Assembly: GCF_004358325.1 (NCBI RefSeq)
Contig: NZ_CP037940.1
Span: 1,550,001 to 1,614,000 of the forward strand
Length of the DNA: 64,000 nt
Direction: 5' to 3'
Source of the DNA: Periweissella cryptocerci
GTDB taxonomy: Bacteria > Bacillota > Bacilli > Lactobacillales > Lactobacillaceae
A model generated the notes under the pieces. The model made no database searches, was not told where the DNA came from, and saw nothing but the letters and a program-made list of their open reading frames with translations. Position numbers and translations under genes: made by a program. How positions within the stretch are numbered: position 1 is the first letter of the stretch; the number at the start of each line of letters is the position of its first letter. This document shows positions 1-64,000 of the stretch, in pieces.

Positions 1-25
1 ACCACCATTTGAAAAACGTCTGACA

Positions 26-1198
26 TTAAATTACTACAGCAATATCATAGTCAGTAACTTCGGCCCAATATACTTTCATTAGCCGTTCAGCTTCGGTCAA
101 TTTTTTGATGATTTCGCGATCGTGTAATTGATTAATTTTTATAAATTCAGTCATATCACTTAAACTATTGCCGTTCAAAAGAATTAAGCTAGCTTGATTT
201 GCGATCAATAATTCAATTTGTTTTTGAATAAAGTTACGCCTTTTTTCAAGATATTCTAAATCTTTGACCATTTCGACATCCGCTTCATTCAGTTTTTGGC
301 TAAACTTCATGATGTTTTGATTTGCTTCAGTCAATCGCTTTTTCATTTCAGTGATGACTTGCTCTTGTCGTGCCACCAATTCCGTACTTTGTTGATAGAA
401 AAATTGATGATATGTGTGTTGCAATACATATGGTTCCAAATCATCGAATACATTAGTTGCGATTGCTAAATTATATTCCTGTTGAATCTGATCAATTAAG
501 TCTTTCACAATTTCATCTCGATACGCTGTAATGGTACATCTTTCCTTACTTTGTTCTCGTTCGAGTCTATCCAGATATTTTCTAACAGCTTCAATTTTTT
601 GACTCGCATTACCACCAAAATTATTTAAACCGACATAATCAAAATTACCATTCTTAGTTGAAGCTAAATATAACCCTTTATTTTCCCATTGTAATGGATA
701 AAGTGTGTATTCAACATCATATATGTTATATAAAATATCCATAAATGAATCCCGCAAATTTTTTTCTTGCTTAGTTAGAACCCCATACAACGAGAAACTA
801 ATTTCTCTATTGAACTTGATACGCCATTCATTAAATGCCGTAAGTTCTTGATGCAGCAATTCATCTTTTTTGGGACTGCGTGACTTGTCGACAGTTAAGT
901 AAATTATCGCAATGTTATCAAAAAAGTGAGCGATATTTTCAAAAATATTTTCGCCTTTATATTTCCACTTTTCGGTGCTGATTTCCACGCTATCATTATC
1001 TGATTTGTTGAGCAATAATTCGTCGAGTGATGTTCCAAACAATCCAGCTAAGCGAATGGCACTTTCCAGATCGGGTATCGTTTTACCCGTTTCCCAATTT
1101 GAAACAGTTTTACTACTAACCAATACTTTTCCAGCTAACTGGTCTTGCGTTAACTTCAACTTTTGACGTTTTATTTTAACTATCTCATTGAATTTCAT
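26..1198 (-). CDS. XRE-family HTH transcriptional regulator with long C-terminal coiled-coil region
   Basis: This is a 390-residue protein. Residues about 5-60 form a Cro/cI-type helix-turn-helix (KLTQDQLAGKVLVSSKTVSN, then a NWETGKTIPDL-type recognition segment), which predicts DNA binding. The remaining ~320 residues match no domain I recognise. They are rich in charged and aromatic residues, and residues about 270-335 look like a coiled coil (repeated Glu/Lys/Leu around LVARQEQVITEMKKRL). Family knowledge suggests an intracellular regulator whose C-terminal part senses a ligand or oligomerises; that role is inference. The upstream 120 bp contains several GTTAC/GTAAT half-sites that could be an autoregulatory operator. 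A MITE-like element begins 121 bp upstream of the start codon. The stop codon is close to the window edge, so the downstream neighbour is not visible. Confidence 0.85.
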   Translation of the reverse strand: MKFNEIVKIKRQKLKLTQDQLAGKVLVSSKTVSNWETGKTIPDLESAIRLAGLFGTSLDELLLNKSDNDSVEISTEKWKYKGENIFENIAHFFDNIAIIYLTVDKSRSPKKDELLHQELTAFNEWRIKFNREISFSLYGVLTKQEKNLRDSFMDILYNIYDVEYTLYPLQWENKGLYLASTKNGNFDYVGLNNFGGNASQKIEAVRKYLDRLEREQSKERCTITAYRDEIVKDLIDQIQQEYNLAIATNVFDDLEPYVLQHTYHQFFYQQSTELVARQEQVITEMKKRLTEANQNIMKFSQKLNEADVEMVKDLEYLEKRRNFIQKQIELLIANQASLILLNGNSLSDMTEFIKINQLHDREIIKKLTEAERLMKVYWAEVTDYDIAVVI

Positions 1199-1319
1199 TT
1201 GATGTGCCTACTTCCGTTACTATGTAATATCGTTACTACGCTAAGTGTATTACGTTATCACCAATCCGTCGATAGAAAGACATTGCTAGTTATTTTTGGT
1301 CAAAAAAGCAGCTAAAATC

Positions 1320-1923
1320 GGCTAAATTTTTTCTAACGTGGAATTTGGATACGTGTCTCAGATTGATTCCCACTACGAGGCTGGAACCAGTCTGGACACC
1401 GTGATGGAAGACAAGCATTTGAAGCCACAGTGCGGTCTTCAAATGTTTGCGAAGCTTGGTTCGCTAACGCGGCAACCATCTTCACAAATCCATAATCAGT
1501 AACGAAACCCGTTACTGATTATGCCATCACGGTGCGAGCTAAAGTCCAGCCTGGTTCCAGCCTCTTCGTTAGTTTGCGTAGATATTCTGACTAGTAATAT
1601 GCCGTAATCCTTGTCGCTGCAAGTTTAGCGGTAATCAATAGTTCAACGCTTATCTAGCGGAGTGACTGAAAATCACATTGTGGCCGCCAGGCTTTACACC
1701 GAAATGGGACGAACTTGACACCATGTGTCAGGTTTGTCGCTGAGGGTAGATGAGCAGTCTTTTGGCTTTAGCCATTAGACTGCCAGCTATCCCGAATTGC
1801 CCAAGACCGCCCTTTGGCTTGGGCATGTGCTTCCATTTCGGTGCACAATGTGATTTTCAGGCACGCAGTGGCATCATACATCTCATCACATTTTATAAAT
1901 TCCACGTCAGACGGAATAGAGCC
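1320..1923. mobile_element. 604-bp MITE-like element, copy A, with 8-bp target duplication CTAAAATC
   Basis: A 604-bp block is bounded by imperfect ~27-bp terminal inverted repeats. The left end starts GGCTAAATTTTTTCTAACGT; the right end, read inward, starts GGCTCTATTCCGTCTGACGT; both continue into GGAATTT, with 21 of 27 positions matching. Perfect direct repeats CTAAAATC lie immediately outside (1312-1319 and 1924-1931), the mark of transposition with an 8-bp target duplication. There is no transposase gene. Two foldable modules lie inside. Module 1 (1377-1564) has 14-bp outer arms, an inner CACCGTGATGG/CCATCACGGTG stem and a CATAATCAGTAACG hairpin. Module 2 (1662-1864) is closed by 21-nt arms. 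An almost identical element with a different target duplication lies at 10367-10970. Eight-bp duplications and GG-initial ends fit mobilisation by an ISL3-type transposase, which is inference. Confidence 0.88.
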
Positions 1924-2010
1924 CTAAAATCAGATTACCGACCATTCTAGCTGCTTATCTTATCGTATGAACTTCCATATCACAAGTAACTACGCTTAAT
2001 TTCCAACTTG

Positions 2011-2026
2011 CGTTTCACGTGAAACA
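2011..2026. promoter_or_regulatory. parS-like ParB/Noc binding site
   Basis: CGTTTCACGTGAAACA contains the perfect palindrome GTTTCACGTGAAAC and differs from the Firmicute parS consensus TGTTNCACGTGAAACA only at the first base. It lies just downstream of a convergent gene end in non-coding DNA, in an origin-proximal region where ParB sites are expected. Two further sites of the same type are at 16302 and 48171. Confidence 0.7.
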
Positions 2027-2029
2027 ATA

Positions 2030-2938
2030 TTAATTGGCGTTATATCCATGTGCTCGGGTATCTAATACATTCTTCCAATGACTTTCTCGTTCAAGGGCAT
2101 CGCGGTGCCCAATTTCAGTTTTTGGAAAAATTTCAATAAGACTGTATCGAAAATTTTCTCGAATATATGGAAGCCCATCTTCAGCCACAATTTTTTGAAG
2201 CTCTTTGTTGGGATACTTACCATTTTCGTCCAATTCATTTTTATCGTAACCAGCTGTCAGATAAGTGTCCCAGCGTCCATACACTCCCTCATCACCAGTC
2301 GCCGATCCTACATATAATGTGCCGGTCTTAGTATCAGTTATCACATAGACTCCGTAAACCGCGGACAAAGCTAATTTCCACTCGTTACTTGAAATGACAT
2401 TTTTCAATTCATTGTACTTCAAGGTAATTTGATTGTAGCCAGGGAACTTTTTCTGACTTTCTTTGTAAGAATAATCAAGGATTGTATCAACAATCACATT
2501 TTTCGCCTTCTCATCCTTATAAATCCAGTTTCGCGTCTTGGGTTTGTTTACAATCAATCGATTAAACAACCCTTTAACTTCTTGTACTGGTTTATTATCC
2601 GTTGACCAAGTGACATCAGGACAATCTTGGTCGGAAATATTGTGCCCTTCTTCTACAAAAACCTGCATTGCATCAACAAAAAGCCATTTGTCTTGGTCAA
2701 TTTGAATAAAATGTAAAACAATATCATTTACTTGTTGTCGTCGTTTCCCTTTTTCACTATATGTTGAATTCATCCAGTCATTCAACAAGGGATTATCACT
2801 TAGATACATATCCTTAAAACTGAGTTCTGTGTTGTTATACTCAAAATCAGTGTTGAAGCGCGCTAATACTCGCTTAGTCCCATACTTTTTCTTCAATTCA
2901 TCGATATGCAAAATCGTGTCTAATGTTAATTCTTCCAT
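2030..2938 (-). CDS. GIY-YIG nuclease-domain protein
   Basis: This is a 302-residue protein whose last ~110 residues form a GIY-YIG fold: YGVYVI and LYVGSAT supply the two signature strands about ten residues apart. An Arg follows in GRWDTYL, and a Glu near the C-terminus (ALERESHWK) is in the position of the metal-binding residue. The N-terminal ~190 residues are unassigned. Homologues of this two-part architecture occur in lactobacilli, often near mobile DNA; a defence or repair role is inference. The gene follows a small ORF with 18 bp between them and probably shares its transcript. The parS-like site lies just beyond its stop codon. Confidence 0.8.
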   Translation of the reverse strand: MEELTLDTILHIDELKKKYGTKRVLARFNTDFEYNNTELSFKDMYLSDNPLLNDWMNSTYSEKGKRRQQVNDIVLHFIQIDQDKWLFVDAMQVFVEEGHNISDQDCPDVTWSTDNKPVQEVKGLFNRLIVNKPKTRNWIYKDEKAKNVIVDTILDYSYKESQKKFPGYNQITLKYNELKNVISSNEWKLALSAVYGVYVITDTKTGTLYVGSATGDEGVYGRWDTYLTAGYDKNELDENGKYPNKELQKIVAEDGLPYIRENFRYSLIEIFPKTEIGHRDALERESHWKNVLDTRAHGYNAN

Positions 2939-2956
2939 GACTATTTTCTTTCTGTA

Positions 2957-3127
2957 TTAGTATGCCGATACCACATTCGCAGAACCAAAATAACTTTGAT
3001 TCGTCAAAAATGTGGTTGCTTCGAATTCACTGTTAAACTTCAAAGCATTAAATTTATCAAAAGTTAAATCTGGGGTACCAAAACTTACACCAGTCACATA
3101 TTGTCCATTAATTTCAATTACATACAT
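2957..3127 (-). CDS. Small hypothetical protein upstream of the GIY-YIG gene
   Basis: This is a 56-residue protein if translation starts at the ATG at 3127. A longer reading frame opens at 3139, but there the AAGGA Shine-Dalgarno sequence abuts the ATG. From 3127 the same AAGGA is about 11 nt upstream, so the shorter form is preferred. The protein begins MYVIEINGQYVTGVSFG and has no signal peptide or membrane span. It resembles in style the small cytoplasmic proteins seen in phage-derived regions, but I cannot assign a family. It lies 18 bp upstream of the GIY-YIG gene on the same strand. Confidence 0.55.
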   Translation of the reverse strand: MYVIEINGQYVTGVSFGTPDLTFDKFNALKFNSEFEATTFLTNQSYFGSANVVSAY

Positions 3128-3374
3128 TTTATTCACCATTCCTTTTTATTATTGCAACGTCGTCTGCTTCTACTATTTATTTTGGCGCTTCATCGTTATA
3201 TTTTTTCTTGCTTCGTTTTACCATTCGTTAGTCCTACATTGCGAAGTGATTTTTATCACCAATCCTTTGAGATAACTATTATTATCTCAAACAAATTTGA
3301 CTTTTTTATATCCCGTGTAATTTATATCAACATATTTTATGCTAGACCCCGGAGTTCACTTCAGGTCACGCACA

Positions 3375-3413
3375 TAAAAAAAGAAACTTTCTACTAGCAA
3401 GAAAGTTTCTTAA
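3375..3413 (-). terminator. Intrinsic terminator of the MMPL exporter gene
   Basis: Read on the minus strand, AAGAAACTTTC and GAAAGTTTCTT form an 11-bp stem around a 9-nt loop and are followed by seven T residues. It starts about 25 bp beyond the stop codon of the MMPL gene. Confidence 0.85.
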
Positions 3414-3437
3414 TAAGAGTATTCGATTAGTACTTTA

Positions 3438-5543
3438 TTATTTTTGCTTGAACCCATTATATGCGCTTCGTCCTGGTAGCCACCAATTTAATCGACCAAA
3501 CAACTTAATCATCGCCGGTACCAGACTTAAACGGACAATAAATGCATCAAACAAGACACCAAATGCCAAGACTAATCCGATTGATTTTATCGTTGGATCG
3601 GCCGTGAATACAAAGCTCCCAAAGACAGCAACCATGATCAACGCTGCCGTAATAATTACCGGACCACTTTCCTTGACCCCAACTTGAACTGCTTTGACAT
3701 TATCACCAGTTAATAAGTATTCTTCACGAATCCGATCAACCATGAAGACTTCATAATCCATCGCAAGACCAAAGAGGACCCCAATTGCAATCACGGGCAA
3801 AAATGCGAGTAGTGGTGCAGTCCGACCGATACCAAAGATATTTTTCAAAAAACCGTCTTGCATAACTAAAGTTGTGAAACCAAACGTTGCCAATAGTGAT
3901 AAGCCAAAGCCAACCATAGCGACAAATGGAATCAAAACTGATTGAAAAACAATCAACAGCAAGATAAATGCCAAGACAATCACAATGAGCGCAAAAATAG
4001 GAATTGCCTTGTTCAACTTATTCACAATATCAATATTCACCACATTGGTACCAGTCAACGATAACCGTAGACCAGTCTCATCTTTGAGCGTTGTGCCATA
4101 GTCACGCAACCGATGCACTAATTGACTCGTTTTGTCTGAAGTTGGTCCCGTCGTTGGAATAATCATTAACAGCGCGTATTTACCATTGGGACTCAGCTGA
4201 GCCGGTGTCGCCATTGCAACTCCCTTAGTCTGATTTAAATCACTAGTAATCTTTTGTAAATCAGTTGGCTGCATATCCTTCGTTGTTTTAACGACCCCAA
4301 TAATTTGGGCATTGATTCCGGCGCCAAACTTATCGGTCATAATGTCATATGCTTTACGCTCAGTCATATTAGCTGGCTTCGCCGCATCACTTGGCATGCC
4401 TAAGCGCATATGTGTTGCTGGCACTGCTAAGCCACCTAAGATTAGAATACCAGCAATCGCGACAACTGCTGGCCATTTCACGATTACATTAGCAATCCGA
4501 CTCTGCTTAACTACTTTATGCGATTGACGTTTAGGTGCTACTTGCTGATGGAACAGCGAAATCATCGCTGGTAACAAGGTCAACGCTGAAAGAATGGCAA
4601 ATAACACGCTAATCGCCGAGGCTAAGCCCATCTGTGTCAAAAAATCGATGCCAACAAAACTCAAACCAGCCACCGCAATCATCACTGTGACGCCAGCAAA
4701 GAGCACTGATGATCCCGCATAACCAACCGCATTACCGATTGCCTCGACGTAATTATCCATATGCTGCTTCTCGACACGATAACGATTAATAATGAACAAC
4801 GCATAATCAATCCCAACTGCCAAGCCAATCATAATAGCTAAGGTTGACGCAACTTTAGCCACATCAAAAACATTAGTCCCGAGTGAAACAATCAGCAAAC
4901 CCGCGCCAAGTCCAATAATTGCATTTAGAATTGGTAGCCAAGCCGCGGTAATTGCTCGGAACAATATCAACATCAGAACAAACGCAATCCCCATGCCAAT
5001 TATTTCAGAAGTTCCTTCCGCCATTGGTTTAGATACTTGGACATTACCGGAAAATTCAACTTCAACTTTGGCAAATTTCAAATTATGCTTAGCAATTTTT
5101 TCCAGCTTAGCAATTTGGTCATACGTATAATGCCGGGCCTGCTTGCTGAATGATACATCCAGATATGTCGTCGTTAAATCTTTACTAAACACTTTCGTTT
5201 GATAAGGATTGGAAACACCCTTAATTGATTTGTTCGCTGCTTGCAAATCAGTAACTGTCTTGGCCACCGTCGCTTGCATCTTCGGAGTCATCAAAGTTGT
5301 TTTATCATGAGCTTTGATGACAATTTTCAAACTACCATTACTGGTTTTTTGACCAAAATCTTTTTCCAACGGTTTTTGAATCTCCGTCGAAGGCAAACCT
5401 GAAATTTTTAATTCCGGATTAAAGTTCGATCCCACTTTGGCAAACCCTACGCCTAAGCCAAGCATCATCACTAACCAGATAATAATTACTGGCCATTTAT
5501 GTTGGGCGACCCACGAACCCCATCGTTTCAATACTTTTTGCAT
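3438..5543 (-). CDS. MMPL-family (RND superfamily) membrane exporter
   Basis: This is a 701-residue protein with the duplicated MMPL layout. One N-terminal span (IIIWLVMMLGLGVG) is followed by a ~150-residue extracytoplasmic domain and a block of about five spans. The pattern then repeats: a second external domain and a second block. The motif GLAVGIDYALFIINRYR in the first half and GLAMDYEVFMVDRIREE in the second are the Asp-Tyr proton-relay signatures of RND pumps. MMPL proteins of lactic acid bacteria export lipids or toxic compounds; the substrate here is unknown. GGAG is 9 nt from the ATG at 5543, so that start is chosen over the in-frame GTG at 5552. A TetR gene is transcribed divergently 116 bp away and probably controls this gene. 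Confidence 0.9.
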   Translation of the reverse strand: MQKVLKRWGSWVAQHKWPVIIIWLVMMLGLGVGFAKVGSNFNPELKISGLPSTEIQKPLEKDFGQKTSNGSLKIVIKAHDKTTLMTPKMQATVAKTVTDLQAANKSIKGVSNPYQTKVFSKDLTTTYLDVSFSKQARHYTYDQIAKLEKIAKHNLKFAKVEVEFSGNVQVSKPMAEGTSEIIGMGIAFVLMLILFRAITAAWLPILNAIIGLGAGLLIVSLGTNVFDVAKVASTLAIMIGLAVGIDYALFIINRYRVEKQHMDNYVEAIGNAVGYAGSSVLFAGVTVMIAVAGLSFVGIDFLTQMGLASAISVLFAILSALTLLPAMISLFHQQVAPKRQSHKVVKQSRIANVIVKWPAVVAIAGILILGGLAVPATHMRLGMPSDAAKPANMTERKAYDIMTDKFGAGINAQIIGVVKTTKDMQPTDLQKITSDLNQTKGVAMATPAQLSPNGKYALLMIIPTTGPTSDKTSQLVHRLRDYGTTLKDETGLRLSLTGTNVVNIDIVNKLNKAIPIFALIVIVLAFILLLIVFQSVLIPFVAMVGFGLSLLATFGFTTLVMQDGFLKNIFGIGRTAPLLAFLPVIAIGVLFGLAMDYEVFMVDRIREEYLLTGDNVKAVQVGVKESGPVIITAALIMVAVFGSFVFTADPTIKSIGLVLAFGVLFDAFIVRLSLVPAMIKLFGRLNWWLPGRSAYNGFKQK

Positions 5544-5624
5544 TAATAGCACTCCTTTTCACATTTCGAATAGCTACTAATTTAATAATTTTCTGCCAAA
5601 ATGTATACGTGCAAAAGTAAGACG

Positions 5625-5643
5625 GTGTATAGTTAACCTACAC
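5625..5643. promoter_or_regulatory. Candidate TetR operator between the MMPL and TetR genes
   Basis: GTGTATAGTTAACCTACAC is an inverted repeat (GTGTA, 9-nt spacer, TACAC) in the 116-bp divergent intergenic region, just upstream of the TetR Shine-Dalgarno sequence. Its size and placement suit a TetR dimer that regulates itself and the exporter. The assignment is by position and symmetry only. Confidence 0.45.
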
Positions 5644-5659
5644 ATGGAGGATATTGTCG

Positions 5660-6169
5660 ATGAAAACAGACGATTTACGGGTCCGACGCACCGAAAAAAC
5701 GCTCAAAGACAGCCTATTAAATTTATTACAAAGTAAATCACTCCGGCAAATTACAGTTAACGATATTGCCGATGCAGCAATGGTCCACCGGACCACTTTC
5801 TACGCCCACTACACTGATAAATATGCCCTATTGGAAAGTATTTTCGATAGTTACTTCCATAATTTTAACTTCACTGAATTTGAAGTTACACCATTCAAAG
5901 TCATCATTGCCGAAGCGATGCAGTCAATTTCCCACTTCGATGAAATCTACAATCACCGGCAAGATGATGAATTTCAAGCATTGCTCGTCCAATCATTTAT
6001 CAAGCAGTACCGGCAAGCCTTTTCGGAAAATGACATTTTGCCCCTCGAAAAATGGTTTGTAATATCCAAACTTTTTGCCATTACCCAATGGAATAATCAA
6101 CCTGGTATCCAACATGATTTACGTACTGATTACGCGCTTCTTGATAAGTTATATCAGCAATACAAGTGA
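5660..6169 (+). CDS. TetR/AcrR-family transcriptional regulator
   Basis: This is a 169-residue protein. Residues about 6-55 form a TetR-type helix-turn-helix: RRTEKTLKDSLLNLLQ, then ITVNDIADAAMVHRTTFYAH with the typical T-FY-HY-DK recognition segment. The remaining helices would form the ligand-binding and dimerisation domain; the ligand is unknown. GGAGG at 5646-5650 is 9 nt from the ATG at 5660 but only 3 nt from an upstream in-frame TTG, so the ATG is chosen. The divergent position next to the MMPL exporter predicts that it represses that exporter. Confidence 0.88.
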   Translation: MKTDDLRVRRTEKTLKDSLLNLLQSKSLRQITVNDIADAAMVHRTTFYAHYTDKYALLESIFDSYFHNFNFTEFEVTPFKVIIAEAMQSISHFDEIYNHRQDDEFQALLVQSFIKQYRQAFSENDILPLEKWFVISKLFAITQWNNQPGIQHDLRTDYALLDKLYQQYK

Positions 6170-6241
6170 TGTATTCCACCATTTCTGATTTCTTGGCTGT
6201 TGTACGAGGTACATAAACAGATTCAGGGTTACAATCCAAAA

Positions 6242-6289
6242 GCACTGCGATATTAATGTCGGTATCAGTTGACATTAATATCACAGTGC
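6242..6289. repeat. Long perfect-stem inverted repeat without a T-tract
   Basis: Two 19-nt arms (6242-6260 and 6271-6289, with cores GATATTAATGTC and GACATTAATATC and outer GCACTG/CAGTGC) pair with one C-A mismatch around a 10-nt loop. It lies 73 bp past the TetR stop. No T-run follows on either strand, so it is not a typical intrinsic terminator. Confidence 0.7.
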
Positions 6290-6404
6290 CTAGTGCAAAA
6301 TACTACTTACTAATACAAGTTCCTTACGTTCCCAACTTCGAGCTCGCCAAACTAATAAAAATTCGCTATACTGTTAGCACATAAGTATAGGGAGAATATA
6401 ATTT

Positions 6405-6680
6405 ATGCATTTGAAGAAATTGCTATTCACATTGGTCGCTTTGTTCACGATTGGCGGCACTTTCATATCTACTACACCAGCCGTTAGTGCATCTGGTAAC
6501 ACCATTTATGTGGTAACCACAAGCACCCACTTAAGTGTGAAAGATCACCGTCACCATGTGTATTGGTATAGCTACAGTCGCTTACGTCATGCGCAGCCAC
6601 GCACGCCTAAAAGCCACATTCACAAATTTAGCTTAGCGCATGCTCGAGCTATGCATTGGCAACACTCCGCACGCGAATAG
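6405..6680 (+). CDS. Small secreted cationic, histidine-rich protein
   Basis: This is a 91-residue protein. The first ~30 residues are a classical signal peptide: MHLKKLL, then a hydrophobic core FTLVALFTIGGTF, then a likely cleavage after AVSA. The mature ~60 residues are basic and unusually rich in His, Arg and Tyr (for example KDHRHHVYWYSYSRLRH), with no cysteine and no cell-wall anchor. A plausible promoter (TTCGCTATACTG region) and GGGAG lie upstream. I recognise no family. A cationic exported peptide could bind the wall or act on membranes, but that is speculation. Confidence 0.6.
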   Translation: MHLKKLLFTLVALFTIGGTFISTTPAVSASGNTIYVVTTSTHLSVKDHRHHVYWYSYSRLRHAQPRTPKSHIHKFSLAHARAMHWQHSARE

Positions 6681-6749
6681 ATTATCTTCATCTATAGGTC
6701 ATACTCCACATACCGTAAGCAGTCATGACATGTCAAATATTGAAAATAC

Positions 6750-6785
6750 AAAAAGACGTCGCAAACTAAATTGCGACGTCTTTTT
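6750..6785. terminator. Bidirectional intrinsic terminator
   Basis: AAAAAGACGTCGCAA and TTGCGACGTCTTTTT form a perfect 15-bp stem around a 6-nt loop. The A- and T-tracts allow it to work on both strands. It lies between the small secreted protein gene and convergent rlmH. Confidence 0.9.
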
Positions 6786-6831
6786 GTATTTCGAGTGACA
6801 TGAAACATACCTAATAAAATGCTCAATCACA

Positions 6832-7311
6832 TCACTTATGATACGGACTCCCCGCATTAATCATATAAGCCCGATAAACCTGCTCCGTCAACACTAATCG
6901 CATCAACTGGTGGGGCAGTGTAAACCGGCCAAAACTAATTGCGGCGTTGGCTCGTTTGTTGACGGCGTCGGCGGTTCCGAGTGAACCACCGATGACAAAT
7001 GTGATGTCGGAGTGACCGTATGTCGCTAATTGGTCGATTTCGGCGGCTAATTCTTCGCTTGAGCGTTCTTTACCGTTAATTGCCAGCACGAAAACGTATT
7101 CGCGGTCTTTAATTTTGTCGAGAATCCGTTGGCCTTCCTTGTCTTTAACTTGAATCATTTCAGCCTCTGATAATTGTTCGGGGGCTTTTTCGTCAGGCAC
7201 TTCGACAATTTCAAATTTTGCAAATTTGCTCAAACGTTTTGCGTATTCTTCAATTCCTTGTTTCAAATACTTTTCTTTTAGTCGTCCGACACCAATAATT
7301 TTAATATTCAT
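6832..7311 (-). CDS. rlmH: 23S rRNA (pseudouridine1915-N3)-methyltransferase RlmH
   Basis: This is a 159-residue protein, the usual length for this SPOUT methyltransferase, which methylates pseudouridine 1915 in helix 69 of 23S rRNA using S-adenosylmethionine. Diagnostic features are the start [16 protein letters not shown], the cofactor-knot segments FVIGGSLG and [14 protein letters not shown], and the C-terminal GSPYHK. It is transcribed toward the terminator at 6750 and preceded by a long non-coding region rich in DnaA boxes. Its position close to dnaC and the origin is common in Firmicutes. Confidence 0.97.
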
Positions 7312-8190
7312 CGCTATTTTTACCCCATATTTTCAGTGATTTTAGCAGCTACTAAAATCCAACATATTATTATTGCTTTCATATTACCACGTGAATGCGT
7401 TTTCAGGCATGTCAATAAATTTGCTTGAGTTATCCACAATTGTCCACACGAACACGATGTTTTGCACAAACGCTGTAAGTATTGCTGCATCTACATTTTA
7501 CATACGAACACCGATAGTTATCAACAGATTACAAAAGTTATCCACAGGAGTATCAACACCCTCCCAAAGGCTTGTTCTAATCGCCTTTTTTATTACTCTG
7601 TTAATTAACGCACATGTTATCCCCCTCACTTATACTACTTATCCACAGTAGCGATTTTTTAGGCTGCTTGCACTGTGTTCGGTTTAGCAGTAGTTAACCC
7701 ATTTTTGTACCAATTGTTCGCTTTTTTTACCTAACTATCCCTACTTTAGGCATTCTTTCCTGGTATCTTTTTGTGATTGTTCGTATTTTTGTGAAAATAA
7801 ATTTAAGCAATCCTTAAACATTCGCTACTTCCTAAGAATCCGTTAATTTTTTTGTGCACAGCTACTACTCTTCGTAAAAGTTTACAAAATCTTCACATTT
7901 ACCAGTTTTTGCATACTACAAGTTTGCTGATTACTACTTATACACACTAAATTAAAATGCGGGGTTTCCCCATGAGGACAGGGCTCCTGTGCGTTTATCA
8001 ACTAGTTATCAACAACTTATCCACAGGTGTGGATAAGTTGTTCCTATATTCCTCTATTTTTAAGAAAAACTTATCAACTTGTGGATTATTCGCTTTTTCT
8101 TTTGTAATTCTGCTCTTTCACTACACTTCCCCGCCTGGTACCCATCGCCTTGCTTCGCATACGCGCGAAAATTTATCATCACTTTGACCA
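7312..8190. other. Gene-free 880-bp region with a dense DnaA-box cluster between rlmH and dnaC
   Basis: No convincing gene is present. Five perfect DnaA boxes (TTATCCACA or its complement) lie at 7430-7438, 7538-7546, 7639-7647, 8017-8025 and 8028-8036 (minus). Single-mismatch boxes lie at 7440-7448, 7518-7526 and 8006-8014, with further weak ones near 7995 and 8071. The two boxes around 8017-8036 face each other. The intervening sequence is AT-rich. This is at least as dense as the boxes flanking dnaA 27 kb away. DnaA binding is strongly suggested; whether it is an origin, a titration site or a regulatory site for dnaC is unknown. Confidence 0.75.
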
Positions 8191-8193
8191 TGC

Positions 8194-8224
8194 AAAAAAG
8201 GCTAAGCATGCTTCATCCTTAGCC
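8194..8224 (-). terminator. Intrinsic terminator of dnaC
   Basis: On the minus strand, GGCTAAGG and CTTAGCC pair around an 11-nt loop and are followed by six T residues. It lies 17 bp after the dnaC stop codon. Confidence 0.85.
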
Positions 8225-8240
8225 CCCTTCATATTTATAT

Positions 8241-9650
8241 TTAGTGTGGCCCGTAATTTTCTTCATCGACATAACTCAGTGAACTGAATTTGTTATATGA
8301 CTTGATGAACAGCAGATTTGCGGTCCCACGTGAGCCCGAACGGTTCTTTTCGATAATAACTTCGACCGGACCCGCGTCAGTTTCTTCAGCGTCTCGGGGA
8401 TCGTTATTGGTGTCGTCGGATTCATTATCACGTTCATAGTAATCGTCACGGTACAAGAATGCGACGATATCGGCATCTTGTTCGATTGATCCTGATTCAC
8501 GAATATCTGACAAAACTGGGCGTTTATCTTGTCGTTGTTCAACCCCACGCGACAGTTGTGACAACGCAATTACTGGTGCATCAAGTTCTTTGGCGAGTTT
8601 TTTCAAATTACGTGAAATATCAGAAACTTCTTGTTGCCGGTTTTCGTGGTTATTTGATTCAATCAATTGCAGATAATCAATGATAACTAGGCCGACGTGA
8701 CCTTGTTCCTTTTCGAGCCGGCGGACTTTAGCCCGGATTTCGGACATTTTAATTCCGGGAGTATCGTCAATGAACATCTTGGTTTGTGACAAGCTTTGCA
8801 TCGCCACCATCAAGTTTTGCCATTCATCAGTATCCAAGTTCCCTGTTCGCATGTGATTCGAGTTGATACTACCTTCAGAGGCCAACAGACGCTGTACCAG
8901 CCCACTAGCACTCATTTCAAGCTCGAACATCGCAACTACTTCACCAGACTTCACAGCGGCATTCTGCGCGATATTTAGCACAAAGGCTGTTTTACCCACG
9001 GCAGGACGCGCTGCAATAATAATTAATTCTCCTGCGTGGAAGCCGGTTGTTAATTTATCAAGCTCAGGATAACCCGAAGATAACCCCGTCACGATTTCAT
9101 TATTTTGCGAATTGGCTTCAATTTCGGCGAAGGCTTCATTCAGCACGTCTTTAATATTTAAAAAGTCAGCGTTCCCTTGGGTTTCGGCAACCCCGTCCAG
9201 CTTAGCCGTCAAGTTCGCCAATAAATCATCAGACGGATTTTCTTCGGTAAAAGCCTCAGTTATCCCCTCGGTCATGACTTCAATTGCTTTACGTAATGTC
9301 GCCTTTTCCTTAACAATCTGCGCATAGTAAGCAATATTAGCCGCTGTTGGTACGGCAGCGGCTAACTCGGCCAAATACGCCACACCACCAACATTTTCCA
9401 ACGTGCCTTCTGTATTGAGCTTATCTTGCAAGGTGATGATATCAATTGGGCGTTGCCCGTCATCCAATTCTTGCATTGCTCGGAAAATAATCCCGTGCGC
9501 TTGGCGATAAAAGTCTTCTGGTTCTAAGTATTGGGCGGCTTCCGCAAGTGCATCTTGAGCGGTCATACTCAAGAAAATAGCCCCTAAGACTGATTGTTCC
9601 GCATCAATATTTTGTGGCGGAATGCGCATTTGGGTTTCTTCGTTATTCAT
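8241..9650 (-). CDS. dnaC: Replicative DNA helicase (DnaB family; DnaC in Bacillus naming)
   Basis: This is a 469-residue hexameric helicase that unwinds the fork ahead of the replisome. The N-terminal helical domain (PPQNIDAEQSVLGAIFL, residues 11-27) is followed by the linker and the RecA-like ATPase. That domain has Walker A ARPAVGKT at 214-221, Walker B LVIIDYLQLI near 320-329, a VIALSQLSRGVEQR segment and the C-terminal SGSIEQDADIVAFLYR. GGAG is about 9 nt before the ATG. It sits two genes downstream of rplI, as in many lactobacilli, but rplI and dnaC are here separated by a small membrane gene and a MITE-like element. The DnaA-box cluster lies immediately downstream. Confidence 0.97.
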   Translation of the reverse strand: MNNEETQMRIPPQNIDAEQSVLGAIFLSMTAQDALAEAAQYLEPEDFYRQAHGIIFRAMQELDDGQRPIDIITLQDKLNTEGTLENVGGVAYLAELAAAVPTAANIAYYAQIVKEKATLRKAIEVMTEGITEAFTEENPSDDLLANLTAKLDGVAETQGNADFLNIKDVLNEAFAEIEANSQNNEIVTGLSSGYPELDKLTTGFHAGELIIIAARPAVGKTAFVLNIAQNAAVKSGEVVAMFELEMSASGLVQRLLASEGSINSNHMRTGNLDTDEWQNLMVAMQSLSQTKMFIDDTPGIKMSEIRAKVRRLEKEQGHVGLVIIDYLQLIESNNHENRQQEVSDISRNLKKLAKELDAPVIALSQLSRGVEQRQDKRPVLSDIRESGSIEQDADIVAFLYRDDYYERDNESDDTNNDPRDAEETDAGPVEVIIEKNRSGSRGTANLLFIKSYNKFSSLSYVDEENYGPH

Positions 9651-10096
9651 GCTTTGGTCGCTCCTTAATTATTTATGTATTTCCAATTGGAATTGTTTTT
9701 AGCTATTATCAAGTACATTTTATTTACGCAAATACACAATTTTACGTCGTTCTACTCAATGTGTTTACGGGACTTTTCGGATAATACACACATCATATAT
9801 TATAACACCACACTCACCCTCCACAACTGACACTAGATAAATTAAATCATTTCTCAAAATGTAAATTCACGAGTCTTCCATAAAAAATAAAAGACCATAT
9901 TTAGTGTAACGTGGAATTCTCATTAAATCTGTACCCTTCGAATTGTCCGAAAACCATATTTCAGTCACAAACAAATTACCGCGGAAAAACGCAGATAGCA
10001 AAAAAATCGACAAGCTATATCAATAACATATCGATTTCACGAGGTAATTCTGATTAGTGCTGTTTTACATATTATAAATTCTTTGTAACTGATTGT
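9651..10096. other. Intergenic region upstream of dnaC
   Basis: This is 446 bp of AT-rich sequence without a supportable gene. It must hold the dnaC promoter (minus strand) and the end of the small membrane-protein transcript. An AACGTGGAATT stretch at 9908-9918 matches the end motif of the MITE-like elements, but no partner end is visible. A weak inverted repeat (ATCGA...TCGAT) lies at about 10007-10036. Confidence 0.4.
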
Positions 10097-10288
10097 TTAG
10101 AATGCTTTTTTATAGAAGATAGCTGCCAAAATCAACGCAAAAATAGCCAAAATAAAAGTGATTAGGTGAGTAACAGTTGCGTCAGTGAATAAAAGATATC
10201 CATTCAAACCAATGAGTACAACAAAAATAAAAAGAATGCATACATATAAAACAGAACCAATTTTTTTATTCAGATTATTAGATCCCAT
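10097..10288 (-). CDS. Small two-span membrane protein
   Basis: This is a 63-residue protein starting MGSNNLNKKIGSVLYV. It has two hydrophobic helices (LYVCILFIFVVLIGLNGYLL and LITFILAIFALILAAIFY) separated by a short polar loop, and it ends KKAF. The ATG at 10288 has GGAAGGAA about 7 nt upstream. The reading frame stays open further upstream, but that part runs into the MITE-like element and is not expected to be translated. No family is recognised. The MITE lies 78 bp upstream of the start and may have displaced or supplied its promoter. Confidence 0.65.
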   Translation of the reverse strand: MGSNNLNKKIGSVLYVCILFIFVVLIGLNGYLLFTDATVTHLITFILAIFALILAAIFYKKAF

Positions 10289-10366
10289 GATTAATTCCTT
10301 CCCTAATGTGCTAATTGTAACAGTTGTCGTTTCTACTCTACAAGGGTAACTATAGGAGCTATATAA

Positions 10367-10970
10367 GGCTAAAATTTTTCTAGCGTGGAATTTGGATATG
10401 TGTCTCAGATTGATTCCCACTACGTGTCTGGAAACAGTCAGGACACCGTGATGGAAGACAAGCATTTGAAGCCAAAGTGCGGTCTTCAAATGTTTGCGAA
10501 GCTTGGCTCGCTAACGCGGTAACCATCTTCACAAATCCATAATCAGTAACGAAACCCATTACTGATTATGCCATCACGGTGCGAGCTAAAGTCCAGCCTG
10601 TTTCCAGCCTCTTCGTTAGTTTGCGTAGATATTCTGACTAGTAATATGCCGTAATCCTTGTCGCTGCAAGTTTAGCGGTAATCAATAATTCCACGCTTAT
10701 CTAGCGGAGTGACTGAAAATCACCTTGTGGCCGGCAGGCTTTACACCGAAATGGGACGAACTTGACACCACGTGTCGAGTTTGTCGCTGAGGGTAGATGA
10801 GCAGTCTTTTGGCTTTAGCCATTAGACTGCCAGCTATCCCGAATTGCCCAAGACCGCCCTTTGGCTTGGGCATGTGCTTCCATCTCGGTGCACAATGTGA
10901 TTTTCAGTCACGCAGTGGCATCATACATCTCATCTCATTTTATAAATTCCACGTCAGACGGAATAGAGCC
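10367..10970. mobile_element. 604-bp MITE-like element, copy B, with 8-bp target duplication CTATATAA
   Basis: This has exactly the same length and nearly the same sequence as the element at 1320-1923, in the same orientation. It is flanked by a different perfect 8-bp direct repeat, CTATATAA (10359-10366 and 10971-10978). That shows independent insertion rather than segmental duplication. Module 1 arms CTGGAAACAG/CTGTTTCCAG (10428-10437 and 10598-10607) differ from copy A (GGAACCAG/CTGGTTCC) by a paired A-T for C-G exchange on both sides. Module 2 is closed by arms at 10709-10729 and 10891-10911 with one mismatch. It separates the small membrane gene from the rplI terminator. It contains no coding region I can support. 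Confidence 0.88.
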
Positions 10971-10981
10971 CTATATAAGTT

Positions 10982-11018
10982 AAAAAAAGTACCCGAGAAA
11001 ATTTTTCTCGGGTACTTT
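10982..11018 (-). terminator. Intrinsic terminator of rplI
   Basis: On the minus strand, a stem formed by GTACCCGAGAAAA and TTTTCTCGGGTAC is followed by a run of seven T residues. It starts 14 bp beyond the rplI stop. The MITE-like element is inserted immediately downstream, outside the transcript. Confidence 0.88.
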
Positions 11019-11031
11019 TCATCAATTGTTA

Positions 11032-11481
11032 TTATAATTCATCAACGTGTACGCGAATTGTTGCTTCCACTTGGTGGTGCAACTTAACGGGAACGTTGGT
11101 GTAACCCAATGCACGGATTGGTTGCTTCATGTCCATCTTGCGCTTGTCGATTTTCAAACCGAGTTGCTTGTTGATTGCTTCAGCCACTTGTTTTGATGAA
11201 ACGGCACCGAATAAGCGTCCATCTTCACCAGCCTTGGCTTTAAGTTCAACCACTGATTTGTCATCCTCAAGCTTAACCTTCAAAGCTTGGGCCGCGTCCA
11301 ATTCTTCTTGGGCTTCACGAACTTGGGCTTTCTTTTGGCCTTGTACAGCACTCACTGCTGAATTGTTGGCTTGTGATGCCTTTTTGCTCTTGATCAAGAA
11401 GTTGGCGAAACCATCAGGAATTTCCTTAACTTCACCCTTCTTACCACGACCTTTTACATCTTCAAGAAAAATAACTTTCAT
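11032..11481 (-). CDS. rplI: 50S ribosomal protein L9
   Basis: This is a 149-residue protein starting MKVIFLEDVKGRGKKGEVKE, the canonical L9 N-terminus, followed by the glycine-rich turn and PDGFANFLI. A long connecting helix (residues about 42-75) follows, then the C-terminal rRNA-binding domain (GRLFGAVSSKQVAEAI). L9 binds domain V of 23S rRNA near the L1 stalk base. GAGGAGAG is about 10 nt upstream of the ATG at 11481. The open frame continues upstream to 11811 only because the leader repeats lack stops in that frame. It is downstream of gdpP on the same strand, separated by 160 bp of tandem repeats. Confidence 0.97.
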   Translation of the reverse strand: MKVIFLEDVKGRGKKGEVKEIPDGFANFLIKSKKASQANNSAVSAVQGQKKAQVREAQEELDAAQALKVKLEDDKSVVELKAKAGEDGRLFGAVSSKQVAEAINKQLGLKIDKRKMDMKQPIRALGYTNVPVKLHHQVEATIRVHVDEL

Positions 11482-11494
11482 GTGTTTAATCTCT

Positions 11495-11620
11495 CCTCGT
11501 AATTTCATTAGACTCGGATTACCCGGCCGGTTCCTCGTATTTTCATTAGGCGCAGATACCCGACTGGTTCCTCGTATTTTCATTGCACTCGGATTATCCG
11601 ATTGATTCCTCGTATTTGCA
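11495..11620 (-). repeat. 37-38-bp tandem repeats in the rplI leader
   Basis: Three full units and a partial fourth start at CCTCGT (plus-strand positions 11495, 11533, 11570, 11608). In the transcribed (minus) sense each unit carries ATGAAAATACGAGGAA-like sequence, that is, a start-codon-like ATGAAA and a GAGG ribosome-binding-like segment. An imperfect palindrome around TCGGATAATCCGA follows in the best-preserved unit. The array fills the space between the gdpP stop and the rplI start. Confidence 0.8.
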
Positions 11621-11641
11621 ACGCATAAACTCACACTTATG

Positions 11642-13636
11642 CTAGTCTTCCCGTTGCAAAATTTCAAGTAATTTTGTGCGCACTTCGGTGACGGTTGCAT
11701 CGCTAATTTGCGTAGCGGCATTCGATAAGTGACCGCCGCCGCCAAGTTCTTCCATGACGACTTGGACATTATCTTTACCCGTTGAACGCGCAGAGATACC
11801 GACTTTGCCATCCGCTCGTAGCGAAATTACAAATGACTGATCAACGCCAATCATTTGCAACAGCGAATCAGCAGCTTGGGCCGCGACAACGTTATCGTAA
11901 GCCTGCGTATCTTCACCCGTCGCAATTGCGGCATTGCCGAAGATTTCAACCGATTCAATCAAGTGATTACGTGATAAATAACTATCAACGTTTTCTTTCA
12001 TGAACTGTTGAATCAACCCGGCATCGGCACCGGCTGAACGTAAGTAACTTGCGGCATCAAACGTCCGGGTCCCTGTCCGCAAAGTAAATGATTTTGTATC
12101 AATTTGAATTCCGGCCAATAAGGCGGTCGCTTCAATTCGATTAATTGGGTCTTGTTCACGGCTTTGATATTCGAACATTTCCGTCACTAACTCAGCGGTT
12201 GATGAAGCATATGGTTCAATATAAGTTAGCAAAGGATTTTGTGGGAATTCTTCGCCACGCCGGTGGTGATCAATAACCACGGTCCGACTACTTAATTTAT
12301 TATACAACATCGGTGCCGCTGAAATCGATGGCTTCGAGTGGTCCACCATGATTAACAAGCTTTCTTCCGTCGAGTTGATTAATGACTCATCAAGTGTGAC
12401 AAAAGCATTCCGATCAACTTCAATATTTTGCATCGTATCCAATAATAATTGGATATCGCTATGCACTGAAGTCTTATCTAAAACAATCGAAGCCGGCTTG
12501 CCATTCATTTGCGCAATCCGTCGTAACCCAAGTGCGGTACCAATTGAGTCCATATCTGGATTAGCATGGCCCATGATAAACACTTGATCCGATTGATTGA
12601 TTAATTCACTCAACGCGTGAGAAATCATCCGGGCACGTACCCGCGTCCGTTTTTCCATCGGATTGGTCTTACCACCGTAGAAACGCGCTTCCGCATCACT
12701 TGATTTGACCACGACCTGATCACCACCACGACCCAATGCTAAGTCCAAGTTAGCTTGGGCTTGTTGGGCTAATTTCGACAAATTATCTTCATCGTAAGCA
12801 ATCCCAAAACTCAAAGTAACTGGTAAATTTTGTTTTGATGTCGTTTCGCGAATTGTATCGAGGACTGAGAATTTATCATTTTCGGCACTTAATAATCCAG
12901 CTGCGTGACCTAAGACGAAATAGTGGGTCGCGTTCAAACGACGCATATACATCCCATGGGCTTCAGTCCAATCAGTTAACTCGCGCGTTACATATGAACG
13001 CAATGCCGAAGTTTCAGAATCATTCAAGCGTTCAGCAATTTCTTCATAGTTATCGAGCGAAACCATCCCAAATACTAACCGTTCATCATAGTAGCGTTGT
13101 TCAATCTCGGCGTAGCGCGTTACGTCCATTAAATAGACGACCCGCAAGTTAGATTGTACATACAGTGAAAATGATTTCCCATTCCACTTAACTAATGATT
13201 CTTCGTGTGAATCCTTGTGTGCCTCAATTAATTCGGCAAGCTCTGGATTAACCGCGGCAAGCTTGTTACCAATCAAATTATGGTCACCAATATATTGTTG
13301 AATATATGGATTGACCCAGCTAACATCATCATTATCATTAAATAGAATAATCCCCAATGGCATTCTAATTAGTGCTTCTTGTTCCCCCCGTTGAATTCTA
13401 AATGACAAATCGGAAATATATTGTGTTGAATCAGCGCCAATTTGTTTGAGAATTTGGATGATAAAAATAAAGGCTCCAATTTCCAAAATAAAAAAGACTA
13501 ATCCAAAAATCCAATTAACAAAGAAAGCGGCTACTAAACCAATAATTGCCAAACAAGCAATAAAGATAAACAATAACCGGATTCGTACATTCTGTAAAAA
13601 TTCTGGTAATTTATTGACATTGAAGAATCGACTCAC
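11642..13636 (-). CDS. gdpP: Cyclic-di-AMP phosphodiesterase GdpP
   Basis: This is a 664-residue membrane protein that hydrolyses c-di-AMP to 5'-pApA. Two N-terminal spans (LLFIFIACLAIIGLVAAFF and IFGLVFFILEIGAFIFII) are followed by a PAS-like domain and then a degenerate GGDEF domain without an intact GGDEF motif, as usual in GdpP. The DHH/DHHA1 catalytic module follows, with GHANPDMDSIG, MVDHSKPSIS and VIDHHRRGEE as metal-binding motifs and GGGGHLSNAATQ near the C-terminus. Translation starts at GTG (13636), with GAGG 9 nt upstream. It precedes rplI on the same strand, as in most Lactobacillales. Confidence 0.96.
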   Translation of the reverse strand: MSRFFNVNKLPEFLQNVRIRLLFIFIACLAIIGLVAAFFVNWIFGLVFFILEIGAFIFIIQILKQIGADSTQYISDLSFRIQRGEQEALIRMPLGIILFNDNDDVSWVNPYIQQYIGDHNLIGNKLAAVNPELAELIEAHKDSHEESLVKWNGKSFSLYVQSNLRVVYLMDVTRYAEIEQRYYDERLVFGMVSLDNYEEIAERLNDSETSALRSYVTRELTDWTEAHGMYMRRLNATHYFVLGHAAGLLSAENDKFSVLDTIRETTSKQNLPVTLSFGIAYDEDNLSKLAQQAQANLDLALGRGGDQVVVKSSDAEARFYGGKTNPMEKRTRVRARMISHALSELINQSDQVFIMGHANPDMDSIGTALGLRRIAQMNGKPASIVLDKTSVHSDIQLLLDTMQNIEVDRNAFVTLDESLINSTEESLLIMVDHSKPSISAAPMLYNKLSSRTVVIDHHRRGEEFPQNPLLTYIEPYASSTAELVTEMFEYQSREQDPINRIEATALLAGIQIDTKSFTLRTGTRTFDAASYLRSAGADAGLIQQFMKENVDSYLSRNHLIESVEIFGNAAIATGEDTQAYDNVVAAQAADSLLQMIGVDQSFVISLRADGKVGISARSTGKDNVQVVMEELGGGGHLSNAATQISDATVTEVRTKLLEILQRED

Positions 13637-13756
13637 GATTCATTACCTCATATCTTAAAATATTCTTAACATTCATTTTAACATAATTTTGAATGAGCTA
13701 CCTGATATTGCCGATTTAATCGGGTTTATCGCACGAAATCTTCAAATTTGGTGACA

Positions 13757-13789
13757 AAAAAAGCATTCCACCGAAGTGAAATGCTTTTT
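13757..13789 (-). terminator. Intrinsic terminator after rpsR
   Basis: AAAAAGCATT and AATGCTTTTT form a 10-bp stem, extended by a CAC/GTG pairing, around a small loop. A T-tract follows on the minus strand. It ends the rpsF-ssb-rpsR transcript 18 bp after rpsR. Confidence 0.85.
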
Positions 13790-13806
13790 ATTAAAGACGT
13801 ATATGA

Positions 13807-14046
13807 TTAGTCTTCGGCTACGAATGGGAGCAAGCCCATGATACGAGCACGCTTGATAGCGGTCGTAAGCTTACGTTGGTTCTTAGCTGAAGTACCAGTA
13901 ACACGGCGTGGCAAAATCTTACCTCGTTCTGAGATAAAACGTTCCAACAATTCAGTGTCCTTGTAATCAACGTATTCGATGTGGTTTGCGGCAATGAAGT
14001 CTACCTTACGGCGACGACGGCTACCGCCACGACGTTGTTGTGACAT
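13807..14046 (-). CDS. rpsR: 30S ribosomal protein S18
   Basis: This is a 79-residue basic protein starting [20 protein letters not shown]. It contains the S18 signatures [40 protein letters not shown] and the terminal LPFVAED. S18 pairs with S6 on the 30S platform. It is the third gene of the conserved rpsF-ssb-rpsR operon, 18 bp after ssb, with AGGAGG before the start. Confidence 0.97.
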
Positions 14047-14064
14047 AACTAGTTCCTCCTGTTT

Positions 14065-14616
14065 TTAGAATGGCAAATCATCATCGGAAATGTCAATTTC
14101 TTGACCATTTGCAGCGAATGGATCCGCATTGTTGTTGGTAGTAGTTGAAGCGGTTGAACCGCCAAAGCTATTACCACCGAATGGGTTGTCATTGCTTGAT
14201 GATGATTGTGACGGAGCACTGTTAAAGTTATTACCGCCGAAATTGTTATTAGCAGAAGAACTTGCACCATTATCAGATGAACGACGATCAGATTCTGAAC
14301 GTGATTCTAATAATGAGAAGTTTTCAACCACAACTTCGGTTACGTAAACACGGGTACCTTGTTGGTTTTCGTAATTCCGTGTTTGGATACGGCCTTCAAT
14401 CCCAATCAATGAACCCTTGTGGGTAAAGTTGGCGAGGTTTTCAGCTGCTTTCCGCCAGATAACGGCGTTAATAAAATCAGCTTCTCGTTCACCGGCATTG
14501 TTGGTAAATTGGCGGTTAACGGCAAGAGAGAATGAACCAACTGCTGTACCACTTTGGGTATAACGGAGTTCAACATCCTTGGTTAAACGACCAATTAATA
14601 CTACGCGATTAATCAT
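14065..14616 (-). CDS. ssb: Single-stranded DNA-binding protein
   Basis: This is a 183-residue protein starting [20 protein letters not shown]. The OB fold occupies residues 1-110 and includes [18 protein letters not shown] and [14 protein letters not shown] flexible Ser/Asn/Gly-rich linker follows, then the acidic tip ISDDDLPF that recruits DNA-repair and replication partners. AAAGGAG is about 10 nt before the ATG at 14616; an in-frame ATG 36 bp upstream lacks a ribosome-binding site. It lies between rpsF and rpsR in the classical operon. Confidence 0.97.
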
Positions 14617-14671
14617 AACTTTAGTGCTCCTTTCACGTGTGCATAAATGCACCCGATAGAATTAATGAAAA

Positions 14672-14959
14672 TTAAGCTTCGCGCTTAACAATCATGTGAC
14701 GCAAGATGTCTTGGCTGATTTTAGCCAAACGGTCAAATTCGTTGATAGCCGCATCATCGTTTGCTGAGAAGTTGATTACACGGTAAGTACCTTCGTGGTA
14801 ACCAGAAATTTCATATGCAAAACGACGAGTTGACCAGTCCTTTGAATCAGCAACCGTTGCACCGTTGTCGGTCAAGATCTTGTCGAAACGTTCTACCAAG
14901 GCAGTTTTTGCTTCGCTATCCAAGTCAGGACGAATGATGTATGTTAATTCGTAAGTCAT
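14672..14959 (-). CDS. rpsF: 30S ribosomal protein S6
   Basis: This is a 95-residue protein starting [20 protein letters not shown], with the S6 signatures [21 protein letters not shown] and YRVINFSA near the middle and [10 protein letters not shown] at the end. It binds S18 and 16S rRNA in the platform. It is the first gene of rpsF-ssb-rpsR, with AAGGAGGAG just upstream of the ATG. The leader has a compact hairpin that could be involved in S6:S18 autoregulation. Confidence 0.97.
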
Positions 14960-14986
14960 GAACTGTTCTCCTCCTTATGGTCTAAG

Positions 14987-15008
14987 TCGACACCTCTTTG
15001 TGTGTCGA
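14987..15008 (-). promoter_or_regulatory. Leader hairpin upstream of rpsF, candidate S6:S18 regulatory site
   Basis: TCGACAC and GTGTCGA form a perfect 7-bp stem around an 8-nt loop in the 5' leader, about 10 nt upstream of the rpsF ribosome-binding site. S6:S18-binding leader structures are known in this position in many bacteria. I cannot identify the conserved bulged CCG element with certainty, so the assignment rests on position. Confidence 0.35.
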
Positions 15009-15236
15009 AAGGAAGTATCCAATACAAATATTGAATACTCACAAGATAATATACTAGCACCTTTAACAGAAGTATTCAACTACAAACGCATAATATTGGA
15101 AAATAACTTTCCCTTAGCGCCAACCAGCGGTATTCAATTGTGCCAAATGTCTGACTGTTCCATTTGACACCCTTACATTAATTAATATACGAGAAAAAAT
15201 GTCCTTTCTCCGAAAATAATTTAGCGATTGGCGAAT

Positions 15237-15629
15237 TTAGTTGTTTTCAGGATATAAGATACTGTCCTTAAAAGGTCCATCGCCCCAGATTTCAGCTTCT
15301 GACAGCGTAGTTTGAATTAATTCTACTGGGACACCCTTTAGTAAAATCATTGCACATTGGTAGCCGGCAAATGGTTGATATAAATCCATAATAATTTCCT
15401 GGCCAGCAAGATCACGCTGAATATCGTCCGTCACAAACGCGACATGCGACTCCGCTTGAATCCGGGCGTCCAAACTCGAATTGGGACCAAATGCATGTAG
15501 TTCTACAGGAATCCCAAGCTCATTTAATTGATCCAATGAGTACATATCATATAAGGAACTATATTTAATTGCCGGATCATCTTTAATCTGGGCGAGTGGT
15601 ACTGGTTTGCCAATATGATGAAATTTCAT
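15237..15629 (-). CDS. VOC-superfamily (glyoxalase-like) protein
   Basis: This is a 130-residue protein. The start MKFHHIGKPV is the first strand of a vicinal-oxygen-chelate fold, with His at the usual metal position. A second conserved His occurs in AESHVAFVTDD, and YQPFAGYQCAMILLKGVPVE suits the last strands. VOC proteins are metal-dependent lyases, dioxygenases or resistance proteins; this one cannot be assigned a substrate. It is 18 bp downstream of sbcC and probably co-transcribed with sbcDC. Confidence 0.7.
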   Translation of the reverse strand: MKFHHIGKPVPLAQIKDDPAIKYSSLYDMYSLDQLNELGIPVELHAFGPNSSLDARIQAESHVAFVTDDIQRDLAGQEIIMDLYQPFAGYQCAMILLKGVPVELIQTTLSEAEIWGDGPFKDSILYPENN

Positions 15630-15647
15630 GATTTTTGCTCCTTAAAT

Positions 15648-18600
15648 TTAAACTAATTGATATTGAATTTCGCTTTGCGCATTCCCTTTTTTGGTGATTT
15701 TCAGTTGTTGGGGGATTTGGGCTTTCATCGAGTCGACGTGTGAAATCAAACCAATCATGCGCCCTTCTTTTTCAACTTGGTCGAGAACTTCCATCGCTTT
15801 TTCCAAAGTTTCACTGTCTAACGAGCCAAAACCTTCATCAATAAACAAGGCATCGATTTCAACACCCCCGGCGTGATTTTGAATCACAGCGGCAATCGAC
15901 AGTGCAATTGACAGCGCTGCTAAGAAACTTTCACCACCTGATAAGGTTTCTGATGAACGTAACTCGTCGACATCATTATCTTTGATGTTAATTTCCAAAC
16001 CAGTCTGATTTGCGCGACTCGCTTTTTCTTGCTTCAATTCAAATTGATACCGTCCGTTAGAGACATTCGTAAAGTAATGTACATTGGCATAGCTTAACAC
16101 CTCTTGCAGGTAGCTTTGCAAGACATACCGTTCTAATGGTAGGTTTTGCCCATTTTTCCCGTTCACGGCATCGGCCAATAGCCCCAATTCAGCGGCTTGT
16201 TTGGCTTGTTCACCGAGTTGTGCTTGGACTTTTGCAATCTTGGCTTGTGCCGCACTAACTTGCTTCAAAGCTAATTCTTTAGTCATGACGACTTTATCGC
16301 TTGTTCCACGTGAAACATCGGCCGCATCCTTAACCATGCGTAATGCCGCTAAATCTGGTTTCGTTTTGGTAGCTAAATTGATTTGCAATTTTTCGATATT
16401 GTCATTAACCGCTTTGAGTTCAGCCTCATAATTAGCAATTTCTTTAGTCATTACACCGATTACGTCACGCCCAGCTAGCTCGACTAACCACGTATCTAAT
16501 TGACTGCGATCAGTCGCAAACTCGGCCGCCGCAATTGCCGCGTCAAGCACGTTTTGGGTTGTATCGAGTTGTGCTTGTAGTTGCTTTACACTCTCACTAT
16601 CGCTGATTTGCTGTTGCCGATACTTGGCGCTAGCCACTTCAAGCTGTTGCCGCTGAATATTACTAGCTTCGGTATCCTTCGTGTACTGCTCAACGCTCTT
16701 TTTTAATTCAGTCAGGCGTTGTTGATAAGCTGATTTTTCCAACAATGCCGGCGCTTGGGCTTGAATACTTGCTAGTTCAGCTTCAACTGTTTTCAGCTGG
16801 GTTTCGACAACTTTCACGTCACCATTGACTTGAACTTGTTGCTCGGTTAATGACTGACGTTGCTTCTCTAATGTCGCAATTCGTTCATTGATTGCTTTTT
16901 TCGCCGCCGTTTGTTCTTGCAAGGTATGCGCAAGTTCATTAATTAAATCAGTCCCAATTTCATTATCAAACACAACTGGCATCGATGTTGCAAAAGTTGC
17001 GTTGAACATCGCCACAAATGGTTCATACCCTGCCAATAATGCCGCGTGCAGTTCACTTTGCTTTGCGGTTAATTCAGCAATTTCATTTTGCTTAGCTTGA
17101 ACTTGCCTTCCAACTTCATCAAGTTTCGTTTCAATCTTTGTGTATGCTTGTTCTTGTGTTTCCAAATCATCAATTGCTTGGCGAATTTGCGCATCGCTCA
17201 CTTCGATGTGGTCGTGCATTTGCAATGGGTGTTCTGTTGAACCACAGACGACACACGCTTCACCGACGACTAATTCATTTTGCAACTTTTGAATCATCAG
17301 TTGTTGGCGCTTCGCCCGCTGTTCATCCACGTTGTTCTTTAAACCAGCTAATTGACGCGTGAAGTCCTCTTGACGTACTTGCATATCTGCCAACTTGGCT
17401 TGTTCATCCTGCACCCGTTTAGCTTGCTTCACCTCATCACGTTGCGCTTGTTGTAATTTCTGCCATTCTAACTGAATGCTATGCAACGCGGTTTGCTGTG
17501 TTTCAAGTTGGTCAAAGGCTTTAAGCGCATTTTGCTCAGTAGCCGTTTGTTTTTTATTTTCAAGCAATGCGGTGCTCGTTGTATCCAAGTTTTTTTGCTT
17601 TGCCGTTAAATTTTCGCCTAATGTACTAAATTCAGTGGTTTTCGCAACGCGCTTTTCTGCCAGCGGAATTAAGGTTTTTTCAATTTCAACTACCGCTTGC
17701 TGTTGCTTAGTGATTACTGGGCTTTGTTGCGTCAGCTCAGCTATTTTAACGCCAACCGCAGCTTGTTGCTTGGCCACATCAGTTAATTGCTCAGTGACCT
17801 TCTGAAGGGCGTTTTCTTTGGTCGGTAAATCTTTGCCTAGTTTCTCTAAATCCTGCACCAAACTCATTTGCTTGTTGGCCCATTCATAGTGTTGCAATTT
17901 AATTTTTTTCTCAGCAATTGCTGGTTGTTGGGCTACCAACTGTGTCGCTTCCAATTGATTGGCCGCCAATTGGGCAAAATCTTTATCCAAGCCAAGGCCG
18001 GCTTCGAGTGCTGCGCTGGCTTTGCTGGCAATTTTTTGATTTTCAACTTGTGTGGCTTTAGCGGCTGCCAAATCTGCTTGTTGCTCAGTAACTTCCAACG
18101 CTAACAATTCAACCCGTTCTTCCGTTGTCCGCGTGTTTTTATACTGGTCTTGTTTTTCAGCGAGCCATTCAATTTGATCAAAAATCGTTGTTAATTGCGT
18201 TTCAAATTGCGCTTGCTCAGCGACCATGCCTTTTTGCTGTTCCTTCAAGCTATCCATCACTTGCCGATATAATTCCGTCCCAAATAAATTGCGCAAGATA
18301 ACTTCTTTTTCGGCACTATTCGCCTTCAAGAACTTTTTAAATTCCTGTTGCGGCAACAAAATTATTTGACGAAATTGCTCGGCAGTCAATGATAATAAAT
18401 CCTTCAAGAATTCATTCACATCACTGATTTTAGTGTATGCCTCGCCAGTTTCAGTGCCTAATTCATAATCAAATTCGGAAACACTGGCAGTTGGTAATTT
18501 TTCCGTCGCGCCACCACCACGTTTGGTGCGCATTTGTTTGGGCTTGCGTTCGACACGGAAAAATTTGCCGTGGTGCTCAAAAATAAATACTACCGATGTT

Positions 18601-18821
18601 TCATCATCCAAGTTCGCAAAATCTGAGCGCATATCATCTGGTTTACGGCTGCCACTAGTTTCACCAAACAACGCAAAAGTCATCGCATCAAAAATTGTCG
18701 TTTTCCCCGCACCAGTTTGACCACTAATCAAAAAGAGCGGCGATTCTTTGAATTTGTCAAAATCAATTTCCGCATGGGCATATGGGCCAAAAAAATTCAT
18801 ATTCAGTTTAATTGGTTTCAT
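15648..18821 (-). CDS. sbcC: Exonuclease subunit SbcC (Rad50-type ATPase)
   Basis: This is a 1,057-residue SMC-like ATPase that works with SbcD to cleave DNA hairpins and process double-strand breaks. Walker A GQTGAGKTT lies at residues 34-42. Two very long coiled-coil arms are rich in Gln, Ala and Glu and meet at a zinc hook CVVCG in the middle. The C-terminal lobe has the signature LSGGESFLAALSIALS and Walker B DALFIDEGFGSLD. The ATG is 3 bp after the sbcD stop, and GAGG lies within the end of sbcD, so the pair is translationally linked. A perfect parS sequence is embedded in the coding region at 16302-16317. Confidence 0.95.
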   Translation of the reverse strand: MKPIKLNMNFFGPYAHAEIDFDKFKESPLFLISGQTGAGKTTIFDAMTFALFGETSGSRKPDDMRSDFANLDDETSVVFIFEHHGKFFRVERKPKQMRTKRGGGATEKLPTASVSEFDYELGTETGEAYTKISDVNEFLKDLLSLTAEQFRQIILLPQQEFKKFLKANSAEKEVILRNLFGTELYRQVMDSLKEQQKGMVAEQAQFETQLTTIFDQIEWLAEKQDQYKNTRTTEERVELLALEVTEQQADLAAAKATQVENQKIASKASAALEAGLGLDKDFAQLAANQLEATQLVAQQPAIAEKKIKLQHYEWANKQMSLVQDLEKLGKDLPTKENALQKVTEQLTDVAKQQAAVGVKIAELTQQSPVITKQQQAVVEIEKTLIPLAEKRVAKTTEFSTLGENLTAKQKNLDTTSTALLENKKQTATEQNALKAFDQLETQQTALHSIQLEWQKLQQAQRDEVKQAKRVQDEQAKLADMQVRQEDFTRQLAGLKNNVDEQRAKRQQLMIQKLQNELVVGEACVVCGSTEHPLQMHDHIEVSDAQIRQAIDDLETQEQAYTKIETKLDEVGRQVQAKQNEIAELTAKQSELHAALLAGYEPFVAMFNATFATSMPVVFDNEIGTDLINELAHTLQEQTAAKKAINERIATLEKQRQSLTEQQVQVNGDVKVVETQLKTVEAELASIQAQAPALLEKSAYQQRLTELKKSVEQYTKDTEASNIQRQQLEVASAKYRQQQISDSESVKQLQAQLDTTQNVLDAAIAAAEFATDRSQLDTWLVELAGRDVIGVMTKEIANYEAELKAVNDNIEKLQINLATKTKPDLAALRMVKDAADVSRGTSDKVVMTKELALKQVSAAQAKIAKVQAQLGEQAKQAAELGLLADAVNGKNGQNLPLERYVLQSYLQEVLSYANVHYFTNVSNGRYQFELKQEKASRANQTGLEINIKDNDVDELRSSETLSGGESFLAALSIALSIAAVIQNHAGGVEIDALFIDEGFGSLDSETLEKAMEVLDQVEKEGRMIGLISHVDSMKAQIPQQLKITKKGNAQSEIQYQLV
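16302..16317. promoter_or_regulatory. parS site (perfect consensus) inside sbcC
   Basis: TGTTCCACGTGAAACA matches the 16-bp parS consensus TGTTNCACGTGAAACA exactly. A perfect match is very unlikely by chance in 64 kb. parS sites within coding sequences near the origin are normal in Firmicutes and nucleate ParB spreading for chromosome segregation. Confidence 0.85.
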
Positions 18822-18824
18822 GTT

Positions 18825-20006
18825 CTAGGCCTCGCTATCTTTCCGAATATCAATCAGCGCCGCTTCAACCCATTTCTGTTGTTGCTCCGTCAGTTGCGCA
18901 GGATCCATCATTTCATTATAAAAATCACCAATTATTTCTTCGGGACTTTTAGTTTTGGCAACGCGTTGCGCTAATTGTTCCGTCGCTGCTTGGGTTTCAT
19001 CCCCTTGAATGTGATATTCCAGTTCCACGATGTCGCCGTAAATATCTTCAAGCTGCTTGCGGATATTCTTGCCCGCTGGCCGACTCGTCAACTGAATGCT
19101 GTAGAACGCTTCCCCAGGCTTTGGTTGCTCACTATAAAAATCGCGATCAATAAGCTTTTCAAAATCACCCCGCAAGACGATTAAATCTTTGGATGGGGTG
19201 ATTGTTTTCCACGTAATGCCAATTTCACCAGTTGTTGGAATATCAATAATGTAGACACCCTTCTCGTTCTTGGCTTCCTTCGTGTTGAATTTCACCGGTG
19301 AACCACTGTACCGGACAGTCCGCGTTGGCGATGCTTGGCGTAAGTGCAAGTGCCCCAAAGCAACATAGTCAAAATTCTTAAATAACCGCGCTGGCACTGT
19401 ATTCAATCCACCAACCGTTGAAGTTGTTTCTGAGGTCAATTCGTAATTTTCATTATCTGTTCCTTGAACATTGAAGTGGGTAACTAAAATATGACGCTTG
19501 CCGGGTTCAAATTGCTGCTCTAAATCTGCTACCACGCGCGTCATTGCTTGTTCAATCGTCCGCATCTCATTACTGTCGATTGAAATTTGGTAGTACATCC
19601 GGGCATCTTGCGGGTCAAAAAATGGGAGCATAAAAATTTGTACGTCGCCGACCACCACGTTATCCGTGAAAGCTTCTTCGACCTTAGTATTCAAATGCAA
19701 ATCATTTTGCTTCATCCACTCACGGGCAAAATTCAAGCGGGTCGCACCATCGTGGTTCCCTGAAATTGCATAAATTGGATATTTATCAGTAATATTCAGC
19801 TGTTGCAGCATTTGATCAAACGCCTTAACGGCCGCGGTTGAGGGAATCGCGCGGTCATATAAATCCCCCGCAATTATAATACCATCAACCTGTTCAGCGG
19901 CAGCGATGGCTTCAATTTGCTTGAAAGCATCTTGTTGGACATCTAGTAAATCAAATTCATTTAATTGTTTGCCGATATGCCAATCAGCAGTGTGGAGTAA
20001 TTTCAT
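18825..20006 (-). CDS. sbcD: Exonuclease subunit SbcD (Mre11-type nuclease)
   Basis: This is a 393-residue metallophosphoesterase. The motifs run in the Mre11 order: MKLLHTADWHIGKQL (DxH), GIIIAGDLYDRAIPS (GDxxD), YAISGNHDGATRLN (GNHD), ILVTHFNVQG and VALGHLHLRQ (GHxH). It forms the nuclease of the SbcCD complex. AGGAGA lies about 8 nt upstream of the ATG. It is the first gene of sbcD-sbcC-VOC. Confidence 0.96.
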   Translation of the reverse strand: MKLLHTADWHIGKQLNEFDLLDVQQDAFKQIEAIAAAEQVDGIIIAGDLYDRAIPSTAAVKAFDQMLQQLNITDKYPIYAISGNHDGATRLNFAREWMKQNDLHLNTKVEEAFTDNVVVGDVQIFMLPFFDPQDARMYYQISIDSNEMRTIEQAMTRVVADLEQQFEPGKRHILVTHFNVQGTDNENYELTSETTSTVGGLNTVPARLFKNFDYVALGHLHLRQASPTRTVRYSGSPVKFNTKEAKNEKGVYIIDIPTTGEIGITWKTITPSKDLIVLRGDFEKLIDRDFYSEQPKPGEAFYSIQLTSRPAGKNIRKQLEDIYGDIVELEYHIQGDETQAATEQLAQRVAKTKSPEEIIGDFYNEMMDPAQLTEQQQKWVEAALIDIRKDSEA

Positions 20007-20145
20007 CTGGTTAATTCTCCTATCTCAACGTGTTCACAATAATTAATACTTTAATTCTAGCATACTAAACGATATCAACCCGCCTCCGTATATTTAGCAA
20101 ATATCCCCTCTCCTGTCAGACTATGCACTTCAAATATACGCAAAA

Positions 20146-20186
20146 GGCGCCAAGTCAGTTAGCTTTTACCTAACTTGCTTGGCGCC
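20146..20186. terminator. Long hairpin terminator after the ABC exporter gene
   Basis: GGCGCCAAG and CTTGGCGCC pair as the outer 9-bp stem, with an inner GTTAG/CTAAC stem. A short T-tract (TTTT) follows on the minus strand. It lies between the ABC exporter gene, which reads into it, and the sbcD promoter region. Confidence 0.65.
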
Positions 20187-20256
20187 CTATAAAAACTGGC
20201 TGATTACCGGCAAATAACTTCCGGTCGTGACGAATTCCTCTATTCGCGGAAACAAT

Positions 20257-21864
20257 CTAATTCAGTTCAATAATTTCATCGAAATACTGACTATTTTCGG
20301 CATGCATCGTGTGACTTATCATTAACAAAGTTAACTGATCATCATTCAATAACAAATTTTCAACCATAATTGCATTTTCCTTATCAATGGCTGAGGTCCC
20401 TTCATCTAAAATTAAAATTTCCGGCTTCCGCAGCAATGCCCGCGCAAGCGCAATCCGTTGTAACTGGCCACCAGAGAATTGATTTCCTTTATTTCCGAGT
20501 TCTCTTGTTAGAAAATCCGCTGCTTCTGTTGTATCAGCTACCAACCCGACACTTAAGATTACTGCCGCTAATTCTTCATTAGAAAATTCATTCACTAAAC
20601 TAAGATTTTCGGCAACGGTGCCATGAATAAATTGTGGTGTTTGATCAATATACATTATCTTATCCAGCAGATACTTTTGGGTGAGGTCATGATAGTCATT
20701 ACCGGCAAACTGGAGTTTACCAGTATAGTTACCGTAATAACCGGCTAATATTTTCACCAAAGTTGATTTACCACTGCCGCTTTCACCGACTACTAAATAT
20801 TTTTGACCTTCTTTTATCGCCAGATTTAAGTCTGCAATTATTTCATTGCCATCAAATTTATAACCTAAATTTTGAACACTAATAAGCGGCGTTGCGTTAC
20901 TAGCAATTACATCACTACTTACTTCATTTTGCTGTTGATTTTGATAGTTTGCAAATTTATCAAAAATCGGTTTAACTCCACTGATCATTCCTAGATAGCT
21001 ACTCATATTACCCAAACTATTAAATATGGTTGCTGACAAGCCACCAACCGCTGCAATTGTTCCAATTGGCACAACGTGGTGTAATGCTAATATCCCCGTG
21101 ATTCCCATCAAACTTACTTGCGCAACGACATTTAGTAAAAAACCAGTGGTCGCAATTTTTGATTGAACCTTTATTCGGTTAACATTCGCAACATTCAGCT
21201 TATTTGATGCGGCAACAATTTTTAACGTAATTAAGTTTAGTGCGCGAAAAGTATATAACATGTTAAAGCCCGCCAAAATATCTTCAGCACTATCAACAAA
21301 CTTTTCATTTTCGACCGTTAATTTTGCCGTCACCTTTGCTAGAATTTTATTAAAAATTCTTGGGACAACAATTATTATGCCGGTAAAAATCAATGCGGTT
21401 ATGGCTAATACCCAATTATACTTTATCAAAGTTATTAACGATAATATCGTGCCAACAATCCCTTCCACAACCACAAAGAACATACTCATGCCCTGATCTT
21501 TAATTGCTTCAATATCATTGTTCATCCACGAAACGTATGCCCCAACCGTCCGTTTATTATAGTGTTCCCGCTGATCTGCGATAATACTTTGCGTAATTTT
21601 TGCCCGAATCTGCGTATTAATGTGCTGCAAAACTTTTTCTGTATAAATCAATTTAAAATAAGTAAACAAAGCTACTAAGAGCCAGCTAAGCAATAATAAA
21701 CTCGTCTTAATTTCAAATTGGCGCATGTTGAATTTAATTAATTCATTAATCATTTGCGCATTAAGCACCGCACTAAAAACGGTCAACAACTGGACAATGA
21801 CAATCACCAAGAGCAATAGCAAACTCTTCGTTTTATTTTTTAAAATAAAATTTCCAACGCTCAT
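20257..21864 (-). CDS. ABC transporter, fused permease and ATPase (type I exporter)
   Basis: This is a 535-residue half-transporter. About six membrane spans occupy residues 10-300 (for example SLLLLLVIVIVQLLTVFSAV). A nucleotide-binding domain follows with Walker A GESGSGKST, signature FSGGQLQRIALARALL, Walker B ILILDEGTSAIDKE and the switch region MISHTMHAE. There is no N-terminal C39 peptidase domain, so it is not a dedicated double-glycine peptide exporter. The ATG at 21864 is preceded by GGGG at suitable spacing; the in-frame GTG 9 bp upstream overlaps that site. It lies downstream of the Rgg-linked ABC genes, but beyond the duplicated gyrA terminator, so it may be a separate transcript. 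The substrate is unknown. Confidence 0.88.
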   Translation of the reverse strand: MSVGNFILKNKTKSLLLLLVIVIVQLLTVFSAVLNAQMINELIKFNMRQFEIKTSLLLLSWLLVALFTYFKLIYTEKVLQHINTQIRAKITQSIIADQREHYNKRTVGAYVSWMNNDIEAIKDQGMSMFFVVVEGIVGTILSLITLIKYNWVLAITALIFTGIIIVVPRIFNKILAKVTAKLTVENEKFVDSAEDILAGFNMLYTFRALNLITLKIVAASNKLNVANVNRIKVQSKIATTGFLLNVVAQVSLMGITGILALHHVVPIGTIAAVGGLSATIFNSLGNMSSYLGMISGVKPIFDKFANYQNQQQNEVSSDVIASNATPLISVQNLGYKFDGNEIIADLNLAIKEGQKYLVVGESGSGKSTLVKILAGYYGNYTGKLQFAGNDYHDLTQKYLLDKIMYIDQTPQFIHGTVAENLSLVNEFSNEELAAVILSVGLVADTTEAADFLTRELGNKGNQFSGGQLQRIALARALLRKPEILILDEGTSAIDKENAIMVENLLLNDDQLTLLMISHTMHAENSQYFDEIIELN

Positions 21865-22046
21865 GTTACTCACCCCTATTCAATCTTTCCGCCGCTAAAT
21901 TTTTAATAACAAATATAAGCATAGTTCATATATTAAAAAATTTTCATTTAATGTCGTATATGACACATTAATGTTTTTTGCATAGATAAACCAACTAAAA
22001 ATTAATATTGCCCTGGCACTGCAGATTCTTAGTTTGACCTTTTTGT

Positions 22047-22148
22047 CGAAAAAAATAGCACCCCCACAAAAATTGTGAGCTGCTATTTCCAATATTAAAT
22101 TTTATTCACCGTCAGTCGCATCACTGTCAGTTGCAGTATCGGCGTCAT
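22047..22148. repeat. Duplicated gyrA 3' end and terminator, copy fused to the ABC ATPase gene
   Basis: These 102 bp align without net length change to 26102-26203, with about nine differences (about 91% identity). The segment covers the last ~16 codons of the gene ending at 22102, its stop codon and the downstream terminator. The equivalent segment in gyrA is the native 3' end. As a result the ABC ATPase ends ADTATDSDATDGE and GyrA ends [13 protein letters not shown]. Confidence 0.9.
22049..22087 (-). terminator. Intrinsic terminator of the ABC ATPase gene (copy of the gyrA terminator)
   Basis: On the minus strand, AAATAGCA...TGCTATTT with an inner CACAA/TTGTG pairing is followed by a T-tract. 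It is the duplicate of the gyrA terminator at 26104-26143. Confidence 0.8.
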
Positions 22149-22823
22149 ACGTGGATAGAACCATTTCTTCACTATTAACATCATCGGCGTCATATTCTAT
22201 TATTTGATTATTATTAAACAAATAAATACGATCGGCAATGCGATTAGATAACGCCATATCGTGACTCGTTATTATCAACGTTTTACCTAATTCTTTATAA
22301 GCTAATAATCTTTTACGTAGAAAGTCCACATGGAAAACATCTAGTCCGAGACTTGGCTCATCTAGCAACATAATATCTGGCGAAATCATATCAAGAATTG
22401 CTAAATCCAAACGTTTTCTCATACCTGTGGAAAAGCCTTTAACTAAGCCAGATTCCTGTTCTAATTTATATGCTTGTAAAATTTGTACTATTTCATCTCC
22501 ACTTTTGTTTAGCTCAAAAATGTGTTTAAAATAATCCATATTTTCCAGTGCAGTCAGGTATTCAATGGTTATGCTCTCTACCGGTAATAAAAATATTGTT
22601 TTCCTCATTTCTTTAGAATATGGAATGGTCATGACGTTTTCATCAATTATCACATTACCTCGATCAAATTGATTCAAGCCCACTAAGATATCCATTAACG
22701 TGGTTTTACCAGCACCGTTTTTACCAACAAAAAAGAAATCTTATTACGTGGTATTGTAATACTAACTTGGTCAAGAACCAGCTTTTCACCATACGTTTTT
22801 ACTAAATTTTGTATCTCAATCAT
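22102..22823 (-). pseudogene. ABC transporter ATP-binding protein interrupted by a one-base frameshift in Walker A
   Basis: The gene starts at the ATG at 22823 (MIEIQNLVKTYGEKLVLDQV), overlapping the upstream stop codon as ATGA. It runs normally to KISF, then shifts frame at a run of six T (minus strand; 22729-22734). One more T would restore VGKNGAGKTTLMDILVGLN, a perfect Walker A. The rest reads through the signature region (KGFSTGMRKRLDLAIL) and Walker B (IMLLDEPSLGLDV). Full length would be ~240 residues, normal for an ABC-2-type ATPase. The last ~16 residues come from a duplicated gyrA tail. Either the gene is inactive, or the shift is a sequencing error, or slippage on the T-run corrects it. 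Confidence 0.85.
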
Positions 22824-23377
22824 TTGGTTAACACCCCCGCGCCTATACCAACTAATGATATAATCATCCCCAACAATGGCGCCCAAATTAATTTTGTTTT
22901 TCTCATAAATGGCAAATACACAATAAACACTTTGCCAAGCCATATCAGAATTAAAATAATATTATAGAACGAGTTATTAACTAACTGGATAGATTTATCA
23001 AATACAATAGTACTAATGACTAGTGCCACAAAATATATCAAGTTAACAAAAGTTAAATTATATACAAAATCTTGATTACTTTGTTTTGCTGCAATAGTTT
23101 GCAATCTAAATCTTTTTTCAATGTTTGTCGATACATTTAGCGCAATCATTATAACCCACATAGTCACGATTAAAACGAGTATCCTGAATCCAAACTGTAT
23201 CACTACGTTGTTATACAGTTGAAATACGCTATAGAAAAAGCCCTTGGTCTGATTAGTTTCATTGCTCATGTCTAAAAGCAACCGCCCCACCGGATTTGTA
23301 AAATTCACGCAGACTACTGAATACATAAACACAACAATTGGCGTCATTATCCAAAAGAATTTTTTACTGACCAACAT
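22820..23377 (-). CDS. Membrane protein of the Rgg-linked ABC cluster
   Basis: This is a 185-residue protein with about five hydrophobic spans (IMTPIVVFMYSVVCV, FRILVLIVTMWVIMIALNV, LTFVNLIYFVALVISTIVF, IILILIWLGKVFIVYLPF and LLGMIISLVGIGAGVLT) and no recognised family. The ATG at 23377 is preferred, with AAAGG about 13 nt upstream; a TTG at 23389 is an alternative. Its TGA overlaps the ATG of the ATPase gene, showing translational coupling, so it is probably a second permease subunit of the same transporter. Confidence 0.7.
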   Translation of the reverse strand: MLVSKKFFWIMTPIVVFMYSVVCVNFTNPVGRLLLDMSNETNQTKGFFYSVFQLYNNVVIQFGFRILVLIVTMWVIMIALNVSTNIEKRFRLQTIAAKQSNQDFVYNLTFVNLIYFVALVISTIVFDKSIQLVNNSFYNIILILIWLGKVFIVYLPFMRKTKLIWAPLLGMIISLVGIGAGVLTK

Positions 23378-23433
23378 TATTCTCAACAACCTTTCATTTC
23401 ATAGAAAAGCAAAATTCAATAACCACCGCAATC

Positions 23434-23514
23434 TCACTTAATATTTAATCCAATTAGGTTTGAGATAGAGGTACCTCCAACCGTTAACATGATTGCTACA
23501 ACGTATGTGTTCAT
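23434..23514 (-). CDS. Candidate 26-residue hydrophobic peptide in the ABC/Rgg cluster
   Basis: This short frame reads MNTYVVAIMLTVGG followed by TSISNLIGLNIK. It starts 6 nt after the stop codon of the permease gene and ends before the next membrane gene, filling an otherwise empty 131-bp gap. It is hydrophobic with a Gly-Gly in the middle and a Lys at the end. Short hydrophobic peptides encoded beside Rgg regulators can act as pheromones, and short peptides beside ABC genes can be bacteriocins. No clear Shine-Dalgarno is present, so translation would depend on coupling to the upstream gene. The call is tentative. Confidence 0.35.
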   Translation of the reverse strand: MNTYVVAIMLTVGGTSISNLIGLNIK

Positions 23515-23520
23515 GGTAGT

Positions 23521-24959
23521 TTATTTAACAAATTTTCTATACTCGCCATAATATCTTCTTCTCATAAAAATAAATAAAAGAATATTACTGATTAAGCTCA
23601 CTGTAATGTAGCTAACGATTAGTGTAACTTGCCAATAAACTGACGTTTTTAAAATAGTACTCATCAGAATAATCATTGTTTCAATCATCGTGTGAACATA
23701 TATAATCGTGAGTGACAACGGTAACGCTATGGAACTTTCGAAACTTTCTTTGCTAGAATAGCAAAGAATCAAATTTGGAAAAATTTGACTCATAAAAGCT
23801 AATGGCAAGGCATTACCTGCCAGTATTGCTATCAATAGCAGAAAGTCACCACTATTATTCACAAATTTAGTACCAAGCAACACGAAACTGACAATGACCG
23901 CACTGATTAGTAACGTCAAATACGCGAGCTTAGCTTTTTTTAGCAAATACCCTCTCAAATCATATCTTGCCTGTACAATTATTTTAATAATCTGGGAATC
24001 AATTGATATATTCGTAAAAATGAAATTGGCAATAACAGATGTTTGCGCCATCAATGAAACCGCCAATAAAGTTGCAAAATTAATTTTTCGTATTTCAATA
24101 ATTGATGCGACATCAAGAATTTTTATAATTAATATTGCAGTTGGAAAACTAATTACACTAATTAATATCTTTCCCTTACTATTGTTAGAAATTTCTCTAA
24201 ATATCTTTATATAAAAAATATTTTTAATACCATATAGCCTCGGTTGTGTATAAGCCTTTGATTCTATATTTCTGGCTTTCACGGCCAGCCCAATCAAAGC
24301 CTTATACCCTAATAAATAAAACGCCATTGCTCCAACAATTATCAATATTTGTGTTAAATAGTTAAATTCAACCTTCGGTAATTCTATTCTGCTGTTGCCA
24401 TGTAATAAAATATTCCCACCGAATAAGTGAATGAAATACATAACGATGAAACCTTCAATCATAATTGTCCAGAAATTTCGCACCCAGAAAAATTAATATT
24501 TACTAACTGTGTAATTTTATTGATTGCAAGATATAAAAATACCGCCCCAATATCTATTAATAAAACTTCAGTATTATGCATCGTCAGCAATATTGGAAAA
24601 GATACTATGATAATTAACAAACAAAATATTAAAGCCGTGAAAATCTCATATTTGATAGTTTTGATAAAAACTATTTTTTTATATGACATCGGAAACAACC
24701 GATATTTTTCAGGTATATTTTGTAAAAAAATGATTAACTCCTTATTGGTTAACGTTAAACCACCGATGATTCCAATAATCATCACGACTTGATACAACGT
24801 GTCAGTGTGCTCGTTTATCCATTTACCGAACAATATGGATGCCCCATATCCCGTCAAAAAATATGAAACCACTATTACAATAATCACTTTCGCAATATTT
24901 TTATTTTGAAATTTTTCACGAAAAAAAGCCAACAACTCTAAATACGTAATTTTACCCAT
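23521..24959 (-). pseudogene. ABC transporter permease split by a one-base frameshift
   Basis: Two reading frames overlap by 25 bp. The first (24959-24459, 166 residues, MGKITYLELLAFFREKF) has about four spans and ends INFSGCEISGQL. The second (24483-23521, 320 residues, starting VRNFWTIMIEGFIVMYF with a GTG) continues with about eight spans. Inserting one G at the GGG near 24484-24486 would join them into a ~479-residue polytopic protein. That size suits an ABC-2-type permease encoded ahead of its ATPase. The second frame has no ribosome-binding site of its own. No conserved permease motif is recognised; the identification rests on topology and context. Confidence 0.7.
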
Positions 24960-25024
24960 GTAAAGTCCCCCTCCTATAGTTATTCAATACAAATGTATAG
25001 TACAATACAAAACACAAGCTACAA

Positions 25025-25052
25025 CATTTCATGTCACATGCGACATGAAATG
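25025..25052. promoter_or_regulatory. Palindromic operator candidate upstream of the Rgg-like gene
   Basis: CATTTCATGTC and GACATGAAATG form a perfect 11-bp inverted repeat with a 6-nt spacer. It is located between the promoter region and the ribosome-binding site of the regulator gene, in the 111-bp region divergent from the ABC genes. It is a natural site for autoregulation or control of the divergent operon. Confidence 0.6.
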
Positions 25053-25070
25053 TTTAAGAGGGGGCTCTTT

Positions 25071-25934
25071 ATGGATAACATTATTGGTTTAGTATTAAAA
25101 AATATACGTGAACAACGGGGGCTATCATTAGTAGACATGGCTGGTGACATTATTTCACCATCCTATCTTTCAAAAGTCGAACATGGCACAAATCAGATTA
25201 CCTTTCATAATTTACTTGCCTTGTTAAATAAAAATAATATTTCTTTAGTAGAATTTATGTACCAATATGACAAACATGTCGATACCTACGAAGTTACAAT
25301 GAGCCATAGTTTAAAAACGGCTCACGATAGTCAAAATATTAAACAACTCCAATTATATAAACATCAACTGTTAGAAAAATGGAACTCTACGAGTAATAAT
25401 AATTTTTATAACCAATATTTAATCGCAAAAACACTACTCGCAGATTTTCATGAAGACAACTTAACTACGGACGATATTGACTACATCCACAATTATTTGT
25501 TCAAAATTGAGCATTGGTCTTATTACGAGTACTACTTTTTTTCAAATACGTTATCGCAATTACCACCAAACGTCGTACTGACATTGGCAAAAGACTTAAT
25601 TTTAAAATCAAATATTGATGTTGCGGAGAAAACCAAAGGCTTAATTTCCACCATATTGTTAAATATTGCCATCACCGGTATTTATCAGCTTGATTTCGAG
25701 TTAGTTCACCTCGTGCTCGAACCAGCAAAGCAATATACCTTTAATTCCAACAACTACCAACACCGGGTAATCCTAATGTATATCGAAGCCCTCAATGAAA
25801 TTCATGCCGGTTTTGTTGATACAGGCTCAAAAAAAGCGCTGAAAAGCGTTGAAATGATGCGTTTTATTGGTGAAGAACCGATTGCGAATGCCTATGAGGC
25901 TTACTACAAAATTTTTCTTGAGAAAATACTTTGA
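25071..25934 (+). CDS. Rgg/GadR/MutR-family transcriptional regulator
   Basis: This is a 287-residue protein starting MDNIIGLVLKNIREQRGLSL. The N-terminal HTH (MAGDIISPSYLSKVEHG) is the Rgg-type xenobiotic-response fold. The remaining ~220 residues are helical, with the repeat-like pattern of the peptide-binding domain of Rgg proteins (for example EHWSYYEYYFFSNTL and AYEAYYKIFLEKIL). These regulators usually respond to short exported peptides and control adjacent genes. The start at 25071 follows GAGGGGG at about 9 nt; the longer frame from 24993 has no such site. It is divergent from the ABC permease genes, which it probably controls. Confidence 0.88.
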   Translation: MDNIIGLVLKNIREQRGLSLVDMAGDIISPSYLSKVEHGTNQITFHNLLALLNKNNISLVEFMYQYDKHVDTYEVTMSHSLKTAHDSQNIKQLQLYKHQLLEKWNSTSNNNFYNQYLIAKTLLADFHEDNLTTDDIDYIHNYLFKIEHWSYYEYYFFSNTLSQLPPNVVLTLAKDLILKSNIDVAEKTKGLISTILLNIAITGIYQLDFELVHLVLEPAKQYTFNSNNYQHRVILMYIEALNEIHAGFVDTGSKKALKSVEMMRFIGEEPIANAYEAYYKIFLEKIL

Positions 25935-25995
25935 TATTACGGTAATGCAAAAAATTAATACTACTTGGCACTTAATTTTGTTAGGTATGTACGTA

Positions 25996-26050
25996 GGTCA
26001 ACCAAAGAAGCTGCTTATACCACTGCAGCTTCTTTGGTTGACCTTTTTTT
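25996..26050 (+). terminator. Strong intrinsic terminator after the Rgg-like gene
   Basis: A perfect 19-bp stem (25996-26014 with 26025-26043; GGTCAACC...AAGCTGC) and a 10-nt loop are followed by seven T residues on the plus strand. Confidence 0.95.
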
Positions 26051-26101
26051 GGCTCCATTTATTCTGGCGCGAGATTGTTGTTTCTGTACTTTTCAATCCC
26101 A

Positions 26102-26203
26102 CGAAAAAAATAGCACCCCACAAAAAATTGTGAGCTGCTATTTCCAATATTAAACTTTATTCACCATCAGTCGTATCACTGTCAGCTGCAGTATCGCCTT
26201 CAT
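26102..26203. repeat. Native gyrA 3' end and terminator, partner of the 102-bp direct repeat at 22047
   Basis: This is the same strand orientation as 22047-22148, about 91% identical over 102 bp, with a spacing of 4,055 bp. The two copies bracket the Rgg gene and the ABC membrane and ATPase genes. GyrA normally ends in an acidic tail like this one, so this copy is taken as the original. Confidence 0.9.
26104..26143 (-). terminator. Intrinsic terminator of gyrA
   Basis: On the minus strand, AAATAGCA and TGCTATTT with an inner CACAA/TTGTG stem are followed by seven T residues, starting 14 bp past the gyrA stop. Confidence 0.85.
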
Positions 26204-28766
26204 CAACAAGTTGATCAGCAAATGCTTGCACGTCAGCGACGTTAACCTCGGCTTGAACAGTTGGCGTACCATCAGTTGTTGGTGTTTCTCCTTCAACTGC
26301 GTCTGCTTCAGGTTCATCAGGTTCCTTGTCGACCTTCGCCAAGGTTGCAACCTTTGAGCCATCTTCAAGACGGATAACACGTACCCCTAACGTTGCCCGG
26401 CCGGTTTCAGAAACAGTTTCAGCACCGAAACGGATCATAACACCCTTATCAGTCGTCAACATAATATCTTCTGAACCATTCACAATCGTCATACCTGCCA
26501 AAGGACCGTTCTTTTCTGTGATATTGGCAGTTTTAATCCCTTTACCACCACGTCCCTTGATTGGGTATTCTGCGACTGGTGTTTGCTTACCGTAACCATT
26601 TTCCGTGATTACTAAGACCTTGTGTTCAGGCGCTAAGATCGCTGACCCAACAACAAAATCATCGTCACGTAAACGAATCCCACGCACCCCAGCAGCTGAA
26701 CGACCCATTTGGCGGACCGCTTCTTCTGCAAATGACACGGCATAACCGGTGTGTGTCGCAATAATGATGTTTTGTGAACCATCGGTAACTTGCACACCCA
26801 TCAATTCGTCATCGTCGTGTAAGCTCAAGGCTTTCAAACCGTTTGTCCGGATGTTACCAAAGTCAGACACTGGCGTCCGCTTTACAACCCCTTGCAAGGT
26901 CGTGAAGAACAAGAAATCATGACTTTCCTTGGCATCACCACGAACATTAATCACGGCTTGAACCTTTTCACCTGATTCAACACCCAATAAGTTGATTACG
27001 GGAATTCCCTTGGCATTTCGACCATATTCAGGAACTTCGTAACCCTTCATCCGATAAACTTTACCCAAATTGGTAAAGAATAACAGCGTATCGTGGGTTG
27101 AAGTCGAAACTAAGTGTTCCACGAAGTCATCATCGTGGACCCCAGTTCCTTGCACACCGCGGCCACCACGGTGTTGTGACTTGAATTCAGATGTTGCCAA
27201 ACGCTTAGCATAACCATTATGCGTCAACGTAATAATGACATCTTCTTCTTCAATCAAGTCTTCATCTTCGATTGACGTAACATCCCCAACTTGGAGTTCT
27301 GTTCGCCGATCATCACCATATTTAGCAGCGATTTCCAATAATTCTTGATAAATGATTTCATCAATCCGCTTGGGGTTAGCCAAAACGTCTTGTAAGTCAG
27401 AAATCGTTTGCATCAACGCTTGATATTCATCTTCAATCTTGCCACGTTCCAAACCGGTAAGCCGTACCAAACGCATATCAAGGATTGCTTGTGATTGCTT
27501 GTCAGACAAGCTGTAATCTTCCATCAATGATTGTTTGGCGATTTCAGCCGTTTGGGAATTACGGATAATGCTAATGATGGCATCAATGTGATCCAACGCA
27601 ATCCGCAATCCTTCAAGAATGTGGGCCCGTGCTTGGGCTTTCTTCAAATCAAATTCCGTCCGACGACGAATTACGATTTGTTGGTGGGCCAAGTAAGCTT
27701 GCAAGATTTCTTTCAAACCCATGATTTTAGGCGCTTTATCCTTGATGGCCAACATGTTAAAGCTAAAGGTTGTTTGTAACAACGTATTTTTGTACAAGTT
27801 GTTCAAAACAACACTGGCAGAGATATCACGACGGACATCAACGACCATGCGGTAACCTTCACGATCGGATTCATCGTTAACCCCAGTGATCCCTTCAACA
27901 CGCTTTTCACGTGCCAAATCAGCAATCCGTTCAACTAACTTCGCCTTGTTGACCATGTATGGGAATTCGGTAACGACAATGCGTTCCTTACCGTTCTTTT
28001 CCACTTCAATATCAACTTTGGCACGGACAGTTACGGTTCCTTTACCAGTTTCGTAAGCTTTACGAATACCAGATTTACCCATGACAATCCCACCAGTTGG
28101 GAAATCAGGACCGGGAATCGCTTCCATCAAGTCAGCAGTAGTTGCATCAGGATTATTCATCAAAATGTGCAATGCTGCAATAACTTCACGCAAGTTGTGC
28201 GGTGGAATATTTGTCGCCATCCCAACCGCGATACCAGAAGCCCCATTTACCAACAAATTAGGGAAACGGGCTGGTAACACGTCAGGTTCGCGTTCAGTAC
28301 CATCATAGTTATCAATGTAATCAATGGTGTCTTTGTTGATGTCGCGGAGCATTTCCGTCGCGATTTTTGACATCCGCGCTTCGGTATAACGCATGGCGGC
28401 AGCACCATCACCATCGATTGAACCAAAGTTCCCGTGACCATCAACTAAGAGGTACCGGTAACTCCAGTCTTGTGCCATCCGGACCATTGATTCATAAATC
28501 GCTGAATCCCCGTGGGGGTGGTACTTACCCATAACATCCCCAACAATACGTGCCGACTTCTTGTGTGCCTTATCAGGTGTATTACCCAATTCGTTCATCC
28601 CGTATAAAATACGGCGGTGCACTGGCTTCATTCCGTCACGAACATCAGGCAAAGCCCGCGCCACAATAACTGACATGGCATAACTTAAGAATGATTCTCG
28701 CATCGTACTACCAAGATCAACGTCTTTGATGCGACCGTCATTTTTATCAAATGTTTCTTCAGCCAA
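26157..28766 (-). CDS. gyrA: DNA gyrase subunit A
   Basis: This is an 869-residue protein, typical length. It breaks and rejoins DNA through the catalytic Tyr127 ([11 protein letters not shown]) and introduces negative supercoils with GyrB. The quinolone-resistance-determining segment reads [11 protein letters not shown], with Ser88 and Glu92 at the two main resistance positions, that is, the susceptible residues. The C-terminal domain is a six-bladed pinwheel (repeats such as [20 protein letters not shown], the GyrA-box region). It ends in an acidic tail, [13 protein letters not shown]. It follows gyrB by 77 bp. Its 3' end is the source of the 102-bp duplication at 22047. Confidence 0.98.
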
Positions 28767-28843
28767 ATTATTATCCTTTCTTCACGGGTTCATTGCACAC
28801 CGTGTTTGTCATTCTTAATGTTTCATTTTTGCTTAAATTTAAA

Positions 28844-30847
28844 TTAGAAATCCAAGTCCTTAACGAACACGGCGTTTTCTTCGATAAAGTCACGACGTGG
28901 TTCAACCTTGTCACCCATCAACATTTCAAAAACGTGATCGGCATCAATGGCGTCAGATGGGTCAACCCGCAATAAGCGGCGACGTTCTGGATCCATAGTT
29001 GTTTCCCAAAGTTGTTCCGCGTCCATTTCACCAAGCCCTTTGTATCGTTGGATAGCAGGTTTTGGGGTGGCAGGCAATTGACCTAGAATTTCTTCTAGTT
29101 CTTCATCGGAATCAATATATTGCACGAACTTACCTTGGCGTACTTGGTACAAAGGTGGTTGGGCGATATAAATAAAGCCTGCTTCAACGAGTGGGCGCAT
29201 GTAACGGTAGAACAATGTTAATAACAAAGTCCGGATGTGCGCGCCATCGACATCGGCATCGGTCATGATGATTAACTTGTGGTAGTGGGCTTTTTCGATA
29301 TCGAAATCGCCACCAAAACCAGTTCCCATGGCCGTGAACAATGAACGAATTTCTTCATTGGCCAAAACTTTATCAATTGAGGCTTTTTCAACGTTCAAAA
29401 TCTTCCCACGAATTGGCAAGATTGCTTGCGTCAAACGGGCCCGACCTTGCTTAGCAGAACCACCGGCTGAATCCCCTTCGACGATAAATAATTCGGAAAT
29501 TTTAGGGTCTTTTGATGAGTTATCCGCTAATTTACCTGGTAAGTTCGAAATTTCAAGACCAGACTTCTTCCGGGTAACTTCCCGCGCCCGCTTCGCAGCA
29601 ATCCGCGCTTTTGATGCTAGCAAGCCCTTGTCGACGATTTTACGAGCGACATCGGGATTTTCGAGCATAAACCGGTTGAATGTTTCTGAGAACATCCGAT
29701 CAGTTGCGGCCCGCGCATCAGAATTACCAAGCTTCGTCTTTGTTTGTCCTTCAAATTGTGGATCGGGGTGTTTAACTGACACAACGGCCGTTAATCCTTC
29801 ACGCACATCTTCACCAGACAATGCATCTTCATTTTCTTTGATTAACTTGTTTTGACGAGCGTAATCGTTAATAACCCGCGTCAAAGCAGTCTTAAACCCA
29901 GTTTCGTGGGTCCCACCTTCATACGTGTGGATATTGTTAGTAAATGACAATAAGTTTGAGTGATAGTCGTCCGTATATTGGAGGGCGACTTCAACCATGA
30001 TGCCATTTTCAACCCCTTCAACGTACACGGGTTCTTCAAACAAGACGTCTTTGCCTTCATCAAGATACTTAACGTATTCTTTAATCCCACCTTCGTAGAA
30101 AAATGATTCGACGATTGGTGTTTCAGGCCGTGCATCCGTAATTGAAATCCGCAAACCCTTGTTCAAGAAAGCGAGTTCACGCACCCGCGTTGTCAAAATT
30201 TTCGCGTCAAACACAGTTGTTTCACGGAAAATATCTGGATCTGGCAAGAAGTGGACAATCGTGCCCCGTTCAATGGCCGGTGCTTCGTCAAGTTTTTGCA
30301 TGTCATGCTTAACATGCCCACGTTCAAAGTCCATCGCGTACACTTGGCCATCACGGACAACTTTCGCTTCAAGACTCGTTGAGAGCGCATTAACAACTGA
30401 CGCCCCAACCCCGTGCAAACCACCAGAAACTTTGTATCCGCCGCCGCCGAATTTACCACCGGCGTGCAAGACTGTAAAGACTGTTTCTAAGGCTGGCTTA
30501 CCAGTTTTAGCTTGGATATCAACAGGAATCCCACGACCATTATCGGTTACGGTAATTGAGTTGTCCTTTTCGATGGTAACTGTGATGTGGTCAGCGAAAC
30601 CAGCTAAGGCTTCATCAATCCCATTATCAACAATTTCCCATACTAAGTGGTGCAAACCTTGTGATGTGGTTGTCCCAATATACATCCCAGGACGCTTACG
30701 AACCGCTTCAAGTCCTTCTAGAACTTGAATTTGACTGGCATCGTAATCATCAGCATCACTTTGCATCTGGGTTGCTTTTTCATCGGCTGCAAGTTGTTCG
30801 GCGCGTTCTGCCGCAGTCAAAGCTTGCAAATCTGTATCTTCAGCCAT
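28844..30847 (-). CDS. gyrB: DNA gyrase subunit B
   Basis: This is a 667-residue ATPase subunit. An N-terminal extension of about 35 polar residues precedes the usual start of the fold ([20 protein letters not shown]). ATP-binding motifs [13 protein letters not shown] and GRGIPVDIQ are followed by [15 protein letters not shown] and the TOPRIM domain ([16 protein letters not shown] and [16 protein letters not shown]). The ATG at 30847 has GGAGG 6 nt upstream, inside the end of recF, which it overlaps by 8 bp. The extension is therefore probably real. Confidence 0.98.
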
Positions 30848-31964
30848 CTGTTTCCTCCGTTAATTTTCCTGCGCTAATCGCAAAAATCTTAGGTTCTTTA
30901 ATCAATTGACGGGTAATATCGTTCAGACTTGGCGTCGTAATAAATGTTTGTACCCGATCTTGAATTGTTTTTAATAAATGAGTTTGGCGGGTCGAATCAA
31001 GTTCTGATAGGACATCATCCAGTAGCAACACGGGATACTCCCCGGTTTCTTCTTTCATTAAGTCGATTTCGGCTAACTTAACTGCCAAAGCTGTCGTCCG
31101 TTGCTGACCTTGTGACCCAAATGTCTGCACATTCTTTTCGTTCACAATAAATTGCAAATCATCACGATGTGGCCCAACTAAGGTTGTACCTTGTTGTAAT
31201 TCACGCGAACGTTGTTGTGCGAATTTTTCTTGTAGCGCGGCATTAACACTAGCTAAATCCGCCAATTCCGTGATTGGCACTTGTGAAACATAGTGAAATA
31301 CTAAGTGTTCCTTACCATCCGTGATTGACTCATGAATTGGTTGCGCTGCGGCTTCCAATTTTTGCAGGAGTAATTTCCGCGCCAATAGAATTTCGCCACC
31401 AAACGCCACTAGTTGATCCGTCAACACATCTAAGTAGACTAAATCCTTAGCTTGTTTGGTTTGCAGTTGTCGCAAATAGTTGTTGCGTTGGCGCAAGACA
31501 TTGCGATACTGACTCGCATTGTACAAGTATTTTGGACTAATTTGGCCAAATTCTCGATCAATAAAGTTCCGGCGGACCGTGGGCGCACCCTTAACTAAGT
31601 CGAGATCTTCTGGCGCAAATAACACCACATTCAAATGACCAACGTACTGTGAAAGTTTGGCTTGCTCCAAGTGATTAACACGGGCCTTTTTACCTTTTTT
31701 AGTAAACTGGAGTTCCAGGGGAACATCCCCAACCGCTTTACGGACACGACCGCCAATCAAGGCTTCGCTCCCTTCCCAACCAATTAAATCCTTATCGCTG
31801 TTCGTTCGGTGTGAACGCGCGAGCGCTAAAACATAAATGGCTTCCAGAAGATTCGTCTTGCCTTGAGCATTGGGGCCTAGTAAAACATTAACACCGGGAG
31901 CAAACTCAACACTGAGTTCAGAATAATTGCGAAAATTACGTAGTACTAGGTTTTCCAGTTGCAT
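30840..31964 (-). CDS. recF: DNA replication and repair protein RecF
   Basis: This is a 374-residue SMC-like ATPase that loads RecA at gaps with RecO and RecR. The start [20 protein letters not shown] is followed by Walker [11 protein letters not shown] (residues 28-37), a signature-like [20 protein letters not shown] and Walker [13 protein letters not shown]. It starts 3 bp after yaaA and overlaps gyrB by 8 bp, within the yaaA-recF-gyrB-gyrA unit. Confidence 0.97.
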
Positions 31965-31967
31965 AGC

Positions 31968-32189
31968 TTAGGCTTCGTGGGCGCGGATGACAAATGACCC
32001 AAAGTCAGGCACCGCAATCTCATCCCCAGGGTACAACTTACGGCCACGACGATCGTCATGTTCGCCGTTAACCATTACTTGATTCTCCTGTAAGAACCAC
32101 TTAACTTGACCGCCAGAGCTAACGATGTTTTCCATCTTTAAAAGTTGTTGTAACATTACGTACGGTGTATCAATAAATACTTCTGTCAT
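31968..32189 (-). CDS. yaaA: S4-domain protein YaaA
   Basis: This is a 73-residue protein starting MTEVFIDTPYVMLQQLLKME. It contains the RNA-binding S4 fold (VSSGGQVKWFLQENQVMVNG, then RRGRKLYPGDEI). It is invariably located between dnaN and recF in Firmicutes; the function is unclear, possibly linked to ribosome assembly. The frame is open to 32315, but the ATG at 32189 matches the family start. AGGACGG lies about 6 nt before it. Confidence 0.93.
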   Translation of the reverse strand: MTEVFIDTPYVMLQQLLKMENIVSSGGQVKWFLQENQVMVNGEHDDRRGRKLYPGDEIAVPDFGSFVIRAHEA

Positions 32190-32667
32190 CTTTGTCCGTC
32201 CTAATCTCTCTGCTATATGTACTTCGTTGGAGCAAGTACAACGTTCGCGCATCTCACTAAAAAATACAAACACGTATATACATAATATTATACCCGTTTT
32301 TTGCCCTAAAAACAACGAATATACGTTTATAAGCCGTATCCTGCCATTTTACATATTTTTGGACATTTTACCCTAAAACGCCCTCAATGCCCTCATTTTT
32401 AAGAATTCGGCGTATTCCTGTGAATTGTGACGATTAATATATTAATTCCAAAATACTATTTCATTTTTTCGAGTACATGAAAATGAATTACATATTTGTC
32501 ATTAAGCAGCCGTCTTGTAACCTTTAGAACATTGTACATTCTGCTCTGTGAATGGATTCGTTAAACGAATTATCAAATTTTCACAACCGACTTGCCGTTA
32601 TTAATGCTCAATTCGTTATTATTTTTGCAGGTTTTGATTAATTGATGTTACTAATTCTGCATACTAA
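32190..32667. other. Leader and intergenic DNA upstream of yaaA
   Basis: There is no gene in this AT-rich stretch. It holds the yaaA-recF-gyrBA promoter (separate entry). Within the 5' leader TGTACTT and AAGTACA form a hairpin with a 9-nt loop near 32217-32239. The distal part (32320-32660) shows nothing I can assign. Confidence 0.5.
32287..32315 (-). promoter_or_regulatory. Promoter of the yaaA-recF-gyrB-gyrA unit
   Basis: On the minus strand, TTGTTT, a 17-bp spacer and TATAAT form a good sigma-A promoter, giving a transcript start about 90 nt upstream of yaaA. Confidence 0.7.
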
Positions 32668-32878
32668 CGGAGTGTCTGGAAATTGCTTGGCGGGCGCAGC
32701 CTTTACACCGCAACTGGGGGCATATGTGTGCAACACATATTTCCGCTGAGGATAAGATGAGGAGTCTTTGGGATTTATCCCTTAGACTCCCAGCTTGTCC
32801 GAACCGACCAAGAACGCACTTTGGCTTGGGAGGCTGCTTCCAGCGAGGTGCGCCAAGCAATTTCCAGACACGCAGTGG
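32668..32878 (+). repeat. Stand-alone copy C of the foldable repeat module
   Basis: This is about 211 bp, closed by a perfect 21-bp inverted repeat (32672-32692 with 32851-32871; GTGTCTGG...CTTGGCG). Internal hairpins are ATATGTGT/ACACATAT and GGAGTCT...AGACTCC, capped by GGGATTTATCCC. It is homologous to module 2 of the 604-bp elements. Examples of shared segments are CTTTACACCG, TTAGACT, CCAGCTTG and CCAAGAACGC followed by CTTTGGCTTGGG. It lacks their outer ends and module 1. It lies between yaaA and the dnaN terminator, outside any gene. Confidence 0.85.
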
Positions 32879-32902
32879 CTACCATCCCCACCAATCATCA
32901 AT

Positions 32903-32933
32903 AAAAAAAACGATTCCCAAAATTGAGGAATCG
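32903..32933 (-). terminator. Intrinsic terminator of dnaN
   Basis: On the minus strand, CGATTCC and GGAATCG pair around a 9-nt loop and are followed by eight T residues, 19 bp after the dnaN stop. Confidence 0.88.
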
Positions 32934-32951
32934 CTTTTCGTTTGTATTTAA

Positions 32952-34082
32952 TTAAAATGTCCGCACTGGTGTAATCAATTGGATGAAGCTTTCCTTGTTT
33001 TCAACCGGTGTCAAAATGAATGGACGCAATGATGTTGTGAAGCTAACTTCAATATCAATGTTCCCGAATGAACGCAACGCATCCTTCATGTAATCAGGGT
33101 TGAACGAAATTTCCAATGCATTACCATCGTAGTTTTTCACGTTCAAGGCTTCTTCAACTTGACCAACATCTGGTGAGTTACCAGTAATCTTTGAGCCAGT
33201 TTCACTGATTTCCAATTTAACCACGTTGTTGCGTGATTCGTGTGACAACAATGATGCCCGGTTAATTGCGGCTAATAATTCAGTCGCATTAAACGTTACT
33301 TGAATGTCACTTTCAGTTGGAATCAAGCGCGTCGTGTCAGGATAGTTTCCTTCCAACAAACGTGAGTAGAACAATGTTTTGCCCAAACTGAAGAGCACTT
33401 GATTTTCAGTTACTTGCATTTCAACAGTTTCAACGTTTTCGAGCATCTTGGCAAGTTCATTCAATGATTTACCAGGAATAATCAAATCGGCCTTATTTAC
33501 GTTCGCAGCATCAAGGGTCACACGGCGTTGTGATAAACGGTGTGAATCAGTTGCAACCGCTGCAAATTCGTTACCGTTAAAACTAAAGTGCACCCCTGTC
33601 AAAATTGGGCGACTTTCTTGGTTTGAAACCGCAATAACGGTTTGTGAAATAATTTGACGCAATGTATCAGCACTTAATGAAACTGAGTTAGTTGATTCAA
33701 TTTCTGGTAAGTGTGGGTACGTATTAGCATCCAAACCATTAATGGTAAATAACGCAGAACCTGATGTAATTGTTGTTTGGAAACCAGATGTGATTTCAAC
33801 GGTCATCGTTTGATCTGGCAATTGTTTAACAATTTCGCTAAAGAAACGTGCTGGCAAAACAATCGCGCCAGTATCTTCAATGTTTAACGAAGCTGTTTCG
33901 TCAGCAATGCTTAAGGTTGTTTCAATAGAGATATCTGAATCACTACCAGTTAACGTTAAACCATTCGCATCGGCGACTAATTTCAAACCTGTTAAAACAG
34001 GAATTGTCGTCCGTGCTGCAATTGCTCGAGAAACATCATTCAATTCTTTAATAAACGCTGTTCGATTTACTGTGAATTTCAT
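32952..34082 (-). CDS. dnaN: DNA polymerase III beta sliding clamp
   Basis: This is a 376-residue protein starting MKFTVNRTAFIKELNDVSRA. It forms the dimeric ring that tethers the polymerase. Features across its three clamp domains include ALFTINGLDANTYPHLPE, DSHRLSQRR and the terminal QLITPVRTF. It follows dnaA by 190 bp; that gap carries DnaA boxes. It ends at its own terminator, so yaaA starts from a separate promoter. Confidence 0.97.
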   Translation of the reverse strand: MKFTVNRTAFIKELNDVSRAIAARTTIPVLTGLKLVADANGLTLTGSDSDISIETTLSIADETASLNIEDTGAIVLPARFFSEIVKQLPDQTMTVEITSGFQTTITSGSALFTINGLDANTYPHLPEIESTNSVSLSADTLRQIISQTVIAVSNQESRPILTGVHFSFNGNEFAAVATDSHRLSQRRVTLDAANVNKADLIIPGKSLNELAKMLENVETVEMQVTENQVLFSLGKTLFYSRLLEGNYPDTTRLIPTESDIQVTFNATELLAAINRASLLSHESRNNVVKLEISETGSKITGNSPDVGQVEEALNVKNYDGNALEISFNPDYMKDALRSFGNIDIEVSFTTSLRPFILTPVENKESFIQLITPVRTF

Positions 34083-34272
34083 TTGAAAATAAGCTCCATT
34101 CTGTGCGGTCTATTTATATATATATTATACAAAATATATTAGTAATAGTAGTAGGTCCTGTTAATTCTGTGGATAACTAGATTGTGGCTAGGTACGCTGT
34201 GACTTTTTCCTTGTGGACGTGGTTGTGGATAAGTCGGATAAGCTCACATAGTTATCAACAGGTGGATAACTG
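34083..34272. other. oriC part 1: DnaA boxes between dnaA and dnaN
   Basis: Perfect DnaA boxes (TGTGGATAA) lie at 34168-34176 and 34224-34232. Single-mismatch boxes lie at 34252-34260 (TTATCAACA) and 34261-34269 (GGTGGATAA). An AT-rich ATATATATTATAC tract at about 34112-34127 could help unwinding. Boxes on both sides of dnaA are the usual bipartite origin of Firmicutes. Confidence 0.85.
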
Positions 34273-35625
34273 TTACTCACCATTAATTTGTTGTTTTAAA
34301 GTATTAATATTCTTTTGCAACGCTGAATCTTTTTCGATTTCCGTCGCAATTTTTTCCGTCGCATGCATAACAGTCGTGTGATCTTTACCGCCAAATTCAC
34401 GACCAATGTTTGGTAATGAGTTGTCAGTCATATCACGGGCCAAATACATCGCAATTTGTCGTGGCATCACGATTTCTTTGTTACGTTTCTTCCCTTTCAG
34501 GTCAACAATCGATAAACCATAGTACTTGGCAACCGTTTCTTGAATGAAAGCAATCGTAATTTCTGACTTACGGGCGATATCTAAGTCCGCCAAAATCTTC
34601 GTGGCATCATCAATCGTCACCCCAGCGTTGCCGGCAAATTTTGCGATTACGGAAACGCGCTTGAAGACCCCTTCGAGTTCACGCACGTTACTATCAACTT
34701 GTTTGGCGATGTATTCAATGACATTGCGATCAACATCGATGTGTTCTTTTTCAGCTTTTTCAAGCAGAATCGCGATCCGCGTTTCAAAGTCAGGCTTATT
34801 GATGTCAACCGACAAACCCCATTGGAACCGTGATACTAAGCGATCTTGTAAATCGGGGATGTCTTTTGGCAGACGATCAGAAGTCATCACGATACGACCA
34901 TTGTGGCCTAAAATATCATTGAAAGTGTGGAAAAATTCTTCTTGAGTTGATTCCTTACCTGATAAGAACTGCACGTCATCGACTAAAAGTAAGTCGGCGC
35001 TGCGGTATTCATCGCGCAGCTTTTCAGTCGTCCCATTCCGCACAGCACTAATGAAATCATTGGTGAACTGTTCGGAAGTGACATATAAAACTTTTTGGTT
35101 TGGATTTTCTTTTAGAGCATTATTACCAGTGGCTTGCATTAAGTGGGTTTTACCCAGTCCAACGCCTCCATATATTAATAGAGGATTGTATTCGAGGGAG
35201 CCTTCGGACACAGCTAAGGCAGCCCCATGTGCAAGTTTGTTTGTTGCGCCAACGACGAAAGTATCAAAAATATACTTGGGGTCCAGGTTGTTACCATGCT
35301 TCAACACTTGCTTACGCGCGATTTCGGGGTTGTCAGTCTTATCAATTTCTTCAAATAAATCGACAACTGGTTCGACAATCCGAACTTCAATGTTAGAAAG
35401 CAACATCTGGTTTGTTTCAAACGCAAATGTCGTGAACTGTTGGGAATAGGTATTCAGCCAACGATCACGTGATAACTTATTTGGAACTTCAATCACAGCA
35501 GTGTGTCCATTCTCGTCAAAATTGGCGAGACGAGCGGGCTGGATGAATGTTTCATATGATGGACGCTCCAAGGTTTGCTCGAAGCGGTCAGCGATTACTG
35601 ACCATAATTTGTTCCGTTCAACCAT
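34273..35625 (-). CDS. dnaA: Chromosomal replication initiator protein DnaA
   Basis: This is a 450-residue AAA+ ATPase that binds DnaA boxes and opens the origin. Domain I starts MVERNKLWSVIADRFEQTLE. The AAA+ core has Walker A GGVGLGKTHLMQA, Walker B LLLVDDVQFL and sensor motifs (LVSRFQWGLSVDI). Domain IV carries the DnaA signature GGKDHTTVMHA. The ATG at 35625 matches the family length and has GAAGG about 12 nt upstream; a longer frame to 35706 overlaps DnaA-box DNA and is rejected. Confidence 0.98.
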   Translation of the reverse strand: MVERNKLWSVIADRFEQTLERPSYETFIQPARLANFDENGHTAVIEVPNKLSRDRWLNTYSQQFTTFAFETNQMLLSNIEVRIVEPVVDLFEEIDKTDNPEIARKQVLKHGNNLDPKYIFDTFVVGATNKLAHGAALAVSEGSLEYNPLLIYGGVGLGKTHLMQATGNNALKENPNQKVLYVTSEQFTNDFISAVRNGTTEKLRDEYRSADLLLVDDVQFLSGKESTQEEFFHTFNDILGHNGRIVMTSDRLPKDIPDLQDRLVSRFQWGLSVDINKPDFETRIAILLEKAEKEHIDVDRNVIEYIAKQVDSNVRELEGVFKRVSVIAKFAGNAGVTIDDATKILADLDIARKSEITIAFIQETVAKYYGLSIVDLKGKKRNKEIVMPRQIAMYLARDMTDNSLPNIGREFGGKDHTTVMHATEKIATEIEKDSALQKNINTLKQQINGE

Positions 35626-36050
35626 AATAATTGCTAAACCTTCTTTAAATAAAATTAACTTTATCAAGAATAACAGGAAATGAAGAATATTTCCAGAGTT
35701 TTCCACAGGTGTGGATAAATTAATATCTATTGTTCACAGCACGGTGTGTTGTTTTTCCACAAGGTTGTGGAAAAAGGTGGGGAAAACTATTGGATTTAGG
35801 CTTATCCACTGTTTTTTGTGCGTTATCGCTACTAGAGCCACAAGCTTTACAAGAGTTATCCACTTTATCCACAGGGTAGTGTTAATAACTGTGCACAGCT
35901 TGTGTATTTTGGGATAACTTGTTGAAAACACGGGAATAACTCTAGTTTGGAAAAGTCGCAATTCACAGGCCTGTTGATAACGGAACGTTACATTGGGGAC
36001 AAAAACTGCTATACTTTTGGATGCAAAGAAAATTTAATTGATAAAGATAG
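35626..36050. other. oriC part 2: DnaA-box region upstream of dnaA
   Basis: Perfect boxes lie at 35710-35718 (TGTGGATAA) and 35865-35873 (TTATCCACA). Single-mismatch boxes lie at 35699-35707, 35802-35810 and 35856-35864. Further partial boxes (TTGTGGAAA) are near 35764. The DNA is AT-rich and gene-free, between divergent dnaA and rpmH. It should contain the dnaA promoter and the site of initial unwinding, though I cannot point to the exact unwinding element. Confidence 0.88.
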
Positions 36051-36079
36051 TTCCAAAGATTAGTAATCTGTGTTATGAT
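36051..36079 (+). promoter_or_regulatory. Promoter of rpmH
   Basis: TTCCAA, a 17-bp spacer and TATGAT precede rpmH by about 70 bp. The -10 is good and the -35 weak. Confidence 0.5.
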
Positions 36080-36148
36080 GTTACGGAACTGCAAAGGGAT
36101 TTTTTATTTCTCTGTATGTATACCTAAAAGAACGGAGGTGTTTGACAC

Positions 36149-36283
36149 ATGAAACGCACATACCAACCAAAGAAGCGTCACCGCGAACGTGTCCACGGAT
36201 TCCGTAAGCGCATGAGCACATCTAACGGCCGCAAGGTCTTAGCACGTCGTCGCCAAAAGGGCCGCAAAGTGTTATCTGCATAA
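36149..36283 (+). CDS. rpmH: 50S ribosomal protein L34
   Basis: This 44-residue, extremely basic protein starts [20 protein letters not shown] and ends [12 protein letters not shown], the invariant L34 sequence and length. CGGAGGTG lies about 8 nt upstream of the ATG. It is the first gene of rpmH-rnpA-yidC, divergent from dnaA across oriC, as in nearly all Firmicutes. Confidence 0.98.
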
Positions 36284-36284
36284 G

Positions 36285-36316
36285 AAGGTTACTGGCGACA
36301 GTGACCTTTTTTTTTA
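36285..36316 (+). terminator. Terminator or attenuator between rpmH and rnpA
   Basis: AAGGTTACTG and CAGTGACCTT form a 10-bp stem (one T-G pair) with a GCGA tetraloop, followed by a run of T residues. It would lower rnpA expression relative to rpmH, as known for this operon. Confidence 0.8.
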
Positions 36317-36355
36317 TCCTTTTGCATGTAAATTACAGAATTTGTGAGGTAAAGA

Positions 36356-36694
36356 ATGCGAAAATCATATCGAGTTAAGAAAGAAGCTGATTTCCAAAAG
36401 GTCTTTAATCAGCACAATTCTTTTGCAAACCGCATGTTTATCATTTATAAAATGGAAAAACCAAGTCAACCGCATTTCCGTGTTGGGGTATCCGTTGGGA
36501 AAAGGGTCGGGAAAGCTCACGATCGGGTTCATGTGAAACGCCGGATTCGGCAAACCTTGCTGGAATACAAGCCACAATTGGCACAAGACTACGATTTTTT
36601 GGTAATTGCCCGCCCAGCTGCGCGTGACCAATCAATGGAAGTCGTACGTGAAAATTTAGTGCATGCCTTAAAATTGGCGGACTTACTTAAATAA
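36356..36694 (+). CDS. rnpA: Ribonuclease P protein component
   Basis: This is a 112-residue basic protein starting MRKSYRVKKEADFQKVF. It carries the RNR motif region (VGKRVGKAHDRVHVKRRIRQ) that contacts RNase P RNA and the tRNA precursor. Its length is standard. It follows the rpmH terminator and lies 93 bp before yidC. Confidence 0.97.
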   Translation: MRKSYRVKKEADFQKVFNQHNSFANRMFIIYKMEKPSQPHFRVGVSVGKRVGKAHDRVHVKRRIRQTLLEYKPQLAQDYDFLVIARPAARDQSMEVVRENLVHALKLADLLK

Positions 36695-36787
36695 ACTTAA
36701 AATTACTATAGAATAAACATAACTAGTTAATACCAATAATTCGACATCGTCGGGGTAGTCGTTTTATCTAATCAAAGGAGATTTGCC

Positions 36788-37639
36788 ATGCAACTTGTAG
36801 CAAAGAAAAAACCAAGTCGCAAGTTAATGCTGACTGCCACCATGATTGCAGCTTTAACATTGTTCTTGGCCGCATGTAGTAACAAACCCATCACGGAACA
36901 CTCAACAGGTCTTTGGGATGGCGGAATTATCTTAAACTTCTCGCGCGCCTTAATTTGGTTATCAAATATTTGGGGTGGTGCACCTAAGTATGGTCTTGGG
37001 ATTATTGCCTTTACCATTATTATTCGGGTTATTATTTTGCCATTGATGATTTACCAATCAAAATCAATGCGTAAAACACAAGAATTGCAACCACAATTGA
37101 AGGCGTTGCAAGCTAAGTACCCTGGTAAAGACAATGAATCACGCCAAGCCATGCAACGTGAACAACAAAAATTGTATGCTGAAGCAGGGGTTAACCCTGT
37201 GGCTGGATGTTTGCCACTCTTGGTCCAAATGCCCGTACTGATTGCGTTGTATCAAGCAATCTGGCGTACTCAAGAATTGAAAACTGGGACTTTCTTAGGT
37301 ATTCAATTGGGTTCAAACCACAGTTACTTCATCTTGCCAATTTTGGCAGCGTTGTTTACTTTCATCAGTTCATGGTTGGCCATGGCTGGGGCACCTGAAC
37401 AAAATGGGATGACTAAGTCAATGACTTACGTAATGCCCATTATTATCTTCATTACAGCCGTTTCAGTGCCATCTGCCTTGTCATTGTACTGGGTAGTTTC
37501 AAATGCGTTCCAAGCGGTGCAAACTTGGTTTATTCAAAACCCATTCAAGATCCGTGCTGAACGGGAAGAAAAGAAGGCCGCTGAACGAGCTCGCCGTCGT
37601 AAGATTGAAAAAGCGAAGCGTAATGCTGGTAAGCGTTAG
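36788..37639 (+). CDS. yidC: Membrane protein insertase YidC (lipoprotein form)
   Basis: This is a 283-residue protein. The N-terminal signal ends in a lipobox LAAC, so the mature protein is lipid-anchored at Cys. Five spans follow (for example GLGIIAFTIIIRVIILPLMI, which carries the conserved Arg of the substrate groove). The basic tail (RARRRKIEKAKRNAGKR) may contact the ribosome. It inserts membrane proteins alone or with SecYEG. jag, which normally follows directly, is 10.6 kb away here. Confidence 0.97.
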   Translation: MQLVAKKKPSRKLMLTATMIAALTLFLAACSNKPITEHSTGLWDGGIILNFSRALIWLSNIWGGAPKYGLGIIAFTIIIRVIILPLMIYQSKSMRKTQELQPQLKALQAKYPGKDNESRQAMQREQQKLYAEAGVNPVAGCLPLLVQMPVLIALYQAIWRTQELKTGTFLGIQLGSNHSYFILPILAALFTFISSWLAMAGAPEQNGMTKSMTYVMPIIIFITAVSVPSALSLYWVVSNAFQAVQTWFIQNPFKIRAEREEKKAAERARRRKIEKAKRNAGKR

Positions 37640-37672
37640 CAATAAATTTTAAATAATGAGAAGCGCTGAATT

Positions 37673-37704
37673 GTCTGTGATAAGCAGATGGTTCAGCGTT
37701 TTTT
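37673..37704 (+). terminator. Intrinsic terminator of the rpmH-rnpA-yidC operon
   Basis: CGCTGAA and TTCAGCG form the stem, with an inner TCTG/CAGA pairing, followed by six T residues. Confidence 0.88.
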
Positions 37705-37790
37705 CGTGTAATTAGATAACGAAAATCGAACGTCGAAAGATAAGTTATTTTGAAAAATAAAGAAGTAGTTATACGGATTCGAAATAAAAG

Positions 37791-37991
37791 CAGTTAGAGC
37801 AGATACCAACTGGAAAAATCATTTCTATATCAGCCGCACCAACTGCAAAAGGAAATACCTTTAAGGTGATAAATGTCACGAAAATTAAAGCTGAACAGAT
37901 TCGATATTTACGGTATGGCCTTGAGGGAAAGCTAACAATAATTACTGGTAATAAAACCTTTTTTGACTACTGTAGATGCAGAAAATCTTAA
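37791..37991 (+). pseudogene. C-terminal remnant of a bacteriocin secretion accessory protein (HlyD/LcnD/ComB type)
   Basis: A 66-residue open stretch without a start codon reads PTGKIISISAAPTAKGNTFK, then EQIRYLRYGLEGKLTIITGN and KTFFDYC. This is the C-terminal signature of membrane-fusion accessory proteins that work with peptidase-containing ABC exporters of double-glycine peptides. Family members typically have SISAAPT, an RYG-G segment, a VITGK-type segment and an aromatic end. No upstream part or ABC exporter remains. The fragment is immediately upstream of a gene for a double-glycine peptide, which supports the identification and suggests a decayed bacteriocin locus. Confidence 0.65.
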
Positions 37992-38138
37992 CTTTTGTTA
38001 TCGATAATTAGAATGCATTAAGCAATTATTAAAATAAAGTAACTATTGAACGTTTTATATTAAAAATCTATAATAAAGATGTTCGACAGTTAAATATTTC
38101 AATCGGCGTATCTGTTTATAAATGAAAAGAGGTATAGC

Positions 38139-38264
38139 ATGAGGGAATTTAAAGTATTGTTTGGCAATGAACTTTTTATCATCGCAGGTGGACAACGGAC
38201 GACAATTGCTGGTACAACGTTAGGGGTTGATTTAACGACAACTCTTCATAGTATTGGTGATTAA
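38139..38264 (+). CDS. Double-glycine leader peptide 1 (bacteriocin or pheromone precursor)
   Basis: This is a 41-residue precursor too short for routine gene calling. The leader MREFKVLFGNELFIIAGG matches the double-glycine consensus (hydrophobics before EL-x-x-I-x-GG). The mature part is 23 residues beginning QRTTIAGTT, Thr-rich, and ending HSIGD. AGAGG lies 6 nt before the ATG. Such leaders are cleaved and exported by peptidase-containing ABC transporters; none is in this window, only a relic of the accessory protein upstream. The mature peptide lacks Cys and known bacteriocin motifs, so antimicrobial and signalling roles are both possible. A 71-residue membrane protein gene follows 37 bp later. 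Confidence 0.8.
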   Translation: MREFKVLFGNELFIIAGGQRTTIAGTTLGVDLTTTLHSIGD

Positions 38265-38301
38265 AATTGTAGTGTTAACCGAAAGCTAGTGAGGTATTCA
38301 C

Positions 38302-38517
38302 ATGGCAAATTTTCTAGCACTCGATCCAGTATCGCAAGTATTGATTGTATTGCTCGTGTTATCAATCATTGGAACTGCATGGGTTAGTTATCGAACTAGT
38401 GATTTTAAGCGAGAAAATCATACGAATTACAGTTCGTTTACGACACGAACCAAAGACAGGAGTAATCAACAAGCAGATACTTCCCAAGAGATTTGGGAGG
38501 CACATAATGATGATTAA
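38302..38517 (+). CDS. Small single-span membrane protein, paralogue of the product of 41269-41484
   Basis: This is a 71-residue protein with one hydrophobic helix (VLIVLLVLSIIGTAWV) at residues about 13-28 and a polar tail. The pattern IG..WV, EN..NY, RT and EAH lines up with the 71-residue protein at 41269. It follows double-glycine peptide 1 and probably shares its transcript. Possible roles are immunity protein for the peptide, or substrate of a rhomboid protease, because its paralogue precedes a rhomboid gene. Both are inference. Confidence 0.7.
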   Translation: MANFLALDPVSQVLIVLLVLSIIGTAWVSYRTSDFKRENHTNYSSFTTRTKDRSNQQADTSQEIWEAHNDD

Positions 38518-38651
38518 ATTATTATGTGCACGATATTTTAGTACAGAATCTCAGTGAGTATAGTCGCTGAAAGCATAACAGATATTAGACCAAGAATTTG
38601 CGGATAATTAAAAAGGGAGCTGGGACAAAACCCTAGCTCGTTATAAATAAA

Positions 38652-38696
38652 TAGGACTAAAGATTTCGTTTTTTGAAATCTTTAGTCCTATTTTTT
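38652..38696 (+). terminator. Intrinsic terminator after the peptide 1 locus
   Basis: A perfect 16-bp stem (38652-38667 with 38675-38690; TAGGACTAAAGATTTC) is followed by six T residues. Just upstream, AGCTGGGACAAAACCCTAGCT is a short second hairpin of a type common between genes in lactic acid bacteria. Confidence 0.9.
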
Positions 38697-38726
38697 ATGT
38701 ATATACTGTGTACTCATGAAAAGTCC

Positions 38727-39013
38727 TCACATAGTGGGCAATTCCTTCATGTTCATTGCCATCAAGGCGATTCCGATTTCACGTTTCAGTCGATTCCCTC
38801 TGACCGAGAAGCGAGTGAACCAAAAATAAGCTTTCAATCTGCTGAAAACTCAGTTCTAATTTTTGCTTTATGATAGTTAAATGCCGGATTCACTGTAATT
38901 TTTCTCGTATATCCTTTAGGTGTTAACGCATTCGTAATATTTTCTAAATTTTCCGTCTGATTTTCAGCTTCATAAACTTTAAGATCACGAACGAATCCGT
39001 ATTTATAGTTCAT
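38727..39013 (-). pseudogene. Degenerate IS1182-type transposase fragment
   Basis: Minus-strand translation of 38729-38840 gives LKAYFWFTRFSVRGN and REIGIALMAMNMKELPTM followed by a stop. This is the characteristic end of IS1182-family transposases (FTRF-VRG ... GL-LMA-N). Sequence upstream to 39013 (MNYKYGFVRDLKVYEAENQT, then ALTPKGYTRKITVNPAFNY) looks like a more internal part of such a protein but is in a different frame. The gene is therefore frameshifted and internally deleted. No intact inverted repeats are visible. Confidence 0.6.
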
Positions 39014-39017
39014 TTAC

Positions 39018-39218
39018 TTAGACGTTGAAAATCACCAGGGCTAAAGGTAGTAAGAGCAAGAGGTTTGCAATAGTTCTAAGAAAAATATTGTTATTTTTAG
39101 AGTATGGCGGTGCTCCAATAACGAGTAAAACTAAAATTGAAGATACCATGCCGCCCAGGTGAGCATAGTTATCTACGTTAGTGGCACCAGCTAATGGCGA
39201 AGTATGAATAAGTATCAA
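39018..39218 (-). pseudogene. C-terminal remnant of a rhomboid-family protease
   Basis: The 66-residue frame has no proper start (TTG only). It contains NVDNYAHLGGMVSSILVLLV, matching the last catalytic-His helix of rhomboids (N-x-x-H-x-GG), followed by one more hydrophobic stretch. The Ser-containing half is missing and a stop lies just upstream. It abuts the transposase relic. An intact rhomboid of the same general type is at 41488. Confidence 0.6.
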
Positions 39219-39234
39219 TGCATAAACGAATTAG

Positions 39235-39390
39235 TGTAAAACATTTAGAGAAATTAATCATGAAGGGCTTGATTACAAGTCCATAATCGATATTTTAGCA
39301 GGAGAAAAAGAATGGTTTGGCACAGAATTAATTCATTCCCTTCAAGAAACTACAGGACGCAAAAAAGAAAATAAAAATGTGTTAGACTAA
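39235..39390 (+). other. Startless open fragment, unknown
   Basis: A ~50-residue open stretch reads EINHEGLDYKSIIDILAG and continues through WFGTELIHSLQETT to a stop. It has no start codon or ribosome-binding site. Composition is protein-like, so it may be the end of a decayed gene. I cannot assign it. Confidence 0.25.
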
Positions 39391-39499
39391 TCATGAGATC
39401 GATGAATTGAAACCGCTGTCATAAAATGAGTGACAATTCATAGAATCACAACAATTTACTGTTACTATTGGGGTTAACTTTTAGAAATGGGGTAATAGA

Positions 39500-40927
39500 A
39501 TGACAGAATTAGCAAACATTGGTGTAGTCGGCATGGCCGTTATGGGTAAGAACTTGGCATTAAATATCGAAAGTCGCGGGTATACTGTGGCAATCTTTAA
39601 CCGTTCAGCTTCTAAGGTTGAGCAAGTGATGAAAGATCACGCGGAAAAGAAATTGGTACCAAGTTACTCTCCTGAAGAATTTGTAAATTCTTTGGAAAAA
39701 CCACGTCGGATCATTATGATGGTTAAAGCTGGTGCGGGTACGGACGAAACAATTCAAACACTCTTACCATTCTTGGATAAGGGGGATGTGTTGATTGATG
39801 GTGGGAACACTTTCTTTGAAGACACAATGCGTCGTAACGCAGAACTTGATAACTCTGGTATTAACTTTATCGGAATGGGAGTTTCTGGTGGTGAATTGGG
39901 TGCCTTACATGGTCCTTCAATGATGCCTGGTGGTCAAAAGGAAGCGTATGACTTAGTCGCCCCAATCCTTGACCAAATCTCAGCTAAGGCTGATGAAGAC
40001 GGCGAACCATGTGTGACTTACATTGGACCTAATGGAGCTGGTCACTATGTAAAGATGGTCCACAATGGGATTGAATACGGTGATATGCAATTAATCGCGG
40101 AATCATATGATGTGATGCGCGAAATGCTTGGCATGTCAGTGGAAGAAATCGCTGCGGTCTTTGCTGAATGGAGCAAGGGCGAATTAAAGAGCTACTTAAT
40201 CGATATTACGGCTGAAATTTTGACGCGTAAGGATGATGAAGGCTCTGATGATCCAATCGTCGACAAGATTTTGGATGCTGCGGGTAACAAGGGAACGGGT
40301 AAGTGGTCATCACAAAATGCCCTCGAACTTGGTGTCCCACAATCATTGATTACTGAATCAGTGTACGCGCGTTACATTTCTGCTTTGAAGGATGAACGGG
40401 TTGCTGCAAGCAAGGTCTTACCTAAGCCAGCTGGTGGTAAGGTTGAACTTGATAAGGAAGTCGTCATTGAAATGATTCGCAAAGCCTTGTACTTCTCAAA
40501 GATTATGAGCTATGCGCAAGGATTTGAACAAATGCGCGTTGCTTCAGAACACTACGATTGGGACTTGAACTTTGGTGATTTGGCAAAAATCTGGCGTAAT
40601 GGTTGTATCATCCGTGCCACTTTCTTGCAAAACATCACAGAAGCTTACAACAAGGACGCTAAGTTACAAAACTTGTTACTTGATGACTACTTCTTGAACA
40701 TTACCAAGGAATATCAAGAATCAGTTCGTGACTTAGTTGGCTTGGCTGTTAAGGCCGGTGTACCAGTACCTGGTTTGTCAGCAGCGATTGCGTACTTCGA
40801 CTCATACCGTTCAGCAGTATTGCCTGCTAACTTGATTCAAGCGCAACGTGACTACTTTGGTGCCCACACTTACAAGCGGGTCGATAAGGAAGGCACATTC
40901 CACTACACTTGGTATGACGAAGCTTAA
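39500..40927 (+). CDS. gnd: 6-phosphogluconate dehydrogenase (decarboxylating)
   Basis: This is a 475-residue enzyme converting 6-phosphogluconate to ribulose 5-phosphate with NADP+ reduction, a key step of the oxidative phosphoketolase route in heterofermenters. The N-terminal Rossmann motif is [16 protein letters not shown]. Active-site motifs are [31 protein letters not shown] (Ser and Gly at substrate), [20 protein letters not shown] (catalytic Lys) and the C-terminal [20 protein letters not shown] region. GGGG lies upstream of the ATG. It stands between two accessory loci and ends at a terminator. Confidence 0.97.
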
Positions 40928-41016
40928 TTTTAAAAGAAGTGAGTGAGAAGGTAGAAAGTTTGCGCGAATAGCTTTTGATTTCGCGCGCTTTAAACGGCAA
41001 CCTTTTAGCACATAGT

Positions 41017-41058
41017 AATAGCCCTGATTCTATCTGTATGGATGGAATCAGGGCTATT
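41017..41058 (+). terminator. Intrinsic terminator of gnd
   Basis: AATAGCCCTGATTC and GAATCAGGGCTATT form a perfect 14-bp stem, followed by a T-rich stretch. Between it and the next start (41269) lies 210 bp with a TATGAT box at 41215-41220 and no other recognisable element. Confidence 0.88.
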
Positions 41059-41268
41059 TATTTTGGATATATTTTTGTTTCAAAGGGTTTCACGAAGATT
41101 GTCTTCAGATAAAGCCGAAAGATTAGTTATAGATTAATGCCTTCCTTTAATTAATTTAATTGTCTAATAACATATTTTTATGGACAAAATGTATTTTATT
41201 AGATGATTTTCGAGTATGATACAAGCATGATAAAAATAAAAAAATGATTAGAAAGCGAGGTGTAAGCG

Positions 41269-41484
41269 ATGAGAATTTTTGGGATTACATTCGAACAAGT
41301 ACTGGCCGTAATCGGTTTGATTAGTATGATAGGCCTTATGGGTTGGGTTGCTTCAAAAAATAGTGAATACGAAAAGGAAACCCGAGAAAATTATGGGGCC
41401 TCCGCTTATCGTGGTACGGAAGTACAAACTCAAAAAGATCAAGAAATAAGACGCATTTCAGAGGCACATCAAGAAAACAGGTGA
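41269..41484 (+). CDS. Small single-span membrane protein upstream of the rhomboid gene
   Basis: This is a 71-residue protein starting MRIFGITFEQVLAVIGLISM, with one helix ending GLMGWV, then a charged tail (SKNSEYEKETRENYGASAY) ending EAHQENR. It has the same length as, and is alignable with, the protein at 38302. It ends 3 bp before the rhomboid start, so the two are co-translated. The helix contains Gly and Ser near the membrane boundary, as in rhomboid substrates. A protease-substrate or immunity relation is inference. Confidence 0.72.
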   Translation: MRIFGITFEQVLAVIGLISMIGLMGWVASKNSEYEKETRENYGASAYRGTEVQTQKDQEIRRISEAHQENR

Positions 41485-41487
41485 AAT

Positions 41488-42231
41488 ATGGGTATATTAA
41501 AAAAATATAAAATACGAGTTTCGGAAAACAAAAAAATTCGCGCAATAAACTGCAAGACATTACCTTGGTTCACCATTTTGCTAAGTGTTTCGTTGTTAAT
41601 AATTTATTATTTTCAAACGTTGACACAGAATATATATAATCAATTTGCGCTAGATCCTCTGATGGTTGAATATCATGGTGAATATTACCGAATATTAACT
41701 TCAGTATTTCTTCATGGTAGCTGGGATCACGTTATCGGAAACGTTGTTCTTATTTTATTAACTAGTTGGCGGTTAGAAAAGTTAATTGGTCATACTAGAA
41801 TAATGATAGTGTACCTAGTTGCGTCAATTTCAGGATCAATACTGTCAATGGTAGTTAATCCAAATCTAACTTATCTAGGGGCATCAATTGGGGTAGCAGG
41901 CTTATTTGGAATTACATTAGTACTTAGATATTACTTCATTAAAAATAACGTGGTAAAAGCGTTTATTACTGGTTGGCAAGTAGTGAATTCAGTTTTTTGG
42001 TTACTGATAATTGGATTAATAATATATGATTTAGGACTGGAACCGAGTGGAACCTTAATGATTAATAATGTTGGGCATATTGGCGGGTTAATTGGTGGTA
42101 CATGTTCATTACTAGTAATAAATGTGAGTAAAAAAGTTGGTAACTTTAACAAATATTTACGGGTGTCTGCGGGAGCAGTATTAATATTGGGCAGTATATG
42201 GTGTGCTTTTAGAATTTATTTCACAATGTGA
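41488..42231 (+). CDS. Rhomboid-family intramembrane serine protease
   Basis: This is a 247-residue protein with about six spans. After the first span, LHGSWDHVIGNVVLILLTSW gives the rhomboid H-x4-H-x2-N-type segment. YLGASIGVAGLFGI carries the catalytic Ser in a GASxG setting, and NNVGHIGGLIGGTC has the catalytic His. Rhomboids cut transmembrane helices of other proteins. The gene starts 3 bp after the small single-span protein, its likely partner, and lies upstream of a double-glycine peptide and a CPBP protease. Confidence 0.9.
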   Translation: MGILKKYKIRVSENKKIRAINCKTLPWFTILLSVSLLIIYYFQTLTQNIYNQFALDPLMVEYHGEYYRILTSVFLHGSWDHVIGNVVLILLTSWRLEKLIGHTRIMIVYLVASISGSILSMVVNPNLTYLGASIGVAGLFGITLVLRYYFIKNNVVKAFITGWQVVNSVFWLLIIGLIIYDLGLEPSGTLMINNVGHIGGLIGGTCSLLVINVSKKVGNFNKYLRVSAGAVLILGSIWCAFRIYFTM

Positions 42232-42277
42232 AGTGATTTTTTTTACGGGTGATGGACATTTAAAAAGGGGGGTTTTT

Positions 42278-42322
42278 ATGTTTGAATTAAACTCAAATTT
42301 TGATTTGCAACTGTGTGATTAA
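42278..42322 (+). CDS. Possible 14-residue ORF resembling a truncated double-glycine leader
   Basis: MFELNSNFDLQLCD is followed by a stop. A very strong ribosome-binding site (AAGGGGGG) lies about 6 nt upstream. The pattern F-L-N--F-L-L resembles the first part of a double-glycine leader but ends before any GG. It may be a decayed peptide gene or a short leader ORF for the downstream peptide operon. Confidence 0.25.
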   Translation: MFELNSNFDLQLCD

Positions 42323-42367
42323 AGTTCCAAATCATTTTGTTTAAATTATGTTTTTATTATATTGAAC

Positions 42368-42396
42368 TTGTTGTTTGTGTCCGATTAATGTATGAT
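42368..42396 (+). promoter_or_regulatory. Candidate promoter of the peptide 2-CPBP operon
   Basis: TTGTTG, a 17-bp spacer and TATGAT lie about 100 bp upstream of the double-glycine peptide gene. No direct repeats typical of peptide-pheromone response regulators are seen. Confidence 0.45.
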
Positions 42397-42495
42397 TCTA
42401 ATCGAAAACGAACGTAGATAATATCCGCTATGTCAAATTGTCTGATGTACAGTTAGCAGTTACTAGCAGTTATTAATGGAGGAGAAATAAATATA

Positions 42496-42639
42496 ATGTT
42501 AGAACAATTTAAGGCTCTCAGTGATGATGGATTACTATCTGTCGTAGGTGGTGATACACTTCACGAAGTAGAAGAGTTATTAAATGGATTTGTGGATGGC
42601 GTAACTGATAAAAAGCGTCATTACAAAAAGAATGATTAA
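42496..42639 (+). CDS. Double-glycine leader peptide 2 (bacteriocin-like precursor)
   Basis: This is a 47-residue precursor. The leader MLEQFKALSDDGLLSVVGG fits the consensus (F-x-x-L-S-x-x-x-L-x-x-V-x-GG). The mature 28 residues begin DTLHEVEELLNGF and end in a basic stretch KKRHYKKND, giving an acidic front and a cationic tail. There is no Cys and no YGNG motif. GGAGGAG lies about 11 nt before the ATG. Two bp separate it from a CPBP protease gene. Such genes commonly accompany class II bacteriocins as immunity proteins, which supports a bacteriocin. No dedicated exporter is in the window. Confidence 0.82.
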   Translation: MLEQFKALSDDGLLSVVGGDTLHEVEELLNGFVDGVTDKKRHYKKND

Positions 42640-42641
42640 AA

Positions 42642-43322
42642 ATGCTTGATGTATGTGGTGTTATTAAAAATATGATTATACATGTACCAATTCTTATTTT
42701 ATTGTGTATAGTCATACAATTATCTGTTTTACCTACGTTATTTGAATTACATTGGGGAATATTGACTCGCTACGTAATTTTGGGAATAGTTAGTTTTTGT
42801 CTTATCGCTGTGTTATGGATTATATTAAGTAAAATAGATAATTCAGCTAATACATTATTAGTAATTTATGGGACTAAAAATTTGGGTATTGCGATTGTTA
42901 TCGCTGTAGTCATAAACCATGGTATGGCTATGTTTTATTCAAGCGATAACAAATATCGTGGGTTAAGCGGAGCATTCTCCCGCTTGTCAGGGCAAGTTGG
43001 GTCTACACAAATTTCCAAAATCGTATTATCAATATTAGTTGTATGCGTGATTGCACCAATAATAGAGGAGTTACTGTTTCGTGGAGTAGTAATTAGCTAC
43101 CTGCTTAGTGTTGGTGTACCAAATGTAATTATCTATTTATTATCAGCTGTAATTTTTTGTGTAGCTCATGGAGTGGGTGATAAACAAGCTTTTGTTTCTA
43201 ATTTTTTATTTGGAATTATAGCGTGTTATCTTCGAGTACATGATAAAAGTCTAGGAGAGTCCATGGTGTTACATGGGGTAGCTAATTCAGTATCAATGTT
43301 AATTATGAACGTTTTTTTTTAA
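42642..43322 (+). CDS. CPBP-family intramembrane metalloprotease (probable bacteriocin immunity protein)
   Basis: This is a 226-residue polytopic protein. The three CPBP motifs are present: IIEELLFRGVVISYLL (EExxxR), IFCVAHGVGDKQAF (H) and MVLHGVANSVSMLIM (HxxxN). They form the proposed active site within the membrane. Proteins of this family serve as self-immunity factors next to plantaricin- and sakacin-like bacteriocins. Adjacency by 2 bp to double-glycine peptide 2 makes this the likely role here, although anti-phage (Abi) roles are also known for the family. Confidence 0.88.
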   Translation: MLDVCGVIKNMIIHVPILILLCIVIQLSVLPTLFELHWGILTRYVILGIVSFCLIAVLWIILSKIDNSANTLLVIYGTKNLGIAIVIAVVINHGMAMFYSSDNKYRGLSGAFSRLSGQVGSTQISKIVLSILVVCVIAPIIEELLFRGVVISYLLSVGVPNVIIYLLSAVIFCVAHGVGDKQAFVSNFLFGIIACYLRVHDKSLGESMVLHGVANSVSMLIMNVFF

Positions 43323-43414
43323 GATAAGACGAGGGTAAATTTGACCCTGAATTACATAATTAGTAAATTAAAAATAAAAAAAGGGGCTGGGGCAAAATTT
43401 GTCCAGCCAGCAAA

Positions 43415-43446
43415 ATAGGCCTGATTTCGTGTAGAATCAGGACTAT
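43415..43446 (-). terminator. Hairpin terminator between convergent genes
   Basis: ATAG-CCTGATT and AATCAGG-CTAT pair around a 9-nt loop, with TTTT following on the minus strand. A second hairpin GGCTGG/CCAGCC is at 43385-43408. Together they separate the CPBP gene from the convergent membrane-anchored protein gene. Confidence 0.6.
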
Positions 43447-43474
43447 TAATGTGCATCAAAAGGTTTCCAGTTTG

Positions 43475-44266
43475 CTATTTGGTTGTTTGCAAATATTCTT
43501 GGTAGGCGGGATTATCGCTTGCTTCATCACTTGGATATAAGAATGAAATTGATCCCCACTTGTTAGGAAACATGTAGAGAACGTTGCCACTCTCATCGCT
43601 TGGTCCATTGAAGTCGTCTAATACTTTGCCTAAAATGATTTCGGTATTTACTTTAACTACGCGACTACTTGGTTTCTTGTTAGACGCTGAATTAACTTGA
43701 AGTGTCTTAGTCGGTATTTTCTTAACTTTCACACTATACGTTGTATCAGGCGTTCTAAGTTGCCCATCTGTTTCATTTTTTAATAAAATAGTTAGCATGA
43801 TTACGCCGCTATTGTCGGCATGAAGGTTAAATACTTCCGGTAAATCACCACTTAGATGCTTGTCTTTGAAGGTCCACGCAACGTTACTAGGAACATCAAC
43901 GACATATGGATATTCAGTAGCGGTACTTGAACTTGTGACTGAACTTGAAGATGCCACATCGCTTGAAGTAGTTGAGATAGCACTGCTATTATTGTCCTTT
44001 GGTTTGTCATTACCAATGAGCCATAAAGCCGCAACGACCACAACGACTATGACAATTGCTGCGACAATAACACCTATCAAGGTTCCTCTAAGTTGTTGTC
44101 GCTTAGCGCGATTACGCATGTTCTGTAGTTTTATTTCGCGGTTGTATTCCCAATCATGAAATTTGTTAACGGCAGTAACACTATCATCTGGATACATCAT
44201 TCGATATTCACGAAGTTTACGGTCTTTTTCCGCTTGTGTGATGCTATATTGGTCACGTTTGGCCAT
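43475..44266 (-). CDS. Membrane-anchored protein with extracytoplasmic domain, unknown function
   Basis: This is a 263-residue protein. A charged cytoplasmic N-terminus (residues 1-60, MAKRDQYSITQAEKDRKLRE) is followed by one long span (GTLIGVIVAAIVIVVVVVAA). A Ser/Thr-rich linker (SSAISTTSSDVASSSSVTSS) comes next, then a ~150-residue outside domain with predicted beta strands. No cysteine, lipobox or catalytic motif is seen. The architecture resembles small stress- or wall-related proteins of lactobacilli, but I recognise no family. It runs against the general orientation of this arm. Confidence 0.75.
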   Translation of the reverse strand: MAKRDQYSITQAEKDRKLREYRMMYPDDSVTAVNKFHDWEYNREIKLQNMRNRAKRQQLRGTLIGVIVAAIVIVVVVVAALWLIGNDKPKDNNSSAISTTSSDVASSSSVTSSSTATEYPYVVDVPSNVAWTFKDKHLSGDLPEVFNLHADNSGVIMLTILLKNETDGQLRTPDTTYSVKVKKIPTKTLQVNSASNKKPSSRVVKVNTEIILGKVLDDFNGPSDESGNVLYMFPNKWGSISFLYPSDEASDNPAYQEYLQTTK

Positions 44267-44542
44267 TTAATTTACCTCATTTGTTAGTTCAACATAATAA
44301 TCATTTTTGCTAATTTCTTTGAGCTGTAGAAATTTGTGTATGTTCCACCTTCACTCATTGGAATAATTTATTGATTTTCTTCACAATCCGTACTCCTTAA
44401 TTTTGAATGTATCACTCACAACTAATTATAGCCCCTGTAAACATTTTGGTGGTATTAAAGGACTCGTAATCGGTTAGCGTGAGTTTATTAATAATTGGTT
44501 GTCATACTCAGCTTGCAGCCAATTGTAAATTTGTTACACACA

Positions 44543-44557
44543 ATGTAAGCGGTGACA
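44543..44557. promoter_or_regulatory. cre-like CcpA site upstream of the butanediol dehydrogenase gene
   Basis: ATGTAAGCGGTGACA fits the relaxed cre consensus WTGNAANCGNWNNCW at all positions. It lies about 90 bp upstream of the start, overlapping the likely promoter (TATACT box just downstream), which suggests carbon catabolite control. The rest of the 380-bp intergenic region holds only the divergent promoter of the membrane protein gene. Confidence 0.5.
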
Positions 44558-44645
44558 ATATTATACTTGCGTAACTAAAACGGTAGCAGTAAAATGATTG
44601 TTAAGATAATCACAATTAAATTAATCGAAAAGGAAGTATTAGGTG

Positions 44646-45416
44646 ATGACAGAAGTAGCATTTGTAACTGGGGCAGGTCAAGGAATTGGTGAAGCAATCG
44701 CAAAGCGGCTAGCAAAAGATGGTTTTAAGATTGCGGCAGTTGGTCGGACCGTTGCAAAGGTTCAACGAGTAGCTGACGAAATTAACCAGGCCGGTGGTGA
44801 AGCAATTGCGGTGGCTGCCGATGTGCAAAACCGTGATGAAGTATATGCAGCCATTGATGAAACAGTTGCGAAGTTGGGTGATATTAATGTTGTCGTTAAT
44901 AATGCGGGTGTTGCACCTACGACACCAATCTTGGACATCAAGCAAGATGATTTGGACTACACATGGAAAATCAATGTTGGTGGAACTGTGTGGGGTACGC
45001 AAGCTGCAGCTAAGAAAATGATTGAACTTGGTCATGGCGGTAAAATCATCAACGCTACTTCACAAGCAGGGGTTGTTGGTAATCCTAACTTGACGGCGTA
45101 TGGTTCAACTAAATTTGCCGTCCGTGGTATCACGCAAACGACTGCCCGTGAATTGGCAGAATACGGTATTACAGTTAACGCATTTGCACCCGGAATTGTG
45201 CGGACACCAATGATGAATGACATTGCCCAACAAGTTGCTGATAATGCGGGTAAAGATTTTGAATGGGGAATGAACTCATTTGCCAAGGATATTACGTTGC
45301 AAAAATTGTCAGAACCAGAAGATGTTGCGAATGGGGTGGCCTTCTTAGCCGGTAGCGATTCTGATTACATGACTGGTCAAACATTAGTGGTTGATGGTGG
45401 AATGGTATTCCACTAG
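44646..45416 (+). CDS. butA: Acetoin reductase / meso-2,3-butanediol dehydrogenase (SDR family)
   Basis: This is a 256-residue short-chain dehydrogenase. NAD-binding TGAGQGIGEAIAKRLA, NNAGVAP, the catalytic Ser in NATSQAGVVGNP and YGSTK (Tyr-Lys), and the C-terminal GSDSDYMTGQTLVVDGGMVF are typical of diacetyl/acetoin reductases. It interconverts diacetyl, acetoin and butanediol and reoxidises NADH. The ATG at 44646 is preferred over a GTG one codon earlier; AGGAAG lies upstream. A cre-like site upstream suggests sugar regulation. Confidence 0.9.
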   Translation: MTEVAFVTGAGQGIGEAIAKRLAKDGFKIAAVGRTVAKVQRVADEINQAGGEAIAVAADVQNRDEVYAAIDETVAKLGDINVVVNNAGVAPTTPILDIKQDDLDYTWKINVGGTVWGTQAAAKKMIELGHGGKIINATSQAGVVGNPNLTAYGSTKFAVRGITQTTARELAEYGITVNAFAPGIVRTPMMNDIAQQVADNAGKDFEWGMNSFAKDITLQKLSEPEDVANGVAFLAGSDSDYMTGQTLVVDGGMVFH

Positions 45417-45443
45417 GCCCGATATTTTATTAAGTTAATTATT

Positions 45444-45476
45444 AAAGGGCGTGAGATTTTGTCTCAGCCCTTTTTT
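45444..45476 (+). terminator. Intrinsic terminator of butA
   Basis: AAAGGGC-TGAGA and TCTCA-GCCCTTT form a 12-bp stem (one bulge) around TTTTG, followed by T residues. Confidence 0.88.
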
Positions 45477-45559
45477 CTATGCCGACAAGCTTCTTATGAG
45501 TTTGGCGGCGGACATTCTGCTAAAATTAAAGTAAATATACTGAAAAAGAGGGCAAAATT

Positions 45560-46219
45560 ATGAAAACTGCCGAAGAAATGTACCAATATACGCGGGAAAA
45601 TAAATTAGGCTACAATCTGAACATTTTAGGACCATGGTTACAAAAGAAACACTTCCAAGTTATTGAAGATGCGCTGCTTGATCATGAAGAAGTTATTTCG
45701 GCTTTTGTGGGACGGCATCGGCCAGAAGGTGGTGAAAACCGTCCCAATGGCGATGAAACTGACCAGACTCCACATGCCAAACGTCATTCAGTTAGTTACT
45801 TTGGCACAGAAGGGTTCTATGGCTATGCGATTACGACTGAGCAACGGATTATTTACGCGCATTGGTCACCATTTCACCATGATGCGACGAATATTCCGTT
45901 GAGTAATTTAAATAATGTTAACCCAGATACTGGCTTTATCTGGGGCGCCGTTAAAGTCGAAACATTTGGTGATAGTTTCAGTGTGTTCTGGACGAAGAGT
46001 GTTGTGCGCAAAATTGCCAAGCTCATTCAACAAGGCGTGAGCGATTCAAAAGACGGTTACATGGATGGTGTCACGAATAGCATGCGAACTAAAAATGTTA
46101 ATAATGGCGCACCGCGTGATTTATATGCTGAACTTGAACAAGGTAAAAAAGCGCTGGATAATGGCTTAATTACGCAAGCTGAGTACGATCAACTGAAACA
46201 ACGTTTGTTAAACGAATAG
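45560..46219 (+). CDS. PH-like domain protein with C-terminal SHOCT domain
   Basis: This is a 219-residue cytoplasmic protein. Residues about 35-165 look like a bacterial pleckstrin-homology fold (FGTEGFYGYAITTEQRIIYA, with alternating strands and a final helix). The last ~30 residues (LYAELEQGKKALDNGLITQAEYDQLKQRLL in sense) form a SHOCT oligomerisation motif; its core is DNGLITQAEYDQLKQ. Such proteins are often membrane- or stress-associated, but the role is unknown. It stands alone between terminator-bounded genes. Confidence 0.7.
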   Translation: MKTAEEMYQYTRENKLGYNLNILGPWLQKKHFQVIEDALLDHEEVISAFVGRHRPEGGENRPNGDETDQTPHAKRHSVSYFGTEGFYGYAITTEQRIIYAHWSPFHHDATNIPLSNLNNVNPDTGFIWGAVKVETFGDSFSVFWTKSVVRKIAKLIQQGVSDSKDGYMDGVTNSMRTKNVNNGAPRDLYAELEQGKKALDNGLITQAEYDQLKQRLLNE

Positions 46220-46431
46220 CATGCAGCGCGAAATTTAATTAATTTTAACGCCTAGGTGATTACCAAAATTATGCGGTCAATCGCCTATTTGGCGTTAGAA
46301 AACTTGATATAATAGCAACTCAAGCAAATGAGGTGTAGAATGATTCAGTTGGGGGAATACTAACATATTGTAAGTGGTGCAAATTGTGCGCATGTCTAAC
46401 GCAATAAGGTCTATGAAAAATGGAGGAGATA

Positions 46432-47859
46432 ATGGCAAAAAATAGTCAATCAAAATGGCTGATATTACTAGCATTGGGATTATTTACATTTATGTCGACG
46501 CTTGATTCATCAATCGTGAATATCGCGTTACCAACAATTTCGCGCGATTTAGCGGTGCCGATGAATGAGGCAACGTGGACAGTTTCAATTTACTTAATTG
46601 TAATTTCGGGGTTATTAATTTTCTTCGGTCGCTTAGGGGACATGATTGGTAAGATTAAAGTTTTTAAAATCGGGACATATATTTTCACTTTCGGTTCATT
46701 GCTAGCGGGAATTAGCGCTGGGCTACCATTCCTATTGTTTGCGCGGTTTGTCCAAGCAATTGGTGCTGCCATGACCATGTCGAATAGTTTTGGGATTACG
46801 ACAGTGACTTTCCCACCCGAACAACGCGGACGCGCAATGGGCTTAATTGCGATGTTTGTGTCGATTGGGGCAGTTGCGGGACCTGGTTTAGGTGGTTTGA
46901 TTCTACAATACTTGCCTTGGTCATATATTTTCTGGGTGAATGTGCCAATTGGGATTGTCACGATTATTATGGGACAAATACTATTTCCCAAGTCATCTAG
47001 TCGTGGGGCTAAACCCAAAATCGACTGGGCGGGTGCAATTGTCTTCTTCATCATGATTGTGGCACTCTTTATGGGTGTGAACGTCGGTCAAGCTGAAGGA
47101 TTCTTACATCCTACTGTTATTGGGATGATTATCCTCGCAATTGTATTGTTCATAATTTTTGTTAAAGTTGAAAAACGTGAAAAAATTCCGTTGATTAATT
47201 TGGCAATTTTCAAAAACAGTATGTTCTCAATTAGTTTATTGACGGGGATGTTAGTTTTTATTACAAATAATTTCTTCGTAGTTATCATGCCATTTTACCT
47301 GCAAAATTTGCGGGGATGGACACCAGGAACATCGGGTTTGTTGATGATGACATTCCCAATTGTGATGGCAGTGATGGCACCAATTGGTGGGATTCTTGGC
47401 GACAAGTTTGATAAAGAAGTGATTACGATGATTGGTTTGGTCTTAATCATGGTGGCACAGATTGGGTATACCTTGATTGGGGCAACCACAGGCTTCGTAC
47501 TCATTGCCATCTTCAACGCATTGAATGGTGCGGGTGCTGCGTTGTTTAACTCACCTAATAACGCCCTCGTGATGGGAACTGTTGAACCACAGTATCTTGG
47601 CGTCGCTGGTTCAGTGAATGCCTTAGCGCGTAATCTGGGGATGATTATCGGGATTTCAACCGCGACGACGGCCTTGTTTGGTTGGATGAGTATGTCGGCT
47701 GGGTATCGCGTGACAACTTATTTACCTAAGCATCCAATGTTTTTCAGCAACGCGATGCACTATGCGTTTATGATTTCAATGGTACTCGCAGTGATTGCCT
47801 TTGGGTTAACGTTCTATCGTTGGAACTTGAGTCGTAAGGCACGGTTAGTAACTAAATAA
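46432..47859 (+). CDS. MFS drug exporter, DHA2 family (14 spans)
   Basis: This is a 475-residue transporter. The first span is followed by the DHA2 motif LDSSIVNIALPTIS, motif A GRLGDMIGKIKVF and motif C-like GPGLGGLI. Fourteen hydrophobic segments are countable. EmrB/QacA-type proteins export cationic dyes, antibiotics or bile salts by proton antiport; the substrate here is not predictable. GGAGGAG lies 6 nt before the ATG at 46432; an ATG 12 bp upstream overlaps this site and is rejected. Confidence 0.92.
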   Translation: MAKNSQSKWLILLALGLFTFMSTLDSSIVNIALPTISRDLAVPMNEATWTVSIYLIVISGLLIFFGRLGDMIGKIKVFKIGTYIFTFGSLLAGISAGLPFLLFARFVQAIGAAMTMSNSFGITTVTFPPEQRGRAMGLIAMFVSIGAVAGPGLGGLILQYLPWSYIFWVNVPIGIVTIIMGQILFPKSSSRGAKPKIDWAGAIVFFIMIVALFMGVNVGQAEGFLHPTVIGMIILAIVLFIIFVKVEKREKIPLINLAIFKNSMFSISLLTGMLVFITNNFFVVIMPFYLQNLRGWTPGTSGLLMMTFPIVMAVMAPIGGILGDKFDKEVITMIGLVLIMVAQIGYTLIGATTGFVLIAIFNALNGAGAALFNSPNNALVMGTVEPQYLGVAGSVNALARNLGMIIGISTATTALFGWMSMSAGYRVTTYLPKHPMFFSNAMHYAFMISMVLAVIAFGLTFYRWNLSRKARLVTK

Positions 47860-47873
47860 TATAGAATAAAAAT

Positions 47874-47918
47874 CGTATACTGCCCTGTGTTGGAAACGGG
47901 TTGGTATACGTTTTTTTT
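47874..47918 (+). terminator. Intrinsic terminator of the DHA2 exporter gene
   Basis: CGTATAC and GTATACG, with an inner GCCC/GGGT-type pairing, are followed by eight T residues, 15 bp after the stop. Confidence 0.85.
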
Positions 47919-47920
47919 GC

Positions 47921-48112
47921 GCTATTCCGTCTGATGTGGAATTGAATAAAATTGGCCACTCCGTTAGTTAGTGATAATTCTCAAACTATCGAAAAACAGT
48001 TATCAACCATAGGCCGCAGTTGCATGAAAAAAACTGAGAACCAATAGAACCGTAGTAATTCGATAATTGAAAAGTACAGAAACGACAATTCCACGTCAGA
48101 ATAAATAAATTT
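47921..48112. repeat. Deletion derivative of the MITE-like element
   Basis: The left end, GCTATTCCGTCTGATGTGGA continuing ATTG, matches the inward-read right end of the 604-bp elements with two or three changes. The right end has AATTCCACGTCAGA (48087-48100) in inverted orientation. Next to the left end, CCACTCCGTTAGT is the complement of the ACTAACGGAGTG edge of the foldable module. Most of the interior is unrelated or lost. No target duplication is recognisable. Confidence 0.6.
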
Positions 48113-48170
48113 GAACAAGTTAGTCCCGTGGACACTTATTAAAATGCAAGGCCGATATTTTTGCGGTATT

Positions 48171-48186
48171 TGTTCCACATGAAACA
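48171..48186. promoter_or_regulatory. parS-like site upstream of jag
   Basis: TGTTCCACATGAAACA matches parS TGTTNCACGTGAAACA at all but one defined position (A for G in the centre). It lies about 25 bp upstream of the jag -10 box. Confidence 0.55.
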
Positions 48187-48212
48187 ATTAGGTAATTCCA
48201 GTGCAGATTCGG

Positions 48213-48218
48213 TATAAT
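48213..48218 (+). promoter_or_regulatory. -10 box of the jag promoter
   Basis: A perfect TATAAT lies 37 bp upstream of the chosen jag start. No good -35 is seen at 17-18 bp. Its position inside the longer open frame argues that translation starts downstream at 48255. Confidence 0.5.
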
Positions 48219-48254
48219 GGTAAAGGAATCTTTACAGGAATCGAGAATATAAAT

Positions 48255-49016
48255 ATGACTTTATTTACAGGAAAAAATATTGAAGATGCGACCGCACAAG
48301 GGTTAGCTTCATTAGGTGTCACGCGTGAAGCGGTTGAGGTAACAATCGTTGAAGCTGGTGGTCGGAGTTTCTTTGGGTTAAAACGGACGCAAGCACAAGT
48401 CGAAATTAACCTAAAGGAACAACAAGTAATTCAGCAAGTTACCACAGAAACGACGGCAGTGATAACGGAACCCCAAACAGCATCCGTTACTGAAGATGAT
48501 GAAGTACAATTGCGGGTTCGTCAAAGTAAAAACCAAGTAAAATGGGATCGGGCGGCCGATGCTACGATGAATTATTTGGCCGATGCATTGGGGGCATTGG
48601 AAATTGAAGGTAGTTTAGATGCTGAATGGGGTCATAATACGATGAACATTCAGTTTGAAACACCCACAGAAGGTTTATTGATTGGTAAGCACGGTAAGAC
48701 CTTGAACTCATTACAGGCATTAGCCGAAATCGTCCTAGCGCAAAATGGCATTCGGCACCCACAGCTGATGTTAAACGTTGGTACATATCGTGAAAAGCGG
48801 GCTGAAACATTAGAGCGGTTAGCATACCGGACCGCTGATGATGTGGTCAGTTTAGGACAAACGGTGACGTTAGAACCAATGCCACCATATGAACGTAAGG
48901 TAATCCATGCGGCCTTGGCCGAGGACGAAGACGTCTACACAGAATCAATTGGTAAGGAACCCCATCGTGGTATTTTAGTTGGGTTACGCAGCCAAAATGG
49001 CGATGAAGTTGAATAA
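48255..49016 (+). CDS. jag: RNA-binding protein KhpB (Jag)
   Basis: This is a 253-residue protein. The N-terminal Jag domain (MTLFTGKNIEDATAQGLASL, with GGRSFFGLKR) is followed by a variable linker. A KH domain comes next (LLIGKHGKTLNSLQALAEIV with the GxxG loop) and then an R3H domain (ETLERLAYRTADDVV, PPYERKVIHAAL). It partners with KhpA and influences cell elongation and wall synthesis through RNA binding. It normally follows yidC directly; here 10.6 kb of other genes intervene. Confidence 0.95.
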   Translation: MTLFTGKNIEDATAQGLASLGVTREAVEVTIVEAGGRSFFGLKRTQAQVEINLKEQQVIQQVTTETTAVITEPQTASVTEDDEVQLRVRQSKNQVKWDRAADATMNYLADALGALEIEGSLDAEWGHNTMNIQFETPTEGLLIGKHGKTLNSLQALAEIVLAQNGIRHPQLMLNVGTYREKRAETLERLAYRTADDVVSLGQTVTLEPMPPYERKVIHAALAEDEDVYTESIGKEPHRGILVGLRSQNGDEVE

Positions 49017-49029
49017 TAGTTAAATGTAG

Positions 49030-49058
49030 CGAGCTGGTTATTAACCAGCTCGTTTTTT
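49030..49058 (+). terminator. Intrinsic terminator of jag
   Basis: CGAGCTGGTTA and TAACCAGCTCG form an 11-bp stem, followed by six T residues. Confidence 0.9.
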
Positions 49059-49095
49059 GTGTTTTTTATGGTAATACCTTGGTTGAGCGTGGTTA

Positions 49096-49269
49096 CCACT
49101 GCGTGCCTGGAAATTGTTTGGCGCACCACGCTGGAAGCAGCCTCCCAAGCCAAAATACGGTCTTGGTCGGTTCGGATAAGCTGGGACTCTAAGGAAATAT
49201 ATGCTGCACACATATTTCCTTAGTCGCGGTGTAAAGGCTACGCCCGCTAAACAATTTCCAGGCACTCCG
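49096..49269 (-). repeat. Stand-alone copy D of the foldable repeat module
   Basis: This is homologous to 32668-32878 but in the opposite orientation. The closing arms are 49103-49123 and 49245-49265, pairing at 20 of 21 positions with one G-U. One internal hairpin is replaced by a perfect 12-bp CTAAGGAAATAT/ATATTTCCTTAG stem, and the 5' hairpin of other copies is missing. It lies between the jag terminator and a second terminator. Confidence 0.82.
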
Positions 49270-49316
49270 TTCGTTCGCAGCAAGGTGAACCACAAAAAAC
49301 GTAAAAGTCAAAAAGG

Positions 49317-49347
49317 TCTCAGAAGAGAATTTCTCCTGAGATTTTTT
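49317..49347 (+). terminator. Terminator-like hairpin downstream of repeat D
   Basis: TCTCAG and CTGAGA, with an inner GAG/CTC pairing, are followed by six T residues on the plus strand. Confidence 0.7.
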
Positions 49348-49605
49348 CTAACATTCAATTTCTAATAAAACGGTTAATTAAACGAATGATAAATGAGAAT
49401 GGTATTCATAATTCATTTAGAAACAGCTAATAATATCGTGAGATAAGTGTTTTAAATTGGCAAAAGTAGCTAGAATGTCTATTTTTGTGTTTGAAATGTA
49501 ACTGTAATGTTTTTTGTGAAGCCGATTAAATAGACGTTTGTTAGCTATATATTAGAAAATAAGCGCAAAAATACGCTATAAGTTAAACGAACATTAAAAA
49601 TAATG

Positions 49606-49634
49606 TTGCTATTTCTCATAATCTCTCATAAAAT
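49606..49634 (+). promoter_or_regulatory. Candidate promoter of the S8 protease gene
   Basis: TTGCTA, a 17-bp spacer and TAAAAT precede the protease start by about 60 bp. The rest of 49348-49605 is AT-rich without recognisable features. Confidence 0.5.
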
Positions 49635-49692
49635 GGACGAAGTTGTTACAAAAGGATATTGATCAATTAGGAGAGAATTAGGGGTATAGCGG

Positions 49693-52600
49693 ATGAAACA
49701 TAATAGTCAACGAAGTAAAAGTTTGACAATGCTTAGTGTCTTAATGACCAGCTTGGCATTGCAAGCGGTCGGCCCAATTTATAGCGCAGTTGATGCATCA
49801 ACGGGAAAAGATGCACGGACTGAAAGCGTTGCTGATCAGATGAGTAAAGGATTGCGGCAACACGACCAAGCAACCAAAGCGTTAGCGCAAAAGTCATGGT
49901 ACAACGGCGTTAAAGAACAATTAAAAGCGCAAGGTGTCGATGTCGCCAAGCTTGATAGTGACGCAGTTAAAAATCAAACGGTTAAAGTAATTGTGCAATT
50001 GAGTGCTAAACCAGCCGTTGATAAAACCGCTAAGCCAACTGGCTCGGTGGCATCAGTTAAAAAAATTACGGCGGCCGAAGACGATGTTGTCGATGGACAA
50101 AGCTCAGTGCTTAAGCAGGTCGAAAAAATCACTGGTACCAAGGCTTCAAGTCAATTTGGTTACCTCCTGAATGGTTTTGCAATTAAAGCTAAGGTTAGCC
50201 AGTTAGACCAATTAGAAGGCTTGAAGGGTGTCGCGAGCGTTGCTCCAACGGCTTCTTATCATTTATTAGAAGCCTCTTCAAACCAACAAGCCAAAGTTCA
50301 AACGGCGGTCCAAAATTTCAATAATCAAAACTACAATCTTGATGGTCGCGGGACGGTCATCGGAATTATTGACTCAGGGGTTGATCCTTCACATAAAGAC
50401 TTGAAGTTGAGTCCCGAAGGTGTGAAAGCCGAAAAAATCACGAAATCGGTCGCCCAAGAAAAGATTAAAGCGCTTGGTCACGGGGAATGGTATTCAGATA
50501 AAGTACCGTATGCTTACAACTACATGGAAGCTGATAGTGGTCAAGACACCAAATTTGATAACAGTAAAGCTGCTGGCGGTGGTAACTCAGCCGACAATGA
50601 TAAGGACAATCAAGATACTTCAAACGCAGTCCGTGATACTGGGCAAACGATGCACGGGATGCACGTTTCTGGGATTGCCGCTGCTAACGGAGACATTGCG
50701 GCTGATGACACAAAAACTGTTACCGCAGTCAAAGGGGTGGCACCAGAAGCTCAAATTTTAGATTTGAAAGTTTTTGCTAATTCTGAAGGTGGTAATGGGA
50801 ATAATGACACCGATGCAATTGTGCAATCAATTGAAGATGCAGTGACCCTTGGTGCGGATGTGATTAACATGTCACTTGGCCGTAATGGTGGTGCGGATGG
50901 TGAAGGCTTGAGTTCATTAGATGTACAAGCCGTTAACGCCGCTGCGGAAGCCGGGACGTTGCCAGTTATCTCAGCGGGTAACTCTGGGGTTAGTAACTCG
51001 GGTGCATACGGATCACCGGCTTCTGTCCAATGGGCGCAGCAAGATAACGGTATTGTCGGTGACCCAGGGGTTGCTAACAACGCCTTAACGGTTGCTTCAG
51101 CGGAAAACACGATGCTTGTGACTGACGTAATGGATTTCAGTCGCGATGGTGAAGAAAATCCGTTTGCAAATGAAGTTGTGGCTAGTGTTGCGCACTTGCA
51201 ATTTGGTGCGTTCCCAAGTAAAAAGCAAATTGTGGTGTTGCCTAACAAACACGGAGCAAAAGTTCCCGATAATACACCAGAATTAGTGGGACTGGGATAC
51301 CCAGATGATTATGATGGCCTCGATGTTAAGGGCAAAATTGTCTTATTAGCCCGGGGGGAATTAAATTTCTCAACGAAGCAACAAACGGCCCTTGATAAAG
51401 GAGCCGCCGGTTTCATCATCATGAATAATGTCCCTGGGACGTCATTTAATGGGAATATTGATAACTCAGCTGATATTCCATCAGTTGGGTTATCATACGA
51501 AGATGGGGTAGCTTTGAAGAAAGAAGTTGAAGCTGGTGGTAAGAAGGACACTTACTCATTTTCAGCACCATTTAAAAAGCGGGTTACAAACCCAGCTGGT
51601 GGCACGCCATCAGACTTTACTTCATGGGGCCCATCACCAACATTACAATTGAAGCCCGAAATTTCTGGTCCTGGTGGTCACATTTGGTCATTGGCAAATG
51701 ATGACAAGTATCAAAATATGTCGGGAACTTCAATGTCATCACCATTCGTTGCTGGTTCCGAAGCGTTGATTTTAGAAGCAATGCATGAACGGGGCACGAC
51801 TTTGAAGGGTGGCGATTTAACTGCGGCGGCGAAGTTAGCGGCGATTAATACTTCAGAACCAATGGTAGATAAAGCCGGGGTACCATATTCACCACGGCGC
51901 CAAGGTTCAGGGATGATTAACGTCAACCGCGCGATTTCAACCGATGTGCAATTAACATACGATGGTGATAACACTGGCGTGGTTTCATTGAAAGAAATCG
52001 ATAAAAAGACGACGTTCTCAGTAACATTGAAAAATAACGGTAAACAAGCAGTTAGCTACAAGTTAAACGGTGACTATAAGCCAGAAGCGCAATATTTACG
52101 TGCAGGTAACGGTGGCCAAGAACAATATGCGAAGTACCTTGATGGCGCGAAGCTAACGGCAACTGCCAATAAGTTCACAGTCGCACCTGGTGACAGTAAA
52201 AAAGTTACGTTTACGTTGGATCTTAGTGATGCACAAAATGGTAAATTTGATCTTGATCAATTCGTTGAAGGCTACATTGGATTTGACGCCCTTGATGCAG
52301 ATGGTAATGTTGTGACACCGCGCGCTGATGATAACAGCGACAAGGAACCAACCGCCTTCGCCAACGGGGTTAACTTGACGATTCCATACCTTGGTTTCTA
52401 CGGTAACTGGGGTGGCCTTGATGCATTAGATGCACCCGCATTTGATGGTGACAAATCACATTATCAAGAAAACTACCTGCGTGATGGTTACAGTCAAGCA
52501 CCACTTGGGTTGGACGTACCAGTTTCAGCATTAACTGAATTAGAACAAAATTCAGCAATTTCACAAGCTGATGAACCAGCATTCATCAATCCAAATCACG

Positions 52601-55515
52601 TGGCTATTTCGCCCGATGGTGATGGCTATCAAGATTCCGCAGTGGCCTTTCTTGCTTACTTGCGTAATGTTAAAGCAACGGATGTCACGATTGAAGATGC
52701 GAAGGGTAACACCGTCCGTGACTTGAAGAAACTTGGTGGCTGGAGTCGCGCCTACATTAATGAAGTTGGTCAAGCGACAATCTATCAAGACCAACAATTG
52801 ATTTGGGATGGTAAAGTTTCAAACTCATCATGGTCAACGACCGCAACGGATGCACCCGATGGGCAATACTACTACACGATTAAATCAACGCCATACGGGA
52901 AGAATGCTAAGCCACAAACCTTGAAACTACCAGTTAAGGTTGATACAACAGCACCAACTGTGACAAATGTTGATTTAAAACAAGAAAATGGCGCTTGGCA
53001 TGTAACTGGTCACGTTGCTGATAATGTTTCTGGTTTTGAAAGTTTCACGAATGTTGCGGTGGCAATTAATAACGTCATTGAATATTACCAAGCAACTGAT
53101 AACACAGGTAAGCACTTCTTAGGACTCGGCGATGAAGATAAGGGTAACCAAAAATCAGTTGAGGATAATGGGGACTTTGACTTCGCCGTAACTGCCGAAC
53201 AAGCCCGCGCGATTACAAACGGAACTAATGACGTGCAAGGTCAAGTTGAAGATATTGCGGGTAACATCGGGACGTACCACACCCGCGTTGCTGGTAGTGA
53301 AGATATTTTCAATACCGCTAATGACATCTTGCTCTACAACGTCACGAACAACCAAATCGCGACGGATGCTGATGCATACTATGATGCCAAAACGAAAACT
53401 TACACGGTTTACGGTTACTCACCACAAGACTTGTACTTGACGACTAACGATGCCGCAGCCGGTGCAAAAGTTGCCGCTAAAATCAACAAGTACGGTGAAT
53501 TTACTGCGAAAGTACCCGTAACTGACAAAACGCGGAAGCTGATTTTCAAGTTAGATGATGCACGGACGTTAAAAACGACGAACTTCTCATTTAGCACAAG
53601 CCCAACTGTTCAAATTGATAAGAAGGATGGCGCGTTAACTGATAACGGCGCCGGAACTTCATACTATTTGGTTAATCACCCATTGGCAGCTGGTAACCAA
53701 TACACATTCTCAGGTTCGTTATCAAAGGATGCTGATGGGATTGCCTACAATGCCATCAGTTACGATGAAGACGACAATATGAACCAAAATGGTGAAGAAG
53801 TCGATGAACCATATAAGGGTGCTAACACTGACGCAACTGAAAGTGTCGTCTACTCACAATATGGATTAGAACTACACGATGATGGGCGTTGGAATTTAGC
53901 GGCCAAACTGGCTGAAGGCCAAAATATCTTGTATGCTTCGGCGTACAAGTTCACTGGTCAAACGAACCAAGATAAGATTTATGGACCAATGGACTACTTG
54001 TTTGTGAACCAGCCAGCTTCAACGTACTTGAACTTTAAAAATGTCGTTGATTTTGATTACACGCGAATTGATGCCTCAAAGAAAGATTATGACGCCAAGA
54101 CTGGTATTTACACGGTTAAGGGTGAATGGGATCCAGCAACGAAGGTAAACGTACAAATCAATGTTAATGGGCAAGTTGATAAAGATGGCAAGACTGATTG
54201 GCAAGATGTGACCAAGCAAGATGACGGCACGTTCACTTTCCCAGTTAAGGTGGGCGACAACTCAAGCAAACGGGTGCACTACCGTTGGACGGCCGAAGTA
54301 AACGGCAAAACAATCGGGGACGAGGGTTACTTTGTTCTCTATACCGATGCATTGTCACCATATTTGAAGTTAGACGGTAACTACGCGAAGTCTTCTGATC
54401 CAGATTATGATTATGAAGTTTGGACCAACAAGAAAGACTTCACGATTTCAGGTGAAGCCAACGATAACATGGCAGGCTATGACATCAACATTAATGCTGA
54501 TGATGTGGCACAAGACAAACGAGCTTTGGATCAAACGTATGAACACAAGAATGTTGAACCTAACTTGAAGTTCTCAAAGACTTACGAATTGTTCAAAACG
54601 CCGTACGGTAAGGATGATGTGTATGATCACATTTTCCAAGTGGGTGTTTATGACATTCACCAAAACGGTACCAAAGCAAAAATCTTGGTCCACTACGCAC
54701 CCGATAAGAAGGTTGCCCGGCCAACGGTTAAGGCAGATACAACTAAACCAGCAAAAGCGGTTAAGTTGTCAGTTGTTAGCAACGAAAAAGACGTGACGAA
54801 CTACTACAGTTTGGATAGTGGTAAGACTTGGAACCAATACAACGATGCCATCAACATTGCGTTTAACTCAACGCCAGAATTCAAATCAGTTGATAAGTAC
54901 GGTAACGAGTCAGCCGTGGTTAAGCATGCGGTAACAAATGCGGTTTATAAAGTTGCAGCCGATGCAACCGTTAAATTAGGCCAACTCGATAAGAAAAAGG
55001 GTCAATTGACAGTTACGCTAGGCTACACGCAAGCGTTGACGGCCAGCGAAAAGACTTACACGTACTTGGAATACTCAACTAATAAGGGTAAGAGCTGGAA
55101 GAAATATACGTCAGCTGTAACCTTTAAGAAGACGACTAACTTACAAGTGCGGACCGCTGATTCACTTGGTCATAAAGGACAAGTGAAGACCGCCACGGTT
55201 ACTGTGCCAACTGTTAAAGCAATTAAGAAAGCAACTAAAGCAAAGAAAGTTTCCAAGAAATCAAGTTTGAAGGTTGCAAAAGTTAAGACAAAGGCCAAGA
55301 AAGTAACTGGTAAAGCAGCGAAGAAGTCCGTTGTGACAGTCTACAATGCTAAGGGCAAGAAGCTCGGAACTGCTAAGGCCAACGCCAAGGGTAAGTTCAC
55401 AGTGAAATTGAAGAAGGCTTTGAAGAAGAACCAAAAGATTAAGGTTAAAGCAGATCGACCAGATACAACCAAGATTATTTACAAAGCTGTAACCAAGACT
55501 GTTAAAGCAAAATAA
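49693..55515 (+). CDS. Cell-envelope S8 (subtilisin-like) serine protease, lactocepin type
   Basis: This is a 1,940-residue secreted protease. A signal peptide occupies residues about 10-35, then a propeptide to ~195. The S8 catalytic domain has Asp227 (IIDSGVDPSHKD), His321 (MHGMHVSGIAA, with Met as in lactococcal PrtP), oxyanion Asn429 (SAGNSG) and Ser679 (GTSMSSPFVAG). A PA insert lies at about 520-620. Fn3-like and Ig-like beta domains follow. Residues about 1840-1940 form a Lys-rich Ig-like module (VVTVYNAKGKKLGTAKANAK). There is no LPXTG; attachment is presumably through the cationic end. Lactocepins digest casein and other proteins to feed amino-acid needs and can degrade host proteins. 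It is the first of three large secreted-protein genes. Confidence 0.92.
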   Translation: MKHNSQRSKSLTMLSVLMTSLALQAVGPIYSAVDASTGKDARTESVADQMSKGLRQHDQATKALAQKSWYNGVKEQLKAQGVDVAKLDSDAVKNQTVKVIVQLSAKPAVDKTAKPTGSVASVKKITAAEDDVVDGQSSVLKQVEKITGTKASSQFGYLLNGFAIKAKVSQLDQLEGLKGVASVAPTASYHLLEASSNQQAKVQTAVQNFNNQNYNLDGRGTVIGIIDSGVDPSHKDLKLSPEGVKAEKITKSVAQEKIKALGHGEWYSDKVPYAYNYMEADSGQDTKFDNSKAAGGGNSADNDKDNQDTSNAVRDTGQTMHGMHVSGIAAANGDIAADDTKTVTAVKGVAPEAQILDLKVFANSEGGNGNNDTDAIVQSIEDAVTLGADVINMSLGRNGGADGEGLSSLDVQAVNAAAEAGTLPVISAGNSGVSNSGAYGSPASVQWAQQDNGIVGDPGVANNALTVASAENTMLVTDVMDFSRDGEENPFANEVVASVAHLQFGAFPSKKQIVVLPNKHGAKVPDNTPELVGLGYPDDYDGLDVKGKIVLLARGELNFSTKQQTALDKGAAGFIIMNNVPGTSFNGNIDNSADIPSVGLSYEDGVALKKEVEAGGKKDTYSFSAPFKKRVTNPAGGTPSDFTSWGPSPTLQLKPEISGPGGHIWSLANDDKYQNMSGTSMSSPFVAGSEALILEAMHERGTTLKGGDLTAAAKLAAINTSEPMVDKAGVPYSPRRQGSGMINVNRAISTDVQLTYDGDNTGVVSLKEIDKKTTFSVTLKNNGKQAVSYKLNGDYKPEAQYLRAGNGGQEQYAKYLDGAKLTATANKFTVAPGDSKKVTFTLDLSDAQNGKFDLDQFVEGYIGFDALDADGNVVTPRADDNSDKEPTAFANGVNLTIPYLGFYGNWGGLDALDAPAFDGDKSHYQENYLRDGYSQAPLGLDVPVSALTELEQNSAISQADEPAFINPNHVAISPDGDGYQDSAVAFLAYLRNVKATDVTIEDAKGNTVRDLKKLGGWSRAYINEVGQATIYQDQQLIWDGKVSNSSWSTTATDAPDGQYYYTIKSTPYGKNAKPQTLKLPVKVDTTAPTVTNVDLKQENGAWHVTGHVADNVSGFESFTNVAVAINNVIEYYQATDNTGKHFLGLGDEDKGNQKSVEDNGDFDFAVTAEQARAITNGTNDVQGQVEDIAGNIGTYHTRVAGSEDIFNTANDILLYNVTNNQIATDADAYYDAKTKTYTVYGYSPQDLYLTTNDAAAGAKVAAKINKYGEFTAKVPVTDKTRKLIFKLDDARTLKTTNFSFSTSPTVQIDKKDGALTDNGAGTSYYLVNHPLAAGNQYTFSGSLSKDADGIAYNAISYDEDDNMNQNGEEVDEPYKGANTDATESVVYSQYGLELHDDGRWNLAAKLAEGQNILYASAYKFTGQTNQDKIYGPMDYLFVNQPASTYLNFKNVVDFDYTRIDASKKDYDAKTGIYTVKGEWDPATKVNVQINVNGQVDKDGKTDWQDVTKQDDGTFTFPVKVGDNSSKRVHYRWTAEVNGKTIGDEGYFVLYTDALSPYLKLDGNYAKSSDPDYDYEVWTNKKDFTISGEANDNMAGYDININADDVAQDKRALDQTYEHKNVEPNLKFSKTYELFKTPYGKDDVYDHIFQVGVYDIHQNGTKAKILVHYAPDKKVARPTVKADTTKPAKAVKLSVVSNEKDVTNYYSLDSGKTWNQYNDAINIAFNSTPEFKSVDKYGNESAVVKHAVTNAVYKVAADATVKLGQLDKKKGQLTVTLGYTQALTASEKTYTYLEYSTNKGKSWKKYTSAVTFKKTTNLQVRTADSLGHKGQVKTATVTVPTVKAIKKATKAKKVSKKSSLKVAKVKTKAKKVTGKAAKKSVVTVYNAKGKKLGTAKANAKGKFTVKLKKALKKNQKIKVKADRPDTTKIIYKAVTKTVKAK

Positions 55516-55627
55516 GCTACAAAAATCAAACGCGTAATGAACATAAGCTAATGAAGATTAGTGAGTGATTTATTGTTGGACACAGGGATTTGTCCAATGA
55601 AATGGCGGTTATAGGGAGGCCACATTT

Positions 55628-58600
55628 ATGAAGAAACACAAAAACTTGAAGACCGTTTTATATAGTTCATTAGTACTTGGTGCGGTAGTTGTAGCTTTTA
55701 ATGCAAATACAGCCGGTGCTAGTGCAGCGACTAATAGTAATCAACAACGTTGGGGGCAAGCGCAGTTATTCGACGCGGCAGCCGCAACGGACACACCCGC
55801 CAAAGAAGTCGCAGCCGTATTTGCGACAGATGGCGATGCTACCACCTACCAAACGAGTGATACAGCGGTTAATAGCGCAACGGTTGATCAGTTGACCGCC
55901 GCAGTTAAAGCTGCCTCAGATGCTAATGATTCAGATGGTGCTACCAAGGCTTTAAAGGATTTGGATGCGTACTATTTGGCAGTCGGTGATAATGCGCTCG
56001 ATGCCCAAGGGACGATTCCCATTGATGAAGCGCACTTTCCGGATTCAATTTTCCGGGCCTTTGTGGCAACAATCGCCCAACAAGCAACTGGTAAGGATGT
56101 CAAAGTCTTAACACCAGATACGTTGAAGATGTTTGGGCAATTAGATTTGACGAATTTGCATTTTGATAATCTAACCGGTATTCAATATTTCAAAGCCATC
56201 CAAAAATTAACGTTGAACGGTAACAATGTTGGAGATTTATCAATTTTGAAAGATAACCCAATTTTGGGTGAATTGTACGCTCACGACATGGGTCCCGAGT
56301 TAGCAACGGCGGATGTCAGTGAATTACCAATTTTGTACAAAGCACAATTTGGTTCACTTGGAGCGACAAGTATCAGTGATGATGCTGACAACATTGATTT
56401 AAAAGCTGAAGATGTGACGGTTACCCGTGATCAAAACTTAAAGAAAATTGTTACTAATTCAACACTTGATGAATTGGGCGTTGTATTTTCCGATAGCTTG
56501 ACCACGATTGACACATCACAAAGTAGCCACTTAACAACGCTGCAGTTATCGCATAATGGTGGTTTGAAAAATCTAGATGTGACGAAAAATCCTGAATTAC
56601 AATTATTGACGATTCGTGATTCAAGCGCCATTGAAAAGTTGGATTTGAGTAACAATACTAGTTTGACAAACTTAACCATCGCAATGACGCCACCAGATAG
56701 TGCTGACAAAAACAGCCAAGTGACTTTAAAAGACGTTACTTTACCAGATGCGAAGAAGCTTTCATTGTTAGATTTGGAAAATCTGAGTATCACGGCTGAT
56801 CAGTTAGCCAAAGGTTTAGAAACGTATACCGAGTTGGATAGTTTAGTATTGCAAAATACTGGTTTGAAAACCGTTGATTTATCAAATAATCCTGGTTTGA
56901 CAGTCGCCGTGTTAGCTAATAATCAGTTGACTGACATTGCTGGTTTGGCTAAGTTACAAAACCTCGATAGTTTGTTTGTTGGTAGTAATCAATTAACTAG
57001 CTTAGATTTATCGAAGAATCCACGGGTAGCACGCGTTAATGCCGCGGATAACCAACTTAAGACGTTAAAGGTTGCCCCACAATCAACAGCAAATGGTGGG
57101 CAAAAGATTTCATATTTAGATGTCCGGAATAATAAATTAGATGAAGCGAGTTTCAATAGTACGTTAGCGCAATTATCGGGCTTAACGACACTGTTGGCAT
57201 CAGATAATAATTTAACGCACGTCGACTTAGCTAAAAATATTTATCTAAGTAATATTGATTTATCAAACAACCACCTGCGGACATTAGATATGAGTACGAA
57301 CGTTTCTAATAACCGGAGTGGTGCGAATATTTCGGGCCAAACGGTCGCAGACCAAGCATTCTACGCACAAAAAGATGCGCAAGGCGCCACGAAATACTAT
57401 TTCAACTTGAAGCAGTTTTTGAATGAAGCTTCAACCGAAGATTTAGCACAATACGCAACGGTCCCAGCGCAAATTGATTGGAAATTAGACCCAACAACTG
57501 GGGTGGCGGTATATCAAGGTACCGGGCAACCAACGGATATTGAATATACGTACAACGTTGGTGCAATGCTAACAATGCCCGTTCACGTTGATTTACAAGC
57601 TGATCCAACCGTGGCAGCCTACCATGTTGACTTTGCGGCAACTGATAGTAAAACCACGGTTACTGCCAAAACAGTTGACCTCTCATCAACTGATGATGGT
57701 GTCTTGACCGCTGACCAAGTGCCAGCCTACAAAGTCAATGATGCCAACTATCACTTTGTTGGTTGGGAAGATGCGACCGGGCAAGCCATTAAGCTTAATC
57801 AAGCCGGCCAAATTATTGGTAGCAAAACATTGTACGCAGTGGTTGCACCGAACGCTTACACGATTTCATTTGACACTGCTGGTGGCACTAAATTAGCTGA
57901 CACACAGGCGAAAACGGCAAGTGGCTCAAAAACTAGCACGTATACATTACCAGCCGGACCAACAAAAGCGGACTTCAGTTTTACTGGTTGGGAAGATGAT
58001 CGGGGCAATACCTACAAAGCTGGTGATACCGTTAAGTTAACGGCGGATACTAAGTTTACTGCACAATACCAAGCTAATGGTGCGACTGCCGTTAAGCTGG
58101 CAGTGGCGGTGACAAGTAACAAGGCAACGGATACGGGAGCAACCTTAACTGGTACGGCAACAGCCGGCGCAAGTTTAGCGGTTGTTGATCAATATGGTGT
58201 CACAGTTGCGACTGGTACGGCTGACAGCAAGGGTGCGTTTACCTTAACTGCTAAAGGCGTAGTTGCTGGTGATACTTTGACCGTAACTGCTACCAAGACT
58301 GCGACGGCCACGCAAACTTACACTACCGCGACGGCCAACAAAGTGGTTGCTGCTGAGCAGGTGGCAGTGAGTGTACCAAAGACAACTCCTAAGACCCCAG
58401 CGCCAGCTAAGAAGAAAGTTGCAACTAGCTTGAAACTTGATAAAGCTTACACCGCTAACAAGTATGTCACTGGTAAAACTGAAGCAAAAGCGCAAGTTAC
58501 GGTGACAACTAAGGCTGGTAAAGTTCTTGGCAAGGTTAAGGCAGCAACGAACGGTAAATTCAAAGTTAAGTTGAAAACTACTAAGGCACAGACGGTCTAT

Positions 58601-58927
58601 GTCAGTGTTAAAGCAATTGACACTAAAACTACAACAAAAAACACGACTAAAAAGGCACTTAAAGTTACAAAGAGCCCTGCGCCTAAGCGAAGTACACTCA
58701 AAGTTACTAAAAAGACCTTTACAGGTAAGACAACCCAAGGCGCAACTGTTAAGTTATACAACGCCAAAGGAAAGGTCGTTGCACAGAAACACGTAACGAC
58801 GAAAAACGGTAAATTCTCAATTAAGTTGAAGCAAACTTATAAGAAGGGTACTAAGTTCACCGTTAAAGTTCAAAATGATCACGCACATGGCTTTGCCAAA
58901 GCTCAAACGAGTTTTAAAGCTAAGTAA
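55628..58927 (+). CDS. Secreted leucine-rich-repeat protein with InlB-type repeats and cationic Ig-like tail
   Basis: This is a 1,099-residue protein. A signal peptide (residues 1-33, LVLGAVVVAFNANTAGASA) is followed by a helical region and then about a dozen leucine-rich repeats over residues ~170-560 (for example LTLNGNNVGDLSILKDNPIL and ADNQLKTLKVAPQS). Two InlB-type beta-grasp repeats come next (HFVGWEDATGQAI, FSFTGWEDDRGNTY) and then an Ig-like domain. Two Lys-rich modules end it, the last reading VKLYNAKGKVVAQKHVTTK. There is no LPXTG. LRR/InlB architecture suggests adhesion to host or other surfaces. The gap to the protease gene (112 bp) holds a TTGGACA/TGTCCAA hairpin but no clear terminator. 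Confidence 0.88.
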   Translation: MKKHKNLKTVLYSSLVLGAVVVAFNANTAGASAATNSNQQRWGQAQLFDAAAATDTPAKEVAAVFATDGDATTYQTSDTAVNSATVDQLTAAVKAASDANDSDGATKALKDLDAYYLAVGDNALDAQGTIPIDEAHFPDSIFRAFVATIAQQATGKDVKVLTPDTLKMFGQLDLTNLHFDNLTGIQYFKAIQKLTLNGNNVGDLSILKDNPILGELYAHDMGPELATADVSELPILYKAQFGSLGATSISDDADNIDLKAEDVTVTRDQNLKKIVTNSTLDELGVVFSDSLTTIDTSQSSHLTTLQLSHNGGLKNLDVTKNPELQLLTIRDSSAIEKLDLSNNTSLTNLTIAMTPPDSADKNSQVTLKDVTLPDAKKLSLLDLENLSITADQLAKGLETYTELDSLVLQNTGLKTVDLSNNPGLTVAVLANNQLTDIAGLAKLQNLDSLFVGSNQLTSLDLSKNPRVARVNAADNQLKTLKVAPQSTANGGQKISYLDVRNNKLDEASFNSTLAQLSGLTTLLASDNNLTHVDLAKNIYLSNIDLSNNHLRTLDMSTNVSNNRSGANISGQTVADQAFYAQKDAQGATKYYFNLKQFLNEASTEDLAQYATVPAQIDWKLDPTTGVAVYQGTGQPTDIEYTYNVGAMLTMPVHVDLQADPTVAAYHVDFAATDSKTTVTAKTVDLSSTDDGVLTADQVPAYKVNDANYHFVGWEDATGQAIKLNQAGQIIGSKTLYAVVAPNAYTISFDTAGGTKLADTQAKTASGSKTSTYTLPAGPTKADFSFTGWEDDRGNTYKAGDTVKLTADTKFTAQYQANGATAVKLAVAVTSNKATDTGATLTGTATAGASLAVVDQYGVTVATGTADSKGAFTLTAKGVVAGDTLTVTATKTATATQTYTTATANKVVAAEQVAVSVPKTTPKTPAPAKKKVATSLKLDKAYTANKYVTGKTEAKAQVTVTTKAGKVLGKVKAATNGKFKVKLKTTKAQTVYVSVKAIDTKTTTKNTTKKALKVTKSPAPKRSTLKVTKKTFTGKTTQGATVKLYNAKGKVVAQKHVTTKNGKFSIKLKQTYKKGTKFTVKVQNDHAHGFAKAQTSFKAK

Positions 58928-58941
58928 TTAATGTGATGTCG

Positions 58942-58997
58942 AAAAAACGACCTAACAATGCCTTTTGCAGGGGCTTTTGTGAGGTCGTTTTTTTCAA
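58942..58997 (+). terminator. Intrinsic terminator after the LRR protein gene
   Basis: AAAACGACCT and AGGTCGTTTT form a 10-bp stem with an internal CCTTTTGCAGGGG region, followed by a T-run. Confidence 0.8.
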
Positions 58998-59062
58998 TAA
59001 TAATTTATTTGCTGGATAGACATCACGAAAAAACAAACGAGTTCAGGGGAGGGGTTTTATTT

Positions 59063-61723
59063 ATGAAGTTAGCAACAAAAGTTAAATTAGGATTATTCAG
59101 TACGGTGTTATTAGGAACCGTATCAGTTGGCGTTTTTACGAATGTTGTCCCAGATGCCGTTGCCGGTCATAGTACGTTAATTCGGGCGTCGGCAGCTGAA
59201 ACGGATAATCAAGCGTATCAAGTTGGTGTCGGCACACACGTTAACGGTTCATTTGGTCCCAATTACTATTTTAATATTGCAAAGTATTTGGGCACGCAAT
59301 ACACAGACCTTAAACTCACAGGCGACTCAGCGACGAGCACAGTAACCGGGTGGACGTTAAAAGATCAAAATGTTGCGTATTATAACGGTGTGTCACAGCC
59401 GACCACAATTAGTTTTAGTTATACAGATAGTGATGGTAAAACCCAAAATAAGACGGTTACCTTAAGTGCCGACTTAGTCCGGACTAGTTTTAACTTAACG
59501 TTTAAAATCGCCCCAGCAGATGCAAATAAAGTTACGTTAGCCGCTGGTGTGGCCGCCGATATTTCAAACGTTTTGGTGAACCCGGATGGGACAGTTAGTG
59601 TGGTAATTCCCGTTTCGGCTACCGAATCATCAAGTGGCGCCAATAACGGGATTGCTTCATTACTGACACAAGCTGATTTGGATAAGAATTTACAATTAAC
59701 ATTTTTGATTCAGGGTTATGGTTTGACGGAATGGAACACCAAAGCGGATGGAACTGGTACGGCGTTGGCGTTAAATAAGCTAGCGGCGGGGCAATATGAA
59801 GACCAAACTTTCTATGCCGTCGTAAAAAATACAACCAACGTGCGTTTTAAAGCGGACTCAACGCGCAGTGATTCAGTGGATGCAATTACCGCATCTTTGG
59901 ATGATAAAACGCAAATTGGTACGGTGACAGCCCCAGATGTTACCGCTAAACCGGGTTACCGTTTTGATGGTTGGGCGGAATTTAACAGTGATGGGACGTC
60001 AGTTGTTGATGGAGACGGCAAGCAAGTTATTGTCCAACCACATGCGACCGCTAGTGTTAAGCGTGGTGCGTACTTTGAAGCGCGGTATACGGATTTAAAA
60101 CAACTGACCGTAACTTTGAATACCGGTAAGGGCACATTTAGCTACACGCCAGCAACGGTAAGTAGTAAGCCAACCGATGCAAAGGGAAACAACTTGTATG
60201 TGGCGACCGATTACTATGATGATCAAAATGGATTTGCGTTGGGTAGTATCCCAACCCCGGAATTAGCCAATTATCAATTTGACTATTGGACCGACGCGCA
60301 AGGCAAGCAAGTTGCCAGTTATCCTAATCCAAAGCTAACAGGTGCCACAACGTACTACGCGCACTATACGGCGTTACCTAAGTATTCACTGACGTATGAT
60401 TTGAATGGCGGGCAAGCAACGAAAACTAGTGAAACCGTGTACTTCGATAACAATACCGGTTTCACGTTACCAGCTGGACCAACAAAGCAAGGGACTGAGT
60501 TTGCATATTGGCTAGGTAGTGACGGTAAAGCATACGCCGCCGCGAGTGGGGTTAATTTAAGTGATTTTGCTAGCAAAACCCTGACGTTTAAGGCTGTTTA
60601 CACTGCTGATGTGGCGCAATACCAAGCGACATTTGTGGTAGGTGGTACGAAAACGAGCGTGAAATTCTCCGGTAACTTACTCGATGGAACAACGGCAAGT
60701 ATCTATGATGGAAATACTGCCACGTTGCAGGATTCAACTGGAGCAACGTTTGACTATTGGTTGGGTAGCGACGGTAAAGTCTATGGCGATTACACAACTT
60801 TGCCAGCGAGTGATATTACACTGACGGCCGTTTTTGTAACCGGTGAAAATACTGGAGTAGCGAAAAAAATTACATTTAAGACCGCAACCACGGCGAAAAA
60901 TGTCAGCTTACCAGCGGATGAAAATGGCACAATTAACTACTACGGTCGTTATTACTTACCGTATACAACGCCAACGGCTGACGGCCAAGTATTTGCCTAC
61001 TATACTGATGGCAAAGGAAATCATTTCCAACCAGGGGACGCAATTGCGATTGCCGATAGTGGCATTACCTTAACCGCCGTGTTTAATAGCGTGGCAAGTA
61101 CTAACGCGGATGCGGCTAGTGTAATTGATACTGCTAGCGAGTATAGCGATACAGCGCAGGCTGATGCAGATGCAGTGAAGAAAGCAGCGGAGCAAGCGAA
61201 GGCAGACGCAGCGAAGAAAACCGCGGACCAGGCCAAAGCGGACGTAGCGAAGAAAGCGGTAGACCAAGCAAAGGCGGACGCAGCCAAGAAAGTAGCAGAC
61301 CAGGCCAAGGCCGACGCAGCCAAGAAGGCAGCAGCCAAAGCCAAGGCCGACGCGGCGAAGAAGGCAGCAGCCAAAGCTAAGGCGGACGCAGCGAAGAAAA
61401 AGGCAGCAAAGGCAAAAGCAGCGGCGAAGAAGAAAGCCGCTAAAGCAAAAGCGGCTGCCAAGCAAAAGGCGGCTAAACCCAAGTTGAAAGTAACCGTGAA
61501 GCACACAGTCAAGAAGTTCACTGGCACAACAACTAAGGGGGTCACAGTTAAAGTTTATAATGCCAAGGGAAAGTTACTTGGTAAAGCTAAGGCCAATGCC
61601 AAAGGTAAATTTACGATTAAGCTAAAAAAGAAGGTCGCTAAAAAAGCTAAGTTGAAGTTTGTGGTACAAAACAACAAGGCAAATGGTGCCAAAAAATTAA
61701 CTAAAACAATCAAAGTTAAGTGA
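59063..61723 (+). CDS. Secreted InlB-repeat protein with Ala/Lys repeat stalk and cationic Ig-like tail
   Basis: This is an 886-residue protein starting MKLATKVKLGLFSTVLLGTV, with a signal peptide cleaved near residue 40. Several InlB-type (Listeria-Bacteroides) beta-grasp repeats occupy the middle (YRFDGWAEFNSDG, YQFDYWTDAQGKQ, TEFAYWLGSDGKA, FDYWLGSDGKVY). Residues about 705-805 are 11-residue Ala/Lys/Asp/Gln repeats (KADAAKKAADQA-like), a helical charged stalk. The final ~80 residues are the shared Lys-rich module (VKVYNAKGKLLGKAKANAKG). The ATG at 59063 has GGGGAGGGG just upstream; the frame is open earlier but starts inside the preceding terminator. It is likely an adhesin-like surface protein held by charge. 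Confidence 0.85.
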   Translation: MKLATKVKLGLFSTVLLGTVSVGVFTNVVPDAVAGHSTLIRASAAETDNQAYQVGVGTHVNGSFGPNYYFNIAKYLGTQYTDLKLTGDSATSTVTGWTLKDQNVAYYNGVSQPTTISFSYTDSDGKTQNKTVTLSADLVRTSFNLTFKIAPADANKVTLAAGVAADISNVLVNPDGTVSVVIPVSATESSSGANNGIASLLTQADLDKNLQLTFLIQGYGLTEWNTKADGTGTALALNKLAAGQYEDQTFYAVVKNTTNVRFKADSTRSDSVDAITASLDDKTQIGTVTAPDVTAKPGYRFDGWAEFNSDGTSVVDGDGKQVIVQPHATASVKRGAYFEARYTDLKQLTVTLNTGKGTFSYTPATVSSKPTDAKGNNLYVATDYYDDQNGFALGSIPTPELANYQFDYWTDAQGKQVASYPNPKLTGATTYYAHYTALPKYSLTYDLNGGQATKTSETVYFDNNTGFTLPAGPTKQGTEFAYWLGSDGKAYAAASGVNLSDFASKTLTFKAVYTADVAQYQATFVVGGTKTSVKFSGNLLDGTTASIYDGNTATLQDSTGATFDYWLGSDGKVYGDYTTLPASDITLTAVFVTGENTGVAKKITFKTATTAKNVSLPADENGTINYYGRYYLPYTTPTADGQVFAYYTDGKGNHFQPGDAIAIADSGITLTAVFNSVASTNADAASVIDTASEYSDTAQADADAVKKAAEQAKADAAKKTADQAKADVAKKAVDQAKADAAKKVADQAKADAAKKAAAKAKADAAKKAAAKAKADAAKKKAAKAKAAAKKKAAKAKAAAKQKAAKPKLKVTVKHTVKKFTGTTTKGVTVKVYNAKGKLLGKAKANAKGKFTIKLKKKVAKKAKLKFVVQNNKANGAKKLTKTIKVK
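61177..61480 (+). repeat. ~33-bp coding repeats (Ala/Lys stalk) in the third surface-protein gene
   Basis: About nine imperfect 33-bp units encode KADAAKKAA(D/A)QA-like residues, shortening to AKAKAAAKK units at the end. The array is open in antisense frames as well, producing long spurious minus-strand frames. Such arrays change length by slippage. Confidence 0.75.
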
Positions 61724-61730
61724 GTTAACA

Positions 61731-61761
61731 AATCCACGTCAATGCCGGCGTGGATTTTTTT
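61731..61761 (+). terminator. Intrinsic terminator after the third surface-protein gene
   Basis: AATCCACG and CGTGGATT form an 8-bp stem around a 10-nt loop, followed by T residues, 7 bp past the stop codon. Confidence 0.88.
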
Positions 61762-61795
61762 GTCTTTGGATTCGCTTACAAATAAGAAGTAACTC

Positions 61796-61824
61796 TTGAC
61801 ATCAACGCGGGAACTCCTTAGAAT
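61796..61824 (+). promoter_or_regulatory. Strong sigma-A promoter upstream of the mnmE leader
   Basis: TTGACA, exactly 17 bp, and TAGAAT give one of the best promoters in the window. Transcription should begin at about 61831. Confidence 0.85.
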
Positions 61825-61830
61825 GTAGGT

Positions 61831-61943
61831 AGTTTGCGAATATTGTCGCAAAGGTATTATTGAGAATAATAATTAAATAGCTACCGAAGTAGTGAAAGTG
61901 CTTCGCCACCTAGAAATATAGGGGTGGTGTATGCACTTTTTTT
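61831..61943 (+). ncRNA. Structured leader or small RNA ending in an intrinsic terminator, upstream of mnmE
   Basis: From the predicted start the ~113-nt transcript folds as a chain of hairpins. TTTGCGA/TCGCAAA (61833-61852, perfect 7 bp) is followed by ATTATT/AATAAT (61856-61870). GAAG/CTTC (about 61886-61904) overlaps the next element. That element is a terminator stem AAAGTGC...CCACC / GGTGG...GCACTTT with a seven-T tract ending at 61943. The mutually exclusive third hairpin and terminator are the arrangement of a transcription-attenuation leader. It could equally be an independent small RNA. I do not match it to a known riboswitch class. Confidence 0.6.
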
Positions 61944-61944
61944 G

Positions 61945-62040
61945 TACCCAAATTACATGGTTGGGTATGCCCGAACGGCTACCCAAACTATATGATTGAG
62001 CATGCCCGAACAGCTACCCAAATTACATGATTGAGGTTCT
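61945..62040 (+). repeat. 35-bp tandem repeats in the mnmE leader
   Basis: Units begin TACCCAAATTACATGGTTGG at 61945, 61980 and 62015 (the third is partial), with an exact 35-bp period. Each has TACCCAA followed by TTGGGTA- or TTGAG-like sequence, forming a hairpin that is perfect in the first unit. The array lies between the leader terminator and the mnmE ribosome-binding site. Confidence 0.85.
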
Positions 62041-62081
62041 CCATACGACTGACCTCAAACGCAAAAGAAAGGATCTTAAAC

Positions 62082-63488
62082 ATGGCTAACGCTGGAAGTA
62101 CCATTACAGAATTTGACACGATTGCCGCTATTAGTACGCCACCTGGCGAAGGGGCGATTTCGATTATTCGTTTAAGCGGTGAAGAAGCCGTTGACGTTGC
62201 TTGTCGGGTTTTCAAAGGCAAGAACTTAAGCAAAGTTGATTCACACACAATTAATTACGGACATATTATTGATCCGGATAAAGATAATCAAGAAGTTGAT
62301 GAAGTGATGGTCTCAGTAATGCGGGCACCACGGACATTTACGCGTGAAGACGTCATTGAAATTAATGCGCACGGTGGGATTGTTGCGACTAACCGCATTC
62401 TCCAATTGCTCTTGAGTAATGGTGCCCGGTTAGCTGAACCTGGTGAATTTACCAAGCGGGCGTTCTTGAACGGCCGGATTGATTTGTCACAAGCAGAAGC
62501 CGTGATGGACTTAATTCGCGCTAAAACTGATCGTTCAATGCAAGTTGCTTTGAATCAATTGGATGGGAACTTGTCTGGTTTAATTCGCAAGATTCGGAAG
62601 GACATCGTGGATACTTTGGCGCAAGTCGAAGTTAACATTGATTACCCTGAATATGATGCGGTTGAGCAAATGACAACGCAATTGTTATTGGAACAAGCAA
62701 CGAATGTGCAAGCACACGTTGCGCAATTATTAAAAACGGCCAAGCAAGGTAAAGTTTTACGTGAAGGTTTGGCAACAGCGATTATCGGCCGACCAAATGT
62801 GGGTAAGAGTTCAATTTTGAACCACTTGTTGCATGAAGATAAAGCGATTGTGACGGAAATTGCTGGGACAACCCGGGATGTGATTGAAGAATACGTCAAC
62901 GTCCACGGTGTGCCTTTGAAGCTGGTTGATACCGCTGGGATTCGTGATACAGAAGACGTCGTTGAAAAAATCGGGGTCGAACGTTCACGGGCTGCGATTG
63001 TTAAGGCTGACTTAGTGATGTTGGTGCTGAATACGAATGAACCATTAACCGATGAAGATCGTGAATTGATTAAGATTACTGCTGATAAGAAGCGGATTGT
63101 GATTTTGAACAAGACTGATTTGGAACAAAAATTAGATCCAAATGATATCGCGAGTTTGATTGAACCAAACGAAATGATCGCTGTTTCAGTTTTGAAAAAC
63201 TTGAACATGGACTTATTGGAAGAAAAAATCGCGCACTTGTTCTTTGATGAAGGTATCGAAAACAATCAAACGACGGTGATGGTCACTAACGCGCGCCACA
63301 TTGGTTTATTAGCTAGCGCAAGTAAGTCGTTGCAAGCGGTCATTGATGGTGTTGCGATGGGGATGCCGGTTGATATTGTGCAAATCGATATGACGGATGC
63401 CTGGGACAAGCTTGGTGAGATTACTGGGGATTCGGTCCAAGATGATTTATTGACGGAATTATTTAGCCAATTCTGTCTTGGAAAGTAG
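62082..63488 (+). CDS. mnmE: tRNA-modification GTPase MnmE
   Basis: This is a 468-residue protein starting [20 protein letters not shown]. An N-terminal tetrahydrofolate-binding domain is followed by helices and a G domain ([40 protein letters not shown]). It ends in the catalytic CLGK. With MnmG it installs carboxymethylaminomethyl groups on wobble U34 of tRNAs. AAAGGA lies about 8 nt before the ATG at 62082. The gene is preceded by a structured leader and tandem repeats. mnmG follows after one intervening gene. Confidence 0.97.
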
Positions 63489-63497
63489 GAATTCGCG

Positions 63498-63899
63498 ATG
63501 ACGCAAGTATATTTTTTATGTACTGGTAACTCATGCCGCAGTCAAATTGCGGAAGGATACGCCAAGCAAATGCATCCTGAATGGATAATTGCGAGTGCCG
63601 GTGTTGAACAACATGGTTTGAATCCACGGGCCGTAGCGGTGATGGCGGCAGATGGTGTTGATATTAGTCAGCACACGTCAAAATTAATCGACAACGATTA
63701 TTTGCTGTCATCAGACTTAGTAATTACGTTGTGTGGGGATGCACGCGACAAGTGTCCAGTGACCCCACCGACAATTGAACGGTTGCACTGGGGATTAAAC
63801 GATCCTGCTCAAGCGACTGGTACTGAGGATGAAATCATGGCGGTGTTCCGCGAAGTTCGTGATGAAATAAAAAAACAGATTGAAAATTTAGCAGTTTAA
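63498..63899 (+). CDS. arsC: Arsenate reductase ArsC (thioredoxin-coupled) / LMW phosphatase fold
   Basis: This is a 133-residue protein starting [20 protein letters not shown]. The P-loop CTGNSCRS carries the nucleophilic Cys. Two further Cys in [15 protein letters not shown] match the resolving pair of thioredoxin-coupled arsenate reductases (Cys10/82/89 type), so this assignment is preferred over protein tyrosine phosphatase. It reduces arsenate to arsenite for export. It sits 9 bp after mnmE and 39 bp before mnmG, an unusual place with no ars regulator or pump nearby. Confidence 0.9.
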
Positions 63900-63938
63900 T
63901 AACGCGTATTTAAGCGCAAATAAATAGGAGAATTAATT

Positions 63939-64000
63939 ATGGCAGTTATTCCATATGATGCTGGCGAATACGACGTAATTGTCGTTGGTGCTGGTCACGC
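63939..64000 (+). CDS. mnmG: tRNA uridine 5-carboxymethylaminomethyl synthesis enzyme MnmG, 5' end
   Basis: Only the first ~20 codons are in the window: MAVIPYDAGEYDVIVVGAGH, with the FAD-binding GxGxxG motif beginning. GGAG precedes the ATG. It is the partner of MnmE. Confidence 0.9.
   Translation, partial: MAVIPYDAGEYDVIVVGAGH

What the first reader, a model, noticed from the sequence alone, without database searches (positions are those of the whole stretch)
32668..32878. Four-copy foldable module whose 21-nt closing arms co-vary
The module occurs inside both 604-bp elements (1662-1864, 10709-10911) and alone at 32668-32878 and 49096-49269. Its arm sequence differs strongly between copies (ACTGAAAATCACATTGTG type versus TCTGGAAATTGCTTGGCG type), yet in every copy both arms changed together and still pair at 20 or 21 of 21 positions. 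Inner hairpins also change in pairs (CAGTCT/AGACTG versus GGAGTCT/AGACTCC). That is the signature of selection for structure in RNA or single-stranded DNA, as with a structured non-coding RNA or a hairpin-transposed element.
Basis: seen in the sequence. Interest (0 to 1): 0.82.

Follow-up and report, generated by a model that had tools for sequence, protein, structure and literature searches.

The report
Abundant folded paired repeats in lactobacilli
The window holds a few of several hundred copies of an apparently undescribed, strongly folded DNA/RNA element that is scattered through many lactobacilli genomes, often as back-to-back pairs, and whose stems keep pairing although their letters change freely.

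Summary
In detail: the closing arms pair at 20, 20, 21 and 20 of 21 positions in the four window copies. It is no four-copy curiosity: a covariance model finds 51 distinct places in 464 kb of this genome (about 340 genome-wide, scaled from 45 in 400 kb outside the window). On 36 copies 93.3% of cells pair and 41 of 74 pairs change on both sides; 0 of 500 shuffles reach this. The 604-bp elements are two modules, one inverted, inside a miniature transposon with ends of an ISL3-family IS and perfect 8-bp target duplications in 12 of 15 testable cases. Relatives occur in 91 of 301 Lactobacillaceae genomes, 14 of 40 genera; outside the family only two weak matches. In 69 loci of other species 49 of 54 close neighbours are divergent pairs. 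No Rfam family matches; eight paper searches aimed at a description found none. Copies without recognisable ends are more diverged yet better paired in the closing stem (small numbers). Best reading: a Lactobacillaceae family of paired structured elements, probably RNA, that travels in borrowed miniature transposons; its molecular job is unknown. Y1/RAYT hairpin transposition is not supported.

The parts
1320..1923 (+). 604-bp miniature transposon: ISL3-type ends, inverted C module, linker, B module
   Evidence: Perfect 8-bp target duplication CTAAAATC at 1312-1319 and 1924-1931 (positions read); right end equals that following full-length ISL3-family genes
1370..1570 (-). C-type module, inverted (left half of the 604-bp element)
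   Evidence: nhmmer; covariance model R1 94.7 bits, E 1.2e-22, no C sequence in the model
1656..1871 (+). B-type module; arms 20/21 paired
   Evidence: R1 195.7 bits; fold z -10.0
10367..10970 (+). second 604-bp miniature transposon
   Evidence: perfect 8-bp target duplication CTATATAA
10417..10617 (-). C-type module, inverted
   Evidence: R1 85.9 bits, E 2.4e-20
10703..10918 (+). B-type module; arms 20/21 paired
   Evidence: R1 191.9 bits
32666..32878 (+). A-type module without recognisable transposon ends, downstream of dnaN; arms 32672-32692 and 32851-32871, 21/21 paired
   Evidence: R1 229.7 bits; dnaN by Pfam
32810..32828 (+). P5 hairpin tip of this copy; matches the family-wide AAGACCGnnCTTTGGCTT except one base
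   Evidence: sequence; motif conservation
49096..49273 (-). A-type module without transposon ends and with an internal deletion of the P4 5' strand; arms 20/21 paired
   Evidence: R1 149.2 bits over 49096-49271
47918..48112 (-). module-less relative: both A-element ends, no module
   Evidence: G000:1597918-1598112; no target duplication

Best explanation
The module is the unit of a large, apparently undescribed, Lactobacillaceae-wide family of structured elements of about 140-215 nt. Shown: one strand folds into a closing stem (P1) with hypervariable but paired arms, an inner stem (P2), two variable hairpins (P3, P4) and one hairpin (P5) with an almost invariant tip; modules often sit as divergent pairs with their 5' ends facing; in this genome A and B modules ride in miniature transposons with ISL3-type ends and 8-bp target duplications. 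Supported by few cases: copies stay at orthologous sites and keep the fold by compensated changes. Inferred: the fold acts as RNA made from the strand as written, and a host-coded partner recognises the P5 tip while the variable stems only present it; spread is passive, on whatever DDE transposase recognises the surrounding ends; the fold is then kept because it does something at its site (for example shields or processes transcripts near gene ends). The molecular effect is not shown.
For: Covariation: 93.3% of 2587 cells paired, 41 of 74 pairs two-sided, 268 such cells against 87 in shuffles, 0/500; 60 copies from other species at 46% mean column identity, 21 of 26 predicted pairs with a two-sided change, all nine invariant columns in the P5 tip. 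Strand: P1 G-U 153 against A-C 46 over 212 copies. Blind finds: C modules by a model without them; this genome's modules by a model built only from other genera (27 matches in 244 kb, best E 4.8e-7). Spread: 91/301 genomes, 14/40 genera. Pairs: 49 of 54 neighbours within 700 nt divergent, none convergent; L. brevis 20 of 21. Mobility: perfect duplications 12/15 (B) and 8/20 (A), controls 0/315 and 0/420; an L. songbeiensis pair against an empty site in L. dongliensis with a 9-bp duplication. Retention: 8 copies without ends differ from the A consensus at 24.1 positions but have 0.1 broken P1 pairs, against 15.2 and 1.0 in 9 copies with duplications. One orthologous pair (L179_1467/L181_2092, 27 differences): 6-7 pairs changed on both sides and kept, none changed on both sides and lost.
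Against: No promoter-like enrichment upstream of modules and no T-run seen after the module ends printed, so no sign of an independent transcript. P5 shows no G-U excess (10 to 10, 27 to 20, and 3 to 16 in this genome's own copies). Related copies inherit changes together, so the shuffle counts overstate independence. Only three orthologous pairs were found; two show no compensation (L136/L138 identical; L137/L141 six differences, 1-2 pairs lost), so compensation in place rests on one locus. The retention contrast uses groups picked by hand (8, 9 and 33 copies; two of the 9 have 7/8 duplications, and the 33 'others' include copies lacking one end); over all stems the groups hardly differ (2.6, 3.4 and 2.7 broken pairs of 74). 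Copy 4 of the window has lost part of its inner fold. No expression data.
Confidence: 0.5

Rival explanations
1. The fold acts as single-stranded DNA, for example on the lagging-strand template, as a replication-coupled mobility or processing site; the RNA is irrelevant.
For: One-strand mispair asymmetry also fits ssDNA. In this genome B elements point against the leading strand in 29 of 30 cases, including 8 of 8 whose neighbouring genes are not both antisense; A elements with ends 31 to 6; 256 of 344 long ORFs lie on the leading strand (origin set by dnaA/dnaN; terminus assumed opposite).
Against: Mobile copies carry 8-bp duplications of a double-stranded DDE transposon; no Y1 transposase match in this genome; A copies without a found right end show no clear bias (11 to 8); divergent pairs put one module on each strand; the element bias may belong to the ISL3 transposase or to gene orientation.
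Confidence: 0.2
2. The arms pair only because template switching during replication or gene conversion keeps correcting palindromes; no selection on structure.
For: Every stem is a local inverted repeat, the kind of sequence such correction acts on; 20-21/21 perfect arms.
Against: Correction predicts no difference between G-U and A-C mispairs, but P1 shows 153 to 46; the P5 tip is conserved across genera where stems are not.
Confidence: 0.14
3. A giant REPIN-like selfish element: two inverted folded units moved by a dedicated enzyme not yet identified, with the fold as recognition site.
For: Paired inverted units, hundreds of copies; in the L. brevis sample 0 of 42 loci inside ORFs and few between divergent genes (2 of 37 placed against 43 of 228 control gaps).
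Against: Different outer ends in different genera (ISL3 type here; ACGCTTGGTGCTAGTTG type in L. songbeiensis); no Y1 match here; a reverse transcriptase in only 3 of 6 module-bearing genomes tested; copies without ends keep paired arms.
Confidence: 0.16

Closest known systems
REPINs / REP doublets (BIMEs) with RAYT transposases (PMC3116915, PMC8049555: search listing only; PMC3733652: listing and passages)
   Same: Dispersed intergenic repeats in high copy, two folded units in inverted orientation, persistence within genomes
   Different: Units here are about 140-215 nt multi-stem folds instead of 20-40 bp palindromes; no Y1 match in this genome; outer ends of DDE type with 8-bp duplications
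ISL3-family miniature inverted-repeat transposons (MITEs)
   Same: Shared terminal repeats with full-length ISL3-family copies and 8-bp target duplications
   Different: They carry conserved structured modules found in other genera under other ends; modules also stand without recognisable ends
Streptococcal BOX elements (recalled, no paper read, not compared)
   Same: Modular, foldable intergenic repeats in Lactobacillales
   Different: No comparison was run; copy structure differs as far as recalled
Ornate structured RNAs (GOLLD, ROOL; PMC12286853: search listing only)
   Same: Structured, covarying bacterial RNAs of unclear role
   Different: No Rfam match over a module; here far smaller (size of those recalled) and dispersed in hundreds of copies

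Membership tests
ISL3-type MITE (outer element in this genome) | Terminal repeats shared with a full-length ISL3 IS | tested here: met
   Right-end pattern 166 hits with up to 3 mismatches, 0 in the reversed control; zero-mismatch hits at 1048392, 312733 and 1508995 lie just after PF01610 genes
ISL3-type MITE (outer element in this genome) | 8-bp target duplication | tested here: met
   12 of 15 B and 8 of 20 A elements with both ends found; 14 of 29 B and 34 of 54 A had no findable pair of ends and were not counted
ISL3-type MITE (outer element in this genome) | All copies are bounded by those ends | tested here: not met
   Window copies 32666 and 49096 and others show none
REPIN/RAYT | Two inverted folded units | tested here: met
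REPIN/RAYT | Y1 tyrosine transposase in the genome | tested here: not met
   PF01797: 0 matches in this genome, 4 candidates scored; not tested in the other carriers
REPIN/RAYT | Units of 20-40 bp | tested here: not met
   Intact modules here 198-216 nt apart from three with inserts; relatives about 136-197 nt
Any Rfam 15 RNA family | Score over the family's gathering cut-off over a module | tested here: not met
   Window: 0; lenient scans of two window stretches and 17 relatives' loci gave no match over a module reaching a cut-off
Structured non-coding RNA | Covariation beyond shuffles | tested here: met
   phylogeny not modelled
Structured non-coding RNA | Transcription | not testable with these tools
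   No RNA-seq held; promoter scan showed no enrichment

The most novel reading that the evidence does not exclude
A family-wide class of 'paired ornate RNAs': divergent pairs of folded RNAs whose stems are free to change and whose single fixed hairpin tip is read by a host factor, dispersed by borrowed DNA transposases and then kept by selection where they land, so that mobile DNA seeds a genome with hundreds of equivalent RNA-binding platforms.
Probability: 0.28. Interest if true: 0.92.

Novelty: new variant of a known kind. Interest (0 to 1): 0.78.

Why it matters
Widely used food and probiotic bacteria appear to carry hundreds of copies of a folded element absent from Rfam (3.5% of the 400 kb sampled from L. 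brevis, linkers included). It is a natural deep alignment of a fold with almost free stems, well suited to finding what binds the fixed tip, and a test case for whether transposons distribute host-useful RNA structures.

Tried and rejected
Rfam at curated and lenient thresholds: nothing over a module. Plasmid records: no match. Viral contigs: 21 motif hits; with nine unrelated genome loci, only one fragment at E 0.1. Modules flanking cargo genes: rejected, the eight genes between distant modules that got a Pfam name (of ten scanned) are ordinary. Two pairs that I first took for orthologues are not: L179_4576/L181_1588 and L165/L198, which on a second look is an element against an empty site; the compensated changes counted between them are therefore not used. 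Y1 transposase and reverse transcriptase as shared mobiliser: not supported. Promoters in the linker: no enrichment. Likeness to integron attC, retron RNA and group II introns was considered from memory only and not tested. No tool named the organism; one chromosome, five held species in the genus and four smaller congeners fit Periweissella cryptocerci, which stays a guess.

Papers: ten searches. Eight looked for a description of such an element (62 returned no paper, the others were seen as capped listings of 8-15 titles with abstract beginnings); two searches asked about the organism and about transposase-replication coupling. Passages only were read in PMC2267715, PMC10758620 and PMC3733652.

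Full report
1. The observation. Two were folded and are far more stable than shuffled sequence. Copy 4 has lost the 5' strand of one inner hairpin.

2. Extent in this genome. The window lies at 1550001-1614000 of a 3.02-Mb single contig. DNA searches had 240 and 190 first-look candidates for the A and B types, of which 40 each were scored and matched. In 639 kb of held sequence profile searches gave 129 non-overlapping hits, fragments included. From these I extracted 82 intact modules; seven tries failed the tip test and hits under 195 nt, which include most interrupted B copies, were not tried. By simple motifs: A 50, B 14, C 14, D 4. The covariance model R1 gives 81 rows but 51 distinct places in the window plus 20 evenly spaced 20-kb stretches, the rest being opposite-strand shadows of the same palindromes; 45 lie in the 400 kb outside the window, about 340 per genome by scaling. 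Four congeners have none.

3. Anatomy. P1: closing stem of 21 pairs with free sequence. P2: CACCG...CGGTG-type stem. P3: a hairpin whose sequence and length differ between classes. P4: a two-part hairpin. P5: AAG-A-CC-GnnCTTT-GG-CTT. On 36 A, B and D copies picked for diversity (of 82), 93.3% of cells pair, 41 of 74 pairs have two-sided changes, 268 such cells against 87 in shuffles, 0 of 500 shuffles reaching any measure; sliding the partner by 1-3 columns drops pairing to 28.5-44.8%. The structure was drawn from one of these sequences, which favours the unslid version. C copies, left out of that model, are then found: both window copies at 1.2e-22 and 2.4e-20.

4. Which strand. Counting arms with a scoring that treats G-U and A-C alike: L. 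brevis 39 to 9, other species 46 to 27, this genome 68 to 10; together 153 to 46 over 212 copies (which drops L. brevis loci counted twice). The P5 hairpin shows no excess (10 to 10, 27 to 20, 3 to 16). So a one-strand constraint is supported for the closing stem only.

5. Mobility. B elements (597-745 bp) and A elements (358-638 bp by this test) have ends shared with full-length ISL3-family IS. Perfect 8-bp duplications flank 12 of 15 B and 8 of 20 A elements with both ends found; control windows 0 of 315 and 0 of 420. Seven elements with the A ends but no module were found, one with a perfect duplication, so modules are not needed for this mobility. B elements point against the leading strand in 29 of 30 cases, A with ends in 31 of 37, A without a found right end in 11 of 19, D in 2 of 4; 256 of 344 long ORFs lie on the leading strand. 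In L. songbeiensis the unit is [inverted module - linker - module] with other terminal repeats; L. dongliensis has the empty site of one such unit (L165 against L198), flanked in L. songbeiensis by a 9-bp repeat.

6. Copies without ends. Eight such A copies, picked by eye, are more diverged from the A consensus (24.1 differences; 15.2 in 9 copies with a 7/8 or 8/8 duplication; 16.4 in 33 others) yet have fewer broken P1 pairs (0.1; 1.0; 0.8) and more two-sided compensations (5.8; 2.1; 2.4). Over all 74 pairs the groups differ little (2.6, 3.4, 2.7 broken). The direction is what selection on the fold predicts, but the numbers are small.

7. Other genomes. R1 matched 22 of 301 Lactobacillaceae genomes. 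Over the 71 lactobacilli loci R1 gave 82 matches at E 0.01 and R2 172 at 1e-4; over the 9 unrelated and 21 viral loci only one fragment at E 0.1. A 60-sequence alignment (picked by hand from about 108 available; 46% mean column identity) has 21 of 26 predicted pairs with two-sided changes and nine invariant columns, all in the P5 tip. The resulting model R2 matches 91 of 301 family genomes in 14 of 40 genera at 1e-4 and this genome's modules, mostly over part of the model. In a 295-genome sample of the order the only matches outside the family are two at E 0.006 and 0.007, which may be chance.

8. Pairs. Using the 161 R2 matches that I carried over, in 69 loci, 54 neighbours lie within 700 nt: 49 divergent, 4 and 1 same-strand, none convergent. 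In 400 kb of G233, whose contig length equals that of L. brevis CD0817, R2 gives 65 matches, about 480 per genome by scaling; of the 62 strongest, 21 neighbours lie within 700 nt, 20 divergent and one same-strand, and 22 modules are outside divergent pairs. Units and singles fill 3.5% of that sample, none of 42 loci lies inside an ORF, and 2 of 37 placed ones lie between divergent genes against 43 of 228 background gaps.

9. Orthologous copies. Three pairs pass. L179_1467/L181_2092: collinear through the module on one side and beyond the partner module on the other; 27 differences; folding each sequence alone, 6 or 7 pairs changed on both sides and kept, none changed on both sides and lost, 0 or 2 lost by one change. 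L136/L138: module identical while flanks are 92% alike. L137/L141: 6 differences, 1-2 pairs lost, none compensated.

10. Mechanism. Shown: fold, one-strand constraint on P1, fixed tip, pairing of modules, borrowed transposon ends. Inferred: RNA, tip-binding partner, benefit in place. Not shown: any transcript; promoters are not enriched upstream. I put structured RNA kept in place at 0.5, ssDNA at 0.2, REPIN-like selfish element at 0.16, palindrome correction at 0.14.

11. Novelty. No Rfam family over a module and no description in eight searches of an open-licence library, which lacks most subscription papers. As a kind it joins folded intergenic repeats and MITEs; size, paired layout, free stems with a fixed tip and spread over 14 genera set it apart.

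Noticed in passing
G000 (whole genome): This genome is 3.02 Mb against 1.8-2.0 Mb in its four congeners, none of which has the module.
   Followed up: no
L046-L060 and similar: 25 of the 40 B-type places scored match positions 1-153 apart from the rest, i.e. are interrupted near the P5 hairpin by about 100 nt; three (L043-L045) carry about 40 nt more near P4. The inserts are unexplained.
   Followed up: no
window 61121-61444: 36-nt tandem repeat inside the gene of a 921-aa protein with a Big_6 domain.
   Followed up: partly
window 49693-61723: Three large genes: a subtilase with PA and Fn3-like domains, and two surface-like proteins with Big_6 and other repeat domains.
   Followed up: no
window 34273-35706 and 32952-34082: dnaA and dnaN by Pfam: the replication origin probably lies in the window near 36 kb although the record starts elsewhere.
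   Followed up: yes
G000:C1:2865949-2866440 (L285): One reverse transcriptase match, absent from the four congeners.
   Followed up: no
window 22047-22148 and 26102-26203: 102-nt repeat, 91% identical, the second copy directly after an A-element left end.
   Followed up: partly
L013 / L038 (2816837-2817325) and L034 (1804105-1804689): A B and an A module about 60 bases apart in opposite orientation; elsewhere a B element sits in the arm of an A copy, a nested insertion.
   Followed up: partly
L179:1800-1976 against L181:1588-1767: At one orthologous pair locus the partner modules differ at 79 of 179 aligned positions while the other module differs at 27 of 184: one half of a pair may have been replaced.
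   Followed up: partly
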